From Fidelibacterota bacterium (GTDB lineage: Bacteria > Marinisomatota > Marinisomatia > SCGC-AAA003-L08 > GCA-002719095): a stretch of 39,227 nt of DNA. Location: assembly GCA_002705575.1 (NCBI GenBank), contig PAHI01000054.1, positions 1 to 39,227 on the forward strand. Reading direction: 5' to 3'. Positions 1-39,227 of this stretch are shown in pieces; within the stretch, counting starts at the first letter, position 1, and the number at the start of each line of letters is the position of its first letter. The translations under genes and the position numbers were made by a program. Below the pieces are notes generated by a model. It worked only from the letters and a program-made list of their open reading frames with translations. It was not told the DNA's origin and searched no databases.

Positions 1-3000
1 CCATAGCACTTGATAATTCAATGCTAAAGTCTCCACCATGTATTAGAGTCATCTGAACTGCACTTACATTACCTGTTAATGATAATGACTCGCCTTTAAG
101 CATTGTTGATGTAGAGCCTAAGCGAGCATCAGTTGAATCAACCTCGATACCTAAGATAACATTTACAACAAGGACTATATCTGATATGTTTATTTCTCCA
201 TCACTATTTATATCTCCACATTCGTTATACTCTAAAGAGCCTTCAATATTTAAGATGTGAGATACCATAAGAACAATATCAGAAACACTCACATCAGCAT
301 CACCATTAAAGTCACCATCAACACATGTTGATTCAACGCACTCCGAGCAACACTGACCTTCAACAGGAACCCACTCACCATCACATTGATCTGGAGCCAT
401 AAATTCCATACAATCTATTATCATTTGTGCCCATTGACCATCAATACATTCTCTAGGTTCACATAAATTAGTACTATCAAGATATCCGTTATCATACACT
501 GTACCATCAGCATCAACACAGCTTCCATCATCACAAGAAGATCCATCTCCACCGCAAACACCACATTCATCTATATCTAACCCACAGAAGCTAAATGCAA
601 GACATTCGCTGTATTCTTCATCAACAAAGTCAAAACTAAATTGACCTTCTTCTATGCTATATGAAAAACATCCAGGCGGTAAAAAGTCTTCGTCATAATA
701 TAAACACACCTGATCACCATTAACTCCCCATGTTCCTGCTATCACCATAAGAGAAACACCACCTTCAGAGTACGAGGCATCTAAAACACCATCCGAAAGC
801 AGGCCTAACTTAATAGTTGAATCTGGAGCCTCAAAATCTGGAGCTGTCACGCATTCAGACCCATCCCAAACACATCCATCGGCATTATCAGGAGAACAGT
901 CGCTTTCATTATTAAAACCGTAACACGCTGGATCTCCTGAAGCAAGAAAGAAGCTATCACCTGTACATTCTGTAGTGTTTAGGTGAACATCATAACCTGT
1001 AAAAGTCCAGTCACCAACAAGCTCAGCTGGATATGTATACTCAACTGTCTCAACGCATGGTGACCCAATCCATGAACCAGGATCATAGCCTTCCGGAGCA
1101 TCTAAAGCGCCATCCCCAGCTCCACCATCATTATCGATGCTCCACTCAGAAGCATCATACGTTGCACTACCTGCGCAAATAGTTGCTACTCTCTCAGCTC
1201 TTCCATCTTCAAATTCATGACTTGTACCACTACCATCAACACCGGGGACTCCAAAGAAATCAACATAATTTCCTGATACGGTATCAAAAAGCCCGAAGTT
1301 ATCATCACCATTTGTAGCTGCTAATGAACTTTGAACGTCGCAGGACACATTTAGCTCAGCAAAAGTATTTTCAAAGCTTGTTCTACTACTACATATTATA
1401 AATGCGCTTCCAGAATCAAGAGTACCTTCTAGTGAAGCAGTTGTTGAAGTATAATCTTCATTATCATTAGTCCATCGTCTAAGCTCAAAACCACTAACAT
1501 CAATTGACACTCCAGCATTATAGATTTCTATAAATCTTGCATCTGCATTATTATCTGGATCTGCAACCTCTGTTATTAGAAGTCCTCCAGCTGGAGCATT
1601 TCCATCGCAATCAAGACCTGGGTCTGCATAAACACACTGACCATCTGTTGAACCATTGTTACATGCATCTTCATCTTCACAGCATGAACCAATCGGTTCA
1701 TCACAATTTGAGTCTCCACATCCTGTTGGATATAAGACACCATCAAAACATGTCAAAGCCTCTGTACAAATCAGAGAATCATCACATCCTGGACCCTCAC
1801 CATACTCGTGAGAACCTATATTATCCCATGTATCTCTAGGGAAGACAGTCCACTCAGAATCATCTTCGCTTGTTCCTGCTGAAGCAACCCAATCTCCATC
1901 ATTGCCTGAGAGAACAGATGCTTTTCTAACCAATGTTCTATCCTTTGTTCCTCCAGTAATACCAGCAACAGCAAAACCTGAACCTGGATCTGGACCAAAA
2001 GAACCAATTGCATCTAGTAGCTCATTTTCATTAAATGTATAAATCAGGCCTATAGCATCATCACCATTAAATGAAAGACCAAAAAGCTGATCACATTGTT
2101 CCTTTATTATATTATCAGCTGAAGTACTACAAACAACATAAACATCACCAGCAGCTACAGTTGCCTCAGATGTAAATGATGATGTAGACTGCCAATCATC
2201 ACATCCGCTATTACCTGAACAATAAACAAATTTATACGCATTAAGCGAAACATCACTATCTGATGCATTATAAATCTCAAAATATTTATTACTTGATGAA
2301 CCTTCAGCATACTCTGATATAAATAGATTTGATGCAGGAGCATACTCACACGTACCATTATCAAGTGTCGCTAATGAATCATAGTTTGTGGCAGCGCTAT
2401 CTGTACATCCTTGAACGATTTCAGGGCACTCACTACAAGACTCCCAACAAACGGTAGGAACAGTAAGGTCTTCAGTTCCTGGAGTAACAAAACGATCTGT
2501 TCCAAATTGACCTCCTGCACAATCTGCAAGATTATCTGAGCTCTCATACCAAGTATCATAGAAATTATAGCCATACTCCACACCCGATACGAGCAATACA
2601 GTTGCAGTGTATACCTTATCACCGTTTGAATCATCCATAACTATCCAATCTAAACCAGTAGGCTCACCATTCTTTGTAGCAATCTTAAGCGTTACATCAC
2701 ATAACTCATCGCTGTTTTCTCCACAAGTTGATGATAGGCCTTCAATGGCCATATCAACTGAAATAGTAACATTTACTGAGCATAAAGAATTATCACCTCC
2801 ACATATATTACAATCATCTAATAATGCATTACCACCACACTCACCATTACAATCTTCAGCTGCAGCTCCGCCACAATCGCCATTACAATCTAAAATATTG
2901 CCATCGCAATCACATTCACCTTCTAGTATACCTGCACCACCACACTCACCACACTCATCAATTACAGAGTCGCCACCAATAACACCAGCACAATCTGCAA

Positions 3001-4765
3001 CGCAGTCATTTGTAGGGTCAGCATCACATGTACCGCAATTATCAGCAACTGCAGTTCCGCCACAATCGCCATTACAATCATCAACCAAACAACTTCCATC
3101 ATTTTCAACTGCATTAGCATCAAAATTGCAAGCAGTCTCATCAGTGCATCCACTATGAGGATGAGAACCTATAAATGTCCAAGTGTTTTGAGAAAGAACA
3201 ACCCACTCTGAATCATCTGCATTTGTTCCTGCGGAAGCTACCCAATCACCACCATTACCTGAAGTAACAGATGCTTTCCTAACCAAGGTTCTATTCTGTG
3301 AGCCATTAGATACTCCAGCAACATCGAAGTTACTACCACTCAGTTCAAAAGTTCCTATTGCATCTATCAATTGATTATTTAAAGGGGTATAAACTAATCC
3401 AATAGCATCATTCCCAGTAAAAGGTAGACCAAAACTATCATCACCCTCAGCTACAATTAAAGGATCAGCTGAGCTATCATACACAACATATACGTCACCT
3501 GGTGCAACCGTAACTCCATCATCAAACACAGAAGTAGATGTAGATTCCCAATCATCACATGCGTTAGAACAGTAAACAAATTTATAATCACTTAAAAGTA
3601 CATCAGAATCCGATGCATTATATATTTCAAAATATTTATTTTGCGCTGAACCTTCTGCATACTCAGAGAAATAAAGATTTGCTGCTGGCTCTGGATACGT
3701 ACAAGAACCATCATTAAAATCAGCATTAGCATCATAATTGCTAGCTGTATTGTCATTACATCCGCCTTGACCCACAGTAAATGCGCCAACCATGCCATTT
3801 GCAGCATGGGACCCTATAGAACAATCATAATTATATTCACCCGGTACATTAAATGTAAAAGAACCCATTAAAACCCCATCACTATTTCCAGAATTTGCTG
3901 ATATATAAAAATCTTCTGGATTATTATAAGGTTCGCCAGTTAATTTTTCAGTTGTTCCACTTACGTCGTGAGTACCACCATCATTAATCCAAACTATTGT
4001 AGATCCAACTGGCACAGATAGGTTAGATGGATTATAGTAATAGTTCCCAGCACGAACAACATAATTCCCATCACAATCTTGGCCAGATGTAGGATAAGTA
4101 CATACTTCTTCTAAACCATTATTACAAGCAGATGCATCATCACATACTACTGGGCCAGTACTCACTGCACCAATCCATGAACCTGGATCAAATCCATCAG
4201 GAGCATTAATCGGTCCATCGCTTGCAGATTGATCATTTGAAATATTCCATTCTGTTACATCAAAAGATGAATTGCCAGAAATTACATTTGATGCTCTTTC
4301 AGCTCTACCATCCTCAAAGTTAGATGTTCCAGATGCAACATTATTAACGTCTACACCAGGTATACCATAGATATCAATAGTATTACCATCTGCATCAATA
4401 ATTTCAATTTTATCATCACCATTAGAATCCAAAGCACTACCACTAGATATTTGCTGATCACAAGCTGCTACACCAGCAAATGTTGTATCAAAAGTAGATG
4501 AGCTTTTACATAAAATTTTAAATCCTCCAGCTGCAATAACGCCCTCTAATGATTTTTCGGAACTTGCTGTAAAGCTTGCGCTAGCATTTGTATACCTTCT
4601 TATTTTATAAGTTGAAAGGTCTACAGCTGAATCACCATTATTATAAAGCTCTATGAATCGTGAGTTTGAAGAATTGTTAGGATCACCTAATTCTGTCATA
4701 AATACATCTGCTACGTTTATTGAAAATATCGAAAAAATAAAAAGAAATGAAATGAGTTTTCTCAT
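1..4765 (-). CDS. Large secreted multidomain protein: four lamin-tail domains, cupredoxin-like domain, dockerin (C-terminus beyond window)
   Basis: The frame is open from the ATG at 4765 to the left edge (1588 codons, no stop); the C-terminus is missing. A GGGAGGGG ribosome site lies just upstream. Residues 1-19 are a signal peptide ending NVA. By my reading the order is: lamin-tail domain (about 20-200); cupredoxin-like domain (230-327) with a His in GGTHDV and a C-x4-H-x4-M cluster in DCSIGSHAANGM; lamin-tail (360-534); Cys/Gly/Asp repeats such as DCNGDCGG (539-657); a possible starch-binding-like beta domain (659-776); lamin-tail (811-985); lamin-tail (1063-1233); a lipocalin-like stretch (1254-1376); and two dockerin-type calcium loops (1483-1550), e.g. 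GDINSDGEINISD. The sequence after the dockerin could begin a cohesin-like or sorting domain. Role inferred: cell-surface or secreted adhesive or matrix protein, probably T9SS cargo. The biochemical function is unknown. Confidence 0.88.
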   Translation of the reverse strand, partial: MRKLISFLFIFSIFSINVADVFMTELGDPNNSSNSRFIELYNNGDSAVDLSTYKIRRYTNASASFTASSEKSLEGVIAAGGFKILCKSSSTFDTTFAGVAACDQQISSGSALDSNGDDKIEIIDADGNTIDIYGIPGVDVNNVASGTSNFEDGRAERASNVISGNSSFDVTEWNISNDQSASDGPINAPDGFDPGSWIGAVSTGPVVCDDASACNNGLEEVCTYPTSGQDCDGNYVVRAGNYYYNPSNLSVPVGSTIVWINDGGTHDVSGTTEKLTGEPYNNPEDFYISANSGNSDGVLMGSFTFNVPGEYNYDCSIGSHAANGMVGAFTVGQGGCNDNTASNYDANADFNDGSCTYPEPAANLYFSEYAEGSAQNKYFEIYNASDSDVLLSDYKFVYCSNACDDWESTSTSVFDDGVTVAPGDVYVVYDSSADPLIVAEGDDSFGLPFTGNDAIGLVYTPLNNQLIDAIGTFELSGSNFDVAGVSNGSQNRTLVRKASVTSGNGGDWVASAGTNADDSEWVVLSQNTWTFIGSHPHSGCTDETACNFDANAVENDGSCLVDDCNGDCGGTAVADNCGTCDADPTNDCVADCAGVIGGDSVIDECGECGGAGILEGECDCDGNILDCNGDCGGAAAEDCNGECGGNALLDDCNICGGDNSLCSVNVTISVDMAIEGLSSTCGENSDELCDVTLKIATKNGEPTGLDWIVMDDSNGDKVYTATVLLVSGVEYGYNFYDTWYESSDNLADCAGGQFGTDRFVTPGTEDLTVPTVCWESCSECPEIVQGCTDSAATNYDSLATLDNGTCEYAPASNLFISEYAEGSSSNKYFEIYNASDSDVSLNAYKFVYCSGNSGCDDWQSTSSFTSEATVAAGDVYVVCSTSADNIIKEQCDQLFGLSFNGDDAIGLIYTFNENELLDAIGSFGPDPGSGFAVAGITGGTKDRTLVRKASVLSGNDGDWVASAGTSEDDSEWTVFPRDTWDNIGSHEYGEGPGCDDSLICTEALTCFDGVLYPTGCGDSNCDEPIGSCCEDEDACNNGSTDGQCVYADPGLDCDGNAPAGGLLITEVADPDNNADARFIEIYNAGVSIDVSGFELRRWTNDNEDYTSTTASLEGTLDSGSAFIICSSRTSFENTFAELNVSCDVQSSLAATNGDDNFGLFDTVSGNYVDFFGVPGVDGSGTSHEFEDGRAERVATICAGSATYDASEWSIDNDGGAGDGALDAPEGYDPGSWIGSPCVETVEYTYPAELVGDWTFTGYDVHLNTTECTGDSFFLASGDPACYGFNNESDCSPDNADGCVWDGSECVTAPDFEAPDSTIKLGLLSDGVLDASYSEGGVSLMVIAGTWGVNGDQVCLYYDEDFLPPGCFSYSIEEGQFSFDFVDEEYSECLAFSFCGLDIDECGVCGGDGSSCDDGSCVDADGTVYDNGYLDSTNLCEPRECIDGQWAQMIIDCMEFMAPDQCDGEWVPVEGQCCSECVESTCVDGDFNGDADVSVSDIVLMVSHILNIEGSLEYNECGDINSDGEINISDIVLVVNVILGIEVDSTDARLGSTSTMLKGESLSLTGNVSAVQMTLIHGGDFSIELSSAM
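1789..2360 (-). repeat. Lamin-tail repeat copy B within the large surface gene
   Basis: This segment is visibly similar at DNA level to 3142-3720 in the same gene. Both encode NKYFEIYNASDSDV, a CDDW motif, a GDVYVV strand, RTLVRKASV and GDWVASAGT in the same order. Synonymous and some amino-acid differences separate them, so the duplication is not very recent. Confidence 0.75.
3142..3720 (-). repeat. Lamin-tail repeat copy A within the large surface gene
   Basis: Partner of the copy at 1789-2360, with the same motif order and long stretches of matching DNA. The other two lamin-tail domains, at about 1068-1578 and 4165-4708, form a second similar pair marked by SRFIELYN or ARFIEIYN, FEDGRAER and DPGSWIG. 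The protein therefore seems to have grown by duplication of a two-type unit. Confidence 0.75.
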
Positions 4766-4994
4766 TGTTTTGCCCCTCCCAAGGTTCTTTATTGCTATGT
4801 TTGTTTAAAAAAAATAATTAAATCGCAGACTTTAATCTAGTAAAAACAATTATTAAATACTATATATAGTTTAAAAAAATTCAAGCATACCTTATAAAGT
4901 GTTGCTTAATTGAACAGCAAAACAACAAAAAGGCTCTCAAAAGCATTTTTTTAAAACCTATAATTTTGTGAGGATATAATTAAGTAATTATACC

Positions 4995-5018
4995 AAAATG
5001 TGATTTAAATCACATTTT
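4995..5018. promoter_or_regulatory. Perfect 24-bp palindrome resembling a CRP (Crp/Fnr family) site
   Basis: AAAATGTGATTT is followed immediately by its exact reverse complement. The core TGTGA-N6-TCACA matches the E. coli CRP consensus. On the minus strand a TATAAT lies at 4992-4987 and TTATAT at 4979-4974; the latter spacing (about 30 bases centre to centre) would suit a class II activator position. The element overlaps the stop codon of the PorV/PorQ-like gene and sits about 230 bases upstream of the large surface-protein start, so that gene is the likely target. Binding by a Crp/Fnr protein is inferred. Confidence 0.65.
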
Positions 5019-5856
5019 AAAAAGAATATTCTACTTGATAGAAAACAGGATTGCCAATTGAGTCATCATTTTTAACTAAAGTTGCAATTGAAAATTTTAT
5101 ATTTTCTCTTACTATATTAAACCCAAAGCTCATATCGATTTTATCAAAATCATCTAGATACTTTAGCCCTCCAATAAGCTCAAAAAACTTATTTTTATAC
5201 TTAAGTCCTTTGAAGGAGCCTAAACCTTTATCTTGATCATCATATATATCTAGAAATATTGAAATAGGAAGACTATTGAAGTCTTTCTTAATTCCAAGCG
5301 TTATAAGCTTTGGCAAGCTATCCCCACTTTTAAAATCACAGAATAAATTTTTACCGGAAAATCCTAATGTTAGTAATTCTGTTATTTTTTTCTGATATCC
5401 AAAATCTAAAGCAAATCCCTTATCATCTAGTTCTAATAATGTCATATATATATAACTTAAATTAAAACCCATACTATGCCCAGATTTAGAGAACCCTTTT
5501 GAATAATTAGCAAATATTATTCTTGAGCCAAAAAAACCTAAAGGAGCATCTGATGGACTTTCACCATATTGCTCAAGCTGATCAACTGCCCACGTATGAA
5601 CTGAGATTTTACTCCTATCAAATGTATAATTAATATATGACCCCTCAACATCTTGAAGCCAACTATTACTTGAAAAATTGAAATGTGTTTTTTGGTTGTT
5701 TGCCAATGAAGCAGGATTTATCCACGTATTAAAATTAGAAGCCACACCAAATCCTGAAACAGATAATGAGGTTGCGTTAAGTGGAAGCTTCGCAGAATGT
5801 ATCCCTACAGAAAAAAAGAAATTTAAACTCAATAATATTGGTACTATTAACTTCAT
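5017..5856 (-). CDS. PorV/PorQ-like outer-membrane beta-barrel protein
   Basis: 279 residues with a hydrophobic signal peptide (about 1-21). The mature part opens with the family-like pattern GFGVASNFNTWINPASLA, similar to the GxGxA...NPAxLA start of PorV/PorQ (UPF0164-type) barrels. It continues with alternating hydrophobic strands rich in Tyr, Phe and Asn and ends in an aromatic C-terminal residue (VEYSF), as expected for a BAM-assembled barrel. Its start overlaps the stop of the preceding barrel gene by ATGA, so the two are translationally coupled. In T9SS systems PorV shuttles cargo and PorQ tethers the attachment complex. Which role this one has cannot be told from sequence alone. Confidence 0.7.
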   Translation of the reverse strand: MKLIVPILLSLNFFFSVGIHSAKLPLNATSLSVSGFGVASNFNTWINPASLANNQKTHFNFSSNSWLQDVEGSYINYTFDRSKISVHTWAVDQLEQYGESPSDAPLGFFGSRIIFANYSKGFSKSGHSMGFNLSYIYMTLLELDDKGFALDFGYQKKITELLTLGFSGKNLFCDFKSGDSLPKLITLGIKKDFNSLPISIFLDIYDDQDKGLGSFKGLKYKNKFFELIGGLKYLDDFDKIDMSFGFNIVRENIKFSIATLVKNDDSIGNPVFYQVEYSF

Positions 5857-6788
5857 CTTATAAATGACAAACTAAACAAATTACTTATCCCTTCCTCTTC
5901 TTTGCCTAAATCAATGCAATAATCTAACTTAATCTTATAATCTTTAAATACATTTATATATGTACCCGCTCCCAACAATATCTTAAAATTGAACGAATCA
6001 TCGTTTTTAATACCTCTGTTCTGCATAGCACCAAACCTTAAGACATATCTATCTCTGTCAAATTCAGCTCCAGCTTGAATTCTATATAAATTGTTTTTTT
6101 CTGGATTCATATAGGATAGCTTTGAAAAAAATTTCATATTATCAAAAACACCAACCATCACTCCAAAAGAATTTATCATTTGTAAGCTTTCTTCAAATTC
6201 ACCTGATGATGATGTAATGCTACTCCAATTATATTTACCAAAAAAATTATTAGCAACCCAGGATAAAATCAACTCATCTGACAAATTAAAAATAAGACCA
6301 AAGTCTCCTGACAAACCTTGAGCATCATAATCATCAATGCTATTAAAAATTGATTTAAGATTAAACCCTAGTGATAATGAATTTGCAATAGATGCACCAA
6401 ACGATAACATTAAGTAGCTTTCAGATGAATCAAATTTACCCGTCCCTTCATTTACAAAACCTTTTCCTATTATATTATCAACTCCCGATCTAAAAAAAGA
6501 CAAACTAGCACCTGCAGATGGAGGTAGTTTGCGCGTAACACTAAAAGCTTGCACTGAACGATCAAGAGACATCATAAAATAACTAGAGCCAATTTCTAAA
6601 TCTTGAGATTTATAAAGTAGAGCAGGGTTAGAAAATGCATTAAAGCCTTGATTATATTCAGATGTAATCGAATTTCCAAGAGACATCTCCCGAGCATTAG
6701 TTGTATATCTTTGCCCAGAACCAGAATAACCTCCAAGATAATCGGCATATATTACTGAAACTATAGATAAAGCTAATATCTTAAACAC
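5853..6788 (-). CDS. PorV/PorQ-like outer-membrane protein
   Basis: 311 residues starting at GTG, supported by AGGAGG at 6802-6797, eight bases upstream. A short signal peptide ends around VIYA, with D16 as the likely first mature residue. The mature start, with REMSLGNS and GFNAFSNPALL, matches the conserved N-terminal strand and NPA turn of the PorV/PorQ family. Beta-strand patterns fill the rest, including GASIANSLSLGFNLKSI and GLIFNLSDELILSW, typical of these 14-stranded barrels. The C-terminus SLSFIR does not end in Phe. It follows the propeller gene by one base and overlaps the second barrel by four. Its position in the sprA operon supports a T9SS role, perhaps as PorV shuttle or cargo receptor. 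Confidence 0.75.
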   Translation of the reverse strand: MFKILALSIVSVIYADYLGGYSGSGQRYTTNAREMSLGNSITSEYNQGFNAFSNPALLYKSQDLEIGSSYFMMSLDRSVQAFSVTRKLPPSAGASLSFFRSGVDNIIGKGFVNEGTGKFDSSESYLMLSFGASIANSLSLGFNLKSIFNSIDDYDAQGLSGDFGLIFNLSDELILSWVANNFFGKYNWSSITSSSGEFEESLQMINSFGVMVGVFDNMKFFSKLSYMNPEKNNLYRIQAGAEFDRDRYVLRFGAMQNRGIKNDDSFNFKILLGAGTYINVFKDYKIKLDYCIDLGKEEEGISNLFSLSFIR

Positions 6789-6789
6789 T

Positions 6790-8454
6790 TTAAGATCCTC
6801 CTAGCACAGCTAACTTAACCCATTTATAACTACCATTATCATTAAGTCTGCAAAAATAAACACCATTAGAAACTTTCACACCATATTCATTAAATCCATC
6901 CCAAATAAACTCTATTTGATTATTTATCTCAATTGGATCAGATAATGTCGCAACGTAGTCCATGCTAAAATCAAATATATCAACTTTAGCTGAAATATTT
7001 TGACCTGGATATATAAAACGTACATAACCTTTCCCATTTAGAATATTGTATTCGTCATGGATAAATGGATTAGGATACACATCAAAAGAACTGTATCGCT
7101 CCCAAAAACGATAAATTGACCAAATAGGCGCAATAGGACTGTCTGATATGGCAACACCATCTTTACTGCCTACCCATAATTTTCCATCAATAACCTTTGA
7201 ATCGTAAACAACATCAGATAATATTTTTTCACTATCTAAATAATCTACAGGAGCATTAAAAGCCTCCCAATTTTCTCCGTCATTAGAAACATACAATCCT
7301 TGATTTGTTGATAAATATATATAATTATTATTAAAAGATATATTGTGAGCTTTTACCCCTAACTGAACGAGTTGATCTGGATATGCCCAAGAATTTCCAT
7401 CATCATCAGAATAGCTTGGAATACCTATATTTCCCACAGAATCTTTTTCCCAAGTAATAGCCCATAATCTATAAGATCCGTTTTCCATAAGCTGATGCTC
7501 AAATGCAATTACCCAATTATCAAAAAAACCTTTATCATATGCATTTAAGTGAGTCCAATTAATACAGTCTCCATTAATTACACCTTTATTTATACCGTTA
7601 GCTGTTCCAACCCATAAAATGTCATTAAAACTATGCACTGAAAAAGCCTTATGATTATCAAAATCAGAACTACAATCACCTACTGGGTTTAGTTCATAAC
7701 TACTTACATCAATGCTACCACATACTAAACTAGCTTGATTATCCATTGGTAATGGAATAATCTCCCATTCAGGATTTTCTAAAGTGTGATTAAATCTTCT
7801 AAGACCTCCAGCCCAACTAGATGAATATATGTAATCACCCATTATTTCAATATCGTAGGACACATTTTTAATCTCAGTAGTTACAGATAAATGCAAAATA
7901 TTATCTTGTCCTCCCCAGCTAATCTCATCATATATCCTTGTACATGAAATCTCTCGACCATCACAATCTAAGCAATCTTGCTCACATTCCATTTTATCTT
8001 CAAAAAAAACATTCTCAAAATCATGATTTGAGCAGCTCCATAAATTGGGCATACTATCAATAGGTTGAGGCATATAAAACCATGTTTGACCAGAATCCTT
8101 AGAATACGAAACTCCTGTACCTGCTGGCTGATAATCACCTATAAAAGAAACAGTAGTACTGCCAGATACAGCTATAATAGTCCCTTCAACATCAATAGCA
8201 GGATTACCTCCTTCAACCATAGCTTCTGAATCATAATTATAAAAATTAAAATTAATCCCATCAAAAATTGAATACCCAAGTCCATCTGCAGAAGTAAGAA
8301 GAATCCTATCTGATAAAACCCCAATATCAATAATCATATTTGATGGCAAGCCCTCAATATCTTGCCTTTCTAATTCATAATAAGGATTTAATGATAACGA
8401 ATACGGAGTTACAGATAAAAGTGTTTGAATAAAAATAAATATTAAAATATTCAC
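6790..8454 (-). CDS. Secreted beta-propeller protein with T9SS-type C-terminal domain
   Basis: I place the start at the GTG at 8454 (554 residues, MNILIFIFIQTLLSV). It overlaps the lipoprotein stop as GTGA and has AGGAG seven bases upstream; an ATG at 8472 would add six basic residues. After the signal peptide come repeated beta-propeller blades with BNR/two-component-propeller-like motifs (YSKDSGQTW, LYVSNDGENWEAF, LWVGTANGI, LWVGSKDGVAI). A Cys-rich insertion with EDKMECEQDCLDCDG lies near residues 150-170. The C-terminal 90 residues have YPNPF, a FlgD-like Ig fold and the GVKVSNGVYFCRL motif of T9SS sorting domains. It is probably exported by the SprA system encoded upstream. Substrate or ligand is unknown. 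Confidence 0.8.
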   Translation of the reverse strand: MNILIFIFIQTLLSVTPYSLSLNPYYELERQDIEGLPSNMIIDIGVLSDRILLTSADGLGYSIFDGINFNFYNYDSEAMVEGGNPAIDVEGTIIAVSGSTTVSFIGDYQPAGTGVSYSKDSGQTWFYMPQPIDSMPNLWSCSNHDFENVFFEDKMECEQDCLDCDGREISCTRIYDEISWGGQDNILHLSVTTEIKNVSYDIEIMGDYIYSSSWAGGLRRFNHTLENPEWEIIPLPMDNQASLVCGSIDVSSYELNPVGDCSSDFDNHKAFSVHSFNDILWVGTANGINKGVINGDCINWTHLNAYDKGFFDNWVIAFEHQLMENGSYRLWAITWEKDSVGNIGIPSYSDDDGNSWAYPDQLVQLGVKAHNISFNNNYIYLSTNQGLYVSNDGENWEAFNAPVDYLDSEKILSDVVYDSKVIDGKLWVGSKDGVAISDSPIAPIWSIYRFWERYSSFDVYPNPFIHDEYNILNGKGYVRFIYPGQNISAKVDIFDFSMDYVATLSDPIEINNQIEFIWDGFNEYGVKVSNGVYFCRLNDNGSYKWVKLAVLGGS

Positions 8455-9266
8455 TGACACTCTCCTGCGCATATTTCAATAATATCTTGATATTCAAGCA
8501 CATCAATAAATCCTTTTTGATCCTTTACTTCAAATTTTACCTTGAAAGTTCCAAAGCCACCACATACGGTAGAAGTCTGAATAGGTTTCATTGGTATTTC
8601 TACCTTATACACATATTGACTTAATGAATTTAAGCCAATGTAATTCAATTCCCAAGTTGGATCAAAAGCATACTCCTGATCTACAACTTGTTCATAAACA
8701 CAATCACCATCTATCATTTCTGCATTATAAAAATCTACTTTTTTTATATAAAATCTTATGTAATCAATATCTTGCCTACCATCCTCATCTTCAATAGCAA
8801 TAACCATTTTAAAAAGAGTTTCCAAATTATCACTTAAAGAGTGAGTTAAAGGTATATTAGGATACGTTGAATCAACCACAATTAACGGAGCATTAAAATT
8901 GATATCATATACAATTTCATCAATAATATTATCATCATCTTTTAAATTAATAAAAAGAACGTAGAGGTTGTCCTGGTATGCAATATTATCAATAAGAACA
9001 GAATAAATACCATTGCCCTGAATTATATCATTATCCTCATTGTCAATAACTGTATAAAAATCTAAATCTATAGGATCAAGCTTTAACTCCAAACTAGAAT
9101 GACTAATTTCTTTTGTATCAATTTGGATGAATAAAGATTGCTCATCTACATTATAAAACCAATCAACAGACTCTTTATTAAAATCATTAGTAACAACAGA
9201 ATCAATAATATCGGTTGTACATGAACAAATAAATAAAAATAACATATACATACTAGTTTTATTCAT
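8451..9266 (-). CDS. Outer-membrane or periplasmic lipoprotein of unknown function
   Basis: 271 residues. The N-terminus has a hydrophobic segment and a lipobox I-C-S-C with the acylated Cys at 16, so it is a probable lipoprotein. The rest is acidic and beta-rich, with two Ig-like segments: about 30-125, and 130-260, the latter containing EDEDGRQDIDYIRFYI and VKFEVKDQKGFID. The second resembles a fibronectin- or cadherin-like domain. Four Cys remain in the mature part (CVYE, STVCGG, ICAGEC). Its ATG overlaps the prmA stop (TAATG). Its place between prmA and the T9SS propeller protein suggests a cell-surface accessory, but I recognise no family. Confidence 0.65.
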   Translation of the reverse strand: MNKTSMYMLFLFICSCTTDIIDSVVTNDFNKESVDWFYNVDEQSLFIQIDTKEISHSSLELKLDPIDLDFYTVIDNEDNDIIQGNGIYSVLIDNIAYQDNLYVLFINLKDDDNIIDEIVYDINFNAPLIVVDSTYPNIPLTHSLSDNLETLFKMVIAIEDEDGRQDIDYIRFYIKKVDFYNAEMIDGDCVYEQVVDQEYAFDPTWELNYIGLNSLSQYVYKVEIPMKPIQTSTVCGGFGTFKVKFEVKDQKGFIDVLEYQDIIEICAGECQ

Positions 9267-10093
9267 TATAAATCAGCCTCTTTTCTTATAACTAGAGAAA
9301 TCCATTCATCCATTTGCATTAAACTTTCAGAGCAATAACCATTCAAAGCATCTTGAATAAAACTAGAATCAATATCTAAAAGACCTGCAACTATTAAAAT
9401 TGCTGAAGAATTAGACTCTTGATAAGACTTTAATATTTTTAAAATATTATTCCTGTCTATATTTGCAAGAATAACATCATAATTATAATTGGAGTAATCA
9501 CCAACATCTTCAATAGAAAAATTAATATCTTTAATTTTGTTTAAATTGCAATTCTTTTTGAAATTTTCTCTACAAATTAAATCGTTGTCAATAGCATCAA
9601 CAATCCTGCTACCCATAAGTTTTGCAGTGATCGATAACACACCACTACCACAACCCACATCTAGTATTTTTTTATATTTACCAATGTCATATTTTATCAT
9701 TTGACGAATCATTAGCTGCGTAGACTGGTGGTGCCCTGTACCAAATGCCATTGCAGGAAAAATTTTAACAACCAGTGGATTTTTATATTCATTCTGATCC
9801 CAATCAGGAATAATTACAACTTTTTCATCTATACTTACAGGCTTAAAATATTTCTTCCAATTTGTCATCCAATTTTCTGACTTAATAATTTTCCAATTAT
9901 AGTCTATATTATATTTTTTATCTAATTTTAAAACAATATCATTAACCACTTTTTTATGTTTTAATAAAAAATACATAATAACTTCTTGATCTAAATACTG
10001 ATTCCCTAAACTATACTGCTCAAAATAACTCGAAATTATACTTTGATCTAATTGATTTGTATTAATATTTAACGATGTCCAGGAATTACTCAT
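9266..10093 (-). CDS. prmA: Ribosomal protein L11 methyltransferase
   Basis: 275 residues. PrmA trimethylates ribosomal protein L11 with S-adenosylmethionine. Visible family motifs are ENWMTNWKKYFKP (linker to the catalytic domain, about 78-90), FPAMAFGTGHHQST (about 112-125), the SAM-binding LDVGCGSGVLSI (about 143-154) and DVILANI, the NPPF-like catalytic site. The N-terminal substrate-recognition domain is short and divergent. It overlaps the upstream cyclase-like gene by eight bases and the lipoprotein gene by one. A housekeeping gene inside a secretion operon is odd but has no sign of recent transfer, with the same AT-rich codon use as its neighbours. Confidence 0.9.
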   Translation of the reverse strand: MSNSWTSLNINTNQLDQSIISSYFEQYSLGNQYLDQEVIMYFLLKHKKVVNDIVLKLDKKYNIDYNWKIIKSENWMTNWKKYFKPVSIDEKVVIIPDWDQNEYKNPLVVKIFPAMAFGTGHHQSTQLMIRQMIKYDIGKYKKILDVGCGSGVLSITAKLMGSRIVDAIDNDLICRENFKKNCNLNKIKDINFSIEDVGDYSNYNYDVILANIDRNNILKILKSYQESNSSAILIVAGLLDIDSSFIQDALNGYCSESLMQMDEWISLVIRKEADL

Positions 10094-10988
10094 ATGTATC
10101 CATATTATATATAAACTCAGAAAGAACGCTTCCCACTACATGCAAACTATACTGTGATGTGTTATCAGGTATATCATTTATTGTATGCCAATATTTATAA
10201 TCCATATCTATGATATTAATTGAAGGGATTTTTGTTTCCATTGAAAATGATATATGATCATCTATAATTGAAGGACCCATATCCCATACAAAAAACTCTC
10301 CATACCCCATCATGGAAGCAATATTCCATACATGATTCATTAATTCAGGAGCCATTTGATAAGAATTTCTTTCCATTTTAATCTTTAAATCTTTATCTGC
10401 AACCATATCAACGCAAATACCAAATAAAGGAAGGTTTTGAGGATAACTTTGACTAAACAATCTTGATCCTATAGCCCATGTATCCGTACTTCCATAGGTC
10501 CCCATATCTTCTGCATCTGTAAATAAAAAATCAACACCTAAATTATTAAGCTTCTTCTTTTCCAGCTGGTCGATTATCCCAAGCAGAACTGCAACTCCAC
10601 TAGCTCCATCATTTGCTCCAAGTACTGGCTTATCATGATTTAATGGATTTGGATCTTTATCTGCAAACCTTCTAGTATCCCAATGAGCCATAAACAACAC
10701 TCTCTTATTTAACTTTGGATTAATTCTAGCAAAAATATTATATATTTTAACACTGTCTGCTGTTAACGGATCTTTGATTAAATGTTCATCAATCAATACA
10801 TCTTTAGAATATTTTGAAAGCTCATTAAAAAGATAATCTTTATATTTTTCATGCCCCTCACTACCAGGATATCGAGGACCAAAAGAACATTGCTCTAATA
10901 TTGAATCATATGCTTTCTTGGAATCAAAGCCAGAATAACTTGAAATCGCAAGACTAAAAAATAATATTATTAAATAAAATCTCATCAT
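10086..10988 (-). CDS. M28-family glutaminyl-peptide cyclotransferase (glutaminyl cyclase)-like enzyme
   Basis: 300 residues with an N-terminal signal peptide (about 1-19), so exported. Motifs match M28-type glutaminyl cyclases: AHWDTRRFADKDPNP (101-115), PVLGANDGASG with Asp127 as likely zinc ligand, FTDAEDMG with Glu160 as likely acid/base and Asp161 as zinc ligand, VDMVAD (Asp194), IIDDHISF (Asp243/244) and YWHTINDIPDN with Trp267 and His268 as zinc ligand. The DDHxxF and WHTxxD pair is shared with animal glutaminyl cyclase. These enzymes convert N-terminal Gln to pyroglutamate. The ATG overlaps the sprA stop (ATGA), and SprA itself is predicted to start with Gln after signal cleavage. An M28 aminopeptidase is the alternative. 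Confidence 0.78.
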   Translation of the reverse strand: MMRFYLIILFFSLAISSYSGFDSKKAYDSILEQCSFGPRYPGSEGHEKYKDYLFNELSKYSKDVLIDEHLIKDPLTADSVKIYNIFARINPKLNKRVLFMAHWDTRRFADKDPNPLNHDKPVLGANDGASGVAVLLGIIDQLEKKKLNNLGVDFLFTDAEDMGTYGSTDTWAIGSRLFSQSYPQNLPLFGICVDMVADKDLKIKMERNSYQMAPELMNHVWNIASMMGYGEFFVWDMGPSIIDDHISFSMETKIPSINIIDMDYKYWHTINDIPDNTSQYSLHVVGSVLSEFIYNMDTYE

Positions 10989-13900
10989 CCTTGAATTTTT
11001 ATATTAATAGTAAACCCAAAATCATTCTCTTTTGTTTTACCTGTTGTCAAGTCGTTTGTCAAAATGTAATTATAAAAAACTGTTCCATTTACATATTTTG
11101 TAAAATTATAATTTAAATTAGGTTTAAAACTAAACACCGTTGATCGAGACTGAGTATTAAAATCACTTAAGTCATTAACTATTTGAGTCGTTAAAAGAGT
11201 ATAGTTTTGTTCCCAGTCAACATTTAAAGCAAAACTAATAGTATTAGACAGCCTGCCAAAAAAAGGCATTACCATACCATCGGATCTGCTGAATTCAATT
11301 TTACTATTAATTCCATTTTTATACACTCTTTCTGTTGAAGTACCTTCATTATCTATATCAACAGAATGCTTCAAACTCAACTCTAAACGAATAGGATTTG
11401 CACCTTTAGTACGTGCATCTAACTTTATTAATGGAGAAAAGTTAATAGAGAAATCTTTCCTCTGAATCTCTTCATCAATAAAATTTTCTACCATTTGTCC
11501 TTTGTAATTATGAGAAAATTTGAATGTTTTGAAATACTCTTTAATAAATTTATTTTTTTCAAGTCCATTCCATGTGACTCCCCATGATATCATAGGGAAA
11601 CCTTCATCACCTCTAACGCCTAAAGGTAAAAAGGAAACAGTTCTGCTTGAATCGGGTAAACTAGCAGACTGAATACCCTTTGATGTTTTATTTTTGAATT
11701 CTATGTTTGTAATAGAAACATTCGGCACGAATGTCAAAGTAGGAAGCGTCATTTTAAATTCTCTATCAAAATCATGAGCATACGAATTTATCCGATCATT
11801 CTGACTATATCTGATTTTTTCAGGAGTCCCAGTCAACCCTAACCTAAAGTTATAATCTATAAATTGGCTAGGATCAATATTTGAAAAGTTATGCCTAGTA
11901 TTATAACTGTACTTAAATGTGATTTTTGATATCCTAGAAGCATAACTGTGCAACTTTTCAAATGTTTTTTTTATAAATTCATTTTCAATATCCTTAAAAA
12001 TTGGCTCAGATTTATTTGTTGATCGATTTCTACTATTTCTACCTGTTCTATTATTCCTTGCGCTACTTGATTGAGGCTTGTAAAAGACTCCAATAAAATC
12101 TTTTGGATTAAAATTAAAAACTGACTCAATATAAGTTTTGTTTTCAACAGTTGCTGATGGATTTTCATCTGATTCATTATTTATATTCCATTTATAGTAG
12201 GGATTATATTTAAAAGATGGAGATAGCCAATCTAATATGTCAGGAGAAAAAGAATTATTTAAATCTTCTGTAAGACTCTTTACTAATCCTGGAGAAAAGC
12301 TTTTAAATAAATCGGTCTTTGATTTAGAATACTTATCCATAAAAAAATCTAAATCGCTACTAACGTTTTTCTTATATCTTGAAAATACATTATCTGTAAA
12401 TTTATAATCTAATGAATAAGCTCTACTCATAGACAAATCATATGTATTTGTTTCTGTGCCACTTCTCATCATTTTATTTTGATTTGCCTCTGAAAGATTC
12501 ATACTTGTAGAAAGTTTTTCAGGTGAAAAATAAAACTTAGTATTAGATATAGACTCGCCAATTAAAGGTATCTCCTTAAATTTTTTGAAAGGTACAACGT
12601 AATTACCCTTATCAAAATTATACGAATAATTAATTGATCCATTAGTATTCTTAACTTTATCTTCATTGATAGTTACTGATGAATTTCTTTTTTTAATAAC
12701 TGAATAATTTAGAGATATCCTATCTAGAGTAGACCTTAATATCCAATTATCACTTTTTGTAGATTTGTTAAAAGAAGTACTAAATGAAAGTGTTCTATTG
12801 ATTGATTTTATTGAATCAGGTATAGTTCTTTGACTTTCTCCTTGAGTCAAAACATCTGGACGAGAAGGATAATATTTAGGAGTTCTAATCATAGAACTCA
12901 AGGACACATTTAATGGAACTTTTAACCCCCATTTTGAAGGCAAAAATAAATCAGGGTTAAATTTTGATTGCAAAGAGAAAAATTGCTCAGAATCTCCAGT
13001 CCCTAATCTTTCTTCCAGCCTATGAAAATCAGCATCTTCATTTTTATATTCAGCGTTTACACTTAAAAGATTTGAAAAATCAAGAGAAGTTTTAAGCCTA
13101 AATGCCTCTCCTTTCTCTTTTTTAACTCCAGTTAACCTTAATTCGTTAATATAAACTTTTCCATAAACCTTATTATCAGCGTTATTAACAACCCCAACTG
13201 TAATATATTCAATTCTATTAATAGCAGGTTCACCTTTAATTATAAACTCAGAACAATTATTGCAAACATCCTCAATATCACTTGACGAATCATCCCAAAA
13301 CCAGTAGTTTTCTTCTGAATTATACTCTGCAGGATAATCAAAAATATTATTCCCATTATAGTCTTCTAAGGGTTCTCCTTGTTGCCACTTACCATCAAGC
13401 TCTAAACCTGAATTTATAGAAAGATCTTGGTCATCTTCTTTAGGGTTATAAACTGTTAAAAAAGGATTAGAAAATTGAACTGACTTAAAATCATCTCCAT
13501 TTGGATCTTCTATAGTACATATATCGCAACTAGTTTTTGCACCTGGGCCATAAAAATCCCAATGAATAGGACCACAAATTCTTGCGCCTGAATCTGATAT
13601 ATATTCAAAAAATATTTCTCCTTCATTATCTATTGCTTCAGAATATAAATCTAAATATAAATCTTCTTCTAAATATCCTCCGTAAGGAAAATCTTCATTA
13701 TCAAAACATCCATTCTCATATAGACTAAAAACTCCATCTTTACCTGTATCTTCAAAAGTATCTAAAGATTTAATATTCAACTTATACCGTGTTAACTCAT
13801 CCATATTTATTTTAATATGATTATCTGAATCCCATTGATATTTAATAGGCTGCCTTAACTCATAAAACTGATCATCTTTACCTAACCTAAACAATAAATC

Positions 13901-16900
13901 AACATCTGAAAGATTTTGATTTACCCAATCAATGCCGTCTAAAGTGTCAATAGGACTACCATAGACAAACATTTCCATAAAATTATATGCAAAAAAATTG
14001 TTTTTATTATCATTGTTCAAATTTGTTAATACTTTTTTTATTGCAATCATATTTTCCGGTTCGATTCCTCCAGTATTATTATCTCTAGGATAAAAATCTA
14101 AAACCAATGACTGTTCTTTTAATCTAATGCCTGTATATTGATCATATTCTCCCTGAACTCCTGGGGGCTCAAAATAACTAGAATTATCTTGAGTGTTAAT
14201 AACTGTAATAGCAAATGATGAATCAGGCTCAAAAGAATCATAAGCTATATTGTCAATACTACTTTTACCAAGTTCTTTCCACTCATTACCTACAATATCT
14301 ATTTTTGCTATTTTCAACATATTATCACCGCTAAACTCTAACTGCTCATCATTAACATCATCATAATTCACCCATAATCTCATAGATCTAACTTCATCCC
14401 AATCAACTGCAGATACTTCAGATGAAATTGAGTTTTTAGAAAACTCCGATAATAATATTCTATAAAGTTTCCAACCCGTAGCAAGCCCACTATCATAATA
14501 AGTCTGATTTTCTAAATTATTATTAGATGATAAATTGAGTTTATACGTAAAGTAATCATTGTCTATATCTAAGCTATTATCATTATCTAAATCTTCTGAA
14601 TCTGGGTATCTATATTCTGAAGACAATCCATTACCCTCAGTTCCATTAATTTGACTATAATCATCTGAATATTGCTCAAAATACCAGTTGTCATCATTAG
14701 GATCATCACCTTCAACCTCATCATCAACCGTACACAAATCTGGATAGTCACATGTACACCCACCTAAACCATCTTCATATTGATCTGGGCATCCATCTAG
14801 ACCAACATCTTCTGAATCACTTAGAATACCGTCTCCTAAACCTGGACCATATATATCTTCATCCTCAGAATCTAACAATCCATTATTATTCATATCTTCA
14901 CTTATAAAACCAATATCTATATTAAGAACCATATTACTATCTTCAACTGATTCATCATTTAACCATATGTCTAAATACTTACTTTGACTTTGATCAAAAT
15001 CACTAGAATATAATTGAGTTGTTATACCATTCCATTTGGATTGCTCACTATCATCAGTTTGAAAAACAATTATTTTAGCCGTTGTATTATTTGCTTCATT
15101 AGAAACCTCTTGTTGTGGCCAAATATCTTGAGTGCTTATATCTACGAAAGGATTATACCAATCTAATTTACCTCGATCACCAACTAAAAGGAGATCTCCT
15201 TCTAAAATAGGGGGAGAAGACTTTTTCCAATATCTTTGTATAATACTTGGAGAACTTGTTCTTTTAGAGGACTCAAAATCATCTAAAAAAGCCTCACCTA
15301 TAGGATTTGGGTTAGGAGAAACTTGAGCATACTCTCCTTCTAAAAAAATACTAGAAGGTTTGTTCGTATCAATAAATGGCAATACGTTTACAGCATCTGT
15401 TAGAGCAGGTAATTTCCTATCATACTTACCTGATAAATTCCAAATAAAATTTCTCATTGGTTCATACCCAAAATCAACTCTTTCATCAACAATACTTTGA
15501 TTATAATAATAAAGTCCACCATTAAAATAATCATTGTCACTGTAATCATATTTAAAATGTAATCCTGCTAAAAGTTTTTGATCAAAAGATAATAATTCGT
15601 TTTCTTCATATGTAATCTCAAGATTTGCAGTAGGATCTAGAGCCTCTTGATTAATAAGATTTAGAGAGCCCGTAAAATAATCAATTGAATAATCCGTTCC
15701 TTTAATTAAACTTCTCCCATTTAATCTTACAGTTTCACTGCCTTCAACAATCATAAACCCTAAATCAATTGAAGAGCTCCTTAAAGACTGAGAATTCTTT
15801 ACTTTTATAATAAACTCATGTTCTCCAATTATTGTTTGACTATTTGTTGAAAAATACATAGCTGGCCCAGTGCTGCCTTCTGAAAACTCACTTTGAAAAA
15901 TTGAAAAAGGATCATCATCAACATTCAAAGGAGTATTTAACAGCTGTCCAATATCTTGCACATTTGTACCCCACTGTGGATTCTCATTTCCATCTATTTG
16001 TTCATAAGCAAAAGGTAAATGTGCAGGAAAAAACAACTCACCATATTGAGCGTTAACAATACTTGGGAATTGAGAATCTATAATGCCATCTCCAGATAAT
16101 AAATTATTACCATTTTGATCTTTACTATCTAATTTGAATAAACTTAAAAATGAATTCTTGTTATTTATCTCACTATGTGTTTGCTCTTCTAAAGTTCCAC
16201 CTACATAAGCTATTTCAACATCCAATTCATCTAGATTAATATTAGAACCTCCTAAAGCATACACATTTTTAAACATTAGTGGCCATGTAGGAGAATTTGG
16301 AGTTGATTGACCTTGAGCTTTTATTAATTTCATTTTTATTTTAGAATCAGAGTCTGAATTTAGATTTTGCAAATAATCATCATAAAAAATTGTATTAGTA
16401 GGATATGGATTTGAGCCTGAATAAGGAGATATACTGCCCCCTTCAAGAGTTCCTATTTCATATGAAATACCTACAATATCTTGGGAACTCAAAGATTTAA
16501 AACGTACATAGCCAAGTATTTGGTCAATTTCATAATCTACGCCTTGCTCCAATCTTATCCAGGCACCTTCTTCTTTATAAGAGCTCTCATCTGAAGGATT
16601 TAAGTAGGCTACACCTGGTGCAATACCAGAGTCTACGTTTACGACTCTTTTGAATAATTCAAACTTATAAACAACATATTCTGGATAATAAATATGCTGC
16701 AAGTCTTCATTCAAAGGGTAGTAATTATTTTTAAACGACTCATCAATAAAAAAGTATCGATCTTTGATAAAATTATAATCTGTTATGTAGGACCCAGAAG
16801 AACTTTCACCTGGACTGAATGTTTGAGAAGCTTTTTTAACTTTTTGTCTTGATACTATACCTTGCATTTCTAATGGACCAAAACGATTCACCATTTTAAT

Positions 16901-17734
16901 CCCAAAAAGTCCCTCACTTTTACCGCTACCGACATTAACAAATTGAGTTGATGGTAAATTAAGACTAATATTTCCTGCTTGTACTTCTTGAATAATTTGA
17001 TTGTCTTCACCGTCGTAGGTTATTGTCATATTATTTTGCCAATCAAAATCTGCCTCAGAATCTTGTTTAACTTTAACTGTCAACTTATCCCCTACTTTAC
17101 CCTCGACATTAAAGCGCTGTGTTTGATTAATATCAAGATCCCAGCTCTTGCTTTCATTTGAATTCAGATTTACCAAATCTTTATCTTCAAAAATAAGCTT
17201 CCCACTAATTGAAATATTACCATCAATATTAAGCGCTAAATTGGTGCCTGCAATATCTTGACTAACTAATGTCAAGGATTTGGAGCCATAGTTTTTACCT
17301 ATAGATATTTGGTTTATTCTTTTAATAGCTTCTTTATGAAATTTCTCTCTAAACTTAGCATTTAAAGCTCTTGGTTTATAATAATCATAACTTATAACAA
17401 CAGGATATTTTATATCTATATCTCCATGTTTTTCATAAACCATAAAACAACCATCAATTAAGGATACTTCATTTTTTCTTTTATATTTTCTTAATTTGTT
17501 GTTAATCCTTAGCAGTAAACCTGTTGAACTACTATCTCCTTTATATAAATATGATTTTTTATACTTTTTGAATGGATCTGTGAAACTATCATTAATATAA
17601 TCATAATCAAAGATACTAAATGAATGCACATCTCCTGATTGAGTAAAAGAAAAATTTATCCCAATGATAAAAAAGAGGCTTGCCAACACGAAGCGCTGAC
17701 AAGAGCATATTATTTTTATTATAGCCTTAAGCAC
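10985..17734 (-). CDS. sprA: SprA (Sov) family T9SS outer-membrane translocon protein
   Basis: 2249 residues, close to the usual 2300-2500 for SprA, which forms the very large single-chain beta-barrel pore of the type IX secretion system. A GTG start is used; the signal peptide ends at about FSFT, leaving Gln32 at +1. The N-terminal region has the SprA pattern SISGKLIFEDKD, VEGKVGDKLTVKVKQDSE and WQNNMTITYDGEDNQIIQEV. A segment rich in acidic Asn/Asp turns (DMNNNGLLDSEDED, EDVGLDGCPDQYEDG) lies near residue 960-1020, where SprA proteins carry an EDVGLDG stretch. The C-terminal third is long amphipathic strands. It lies 17 bases after rdgB and is coupled to the cyclase-like gene. PorV and Plug partners are expected; the two barrels downstream fit the first. 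Confidence 0.9.
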   Translation of the reverse strand: MLKAIIKIICSCQRFVLASLFFIIGINFSFTQSGDVHSFSIFDYDYINDSFTDPFKKYKKSYLYKGDSSSTGLLLRINNKLRKYKRKNEVSLIDGCFMVYEKHGDIDIKYPVVISYDYYKPRALNAKFREKFHKEAIKRINQISIGKNYGSKSLTLVSQDIAGTNLALNIDGNISISGKLIFEDKDLVNLNSNESKSWDLDINQTQRFNVEGKVGDKLTVKVKQDSEADFDWQNNMTITYDGEDNQIIQEVQAGNISLNLPSTQFVNVGSGKSEGLFGIKMVNRFGPLEMQGIVSRQKVKKASQTFSPGESSSGSYITDYNFIKDRYFFIDESFKNNYYPLNEDLQHIYYPEYVVYKFELFKRVVNVDSGIAPGVAYLNPSDESSYKEEGAWIRLEQGVDYEIDQILGYVRFKSLSSQDIVGISYEIGTLEGGSISPYSGSNPYPTNTIFYDDYLQNLNSDSDSKIKMKLIKAQGQSTPNSPTWPLMFKNVYALGGSNINLDELDVEIAYVGGTLEEQTHSEINNKNSFLSLFKLDSKDQNGNNLLSGDGIIDSQFPSIVNAQYGELFFPAHLPFAYEQIDGNENPQWGTNVQDIGQLLNTPLNVDDDPFSIFQSEFSEGSTGPAMYFSTNSQTIIGEHEFIIKVKNSQSLRSSSIDLGFMIVEGSETVRLNGRSLIKGTDYSIDYFTGSLNLINQEALDPTANLEITYEENELLSFDQKLLAGLHFKYDYSDNDYFNGGLYYYNQSIVDERVDFGYEPMRNFIWNLSGKYDRKLPALTDAVNVLPFIDTNKPSSIFLEGEYAQVSPNPNPIGEAFLDDFESSKRTSSPSIIQRYWKKSSPPILEGDLLLVGDRGKLDWYNPFVDISTQDIWPQQEVSNEANNTTAKIIVFQTDDSEQSKWNGITTQLYSSDFDQSQSKYLDIWLNDESVEDSNMVLNIDIGFISEDMNNNGLLDSEDEDIYGPGLGDGILSDSEDVGLDGCPDQYEDGLGGCTCDYPDLCTVDDEVEGDDPNDDNWYFEQYSDDYSQINGTEGNGLSSEYRYPDSEDLDNDNSLDIDNDYFTYKLNLSSNNNLENQTYYDSGLATGWKLYRILLSEFSKNSISSEVSAVDWDEVRSMRLWVNYDDVNDEQLEFSGDNMLKIAKIDIVGNEWKELGKSSIDNIAYDSFEPDSSFAITVINTQDNSSYFEPPGVQGEYDQYTGIRLKEQSLVLDFYPRDNNTGGIEPENMIAIKKVLTNLNNDNKNNFFAYNFMEMFVYGSPIDTLDGIDWVNQNLSDVDLLFRLGKDDQFYELRQPIKYQWDSDNHIKINMDELTRYKLNIKSLDTFEDTGKDGVFSLYENGCFDNEDFPYGGYLEEDLYLDLYSEAIDNEGEIFFEYISDSGARICGPIHWDFYGPGAKTSCDICTIEDPNGDDFKSVQFSNPFLTVYNPKEDDQDLSINSGLELDGKWQQGEPLEDYNGNNIFDYPAEYNSEENYWFWDDSSSDIEDVCNNCSEFIIKGEPAINRIEYITVGVVNNADNKVYGKVYINELRLTGVKKEKGEAFRLKTSLDFSNLLSVNAEYKNEDADFHRLEERLGTGDSEQFFSLQSKFNPDLFLPSKWGLKVPLNVSLSSMIRTPKYYPSRPDVLTQGESQRTIPDSIKSINRTLSFSTSFNKSTKSDNWILRSTLDRISLNYSVIKKRNSSVTINEDKVKNTNGSINYSYNFDKGNYVVPFKKFKEIPLIGESISNTKFYFSPEKLSTSMNLSEANQNKMMRSGTETNTYDLSMSRAYSLDYKFTDNVFSRYKKNVSSDLDFFMDKYSKSKTDLFKSFSPGLVKSLTEDLNNSFSPDILDWLSPSFKYNPYYKWNINNESDENPSATVENKTYIESVFNFNPKDFIGVFYKPQSSSARNNRTGRNSRNRSTNKSEPIFKDIENEFIKKTFEKLHSYASRISKITFKYSYNTRHNFSNIDPSQFIDYNFRLGLTGTPEKIRYSQNDRINSYAHDFDREFKMTLPTLTFVPNVSITNIEFKNKTSKGIQSASLPDSSRTVSFLPLGVRGDEGFPMISWGVTWNGLEKNKFIKEYFKTFKFSHNYKGQMVENFIDEEIQRKDFSINFSPLIKLDARTKGANPIRLELSLKHSVDIDNEGTSTERVYKNGINSKIEFSRSDGMVMPFFGRLSNTISFALNVDWEQNYTLLTTQIVNDLSDFNTQSRSTVFSFKPNLNYNFTKYVNGTVFYNYILTNDLTTGKTKENDFGFTINIKIQG

Positions 17735-17751
17735 AATTGTAACAATTCTCT

Positions 17752-18375
17752 CTAGGCCATCTCCTTATTTTTGTGGACAATAAATTCGGGGTAATTATCA
17801 TTTAGAGACTTTATTAAGTTTCTAATTGCTTTCCCTCGGTGTGATATTTCGTTTTTTTCAAGCATTGTCATTTCAGCAAAAGTTTTACCTATGTCAGGAA
17901 CAAAGAAAATCGGATCATAACCGAACCCATCTTCTCCTCTAGATTCTCTTGATATCTTACCTTTTACTACTCCCTCGACTATAAGTTCCTTTTTTTCATC
18001 CTTAAAAACCATTACAGTTTTAAATTGAGCAGTTCTATTTACAAAAGGAATTTTAGACATATCTTTCAATAATTTTTGAACATTATCATCATAACTACAA
18101 TTTTCGCCTGCATATCTAGCGGTATAAACTCCTGGCTGCCCATCAAGAGCATCAACTTCTAAACCTGTGTCGTCTGACAATACAGGAAGATTAGTTTTTT
18201 CAAATACTGTTCGAGCCTTAATAAGGGCATTATCAACTAACGTTTTTCCATCTTCAACTATTTCATCAATATCAACGAAATCATGCAATGATAAAACATC
18301 CCACTGAATACTAGAAAATGCTCTTTTAATTTCTAACAGTTTATCTTTATTATGTGTCGCTATAACTAGTTTCAT
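17752..18375 (-). CDS. rdgB: Non-canonical purine NTP pyrophosphatase (RdgB/HAM1)
   Basis: 207 residues, full length. The enzyme hydrolyses dITP, XTP and ITP to monophosphates, keeping deaminated purines out of DNA and RNA. Motifs seen are ATHNKDKLLEIKRAF (the family's N-terminal T/S-x-N-x-x-K motif), LSDDTGLEVDAL with the catalytic Asp pair, GQPGVYTARYAG, GEDGFGYDPIFFVP, and KNEISHRGKAI near the C-terminus. It is the first gene of the minus-strand run leading into sprA and lies back to back with tRNA-Phe, so the promoter for the operon is probably in 18376-18483. Confidence 0.95.
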   Translation of the reverse strand: MKLVIATHNKDKLLEIKRAFSSIQWDVLSLHDFVDIDEIVEDGKTLVDNALIKARTVFEKTNLPVLSDDTGLEVDALDGQPGVYTARYAGENCSYDDNVQKLLKDMSKIPFVNRTAQFKTVMVFKDEKKELIVEGVVKGKISRESRGEDGFGYDPIFFVPDIGKTFAEMTMLEKNEISHRGKAIRNLIKSLNDNYPEFIVHKNKEMA

Positions 18376-18483
18376 ATATTCTTTAAATATGCTTATTTGT
18401 TAATAAATTAACAAAAAAAGAGTATTTATTAATATTTTATTTATTGAAATCGATTTTATCTTTATAAATTTTGTACGCTTTGT

Positions 18484-18556
<73 letters not shown>

Positions 18557-18561
18557 CTTTT

Positions 18562-18590
18562 AAACCCCGTCAAACGACGGGGTTTTTTAT
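18562..18590 (+). terminator. Rho-independent terminator of tRNA-Phe
   Basis: Ten-base stem AAACCCCGTC with GACGGGGTTT, four-base loop, and a run of T reaching 18588. It directly follows tRNA-Phe. Confidence 0.92.
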
Positions 18591-18646
18591 TTTCTATAAA
18601 AAATTACTAATTATATGTATCATATAACTCTAGACAATTAATTAAA

Positions 18647-19021
18647 ATGTTTAATAAAAAACCCTCTATAAATGTATTTGGTAAAAAATTAGAAAGCTGT
18701 TGCGATAATCCAAAAACAGGTTTCTTTAGAAATGGTTTTTGTGATACATGCAATGAAGATCAAGGCATACACACGGTATGTGTTATGGCAACAAAAGAAT
18801 TTCTAGAGTATTCTAAATCTGTAGGAAATGATTTATCAACACCTAATCCTCAATTTGAATTTCCAGGAGTAAAGCCTGGAGATCGATGGTGTCTTTGTGC
18901 AATAAGATGGAAGGAAGCTTATGATAGCGGTATGGCGCCTCCTGTATTCTTAGAGTCTACACATATCGAAACTCTAAAACTCATAGAACTAAATATTCTG
19001 CAAGAGTACGCTGTAAACTAA
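18647..19021 (+). CDS. DUF2237 family protein
   Basis: 124 residues, about the whole length of the DUF2237 family (PF09996), whose function is unknown. Characteristic sequence: NVFGKKLESC near the N-terminus, TGFFRNGFCDTC, the GIHTVCVMATKEFLEYS block, GNDLSTP, FPGVKPGDRWCLCAIRW and a closing STHIETL. Six cysteines are present, with CDTC and CLC as possible metal or redox sites. There is no signal peptide, so it is cytoplasmic. It is a single gene between the tRNA terminator and the convergent C25 gene; the two stops are only two bases apart. Confidence 0.85.
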   Translation: MFNKKPSINVFGKKLESCCDNPKTGFFRNGFCDTCNEDQGIHTVCVMATKEFLEYSKSVGNDLSTPNPQFEFPGVKPGDRWCLCAIRWKEAYDSGMAPPVFLESTHIETLKLIELNILQEYAVN

Positions 19022-19023
19022 TT

Positions 19024-22000
19024 TTATAAATCTAAAATAATATTAATAGTAATTATAACATCTAATATATTAAGCTCTCCATCACCATTTGAGTCTGCTG
19101 AAAGAGCTTCTACTATAGTTGGCTCCATTATATTAAGAATAATATTTACAGTCAATATTATATCAGATATATTTACATTTCCATCTTGATTAACATCCCC
19201 TGGATTTACCGAAGCTCTTCCTGTAGTAATTAATATAGCATCACCATCACTTAAGGATTTCGCAGCTCTAGGGTATTGATTTCTATAGCTATATTGAATC
19301 CCCTCATTGCCAAGATGATTCTCAATTCCAATGGTTGCATAATTACCATGAGAAGGAGTCTCTCCTGCTCCGTAATCACCAAATGATGTATTATTAAAAT
19401 CTTGATACTGAATTTTGATTTCATTGTCACCTGTAATTGTTGGTACAGATGAGCTATTATAAATAATTATCTGAAATGTTTGATCATCTCCATCTGAACC
19501 ATCACAATCTCCAGCATAGCCCTGGATTCGGCCACAGGTTCTCATTTCATCCCATTGCAAAATAAAATATTCATTGTCTGGATCTACAAAAGTATAAATG
19601 TTCCCATAATCAGCAGAATTTCCATACCATCCACCTGCACTCTCTGTCATTAAATCATCCCAAAATGCAGCTACCATTGGTGAAGGTCCTCCAGCACCAG
19701 GAATAGAATAATTCCTAAAAGATGGAATATAGTCATTCCCTGAAAAAGTGCCGTGATCGCCAAAACTTATCCAACCATCAGCACTAACTAGCATTTCATT
19801 ATATGTAATACCATAAAAAGTGATTGGAAATGGAAGTTGAGTAAGTTTTCTAGTTCTATCTGTACCATTACCATTCCCAATATCATTAAGTCCTAAGAGA
19901 TTATTTGAGCTTGCAATTTCGATCCAATCATAATCAGGCGCCAATAAATATCCCACATCTCCAGAATCATAAATTCGATAACCGTATTCATCTGGACCAA
20001 GAGGATCTGTAACTGCCCCTTGACCAAATGTTGCATTAATAAATTCAGTTTGATTATATCCAGCATTACTGGTTATTTCTAAAGGTAGCGATATTGTACT
20101 TCCTGGAACAAAATAGCTAGTCGTATTAAATGTAAAAGAGATTTCAACACTTTCATTTGGGTTTAAACCTGAAACTGATTGAGGTGCAGAATTAAAACTT
20201 ATCATATCACTATTTGAAGATATAAACAGATCAACATCTTCAATAGAAACTGATCCATCATTTACAATTGATACATTTATTTCACGACTATTGAGATTTA
20301 CACTTGAAGATTGTGGAACTACTAATGCACCTGAGACACTAATTGGAACATGACAAATCACATCTCCATTATTTGATGAATTTATATTTAAACGTAATCC
20401 TAAATCTTGACCATCTATCACATTTTCTGCAATTGAAATCGAAAAAACTTCTCCATCAGAAGAAGAATTAAATCCTATGTTACCATAAGATGAGAAAGAC
20501 TGCACGACATTCACTGAGCTTGATATGCTAGAAAGAGTGGCCGAAACAGATGATGCTGTACTTCCATTATAATTTCTTATTGGCAAAACTATATCAATTG
20601 TTTCTCCTGGATTAACTTGACCATTCCCACTAATATCTACTTCTACTGAGCTACTATTCAAACTCAACAAATTATTTGAAGAAGAAACACTAATTGTTCG
20701 TTGAAGAGGTCTGTAGTTTCTTTTTCTTATTGTTACAATTATATCTTCACTACTATTAATGTTGCTCCAATTAAACGAAACTTTCCCAGAACTATCGCTT
20801 AATTTAGTAGTAAATATATCATCATTACCTTGAAGTAAAGTAACAATAGCATCATCAACAATATTATTATTAGTATCGTTTATAGTTAAATCTAAATTAG
20901 TAGTACCTTGACTTATTTGAGATGGAATATCAACATTAAAATCTTTGGGTGTATCAGTCCATAAATGAATAGCAGGATCACCCATCAAATTAGTCCACGC
21001 CATAAATGTTTTAGCGGCCTCAAATCCTCCATTTGAATTTGATCCGTATGTTCCATAAATTGATAACTGGCCATTAGCTACTGCTGCACCAGTATATTGT
21101 AACCCTTTAGAAAAGATTCCATCATACATGCCCATATCCATAATATTATTATAAGCCGTGTGTGTTCCTTGTGTAGCTACACCAACAGCTGCAACAGCTC
21201 CTCTAGGACTATTTTGGCTACCAGCTCTTAAAAAAGTCTCTGATTGACTTTCACCACCATAACCATAATATCCACCACCACCAAAATCACCAGTACCACA
21301 TGTTAAGCTAGTAACAAATGGTGTATCATAAGTTACAGGCATATCATTTTCTCCAATACCACTGATACCTCCACTAATCCAACCCCTAAAATTAACAAAT
21401 GCTACACCATCATCTAGCCTATCTTCAAGCCAATTTATGTAATTTCCTTGTGCATAATTTGTATATATCGCTTCAACTCCATTGTTTAACATTATATTTT
21501 CAACATACTGATTTGTTATTATCGTAGATTGACCAGAACTATTGTTTGGATCTGCAATTAAAGCAGCAGAGTCAAACATATTATTTGTTTGATTTATGCC
21601 CTTTTCATATTGAATTGTTTTATTGATTATAGTATTTAAATCATTATTGTTTGCGGCAGATATTCTACCAATCAAAATACCAGGGAGAGGATTATTTTCA
21701 TTGGCATACGTATAGTAAAGGTCAGAGGAACCACTATAGCCACCCCAAGAATGATAATTGCATGGAAGCTCGAAATCTCCACTAGTATCTCCAATCAAGC
21801 CAACAAACTCAGGAGGATTTTCCCAGCTTAAAGCATCTTGAATATATGTTTTTAAATTCCCTAATGAGGTATTTGTACTTGCAATTTGAGATTCTTCTCT
21901 TTCATAAACAATATAGCCTTGCTGATGCCTCCAATCAAAAAGACTTTTAACATAATTATTATCACATGCATTATCATTACCATCTTGACCACAAATATAC

Positions 22001-22638
22001 AATATAGCAGGCTTTTGGTAATCCTCATCTCTATCAGAACGCTCAAAGTTAACAATCATATCACTATATAAATCCTCAAAGACTCTTGAACGTTTCATGT
22101 TTATAGGCTCTCTAAATGTATTTGAATTGCTTTCATTTACAACAATTTCAATACCTGTAAAAACCTCTAGATTTTTTGATTGAGGATTATATGAAAAAGG
22201 TGTGACTGATACTGTTACCAACTCCATATTTCTAACTTTAAACCTTTCAGAAACTAAAACATTATTAAAAGGATACTTTTTAGAACTGCTATAAATATCA
22301 CTATTTTTTACAGAAATTTCATTTTCTTTATAATCAACACCTTGATATGGATATAAATCAACGTTTTCTATAACATAAGAATCCTTTGCTACGAAATCAA
22401 AACTATATTCCTTAGAAGTGTCAACAAGGTATAAAACCTTATATGCTGGGAGCTCTGGCATGCCTATCTCTGAATCAGTACCTTGGTTATCTTTAATAGC
22501 TTTATGATAACCAGATTTACTTTCTAATTCAAATTCTTGTATTTCAAATAGTATGTTTTTTCCATTTGAAGTAAACTGTTTAGCGAACAAGCCACTGAAC
22601 AAAAAAGATACCAATATTACTATAAAATTGTAACGCAT
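19024..22638 (-). CDS. Gingipain-type (C25 family) secreted peptidase-like protein with C-terminal dockerin
   Basis: 1204 residues from the ATG at 22638, chosen because GGGGAG lies six bases upstream and the signal peptide follows (MRYNFIVILVSFLFSGLFA). A propeptide-like region extends to about 205. The C25-like core (about 210-565) contains PAILYICG, FVGLIGDTSGDF, DLYYTYAN, ILIGRISAANNNDL and TSLTCGTGDFGG with the candidate nucleophile Cys447. Where gingipains have a GHG histidine motif this protein reads VNFRGWISGG (about 415-424), so activity is uncertain. CARDB/Ig-like domains follow, then a beta-sandwich with FYGITYNEMLVSADGWISFG. The C-terminus is two calcium-loop dockerin repeats (GDVNQDGNVNISDIIL, DSNGDGELNILDVIIT) and no T9SS sorting domain is visible. 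It is transcribed divergently from the ROK gene. Confidence 0.85.
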   Translation of the reverse strand: MRYNFIVILVSFLFSGLFAKQFTSNGKNILFEIQEFELESKSGYHKAIKDNQGTDSEIGMPELPAYKVLYLVDTSKEYSFDFVAKDSYVIENVDLYPYQGVDYKENEISVKNSDIYSSSKKYPFNNVLVSERFKVRNMELVTVSVTPFSYNPQSKNLEVFTGIEIVVNESNSNTFREPINMKRSRVFEDLYSDMIVNFERSDRDEDYQKPAILYICGQDGNDNACDNNYVKSLFDWRHQQGYIVYEREESQIASTNTSLGNLKTYIQDALSWENPPEFVGLIGDTSGDFELPCNYHSWGGYSGSSDLYYTYANENNPLPGILIGRISAANNNDLNTIINKTIQYEKGINQTNNMFDSAALIADPNNSSGQSTIITNQYVENIMLNNGVEAIYTNYAQGNYINWLEDRLDDGVAFVNFRGWISGGISGIGENDMPVTYDTPFVTSLTCGTGDFGGGGYYGYGGESQSETFLRAGSQNSPRGAVAAVGVATQGTHTAYNNIMDMGMYDGIFSKGLQYTGAAVANGQLSIYGTYGSNSNGGFEAAKTFMAWTNLMGDPAIHLWTDTPKDFNVDIPSQISQGTTNLDLTINDTNNNIVDDAIVTLLQGNDDIFTTKLSDSSGKVSFNWSNINSSEDIIVTIRKRNYRPLQRTISVSSSNNLLSLNSSSVEVDISGNGQVNPGETIDIVLPIRNYNGSTASSVSATLSSISSSVNVVQSFSSYGNIGFNSSSDGEVFSISIAENVIDGQDLGLRLNINSSNNGDVICHVPISVSGALVVPQSSSVNLNSREINVSIVNDGSVSIEDVDLFISSNSDMISFNSAPQSVSGLNPNESVEISFTFNTTSYFVPGSTISLPLEITSNAGYNQTEFINATFGQGAVTDPLGPDEYGYRIYDSGDVGYLLAPDYDWIEIASSNNLLGLNDIGNGNGTDRTRKLTQLPFPITFYGITYNEMLVSADGWISFGDHGTFSGNDYIPSFRNYSIPGAGGPSPMVAAFWDDLMTESAGGWYGNSADYGNIYTFVDPDNEYFILQWDEMRTCGRIQGYAGDCDGSDGDDQTFQIIIYNSSSVPTITGDNEIKIQYQDFNNTSFGDYGAGETPSHGNYATIGIENHLGNEGIQYSYRNQYPRAAKSLSDGDAILITTGRASVNPGDVNQDGNVNISDIILTVNIILNIMEPTIVEALSADSNGDGELNILDVIITINIILDL

Positions 22639-22743
22639 ATAAAACTCCCCCAAAAAATTTAATCTACAACTAATTTATCGTTTAATTTATATACTATTGA
22701 AAATTAATTTGTTACATATTGTAAGAAGATTAATTTATTCGTA

Positions 22744-23634
22744 ATGGAAAAGGATATTATTATCTCAATTGATGTTGGAGGAACCACTTTTGAATCCTCT
22801 ATTTTAAATAAAAATTGTTTAGATATTATAGCTATATCAGAAAAATGGCACGTAGGAGATTACAGTACTTCCCAAGAACTTTTTGACGCAATAAATTCTC
22901 AGATAAATGATTTACTTAATATAAAAACCATAGATAAAAAAAGAGTTTTTGGATTATCAGTTGCATGCCCAGGACCAATAGATATTAATAGCGGTACTAT
23001 TTTAGATACACCTAATTTAAAGCTATTTAGAAATTATCCCTTAAAAGATAAGCTAGCTGAAAAATTTACTTGTAAAATATGCATAGAAAATGATGCTAAT
23101 CTATTTGCACTAGGTGAATGGTTTCTAACTCATCAAAAACATAGTTCTTTCATTGGTGTGACAATTGGAACAGGTCTCGGATTTGGAATTGTCATTGATG
23201 GAAAATTATTTAAAGGAGCTAATGGTATGGCGGCAGAATACGGACTATCTTCTTGTGAATGGGGCACGTGGGAAGACAAAGTTTCTTTAAAATTTATAAG
23301 AAATGACATCAAAAAAACTTATAATAAAAATTTGAGTCCTAGAACAATACAAAAATATGCTTCAGATAAAGATATCAAAGCTCAAAATATATTTAATCGT
23401 TTAGGTCAAAATTTAGGGCTTCCAATCAGCCACATCATTAATATGCTTGATCCAGGTGTAATTGTATTAGGAGGAGGATTATCTAGTGCATTCAACTTAT
23501 ATAAAAAAGAATTAAAACAAACCATACACAATAATTCTGTGGTTTATAAAAACAACCCCTGCACAATATTAGAAAGTAACTTCAAAAGTAAATCTCAAAT
23601 GGTTGGTGGAGCCTTAAACTTAATACAACCATGA
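22744..23634 (+). CDS. ROK family sugar kinase
   Basis: 296 residues, full length for a ROK kinase. The N-terminal phosphate-binding loop ISIDVGGTTFESSI, the ACPGPID segment, IENDANLFALGEW (catalytic Asp in the ENDAN motif), GVTIGTGLGFGIVIDG and DPGVIVLGGGLSSA are all present. The usual ROK zinc site (E-x-G-H followed by CxCGxxGCxE) is missing: here it reads AAEYGLSSCEWGTWED, with the His replaced and one Cys left. This suggests a zinc-free member; the substrate, probably glucose or another hexose, cannot be told. It overlaps the ABC exporter by ATGA. No strong ribosome site is seen before the ATG. Confidence 0.85.
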   Translation: MEKDIIISIDVGGTTFESSILNKNCLDIIAISEKWHVGDYSTSQELFDAINSQINDLLNIKTIDKKRVFGLSVACPGPIDINSGTILDTPNLKLFRNYPLKDKLAEKFTCKICIENDANLFALGEWFLTHQKHSSFIGVTIGTGLGFGIVIDGKLFKGANGMAAEYGLSSCEWGTWEDKVSLKFIRNDIKKTYNKNLSPRTIQKYASDKDIKAQNIFNRLGQNLGLPISHIINMLDPGVIVLGGGLSSAFNLYKKELKQTIHNNSVVYKNNPCTILESNFKSKSQMVGGALNLIQP

Positions 23635-25421
23635 AAAATCGAACATCATTTGGATCATTTCTTCGATTTTTTAAATATGCTAAAAAATGGCGTCTTAAAA
23701 TATTATTAGCTACTATTTATTCAATAATTAATAAAATTTTTGATATAGCTCCTGAGATATTACTAGGAATCGCTGTTGATGTTGTAGTCGGTTTTGCTAA
23801 TCCAGACTATTATAACTTTTTAGATTGGCTTGGCTTCCACGGTGCGAAACAACAGGTTATAATTCTTGCATTCTCAACATTTGGAATATGGGTATTTGAA
23901 TCTATCTTTCAGTATCTATATATGATAACCTGGAGAAATATTGCTCAATCTATTGAACATGAAATGAGATTAGATGCTTATAAAAATGTTCAGAACCTTG
24001 ATGCTGAATGGTTCGAAAGTCAAAAACTTGGGAATATCGCTTCAATTTTAAACGATGACGTTAATCAATTGGAACGTTTTTTAAATAATGGAGCCAATGA
24101 AATCATCCAAATAACTGTATCATCAGTATTTATCAGTTTAGTGTTTTTATATATTTCTCCTTTAATTGGAATAATTCTAACTCTTCCTATTCCTTTAATA
24201 CTATTAATATCCATGTTCTTTCAAAAGAATCTCTCTCCTAGATACTCTAAAGTACGAGAATCTGTAGGCGCCTTAAGTTCATCTATATTTAACAATTTAC
24301 TTGGAATTATAACAATCAAAAGCTTCGCATCTGAAGATAAAGAAAATAACCGCTTAAATACTTTAAGTCATGAATATTTGAATAAGAATAAAAAAGCTAT
24401 TAGTCTTAGTTCTGCTTTTGTTCCTGTTGTAAGAATGGGTGTTTTAAGTGGATTTTTAGCAACAATGGTTTTAGGCAGTTTGAAAACAATGAATGGAGAA
24501 ATCATGCCTGGCTCTTTTGCTATGCTTTTATTTTTAAGCCAACGATTTTTGTGGCCCTTTACTCGTTTAGGTGAAACGGTAGATTTATTTGAGAGATCGA
24601 TGGCATCAGCAAAGAGAATTTTAGACATTTTAGATGTTAGGCCTATTATTAAAAATGGATCTAACATCGACTTTACAGAATATTACAATGACATAATTTT
24701 TAAGAATGTATCATTTTCATATAATCAAGAAAGTAATGTTTTTAATAATCTTAATTTTAAAATTAAGAAAGGACAATTTGCTGGAATTGTAGGTTCTACA
24801 GGTATAGGTAAAACTAGTTTAGTAAAATTACTTTTAAGATTATATGACCCCCAGAAAGGGGATATTTTTATTGGTAATGAAAATATTAAAAATTTAGAGT
24901 TACAAAAACTTCGAAAAAATATTGGCTTAGTAAGTCAAGATACCTATTTATTTGATGGGAGTATCATGGAAAATATTATTTACCCAGATAATAATATTGA
25001 TTTAAAGAAAGTTGAGATAGTTTCAAAATTAAGCCAAGCTTCTGAATTTATAGAAAACTTACCCCATAAATTTGACACTTTAATTGGCGAAAGAGGAATT
25101 AAATTATCTGGAGGTCAAAAACAACGGCTAGCAATTGCTCGAGCCTTATATAAAAATCCCTCTATATTAATATTTGATGAAGCAACTTCTTCTGTTGATA
25201 ATAATACAGAATTTCTTATCCAGAAATCAATGAAAGATATTTGTAAGAACAGAACAGCTATTGTCATTGCTCACCGTCTATCTACTATTAGAAAAGCTGA
25301 TATAATTTTTATTCTTGATAATGGTTGCGTCCAAGAAAAAGGCACTCATGATGAATTACTTTTAAAGAATGGGCTCTATAAAAAATTATGGGATATTCAA
25401 ACAGGCAATACAGTAAACTAA
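23631..25421 (+). CDS. ABC exporter, fused permease and ATPase (MsbA-type half transporter)
   Basis: 596 residues, the usual size of a half exporter that works as a homodimer or heterodimer in the inner membrane. The N-terminal permease (about 1-330) has membrane segments near 20-50, 70-95, 150-190 and 260-295. The ATPase (about 345-590) has Walker A GSTGIGKTS, Q-loop LVSQDTYLF, signature LSGGQKQR, Walker B ILIFDEATSSVD and the H-loop AHRLSTI. Coupled by ATGA to the ROK kinase. Its stop overlaps that of the convergent VOC gene by three bases, with no terminator between. The substrate is unknown; lipid or drug export are family possibilities. Confidence 0.92.
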   Translation: MKNRTSFGSFLRFFKYAKKWRLKILLATIYSIINKIFDIAPEILLGIAVDVVVGFANPDYYNFLDWLGFHGAKQQVIILAFSTFGIWVFESIFQYLYMITWRNIAQSIEHEMRLDAYKNVQNLDAEWFESQKLGNIASILNDDVNQLERFLNNGANEIIQITVSSVFISLVFLYISPLIGIILTLPIPLILLISMFFQKNLSPRYSKVRESVGALSSSIFNNLLGIITIKSFASEDKENNRLNTLSHEYLNKNKKAISLSSAFVPVVRMGVLSGFLATMVLGSLKTMNGEIMPGSFAMLLFLSQRFLWPFTRLGETVDLFERSMASAKRILDILDVRPIIKNGSNIDFTEYYNDIIFKNVSFSYNQESNVFNNLNFKIKKGQFAGIVGSTGIGKTSLVKLLLRLYDPQKGDIFIGNENIKNLELQKLRKNIGLVSQDTYLFDGSIMENIIYPDNNIDLKKVEIVSKLSQASEFIENLPHKFDTLIGERGIKLSGGQKQRLAIARALYKNPSILIFDEATSSVDNNTEFLIQKSMKDICKNRTAIVIAHRLSTIRKADIIFILDNGCVQEKGTHDELLLKNGLYKKLWDIQTGNTVN

Positions 25422-25852
25422 GAATCAAAAATCATCCTATCATCATTGAATGCTTTAAACTCAATATAATTATCTGAAGGATCTTTAATGAACATAGTAG
25501 CCTGCTCTCCTTTCTTACCTTTAAATCTAATATATGGCTTAACAATGAAAGTCACTTTATTAAATTCTAAACTCTTAGCTAAAGACTTCCATTCTAACAT
25601 AGTTAAAATAATGCCAAAATGCCTTGTTGGAATATCCTTAGAATCAACTTTATTTTTTACTATTTTTAAATTATCCTTTGAATCAATAAGATGAGCGCTT
25701 ATTTGATGGCCAAAAAAATTGAAATCTATCCATTTTTCAGATTTTCTTCCTACTGTACATCCTAAAATAGTCTTATACCAATCCTCTGTCTCTTTTAAAT
25801 TATGAACAGGGAATGCTAAATGAAAGGGTCTATTTGGGCTCACACTCATCAT
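25418..25852 (-). CDS. VOC (glyoxalase/dioxygenase) family protein
   Basis: 144 residues. The paired beta-alpha-beta-beta-beta modules of the vicinal oxygen chelate fold are visible: FHLAFPVHNLKETEDWYKTILGC opens module one, with His12 as the likely first metal ligand; TRHFGIILT opens module two, with its His the second ligand; FIKDPSDNYIEFKAF near the C-terminus gives the closing Glu. This is a full metal-site pattern, so the protein is probably an active enzyme, but substrate cannot be assigned. It starts two bases after the aminotransferase stop, in the same direction, so the two likely form an operon. Confidence 0.85.
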   Translation of the reverse strand: MMSVSPNRPFHLAFPVHNLKETEDWYKTILGCTVGRKSEKWIDFNFFGHQISAHLIDSKDNLKIVKNKVDSKDIPTRHFGIILTMLEWKSLAKSLEFNKVTFIVKPYIRFKGKKGEQATMFIKDPSDNYIEFKAFNDDRMIFDS

Positions 25853-25854
25853 AA

Positions 25855-27012
25855 CTAATTAATTATTTTTTTCAAAGTATCTAATAATTGAAAAACATCG
25901 TCATCTGTATTATAGCCATTCAATGATATACGAATCAAAGTTTTATCTTGCCATTTAATTACAGGTATTTCAATATTGTACTTATTCAATAAAATATTTT
26001 TCAACTTAACATTATCTTTATAATCAACTTCAAAACTATACATTTGTCCAAGCCATTTTGATGCTTTATCATAAATCATAGATTCTATATTTGTTATATT
26101 ATGGATATCCTTTCGAAACTGAATAATTTTATCTTTACATTGCTGAGAAACTGCCTCCCAATTATACATTTCTCTAAATTTTAAAGCATCAGTTATCGTT
26201 AAAAATGAACTTGCGTCTCGAGTTCCTTGCCAATAATGATGCAACTGAAAATCTGAATAATTATAATTAATATCTGATTCATAGCCCCAGCTAATAATAA
26301 GAGGATCAATTATTTTTTGATGTCTTCTATCAACATATAAAAAAGAAGTTCCCTTAGGACAAAGAAGCCACTTATGACATGCACCAACATAAATGTCTAC
26401 ACCTAATGAATTAATATTAAGAGGTAAATGTCCAGGGATATGCGCACCATCTACTATTGTTAAAATATTATTTTTTCTAGCAAACTTACAAATATCATCA
26501 ATAGGGAAAAAAAGAGCCGTAGGACTTGTCATATGACTTAAAAAAAATACTTTAGTTTTATCAGTAACTCCAGCTAAAAAATTATCAGTAAATATTTTAG
26601 CATTCTTAAAAGGAATGTCAATCGTTGACTTTACATGCCTTGCACCAGTTTTCTTACATATAAAATCCCAAGTTTTATCCATTGCACCATATTCATGATT
26701 TGTTGATAGTATTTCATCGCCTTTTTTTAATTTAAGACTTCTCACAACTTCATTTATAGCTGTTGTTGGATTCTGAAAAAAAACTAAATCCTCTGAATCG
26801 CATTCAATAAAGTTTGCTAAAGCATTTTTGTTGGTAATCATTAATGCTTGTAAATCTTGATCTAAGAATTTTACAGGTTGATTTTCAAGCTGCATCTGCT
26901 TACTTATAAGCGAATCAAAAACAAGCTTTGGGCAGGCCCCAAAAGATCCATGATTTAGATAAGCCACACTACTATCTAATAAAAAAAGTGACTTAATAAT
27001 GCTATTATTAAT
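25855..27012 (-). CDS. Class V aminotransferase-like PLP enzyme (isopenicillin-N epimerase type), probable AUU start
   Basis: Fold-type I PLP enzyme. Motifs are YLNHGSFGACPK at the N-terminus, the FQNPTTAINEV phosphate loop, STNHEYGAMD, TIVDGAHIPGHLP with the PLP-binding Asp, and GACHKWLLCPKGTSFLY with the Schiff-base Lys. YWQGTRDASSFL is also typical. The first standard start is GTG at 26967, but that cuts into the conserved N-terminus and has no ribosome site. The frame continues upstream to an ATT at 27012 preceded by AAGGAG at 27026-27021 with eight bases of spacing, adding INNSIIKSLFLLDSS, which fits the family; no ATG, GTG or TTG occurs in that extension. I therefore place the start at ATT (386 codons including stop). 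Substrate unknown. Operon with the VOC gene. Confidence 0.85.
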   Translation of the reverse strand: MNNSIIKSLFLLDSSVAYLNHGSFGACPKLVFDSLISKQMQLENQPVKFLDQDLQALMITNKNALANFIECDSEDLVFFQNPTTAINEVVRSLKLKKGDEILSTNHEYGAMDKTWDFICKKTGARHVKSTIDIPFKNAKIFTDNFLAGVTDKTKVFFLSHMTSPTALFFPIDDICKFARKNNILTIVDGAHIPGHLPLNINSLGVDIYVGACHKWLLCPKGTSFLYVDRRHQKIIDPLIISWGYESDINYNYSDFQLHHYWQGTRDASSFLTITDALKFREMYNWEAVSQQCKDKIIQFRKDIHNITNIESMIYDKASKWLGQMYSFEVDYKDNVKLKNILLNKYNIEIPVIKWQDKTLIRISLNGYNTDDDVFQLLDTLKKIIN

Positions 27013-27071
27013 ACTTTTAACTCCTTATTTATTTTTAATTACTATTAAGAAATTATAAATATTATAATAAT

Positions 27072-27101
27072 AAAAAAAGGGAAGCAAGCTTCCCTTTTTT
27101 T
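27072..27101 (-). terminator. Rho-independent terminator after hsp20 (near-bidirectional)
   Basis: AAAAAAAGGGAAGC is followed after two bases by its exact reverse complement, giving GGGAAG/CTTCCC with flanking A and T runs. It lies between hsp20 and the aminotransferase gene on the minus strand, so it ends the hsp20 transcript. Confidence 0.9.
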
Positions 27102-27121
27102 ATACATACTATTTTAATAGA

Positions 27122-27535
27122 TTAACTTATAGCTATTTTCTTAGCTTTAGTTTTAACCTCTTTTTTTCTTGGAAGAGAAACATCCAGCACGCCATTTTTA
27201 AAATGTGCACCAATATTTTTTTCCTGAACATCTTCTGGTATGTTAAATTGCTTGTAAAACTTACCATATTTTAAGCTATGATAGCCATCGGATATACTCT
27301 CATTCACTTTTCTATCCCCTGATATAGATAGAATTTGATCTTTAATTTCAAGATTAATTCCATCTTTATCTAAGCCGGGTAGATCTATTGTTATGATATA
27401 CTCTTTATCTTTGGTAAATACATCATACGAAGGCTCCCAGAAATCAGAGTACAATTCATTATCAATCAACCTTCCCATTATGTTATCCATGCTATTAAAA
27501 ATAGATGGTATTGTATTCATATTAATTAAGTTCAT
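27122..27535 (-). CDS. Hsp20/alpha-crystallin family small heat-shock protein
   Basis: 137 residues, typical length. The alpha-crystallin domain (about 30-125) contains PSYDVFTKDKEYIITIDLPGL, INLEIKDQILSISGDRK and the family hallmark FKNGVLDVSLPRK (A-x-x-x-N-G-V-L type motif). The C-terminal tail KKIAI holds the I-x-I-like anchor used in oligomer assembly. It acts as an ATP-independent holdase in the cytoplasm. AAGGAG lies seven bases before the ATG. It is a single-gene transcript: terminator downstream and 154 bases of non-coding DNA upstream, including an inverted repeat. Confidence 0.95.
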   Translation of the reverse strand: MNLINMNTIPSIFNSMDNIMGRLIDNELYSDFWEPSYDVFTKDKEYIITIDLPGLDKDGINLEIKDQILSISGDRKVNESISDGYHSLKYGKFYKQFNIPEDVQEKNIGAHFKNGVLDVSLPRKKEVKTKAKKIAIS

Positions 27536-27641
27536 TTTATTATCTCCTTTTTACTTAATTGTTATATTAATCAATTAATACTAAGCAAAATAAGGACCAC
27601 AATATAAATCATGATAATACAGCATAAATTTAATGCCATAT

Positions 27642-27658
27642 TGTCATCTATAGTGACA
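27642..27658. promoter_or_regulatory. Inverted repeat upstream of hsp20, possible operator
   Basis: TGTCA-N7-TGACA lies about 107 bases before the hsp20 start, with a further TGTC eight bases outside it. It does not match the CIRCE element (TTAGCACTC-N9). It is a candidate operator only; no known regulator is assigned. Confidence 0.3.
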
Positions 27659-27689
27659 TAATGTCTTATGTTCTTAATTTTATATGCTT

Positions 27690-28577
27690 TTAAATTTTTG
27701 ATTTAATGTAGTTAAGCCTAGACTCAAAAGAGTTTTTGCTGTATGAAAGAAGCCCTTCAACTCCAAAGCCCGAAACTGTATACGAGGCCATAGCTGTTGC
27801 ATGAACCAAAGCTTCTTCAAGATTTTTCTCGCCAAATTTAGACATATATCCAATAAAGCCTCCTGCAAAACTATCTCCGGCTCCAGTAGGGTCAAGCAAA
27901 TCAATTTTGTCAAATACGGGCACTTCTAATACTTTATCAGATGTGAACAACAAAGAACCTTTTGCTCCTTTTTTAATGACCACAATATCGGGCCCATGAC
28001 TGATAAATTTGCGCCCTATATCATATAAATCTTTTCCATTAGTCAGCTCAAAAGCTTCTTCGTCATTAAGAAAAAAAATGTCTGATTTTTCTACCACTTT
28101 CCAAACACCGTCAGGATCTAAGTCAATCCATAAGTTCATCGTATCACTAACAATTCTTTTTTTATTATCAATTTTTTTGATTGTTTCTAATTGAAGAGCG
28201 GGATGTATATTTCCTAGATACAAATAATCTGTAGAAACAGACTCACTTATTATAGGACTAAAGTTCTCAAAAACACCTAAGTGAGTATAAAGTGTTTCTC
28301 TTTTAGAGTAATCTTCTGAATACTTGCCTCCCCACCTAAATGTAGATCCTTTTTCAACCGATATAAAATCAATGGAAACACCGGTACTTTCAAACAAGTC
28401 CCAACCTTTCTGAGGGAAGTCTTCGCCAACTACCCCAATAAGCTTTACATCATTGTATTTTGATGACGCCACAGAAAAATAAGTTGCAGAGCCCCCAACT
28501 AAATCTGATTTAGAACCTTTTATTGTTTGAATTTCGTCAATCGCTATTGAGCCAATCGCTACTATTTTATTTTTCAT
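27690..28577 (-). CDS. PfkB (ribokinase) family carbohydrate or nucleoside kinase
   Basis: 295 residues. N-terminal IVAIGSIAIDEI and LVGGSATYFSVASSKY are the substrate-binding start and GG switch of the PfkB fold. VVIKKGAKGSLLF and DLLDPTGAGDSFAGGFIGY follow, the latter being the PfkB signature 2 with the anion-hole Gly-Ala-Gly and catalytic Asp. VSDTMNLWIDL in the middle is often seen in adenosine/sugar-kinase-like members of this family. Substrate not determined by sequence. It starts 74 bases from the divergent S9 peptidase gene; the 154-base stretch after its stop separates it from hsp20. Confidence 0.85.
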   Translation of the reverse strand: MKNKIVAIGSIAIDEIQTIKGSKSDLVGGSATYFSVASSKYNDVKLIGVVGEDFPQKGWDLFESTGVSIDFISVEKGSTFRWGGKYSEDYSKRETLYTHLGVFENFSPIISESVSTDYLYLGNIHPALQLETIKKIDNKKRIVSDTMNLWIDLDPDGVWKVVEKSDIFFLNDEEAFELTNGKDLYDIGRKFISHGPDIVVIKKGAKGSLLFTSDKVLEVPVFDKIDLLDPTGAGDSFAGGFIGYMSKFGEKNLEEALVHATAMASYTVSGFGVEGLLSYSKNSFESRLNYIKSKI

Positions 28578-28651
28578 ATTTTACTTCAATTATTTAGATA
28601 TATATTATAGCAATTATTAATCTGATTTTTATAATTAATTAACTAAACAGA

Positions 28652-30559
28652 ATGAAAAAAAAATTTATATTAACGACTTCGCTAATTTTATTTATATCTA
28701 TATTTTACTTTATAAAAGGAGACTCTATGGCTAGCATAGCTAAAATACCTCTCGAAGATTTTTTCAAAAACCCTGAAATGTCATCTTTTCAATTATCTCC
28801 TGATGGCAAAAATATATCTTACATGAAGCCTTGGAAAGAAGGAGATCGAATGATGAATGTATATGTAAGACCAATTAATTCAGATACAGAAGTACGAATA
28901 ACTAGCGCTTCTAAAAGAAGCCTGTATGGTTATTTTTGGCTAAACAACTCTAGGATTGCATACATTCAAGATGAAGGAGGTGATGAAAATATCCATATTT
29001 ATGCAGTCAATATTGATGGTAGCAACAATATCGATTTAACACCATTTAAAAATATACAAGCTCGAATTACAGATGACTTAGAAGATAATCCTAACTATAT
29101 CCTAGCAGCTCTAAATAAAAGAAATCCTCAAATTCATGACGTATATAGATTAAATGTAAATTCTGGAGAGATGGAAATGATTGCTGAAAATCCCGGGAAT
29201 ATACAGGGATGGATGACTGATAACGATGGTGCTCTAAGAATTGCTACTACTTCTGATGGTGTAAATACTAGTCTATTATATAGAGAAAATGAATCTGAAG
29301 ATTTTAAGCATATTCTGACTACTAATTTTAAAGAATCTGTTTCTCCTCTATACTTCACCTTTGATAACAAACAAATTTATGTATCTTCAAATAGAGGTAG
29401 AGATAAAAGCGCTATATTTAAATTTGATTTAAAAACAGCAAAAGAACAAGAGCTGATTTTTGAAAACAAAGAAGTTGATGTATACGGATTAATGAGATCA
29501 AAGAAAAGAAAGAAAATCACAGGAGTCTCCTATACAACGGACAAACTCCAAACACATTTCTTTGACGAATGGAGAGAAACCTTACAAAATAAACTCGAAT
29601 CAAAACTAAAAGGCGTAGAAGTAGCTCTCTCAGATCTAAGTAAAGATGAAACTAAAGCTATAGTTGTAACCTACAGTGATATATCTCGCGGAACATATTA
29701 CTATTACGACATAGAAAAGGATTTATTGACGAAGCTTGCAGATTTAAGCCCCTGGCTTAATGAAGAAGATATGGCTTTCATGAAACCTATCTCTTACAAA
29801 TCAAGAGACGGGCTCACTATTCCAGGATACCTAACTTTGCCACTTAACTATAAAAAAGGCAATAAAATTCCAGTTATAGTTAATCCTCACGGAGGACCAT
29901 GGGCCAGAGACAACTGGGGTTTTAACTCACAAGTACAATTTTTAGCAAATAGAGGCTATGCAGTACTACAAATGAATTTTAGAGGGAGTGTCGGATACGG
30001 CAGAAATTTTTGGGAAATTAGTTTTAAACAGTGGGGCAAAACCATGCAAGATGATATAACTGATGGAGTCAATTGGCTTATAAATGAAGGTATTGCAGAT
30101 CCAGACCGCATTGGTATTTATGGAGCCTCTTACGGTGGATATGCTACGCTTGCAGGACTTGCATTTACTCCAGATTTATATGCTTGCGGAGTAGACTATG
30201 TTGGAGTATCAAATATATTTACACTACTCGAAACACTACCTCCATATTGGGAGCTTGGAAGACAGATGATGTATGAAATGATTGGAAACCCTGAAACTGA
30301 GAAAGAATTGCTAAAGTCTGCATCTCCTTTGTTTCACATAGATAAAATAAAATCTCCTTTATTTGTAGCACAAGGTGCAAATGATCCCCGAGTAAAACAA
30401 GCAGAGTCAGATCAAATTGTTAACGCCCTAAAAGAAAAAGGAATCGATGTTCCATACATGCTTAAAAAAGATGAAGGGCATGGATTTTACAATGAAAAGA
30501 ATCAATTTGATTTTTACAGAGAAATGGAAAGGTTTCTCAAAAAACACCTACTAGACTAG
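28652..30559 (+). CDS. S9 family (prolyl oligopeptidase-type) serine peptidase
   Basis: 635 residues. An N-terminal hydrophobic segment (about 5-22) suggests export or anchoring. A seven-bladed propeller follows (about 40-370; e.g. FQLSPDGKNISYMKP, YFWLNNSRIAYIQDEGGDENIHIY). The alpha/beta-hydrolase domain has HGGPWARDNWGF, the nucleophile motif GIYGASYGGYAT, AQGANDPRVKQAESD with the acid Asp, and EGHGF with the catalytic His. Family members cleave short peptides, usually as acylaminoacyl- or dipeptidyl-peptidases. A second in-frame ATG at 28727 has AAAAGGAGA five bases upstream, while the first has no visible ribosome site, so a cytoplasmic form starting MASIAKIPLED is possible. Confidence 0.92.
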   Translation: MKKKFILTTSLILFISIFYFIKGDSMASIAKIPLEDFFKNPEMSSFQLSPDGKNISYMKPWKEGDRMMNVYVRPINSDTEVRITSASKRSLYGYFWLNNSRIAYIQDEGGDENIHIYAVNIDGSNNIDLTPFKNIQARITDDLEDNPNYILAALNKRNPQIHDVYRLNVNSGEMEMIAENPGNIQGWMTDNDGALRIATTSDGVNTSLLYRENESEDFKHILTTNFKESVSPLYFTFDNKQIYVSSNRGRDKSAIFKFDLKTAKEQELIFENKEVDVYGLMRSKKRKKITGVSYTTDKLQTHFFDEWRETLQNKLESKLKGVEVALSDLSKDETKAIVVTYSDISRGTYYYYDIEKDLLTKLADLSPWLNEEDMAFMKPISYKSRDGLTIPGYLTLPLNYKKGNKIPVIVNPHGGPWARDNWGFNSQVQFLANRGYAVLQMNFRGSVGYGRNFWEISFKQWGKTMQDDITDGVNWLINEGIADPDRIGIYGASYGGYATLAGLAFTPDLYACGVDYVGVSNIFTLLETLPPYWELGRQMMYEMIGNPETEKELLKSASPLFHIDKIKSPLFVAQGANDPRVKQAESDQIVNALKEKGIDVPYMLKKDEGHGFYNEKNQFDFYREMERFLKKHLLD

Positions 30560-30568
30560 CTCTAAAGC

Positions 30569-31234
30569 TTATACTGAAATTTTATAATCTGGGAAGTGAC
30601 TTTTGCTAGGCTCTTGAGGCCTCGGCATTAATTTAAAATCAGTAACTTGACCTAAATTATTAAATTTATATACAATAGGTTCGCACCAGCCAACCTCAGT
30701 CTGTAATATCTGTTCAGAACTATAGTTAAATAGGTTCATTATTATAGATCTAATACTATTACCATGAGCTGATAACAATACATTTTTTCCATCACGCAAA
30801 TAAGGCTTGATTTCTGAATTAAAATAAGGAATAGTGCGATCTAAAGTCATTTTCAAAGACTCTCCTTTAGGAGGAGGAGTATCAAAACTTCTTCGCCATA
30901 TCTGAACCTGCTCTTTACCAAACCTCTCAACTGCTTCTTGCTTGTTTTGCCCAACTAAATCGCCATAATCTCTCTCGTTTAAAGCTTCATTTCGATGTAT
31001 TTCAAGATTTTTGATTTTCAATTTATCTAAAATTATAGATAGAGTCTTTTGAGCTCTTAATAGATTAGAGGTAAATGCAATATCAAAACTACAGTCTTTA
31101 AGTAAATTAGCAGCTTCTTTAGCCTGCCTCTCACCTAAATCAGTAAGATCAACATCTTTCCAACCTGTAAATCTATTTTCAAGATTATAGATTGACTGTC
31201 CATGCCTCACTAAATATAAATTGCTATTTTTCAT
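30569..31234 (-). CDS. gpmA: 2,3-bisphosphoglycerate-dependent phosphoglycerate mutase
   Basis: 221 residues, somewhat shorter than E. coli GpmA (250). It interconverts 3- and 2-phosphoglycerate in glycolysis. LVRHGQSIYNLENRFTGWKDVDLT is split over the phospho-histidine (His11) and substrate loop; LRAQKT, NERDYGDLVGQNK (the Glu proton donor) and LSAHGNSIRSI with the second catalytic His are all present. The C-terminal lid is short. It converges with the S9 peptidase gene, stops nine bases apart, and starts 20 bases after the small zinc-knuckle gene, with which it may be co-transcribed. Confidence 0.93.
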   Translation of the reverse strand: MKNSNLYLVRHGQSIYNLENRFTGWKDVDLTDLGERQAKEAANLLKDCSFDIAFTSNLLRAQKTLSIILDKLKIKNLEIHRNEALNERDYGDLVGQNKQEAVERFGKEQVQIWRRSFDTPPPKGESLKMTLDRTIPYFNSEIKPYLRDGKNVLLSAHGNSIRSIIMNLFNYSSEQILQTEVGWCEPIVYKFNNLGQVTDFKLMPRPQEPSKSHFPDYKISV

Positions 31235-31254
31235 AGAATAAAAAAATTTCTATA

Positions 31255-31413
31255 TTAAAAAACACCTTTTCCATTACACGAAGAACAGGATATATCTCTT
31301 TCTATGCCTGAACCATAGCATGATTCACATATTTCTGAAACAGCAATATCTTTAAAATTTTCATCAAAAGCACCTGATTTTATTGGTGCCTCTTTTAACA
31401 CTACAAGCTTCAT
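31255..31413 (-). CDS. Small DnaJ-type CxxCxGxG zinc-knuckle protein
   Basis: 52 residues from the ATG at 31413, which has GAGGA eight bases upstream; a TTG start eight codons earlier lacks this. The C-terminal half reads CESCYGSG then CSSCNGKG, two CxxCxGxG motifs as in the DnaJ zinc-binding domain, enough to bind one zinc with four Cys. The N-terminal half MKLVVLKEAPIKSGAF is a plain beta-strand pattern. There is no J domain or signal peptide. I do not recognise a named family. Position 20 bases ahead of gpmA suggests co-transcription. It could be a folding accessory or a small zinc-binding protein; no function assigned. Confidence 0.7.
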   Translation of the reverse strand: MKLVVLKEAPIKSGAFDENFKDIAVSEICESCYGSGIERDISCSSCNGKGVF

Positions 31414-31490
31414 ATGATTAGTCCTCAATTTTAACAACCATAATGAATTTAATCATTATTTTAAATTTTTATTATTAATTTACACATATA

Positions 31491-31511
31491 AAAATTTACA
31501 GTGTAAATTTT
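31491..31511. promoter_or_regulatory. Perfect 21-bp palindrome just before the ScfR-type regulator start, probable autoregulatory operator
   Basis: AAAATTTACA, one G, then the exact reverse complement. It ends six bases before the ATG at 31518, where the ribosome site would be, and a further TTACAC half-like element lies at 31480-31485. RamB/PrpR-type regulators recognise short A/T-flanked palindromes near their own genes, so self-control is a reasonable inference. The intergenic space also serves the divergent zinc-knuckle gene and gpmA. Confidence 0.6.
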
Positions 31512-31517
31512 ACAAAA

Positions 31518-33053
31518 ATGAAAAAAACTCTTAGAAATACACATTTTATAGGTTATAAAATAAGAAAAATGCGCAAAAACCTGGGCATGACCTTAGAAGA
31601 TTTGTGTGTAAGATGTATTCAATTAAATTCTTCTACAGCTCCATCAGTATCATATCTTAGTCTAATTGAAACAGGTCACAGAAAACCTTCAGCAAAACTA
31701 ATCAATATGCTATCATCTATTTTTCAAAAAACCCCTAAATGGTTTCTAGATGAAACAATTAAGATTGATGAATCTAAAAATGAGTCTGTAGGGTTTTCTT
31801 TGGAGCCTAAATTTCTTTTTTCAAAAGAGCTCTTATCAAAATCAATTCCTACGCTACTATCTCAAACAGGAACCTCTGGAAGACATTTTGCTCATCTGCT
31901 AATAAGAGCTTACCAAGAAAAGAACAACAATCAATTTCACAATATTGAAAAAATAGCGGATAGCGTCGGTAAAAAGATTTTTCCTATAACATTAGATGAA
32001 ATCTTCAAAATTTGCAAAAACCTTAATCTTGAAATCGAATTCTTTAATAAAAGCCCTTTAAGAACAATCAATCATTCAGGAAGAGAAATCACTACATTAA
32101 TAAGGTCTTTTTACGAATATCCAAACAAAATATACATAAATAAAAGACTTGAAAAAGAACCCGATCGACTCAAATATGATTTAGCAACAATGATAGGGCA
32201 TAAAGTTTTGCATAATGGAGATGGCATATTATCAATTAATGCTTCTGGAGGAGAGATTGGAGGATCACCTCAACCCTATGAAGCAAAAAGCGGAGAGATT
32301 CATCAAAAAGATATATTATATGCCTGGAGAGACTTTGAATCAAGTTATTTTGCTGGAGCTTTACTTTGCCCTAAACTTCCTTTTAGATATTTTTTGCTTA
32401 GAGAAGCTTATAATATAAATAGCTATAAAAAAATTAATATCACTCCTGGAGTTTTTATGAGAAGAATTACAAGTGTATCAAATCATAAAGAATGGCATTA
32501 CTTCGATGTTTATCCCCCTGGATACTTAAGAACATCTTACAGAGGAGACAACATATCTTCGCCATGGGCAAACATGAGACTTGTCACTAACCCTTGTAAA
32601 AATTGGGCAATGTTTGGACTTCTATCAAGCTCAGGGAAAAATTTAAATCAAATTTCTATAATGAAAAATAAAAACCAAAACGAATTATATGCATCAACAG
32701 CTTTAAAAATTGAAGATGCAGCAAATAATAAACATGTGTTATCTCTAGGCTTCAACATAGGAAATCTTCTTGATAAACATAAAATAGATTCTAAAGAAAT
32801 AATAAGTAGCTTAAAGAAAAAAATTAAAAAATCTAAGTCTCCTTATAAAATGAATGGAGCTATAAAAAAAGAAATGCTAAAAATAGGAAATTTAGTTAAT
32901 ATTTCATGGTTTCTTGATGCTGTCAATAAACCCATTACTATCATTTGCCCTACAAGTGAAGACTGTCAGTGTAATCAAAGCAGAAAAAAAAGAAGAGAAA
33001 AAATATCCTGGCTAAATGAGGTTAAGGAAAATATTATAAAAAAAAATATATAG
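31518..33053 (+). CDS. XRE-family regulator with IrrE-like and ScfR (DUF2083) domains, short-chain fatty-acyl regulator type
   Basis: 511 residues, usual ScfR length (about 470-510). The XRE helix-turn-helix at about 10-60 contains IRKMRKNLGMTLEDL and SVSYLSLIETGHRKPS. A middle IrrE/ImmA-like segment reads EPDRLKYDLATMIGHKVLHN, where a true zinc peptidase would have HExxH; here only GHKVLH is left, so no protease activity is expected. The C-terminal DUF2083 part includes FESSYFAGALLCP, NWAMFGLL and a Cys cluster CPTSEDCQC near 484-493. Family members (RamB, PrpR, MldR) sense acyl-CoA and control acetate, propionate and glyoxylate genes. The acetyl-CoA synthetase gene 4 kb away fits, though a link is not shown. 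Confidence 0.85.
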   Translation: MKKTLRNTHFIGYKIRKMRKNLGMTLEDLCVRCIQLNSSTAPSVSYLSLIETGHRKPSAKLINMLSSIFQKTPKWFLDETIKIDESKNESVGFSLEPKFLFSKELLSKSIPTLLSQTGTSGRHFAHLLIRAYQEKNNNQFHNIEKIADSVGKKIFPITLDEIFKICKNLNLEIEFFNKSPLRTINHSGREITTLIRSFYEYPNKIYINKRLEKEPDRLKYDLATMIGHKVLHNGDGILSINASGGEIGGSPQPYEAKSGEIHQKDILYAWRDFESSYFAGALLCPKLPFRYFLLREAYNINSYKKINITPGVFMRRITSVSNHKEWHYFDVYPPGYLRTSYRGDNISSPWANMRLVTNPCKNWAMFGLLSSSGKNLNQISIMKNKNQNELYASTALKIEDAANNKHVLSLGFNIGNLLDKHKIDSKEIISSLKKKIKKSKSPYKMNGAIKKEMLKIGNLVNISWFLDAVNKPITIICPTSEDCQCNQSRKKRREKISWLNEVKENIIKKNI

Positions 33054-33123
33054 ATATACGAATAAAAATTTACTGTTTAAATCTTAGTAAAATACTTATT
33101 AAAGAATAACTATTCAGAGTAAT

Positions 33124-34656
33124 CTAATTGAAAAAAACCTTTATTCTATCTCTAAACTGATCTTTATAATAGTCAAAAATTTCTTTAGGTGTCATTTTTT
33201 TATGCTTCTCATTAACTTCTTCATTTAACTTTTGACGTTCTGCCATTATTGATGCAAGACTATCAATAATATTTGAATTCTTATCAATTATACTTTTTAA
33301 AGCATCTTTAGGGATTTTAATACACTCTAAATGATTTATAGCTTTTACAGTTGCCGACCTCTTGTCTCCAGTTAGCAAAGAAAACTCTCCAAAAGCATCA
33401 CCGTTAGATAGTAACCCAAGCTTAATATCTTTACCCTCTTTATTTAATATAACACGTGCATTTCCAGATAAAATAACAAACAAAGATGAGCCCTCATCTC
33501 CTTGCTTAACAATATTTTGGTTTGGTTCATATTCAGCAGTAATTGAATTAGATAAAAGTAGGTTGATTTCATTTTCACTGAAATCATTAAAAATATCAAC
33601 TTTTTGAACTTGATCATATTTTGTTACATTTTCAATTTGAATTTCATCCATTACACCTCTTTTTGAAACCTGCCAATCTACAGCTGTTTGAGAAATTCCT
33701 ACCTTACTTAAACTTTTACTGACATTAATAAATAAATTATCTCTACCAAAATAACTAAACTCATAATTTTTCCACCAAACTCTTATATTATATCTAAAAG
33801 GCTCTGAAGTAGCATCTGCTAAGTAAGCTCTAGGAGCAGGATCTCTGACAATATTTTTAACATCTTGCATTCCTAATATCAATTGTCTTTTAACTAAATC
33901 TGGAGGTAGTGTACTATTAATTGAAATCAAGTAATTACAAGAATAAATCTTATCTGGTCTAGAATGATTATGAACAATCATATTACCACAACGATTATTT
34001 GGAACCACAATCATACTATTATTTCTAGATAATAATCTCGTAGTCCTCCATTTAATATCAATAACTTTACCTAAATACGTGCCATTTTCAAGCTCAATCC
34101 AGTCTCCAATACTATAAGGCCTTTCTATGGATAAAGAAATACCATTAATTATATCTGCCAAAAAATCTTTCATAGCAAAACCAATTATAGTAGCAAAAAC
34201 ACCCGTTGAAACAAGTATACTCGTAATTGGCTTATCAAAAATAAAACCCAACACAAATGAAATTGTTAATAAATATATTATTAATCCAAAAAAGTTCTGA
34301 AGAAGCTTAGGTGCTTTGGTTCCACTTTTTTCAATAAATTTTTTATTCCAAAAAAATATAACTATAAGCCTATTAACAAACCATGAACCACATACTAAAA
34401 ACAGAGATACCGATAAATCAAAAGCACTTTCTTCCTGAATTTGAAGTGAAATGATATAGAACAAGAAAATCATAATAGGAAAGATTACTGCATCTGTCGC
34501 CAATAGTAATTTTGTCCTATCTTTAAATTCTGCAATTTTAGCAATTCTTCTTGATATAAAAACAATAACAATAAAACCAACAAACACCCATATTAAAAGG
34601 GATGTATCTGTACCATTCCACATCTCATTATATATCTTCTGAAGAATATCCATCAT
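33124..34656 (-). CDS. MscS-type channel with C-terminal cyclic-nucleotide-binding domain
   Basis: 510 residues. Four N-terminal membrane helices (about 17-35, 45-68, 75-100, 120-145) precede the MscS core, whose pore helix is STGVFATIIGFAMKDFLADI and whose beta domain has RPYSIGDWIELENGTYLGKV and NNSMIVVPNN. After the MscS C-terminal domain, a CRP-like cNMP-binding fold (about 345-480) contains IVKQGDEGSSLFVILSG and the phosphate-cassette-like GDAFGEFSLLTGDKRSATV, including the Glu and Arg that hold the ribose-phosphate in cAMP/cGMP binders. This architecture is known as bCNG channels. It abuts the secretin stop with no gap, suggesting co-transcription. Ligand and ion selectivity unknown. 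Confidence 0.92.
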   Translation of the reverse strand: MMDILQKIYNEMWNGTDTSLLIWVFVGFIVIVFISRRIAKIAEFKDRTKLLLATDAVIFPIMIFLFYIISLQIQEESAFDLSVSLFLVCGSWFVNRLIVIFFWNKKFIEKSGTKAPKLLQNFFGLIIYLLTISFVLGFIFDKPITSILVSTGVFATIIGFAMKDFLADIINGISLSIERPYSIGDWIELENGTYLGKVIDIKWRTTRLLSRNNSMIVVPNNRCGNMIVHNHSRPDKIYSCNYLISINSTLPPDLVKRQLILGMQDVKNIVRDPAPRAYLADATSEPFRYNIRVWWKNYEFSYFGRDNLFINVSKSLSKVGISQTAVDWQVSKRGVMDEIQIENVTKYDQVQKVDIFNDFSENEINLLLSNSITAEYEPNQNIVKQGDEGSSLFVILSGNARVILNKEGKDIKLGLLSNGDAFGEFSLLTGDKRSATVKAINHLECIKIPKDALKSIIDKNSNIIDSLASIMAERQKLNEEVNEKHKKMTPKEIFDYYKDQFRDRIKVFFN

Positions 34657-36687
34657 TTATTCATTTATACTATTAATTAAAGGGTTAATTTCTGCATTAA
34701 ATTTATTCTCAAAAGCTTCATAATATGAATTTATTTCATAATAATATTGAGCAATATCCTTATCAATAAAAATATCATTGTTAATTAATGCATCTGATGA
34801 AGGAAAAATTATTTCCAAGCCAGTTTTAAAAGATTTGACATTCAAATTAAGATCAGGATTTAAAATTAATATTTTCTTTAAAATAATAACTTCGTACAAT
34901 CTTCTCAAATGTTTTGGGCTAGATATTAATATAGTATTACCACTATCCTGATTTAATTGATTTAAAAGATTTTTAAAATCTTTTTTACTGTCATCATAAA
35001 TATCTATTACATCAACTTTAAAAGCAGGCCTTACAAATGGCTTGCTAATATCATAACTATCATTAGTTACAAACTTCAAGGCTAATGCTCTAAAATGCTC
35101 TGATTTAAAAATATTGTAATCCCTTAACTTTTCTTTTAAAAACTCTATACCTGAGCCATCTTCCGGGAATATAACTTTTTCAGGATTAATGTATTCAAAA
35201 TACTTTTCTCTCTCAATGATTTCATAAATCATTCGCCTAACCAGAATATCTTCTCCTGGCAAAACACCTTCCTTAAGCTGTCTGTATGATTTAAAATCTA
35301 AGTCTTCAAATTTACCATAGGAATCATTCTGAACCATATTTAAAACATCTCTTACCACAGGGCTTTCATAAATAAATTTTAAATCAAATATGTCATCATC
35401 TTTCAACCTATAACTATTAGGAAAAAGCTCATTACCAAATGAATCAAACAAATGTGAATCTTGAGGAATAACCCTACTAAAACTCTTGTTTTCATTTGAA
35501 ATGATATGAGGTGTTAAAACTATAATGACTTCTTTTTTTATATTATTCTTACCTTCATGAGAGAAAACTTTGCCAATTAAAGGTAATTTTGACAAAATAG
35601 GAATACCTCCCACACTATCATATTTTTTATCACTAATAAGACCACCAATAATAAAAGGGTTGTTATTTTCAACACTTATAAACGTCTCAACTTTACGATT
35701 ATTTATTATAGGAGTAATCAATATTCCATCTGAACCATAAGATAATTTTTCAGGGTCTGTTATAATAGTTTCAACCTGCATCAGAATATCATTTTTGTCA
35801 TTGCTTATTCTAGGCCTAATGTTTAAAATAATTCCTGTGGGTATATATTCTACATCTTCAGATGTGTATGCTGTTCCTGATGTTGTTCTGGTTATAGGAA
35901 TATGTTGACCTATTTGAATACGAGCTTGTCGACCATCCATAACCATAACAGAAGGTTTTGATAAAATTTCTCCACTTGATGAATTTAAAAGAGCTTCAAT
36001 ATTTGCATTAAACATACTTTGCAGCACTTCACCTTCTGTATCAATAAGAGCTTGGTCAGAATACTCTATAGACAAACCTGATAAAACTTGCGAGCCATCT
36101 AAATCAGAAGACATATCAGGAGTTGTTGCTGTAAAATTCTCTCCTTGACCATAAAGATTGATTCCTAATTCTTCAAGTTCTTCACTGTTTATTTCAATAA
36201 CTAAGGCTTCAATCATAACCTGATCAGCAGGAACATCTAATTTGTTTTTGATAAATTCAAGTAAAACTCTAAAATCAGGCTCACTACCATCTTTATAACA
36301 AGCCATAATTTTTTCTGGAGGTTCTCCAGAAATAATATCTGGCATTGAACTGCCTCCTAGATAAGAAGCCATACCCTCAAATGCAGAACCATCAGACTCT
36401 CCACTTGAATTATAATCTAAGTAACCTACATTTTCATATGGAAATTTAAAAATTGTTAACCCTGGTGCTTTTGAATCAATGTCATCAAAAGTATCTAGTT
36501 TTGGTGAAAAAGAAAAATCAGATTCATCTTGAACGTAATCAACGACAGAATAACCCATTGCTTTTAACATTGCGACAGCACTTTCAGAATTTACATAATT
36601 AAGAGAGATAACCTTGCAATTATCATTGATGTTACCGAATAAAAAAATCGGTAAACACATAAGTAAAATTAGTATATTGTTTTTCAT
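34657..36687 (-). CDS. Secretin (type II/III secretion or type IV pilus GspD/PilQ-like) outer-membrane protein
   Basis: 676 residues. Signal peptide at about 1-18 (LMCLPIFLFG), then a short N-domain with ISLNYVNSESAVAMLKAMGY. The secretin domain (about 156-400) carries VMIEALVIEINSEELEELGINL, LSKPSVMVMDGRQARIQIGQHIPI, EYIPTGIILNIRPRIS, NPFIIGGLISDKKYDSVGGIPILSKLPLIGKVF and VIIVLTPHII: the classic secretin pattern and gate/rim region. About 275 residues follow, rich in Asp/Glu/Lys, with no domain I recognise. No other T2SS or pilus gene lies in the window, so this is either a stand-alone secretin or its partners are elsewhere. The MscS gene starts right after it (stop, then next ATG). Confidence 0.9.
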   Translation of the reverse strand: MKNNILILLMCLPIFLFGNINDNCKVISLNYVNSESAVAMLKAMGYSVVDYVQDESDFSFSPKLDTFDDIDSKAPGLTIFKFPYENVGYLDYNSSGESDGSAFEGMASYLGGSSMPDIISGEPPEKIMACYKDGSEPDFRVLLEFIKNKLDVPADQVMIEALVIEINSEELEELGINLYGQGENFTATTPDMSSDLDGSQVLSGLSIEYSDQALIDTEGEVLQSMFNANIEALLNSSSGEILSKPSVMVMDGRQARIQIGQHIPITRTTSGTAYTSEDVEYIPTGIILNIRPRISNDKNDILMQVETIITDPEKLSYGSDGILITPIINNRKVETFISVENNNPFIIGGLISDKKYDSVGGIPILSKLPLIGKVFSHEGKNNIKKEVIIVLTPHIISNENKSFSRVIPQDSHLFDSFGNELFPNSYRLKDDDIFDLKFIYESPVVRDVLNMVQNDSYGKFEDLDFKSYRQLKEGVLPGEDILVRRMIYEIIEREKYFEYINPEKVIFPEDGSGIEFLKEKLRDYNIFKSEHFRALALKFVTNDSYDISKPFVRPAFKVDVIDIYDDSKKDFKNLLNQLNQDSGNTILISSPKHLRRLYEVIILKKILILNPDLNLNVKSFKTGLEIIFPSSDALINNDIFIDKDIAQYYYEINSYYEAFENKFNAEINPLINSINE

Positions 36688-36750
36688 AATATTTTATATT
36701 GATATAAACCTAGGTAGATAATATAGGGTACTACAATAAATATATATAAA

Positions 36751-36786
36751 AAAAAAATCCCTCAATTCAAGGGATTTTTTTTTTTT
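36751..36786 (-). terminator. Rho-independent terminator between the exported peptide gene and the secretin
   Basis: ATCCCT and AGGGAT form the stem with loop CAATTCA, flanked by A and T runs on both sides. It terminates the small exported protein gene on the minus strand; the symmetric A/T flanks would allow either direction. Confidence 0.85.
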
Positions 36787-36820
36787 ACTTTTTAAAAGCT
36801 ACTAAAGCTGCATTTAAATA

Positions 36821-37105
36821 TTATTTTTCTTTAGATGCATTTTCTTTAAAATCTTTCAAAAACTTAACTAACTCACCTTTTTCAGCATCTGATAAATCTT
36901 TAAAGTTCTTACTAATAGCCTTATCAATAAGATCAACATCAGTTTTCTTCAACTGTATTTTACTTTTCTTTGACTGAGTAAAATATACTTTTTTAGATGT
37001 TTTAGCCTTTGATTTTACTGCTTTTTTCTTATATGTCCCCTTAGCAAAAACAACAGATGAAAGAGCAAAAAGAGATATTAAAGCAATTATTGAATATTTT
37101 TTCAT
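36821..37105 (-). CDS. Small lysine-rich exported protein
   Basis: 94 residues from the ATG at 37105, preceded by GGAG with six bases of spacing; two upstream ATGs give ten extra residues without a ribosome site. Signal peptide MKKYSIIALISLFALSSVVFA ends at A21. The mature part starts KGTYKKKAVKSKAKTSKK, strongly basic, then KKTDVDLIDKAISKNFKDLSDAEKGELVKFLKDFKENA, an amphipathic helical stretch. I recognise no family. It could bind envelope polymers or nucleic acid, or be a chaperone-like periplasmic peptide; nothing in the sequence decides. A terminator follows the gene, and acs is divergent. Confidence 0.7.
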   Translation of the reverse strand: MKKYSIIALISLFALSSVVFAKGTYKKKAVKSKAKTSKKVYFTQSKKSKIQLKKTDVDLIDKAISKNFKDLSDAEKGELVKFLKDFKENASKEK

Positions 37106-37165
37106 AACCTTCTCCATTTTATTATTAAAAAACAATTAAGTTTATACACGTATAATTTAACAATA

Positions 37166-37181
37166 AGTGATATAAATCAAA
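37166..37181. promoter_or_regulatory. Weak Crp/Fnr-like site between the small exported protein gene and acs
   Basis: AGTGATATAAATCAAA agrees with the core of the site at 4995-5018 at 13 of 16 positions, and with the FNR pattern TTGAT-N4-ATCAA at nine of ten. It is ten bases before the acs ATG; a TATAAT lies at 37151-37156. The location is unusual for activation of acs and could instead serve the divergent gene. Confidence 0.35.
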
Positions 37182-37191
37182 AAAATAAAAT

Positions 37192-39114
37192 ATGATTAAC
37201 TATAAAAACAATAAAAATGCTCACATAAAAGATTTAAAGAGCTATAACATTAAATATAAAGAATCTATTAGTAACACCAATCGATTTTGGGAGAAACAAG
37301 CAAACCAAATCGAATGGATAAAGAAGTGGGACCAAATCTCTAATGTTGATTACAAAAAAGCTAAAATTGAATGGTACAAAAATGCAAAACTTAATGTTTC
37401 CTATAATTGTATTGACCGTCATATAAATAGAGGAAACGGAAACAATTCTGCTATTATATGGGAAGGAAATAATCCTGATGAATCTATAACCTTAACATAT
37501 AATCAACTTTTAAAAAAAGTATCTACGTTTGCCAACGTTCTTAAGAAACATAATATTAAAAAAGGTGACAGAGTTTGTATATATATGCAAATGATTCCAG
37601 AACTAGCTATTGCTATGCTTGCATGTGCACGAATTGGAGCTATACACTCTATTGTATTTGGAGCATTCTCGTCAGAATCATTAATAGATAGAATAAATGA
37701 CTCTTCATGTAAAGCTATCATCACTCAAGATAGCGGGGTAAGAGGAACTAAAACAAATATACCGATGAAAGATAATGTTGATAAAGCACTTGTACAAACT
37801 CCAAGCATTGAAAAATGTTTTGTAGTTAAAAGAACATGCTCTGAAATTGAAATGCAAAAAAACCGTGACTTTTGGTGGGATGATGAAGTTAAAACAGTAC
37901 CCAATGTATGTAAGCCTGAAACAATCGATGCTGAAGATCCTTTATTTATATTATATACTTCTGGTTCTACTGGAAAGCCTAAAGGAGTTCTTCATACATC
38001 AGGAGGATACTTAGTATATGCTTCCTATACTCATAGAATTGTTTTTGACTATCAAAAGAATGATGTCTACTGGTGTACTGCTGATATTGGGTGGATTACA
38101 GGTCACTCTTATATTATTTATGGACCTTTATGTAATGGTGCAATTACTATGATGTTTGAAGGAGTCCCCAATTATCCAGATTACGGTAGATTTTGGAGAA
38201 TTATAGAAAAACACAAAGTTAATATTTTTTATACAGCACCAACAGCTCTTAGAGCTTTAATGAAAGAGGGAAACAGTTATGTTGAACAATATGATAGAAG
38301 CTCACTTAAACTACTCGGAACTGTAGGAGAAACCATTAAAAAACCTGAATGGGAATGGTATTATGAAACTGTAGGAAATAAAACCTGTCCTATTGTTGAT
38401 ACCTGGTGGCAAACTGAAACAGGAGGAATATTAATATCTCCTATACCTTCTGCAACTTCACTTAAACCTGGTTCTGCAACTCTACCTTTTTTTGGAATTC
38501 AACCAATATTACTAGATCAGGACGGTAATGAAATTAAAGGTAATCCAGCTGAAGGACTTTTAGCAATTAAAAATTCATGGCCAGGTCAAATGAGAACAGT
38601 TTATGGAGACCATCAAAGATTTTTTGACACATATTTTTCTCAATTCAAAGGATATTATTTTACAGGAGATGGTGCAAAAAGAGATGAAGATGGTTATTAC
38701 TGGATTACTGGAAGAGTAGATGATGTTTTAAATGTTTCCGGTCATCGCTTAGGAACTGCTGAAATTGAAGGAGCTATAGGTGCTCATAAGAATGTTGCAG
38801 AAGCAGCTATTGTTGGTTACTCTCATAACATTAAAGGAGAAGCAATATATGCCTTTGTTACCTTAATGACTGGAATCAATCAAAGTGAAGGCATAAAAAA
38901 AGAAATCAAACAAAAAGTACGAGATATTATAGGTCCTCATGCAACTCCTGAAAAAATTCAATTTACAAATGCACTTCCAAAAACTCGATCAGGTAAAATT
39001 ATGCGTAGAGTCCTTCGAAGTATAGCAAAAAACAACATTGAAAAAATGGGTGATATATCTACTCTAGCAGAACCCGGTGTTGTTAAAGATTTAATCAGGA
39101 ATAGAATCATATAA
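37192..39114 (+). CDS. acsA: Acetyl-coenzyme A synthetase (AMP-forming)
   Basis: 640 residues, near the E. coli Acs length of 652. It converts acetate, ATP and CoA to acetyl-CoA via acetyl-AMP. The adenylate-forming signature [62 protein letters not shown] and the C-terminal [12 protein letters not shown] are all seen; the Lys of RSGK is the catalytic residue controlled by acetylation in other bacteria. The nucleotide motif reads [17 protein letters not shown] rather than the common GEPINPEAW, a small divergence. No good ribosome site precedes the ATG. A terminator follows eleven bases past the stop gap. Confidence 0.95.
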
Positions 39115-39117
39115 CGA

Positions 39118-39157
39118 AGAAAGCCCCACCAAATATTTATGATGGGGCTTTCTTTAA
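39118..39157. terminator. Bidirectional rho-independent terminator after acsA
   Basis: Stem AGAAAGCCCCA (39118-39128) with TGGGGCTTTCT (39143-39153), loop of 14 bases, T run to the right and A-rich flank to the left. It ends acsA and, on the minus strand, would end any gene coming from the right edge. Confidence 0.88.
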
Positions 39158-39179
39158 TATCACGTAATGTGAACTTTAA

Positions 39180-39224
39180 TTATTTCATCAACATTACTTT
39201 TTGTGTAGTCACATTACCTGCATA
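39180..39224 (-). other. Possible C-terminal tail of a T9SS cargo gene entering from the right
   Basis: On the minus strand the frame ending at TAA (39182-39180) reads YAGNVTTQKVMLMK, which resembles the last strand of T9SS sorting domains (AG...T.K...L.K). A bidirectional terminator lies just beyond. However, the codon at the window edge (39227-39225) is TAG in this frame, so an intact gene is not shown. Confidence 0.3.
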
Positions 39225-39227
39225 CTA

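Follow-up and report, generated by a model that had tools for sequence, protein, structure and literature searches.

Why does the gene of a predicted glutaminyl cyclase (QC) overlap that of SprA, the outer-membrane translocon of the T9SS, and could the translocon itself be a substrate of the enzyme? The locus that raises these questions lies in a 39,227-nucleotide stretch of DNA from a Fidelibacterota bacterium (contig PAHI01000054.1, forward strand), the whole of which is called the window below. The Q-rule, under which most substrates of signal peptidase I (SPI) carry Gln at +1, is described in PMC5837995 as Bacteroidetes-specific, 332 of 334 Bacteroidetes species being above 48% Gln at that position; its co-occurrence with the T9SS is called striking there and is left without a mechanistic link. 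A search of the open-access literature found no title on QC or the T9SS in Marinimicrobia; PMC8767016, a paper on PET esterases, mentions the phylum.

The sprA-QC locus

The features on which the argument rests are the following.
17752..18375, minus strand: rdgB/Ham1-like pyrophosphatase gene (Pfam Ham1p_like), its place just upstream of sprA being conserved across the phylum
10985..17734, minus strand: sprA/sov-like gene of the T9SS outer-membrane translocon, 2249 aa, GTG start (TIGR04189; PDB 6h3i)
17642..17734, minus strand: Sec/SPI signal peptide predicted for SprA, covering residues 1-31 with FSFT as its last four (relatives ..FA/Q, the slash marking the cut)
17639..17641, minus strand: CAA codon of Gln32, predicted +1 of mature SprA (Gln in 7/7 close relatives with a resolved N-terminus)
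10985..10988, minus strand: four-base ATGA overlap of the sprA stop and the cyclase start
10086..10988, minus strand: 300-aa protein of M28 fold, predicted to be a type II glutaminyl cyclase, with an N-terminal signal or anchor segment (Pfam, structures, residues)
9266..10093, minus strand: gene of a prmA-like methyltransferase, which overlaps the stop codon of the cyclase gene (Pfam PrmA, E 7.2e-48)
6790..8472, minus strand: propeller-like protein whose C-terminus weakly resembles FlgD or a T9SS tail (sub-threshold domain matches)
5853..6788, minus strand: PorQ/PorV-family-like outer-membrane protein, +1 Gln rare in the family (below curated cut-off)
5017..5856, minus strand: second PorQ/PorV-family-like protein (below curated cut-off)

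The SprA ORF scores 622 bits (E 2.2e-186) against NCBIfam TIGR04189, whose equivalog cut-off is 200, and matches the SprA structure PDB 6h3i with an E of 8e-58. The ORF coordinates agree with the preliminary description of this DNA in making the ATG of the cyclase overlap the sprA stop.

The neighbour of sprA as a type II glutaminyl cyclase

The QC ORF, read from its ATG, matches Pfam Peptidase_M28 (E 5.1e-27), and the solved structures nearest to its M28/alpha-beta fold are bacteroidal glutaminyl cyclases. Its catalytic set comprises D127, E160, D161, D194, W267 and H268. The zinc ligands D127, D161 and H268, which correspond to Asp149, Asp183 and His299 of the P. gingivalis enzyme (Pg), are invariant among 153 QCs except for two gaps at H268, and the third-ligand position holds the bacteroidal Asp instead of HsGlu202 in all 153; E160 (HsGlu201) and D194 (HsAsp248) are invariant in the same set. 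The pocket aromatics W171, Y264 and W267 stand for Pg Trp193, Phe294 and Trp298, Y264 lying only near the F294 position, where the loop is shorter. Among Marinimicrobia QCs the Trp193 position is Y or F in 114/116 and the Trp298 position is W in 108/116. R118, R128, D132 and D175 are retained. The residues that mark the bacteroidal-QC subgroup (Gln90, Pro129, Trp200, Pro204, His205, Tyr209) are not shared: R107 occupies the P129 position and F178 that of W200, and neither Q90 nor the 204-209 patch has a counterpart in the alignment of the window QC to bacteroidal QCs. These are subgroup markers and not catalytic residues.

By its sequence, active-site residues and predicted fold, the product is classed as a type II glutaminyl cyclase, as had been suspected at the outset. 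An aminopeptidase or exopeptidase of the M28 family, trimming T9SS parts and devoid of cyclase activity, is judged most improbable from the active-site residues and the predicted fold, the nearest structures being QCs and the cyclase pocket being present. M28 aminopeptidases have Glu, not Asp, as zinc ligand. A lipobox was sought in the N-terminus of the window QC and is absent there; a first version of our own signal-peptide predictor gave a signal-like N-terminus to 99/118 QCs, with a lipobox in 28 of those 99. These N-terminal signals, together with the finding of a QC in 117/120 sampled Marinimicrobia genomes, predict a periplasm-facing enzyme.

The predicted mature N-terminus of SprA

The CAA codon of Gln32 (17641-17639) comes directly behind MLKAIIKIICSCQRFVLASLFFIIGINFSFT, and the signal peptide most plausibly ends at FSFT, with Gln32 at +1. 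The best support for this cut comes from comparison: the SprA relatives P0122 and P0124, P0125, P0126, P0127, P0128 and P0129, 62-66% identical to the window SprA, all read ..FA/Q by eye at the cleavage place (P0123, a relative without its N-terminus, stands outside this comparison). The second version of our predictor cuts before Gln32 with a weak score of 3.2, and the first cut earlier, behind FFIIG. The -1 residue of the window SprA, Thr, is a weak cleavage residue. The GTG start is not certain, the database prediction of this protein (P0121, 2234 aa) beginning 15 residues downstream of it, and is supported because relatives begin MLEVIYKI, MLNSIYKI or MLDFIYKI; the position of Gln32 is the same whichever start codon applies.

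Conservation of the gene pair

Integration of the cyclase into the T9SS operon had been put forward from this one locus, with its adjacency to sprA across SAR406 genomes as a check; the counts support it. In 111/111 Marinimicrobia loci in which SprA was found, the window included, sprA precedes QC and both genes are on one strand (seven further QC loci end within 1231 bases and fall outside the pairing test); the pairing holds in 18/20 Calditrichota loci. The pairing was sought in 17 Cloacimonadota loci and in 18 Bacteroidota genomes carrying both genes, and was seen in none of them. SprA is present and QC was not found in G029, G145, G146 and G151, and likewise in G050, where SprA is in pieces; in the QC-bearing genome G074 the search for SprA gave nothing.

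Taken by itself, the adjacency may simply be an inherited order of genes, because rdgB is equally fixed beside sprA within the phylum: it lies directly upstream in 90/116 Marinimicrobia loci, and in the remaining 26 either SprA was not called or no gene precedes it. rdgB is not known to have a role in secretion. The prmA-like gene directly follows QC in only 37/116 loci.

Is SprA a favoured substrate?

In the window, SprA is the sole exported protein with a predicted +1 Gln. The expectation that the others begin with Lys, Asp or Asn was broadly right: the C25 peptidase and a 98-aa protein have K, the PorQ-like protein, the S9 peptidase and a 1588-aa protein D, and the secretin N, with S in QC and T in a 271-aa protein added to the list. 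The 1588-aa protein has one further hydrophobic segment.

Across the Marinimicrobia loci, +1 Gln is conserved for SprA in the window's clade and strongly enriched in the phylum, which answers the objection that orthologues might lack it. It is predicted in 49/77 SprA proteins and in 104/448 of the other exported proteins (QC set aside) from the locus neighbourhoods, counts from our home-made predictor that include no calibration on a Q-rule genome and from which lipoprotein-like N-termini and, SprA excepted, proteins with a further hydrophobic segment were dropped. As a positive control, a Bacteroidota run (7 short loci, 63 genes) left 4 proteins that passed the strict threshold, one of which has Gln; this number is too small for a calibration. 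The identity of a polar residue at +1 carries no score in the predictor. Its first version gave 40/78 for SprA and 73/489 for the others, the direction unchanged; weighting by QC clusters puts the SprA frequency at 0.45 (65% identity) or 0.63 (55%). Read by eye, 62/84 SprA N-termini taken as clear have Gln and 3 are ambiguous, a subjective count kept outside the tests. On the QC tree the SprA +1 Gln state requires 18 parsimony changes, 14 on well-supported branches (Calditrichota rows included); the window QC sits on a long branch (1.34) of this FastTree tree, its place within the phylum being unsure. Co-variation with the +1 Gln of two other families, sought on the same tree in 9 and 10 independent pairs, was never significant.

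Could +1 Gln simply be a signal-peptidase preference in AT-rich genomes, independent of the cyclase? The Gln codon CAA is A-rich and the enrichment extends to proteins encoded away from QC. Yet the PorQ-like proteins that these loci encode show no such enrichment (7/67), Asn (4/54) and Lys (1/54), A-rich too, show no rise in SprA, and the other exported proteins reach only 4/37 in Cloacimonadota and 1/38 in Calditrichota. We hold this explanation to be very unlikely.

A general, lineage-graded Q-rule is a stronger contender, and one that we regard as quite possible, if somewhat short of an even chance. The cyclase would cap any exported +1 Gln, SprA would be unprivileged and the gene order inherited, as the equal fixation of rdgB would allow. 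This rival shares the enzyme activity with our main proposal and differs from it only on SprA being favoured. The family of the 6790..8472 protein, whose window member lacks +1 Gln, is about as Gln-rich in other loci as SprA (38/70 vs 49/77, Fisher p 0.31), the pooled other proteins have Gln at 0.24 at +1 vs 0.01-0.05 at later positions, and in one family with small genomes the others outdo SprA (8/24 vs 1/7), the QC there retaining its active site. On the other hand, +1 Gln is far commoner in SprA than in the pooled others, the PorQ-like proteins of the same loci remain poor in Gln, and Calditrichota keep the sprA-QC pair though the rest of the neighbourhood is gone: upstream of sprA, no match to the window's rdgB was found in the 18 loci that have SprA.

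The cyclase had been supposed to act mainly on SprA. The part of this idea that stands is the contrast of SprA with the other proteins; the Gln-rich 6790..8472 family and the small-genome SprA do not fit the word mainly, and they weaken any notion of SprA as the exclusive substrate, just as 28/77 Marinimicrobia SprA proteins without +1 Gln speak against a favoured one. Nor, in these neighbourhoods, does Gln occupy +1 in most predicted SPI substrates, SprA being alone in the window and the Marinimicrobia loci giving 104/448. Since the 6790..8472 family and the pooled others also bear Gln, the sequences point to a graded Q-rule in which SprA would be a favoured substrate.

Proposed model

The model that we consider likely combines the joint production of SprA and QC, the capping of Gln32 and service to a minority of other proteins. 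What we observe are the genes, the way they are paired and the lineages in which they are, the residues of the active site, the fold prediction and the excess of Gln at the +1 position predicted; from these we infer co-transcription, cleavage before Gln32, cyclisation and a protective purpose. The rdgB, sprA and QC genes would probably form a single transcription block, so that SprA would be produced together with a type II glutaminyl cyclase of the periplasm. SprA would be exported by Sec, residues 1-31 would be taken off by signal peptidase I, and the exposed Gln32 would be converted to pyroglutamate by the cyclase, with a single zinc on D127, D161 and H268 and with E160 as the general base. 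The pyroglutamate would protect this end of the protein against the amino- and dipeptidyl-peptidases of the periplasm and thereby keep the large translocon intact. The cyclase would additionally serve a minority of other exported proteins, in a graded and not a general Q-rule.

The sprA-QC pair in two other phyla provides a genetic link between the T9SS and glutaminyl cyclase, and the +1 Gln of SprA a concrete candidate substrate for testing what pyroglutamate is for in bacteria with a T9SS. Could pyroglutamate capping have arisen as a maturation of the T9SS translocon, by a SprA-dedicated cyclase in the common ancestor of these phyla, the pair being kept in Marinimicrobia and Calditrichota and the cyclase later released from it and extended to the proteome-wide Q-rule of Bacteroidota? 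We think this unlikely; if true, such a cyclase would explain the shared distribution of the T9SS and the Q-rule.

Comparison with known systems

The M28 aminopeptidases of Aeromonas (1amp) and B. subtilis (BSAP, 6hc7) are structurally less similar to the window QC than the bacteroidal QCs are, and have a double-zinc site according to PMC7948796. The animal type II QCs (human 2afm, Drosophila 4f9u) share about 20% identity with the window QC, and the same paper gives their third zinc ligand as Glu, where the window QC has Asp. The QCs of the Bacteroidetes Q-rule (P. gingivalis PG_2157, T. forsythia, B. thetaiotaomicron) belong to the same enzyme family and have the same zinc/base set, Asp ligand included (PMC5837995, PMC7948796, PMC10653852); the window QC differs from them by a shorter loop ahead of W267 and by Arg for P129 and Phe for W200. 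PMC7948796 and PMC10653852 give the P. gingivalis enzyme a putative inner-membrane lipid anchor, in contrast to the window QC without lipobox, and place its gene in a different three-gene operon.

The window SprA stands, like the SprA/Sov translocons (TIGR04189; 6h3i), above the family cut-off, but is distant from the solved Bacteroidota SprA (6h3i), which it matches in four stretches, and its gene, in contrast, lies between rdgB and QC. The sprA-QC pairing distinguishes Marinimicrobia from the 18 Bacteroidota genomes with both genes, where it is absent. The average of 71% given for the Bacteroidetes Q-rule in PMC5837995 compares with about a quarter of the other exported proteins here; in both cases the bacteria are diderms that bear the T9SS, and it is signal peptidase I that is predicted to expose the Gln.

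Pairing of sprA with a glutaminyl cyclase gene

The genes at the centre of the locus are the following:

17752-18375, minus strand: rdgB, upstream of sprA
10985-17734, minus strand: sprA, the SprA/Sov translocon (NCBIfam TIGR04189, 622 bits, cut-off 200)
10086-10988, minus strand: glutaminyl cyclase (QC; Pfam Peptidase_M28)
9266-10093, minus strand: prmA, downstream of QC

All PDB matches of the sprA product are SprA of gliding motility, and the QC active-site residues used for comparison were taken from PMC7948796. The sprA and QC frames overlap by ATGA, and in the window's clade all seven SprA relatives having an N-terminus carry a predicted Gln at +1 after ..FA, which confirms the pair and the predicted mature Gln of the preliminary description. 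Downstream come prmA, a small protein, a propeller-like protein and two PorQ/PorV-like proteins, tightly packed with rdgB, sprA and QC on one strand, and the order rdgB-sprA-QC-prmA-x-x-PorQ-PorQ is common to the window and loci L046 and L049. This common order and the source names of the window's database matches (P0085, P0117, P0178 and P0184 among them) are the grounds for placing it in Marinimicrobia. The other phylum names used here follow the titles of the seed loci (L001 Cloacimonadota, L002 Neomarinimicrobiota, L003 Muribaculaceae, L005 Calditrichaeota) and the phylum grouping of the database tool. Around residues 949-1000, SprA contains an Asp-rich, Cys-bearing stretch, from NNNGLLDSED (949) to CTCDYPD (993), which has the look of calcium-binding repeats and on which the Pfam search gave no match.

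With a Ca. Neomarinimicrobiota relative as query, QC was found in 117 of the 120 Marinimicrobia genomes sampled, and the sequence around each best match, up to 20 kb in all, gave 118 loci together with the window. SprA is seen in 111 (window included), always upstream of QC and on the same strand, at a distance inside the adjacency band of -80 to +600 bases in 103; in six loci the overlap is 101-227 bases, apparently the result of a QC start called too early, and in L096 and L116 the SprA frame is broken, its last piece lying 9 bases before QC and 1 base over it, respectively. In the remaining seven the sequence stops 0-1231 bases upstream of QC. sprA was sought elsewhere in four of these seven genomes: it runs off the end of another contig in G042 and G030, is partial on another contig in G081, and was not returned by the genome search of G074.

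In the Calditrichota group, QC occurs in 37 of 40 genomes and adjoins sprA in 18 of the loci from the best 20 of these 37, sprA lying on a different contig in the two exceptions (G160, G152). The placement of QC in the T9SS operon, previously proposed for the window's lineage, has a far wider range. Gene order alone is nevertheless weak evidence of function, because rdgB is likewise fixed upstream of sprA in Marinimicrobia (it directly precedes sprA in 90 of the 116 loci, and the remaining 26 lack either a SprA call or any gene ahead of it); in Calditrichota no rdgB match precedes sprA in the 18 loci with SprA, whereas QC adjoins there.

The Cloacimonadota have sprA in 39/39 genomes and QC in 19 at E 0.001, 17 of them strong; none of the 17 strong QC loci contains sprA, which lies on another contig each time (in L199 the available sequence begins at QC and does not reach further upstream). 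Among 61 Bacteroidota genomes, QC matches 28, 19 strongly, and sprA is present in 18 of these 19, adjacent to QC in none, the nearest pair on one contig being about 23 kb apart.

Glutamine at the predicted mature N-terminus

Signal peptides were called with our own predictor, which scores every polar residue at +1 alike and was used at a permissive threshold for the Marinimicrobia families.

Predicted +1 Gln in Marinimicrobia (in brackets, mean per QC cluster at 65% identity, then at 55%)
SprA: 49/77 (0.45; 0.63)
6790-8472 family: 38/70 (0.55; 0.35)
PorQ-like 5853-6788 family: 7/67 (PorQ-like: 0.12; 0.18); second PorQ-like family: 15/40
Remaining exported proteins: 44/265 (others: 0.16; 0.05)
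Pooled exported proteins other than SprA and QC: 104/448
QC without lipobox: 20/61

The Gln frequency of SprA is 0.64 at +1 against 0.01-0.12 at +2 to +15, and that of the other exported proteins 0.24 against 0.01-0.05 at later positions; the enrichment is therefore exactly at +1, and greatest in SprA and one other family. A database search listed 120 SprA matches; the signal peptide could be resolved in 77 of them, 35 of which have +1 Gln.

On the QC tree the +1 Gln state of SprA requires 18 parsimony changes, 14 on well-supported branches, and a small-genome family has it in 1/7 SprA. By our predictor, Calditrichota show it in 4/15 SprA and 1/38 others. No +1 Gln was found in the 11 resolved Cloacimonadota SprA N-termini (20 of the 39 genomes read), four from QC-bearing and seven from QC-less genomes. 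Four sampled genomes (G029, G145, G146, G151) have SprA and no QC by a 56-sequence profile, only G029 and G151 giving weak partial M28 matches; SprA can therefore do without QC, assembly gaps aside. QC was not found in G050, where SprA is in pieces, and neither was found in G005.

The N-terminus of QC itself is variable across loci L046-L162, where 28 of the 99 signal-like starts bear a lipobox. Since +1 Gln is predicted in 20 of the 61 QCs counted without a lipobox, some species may have a QC that caps itself.

Other genes of the window

The product of 19024-22653 (minus strand) is a peptidase of the C25 family; it has a C25 propeptide and a C-terminal Dockerin_1 match, and fits no NCBIfam family at E 0.01. 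A Secretin gene, GspD/PilQ-like (34657-36687, minus strand), suggests that the T9SS block may have another outer-membrane system, for secretion or for pili, close by. In the single ORF at 33124-34656 (minus strand), an MscS-type channel is joined with a cyclic-nucleotide-binding domain of CRP type, according to NCBIfam matches to MscS and CRP. An S9 peptidase with a signal-like N-terminus (28652-30559, plus strand), resembling Dpp5 dipeptidyl-peptidase below cut-off, might carry out the N-terminal proteolysis against which pyroglutamate would protect.

Discussion

The proposal that QC acts mainly on SprA is favoured by the Gln count of SprA and opposed by those of the 6790-8472 family and the pooled exported proteins; a mainly SprA-directed cyclase is plausible rather than established. 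Among the open-access titles listed by our literature searches, none dealt with QC or with T9SS in Marinimicrobia. Under the Q-rule, many signal-peptidase substrates of Bacteroidota begin with a Gln that is converted to pyroglutamate. According to PMC10653852, QC is essential in P. gingivalis and pyroglutamate stabilises proteins; the rule is there called exclusive to Bacteroidetes. The predicted N-termini fit a graded form of this rule in which SprA is a favoured substrate.
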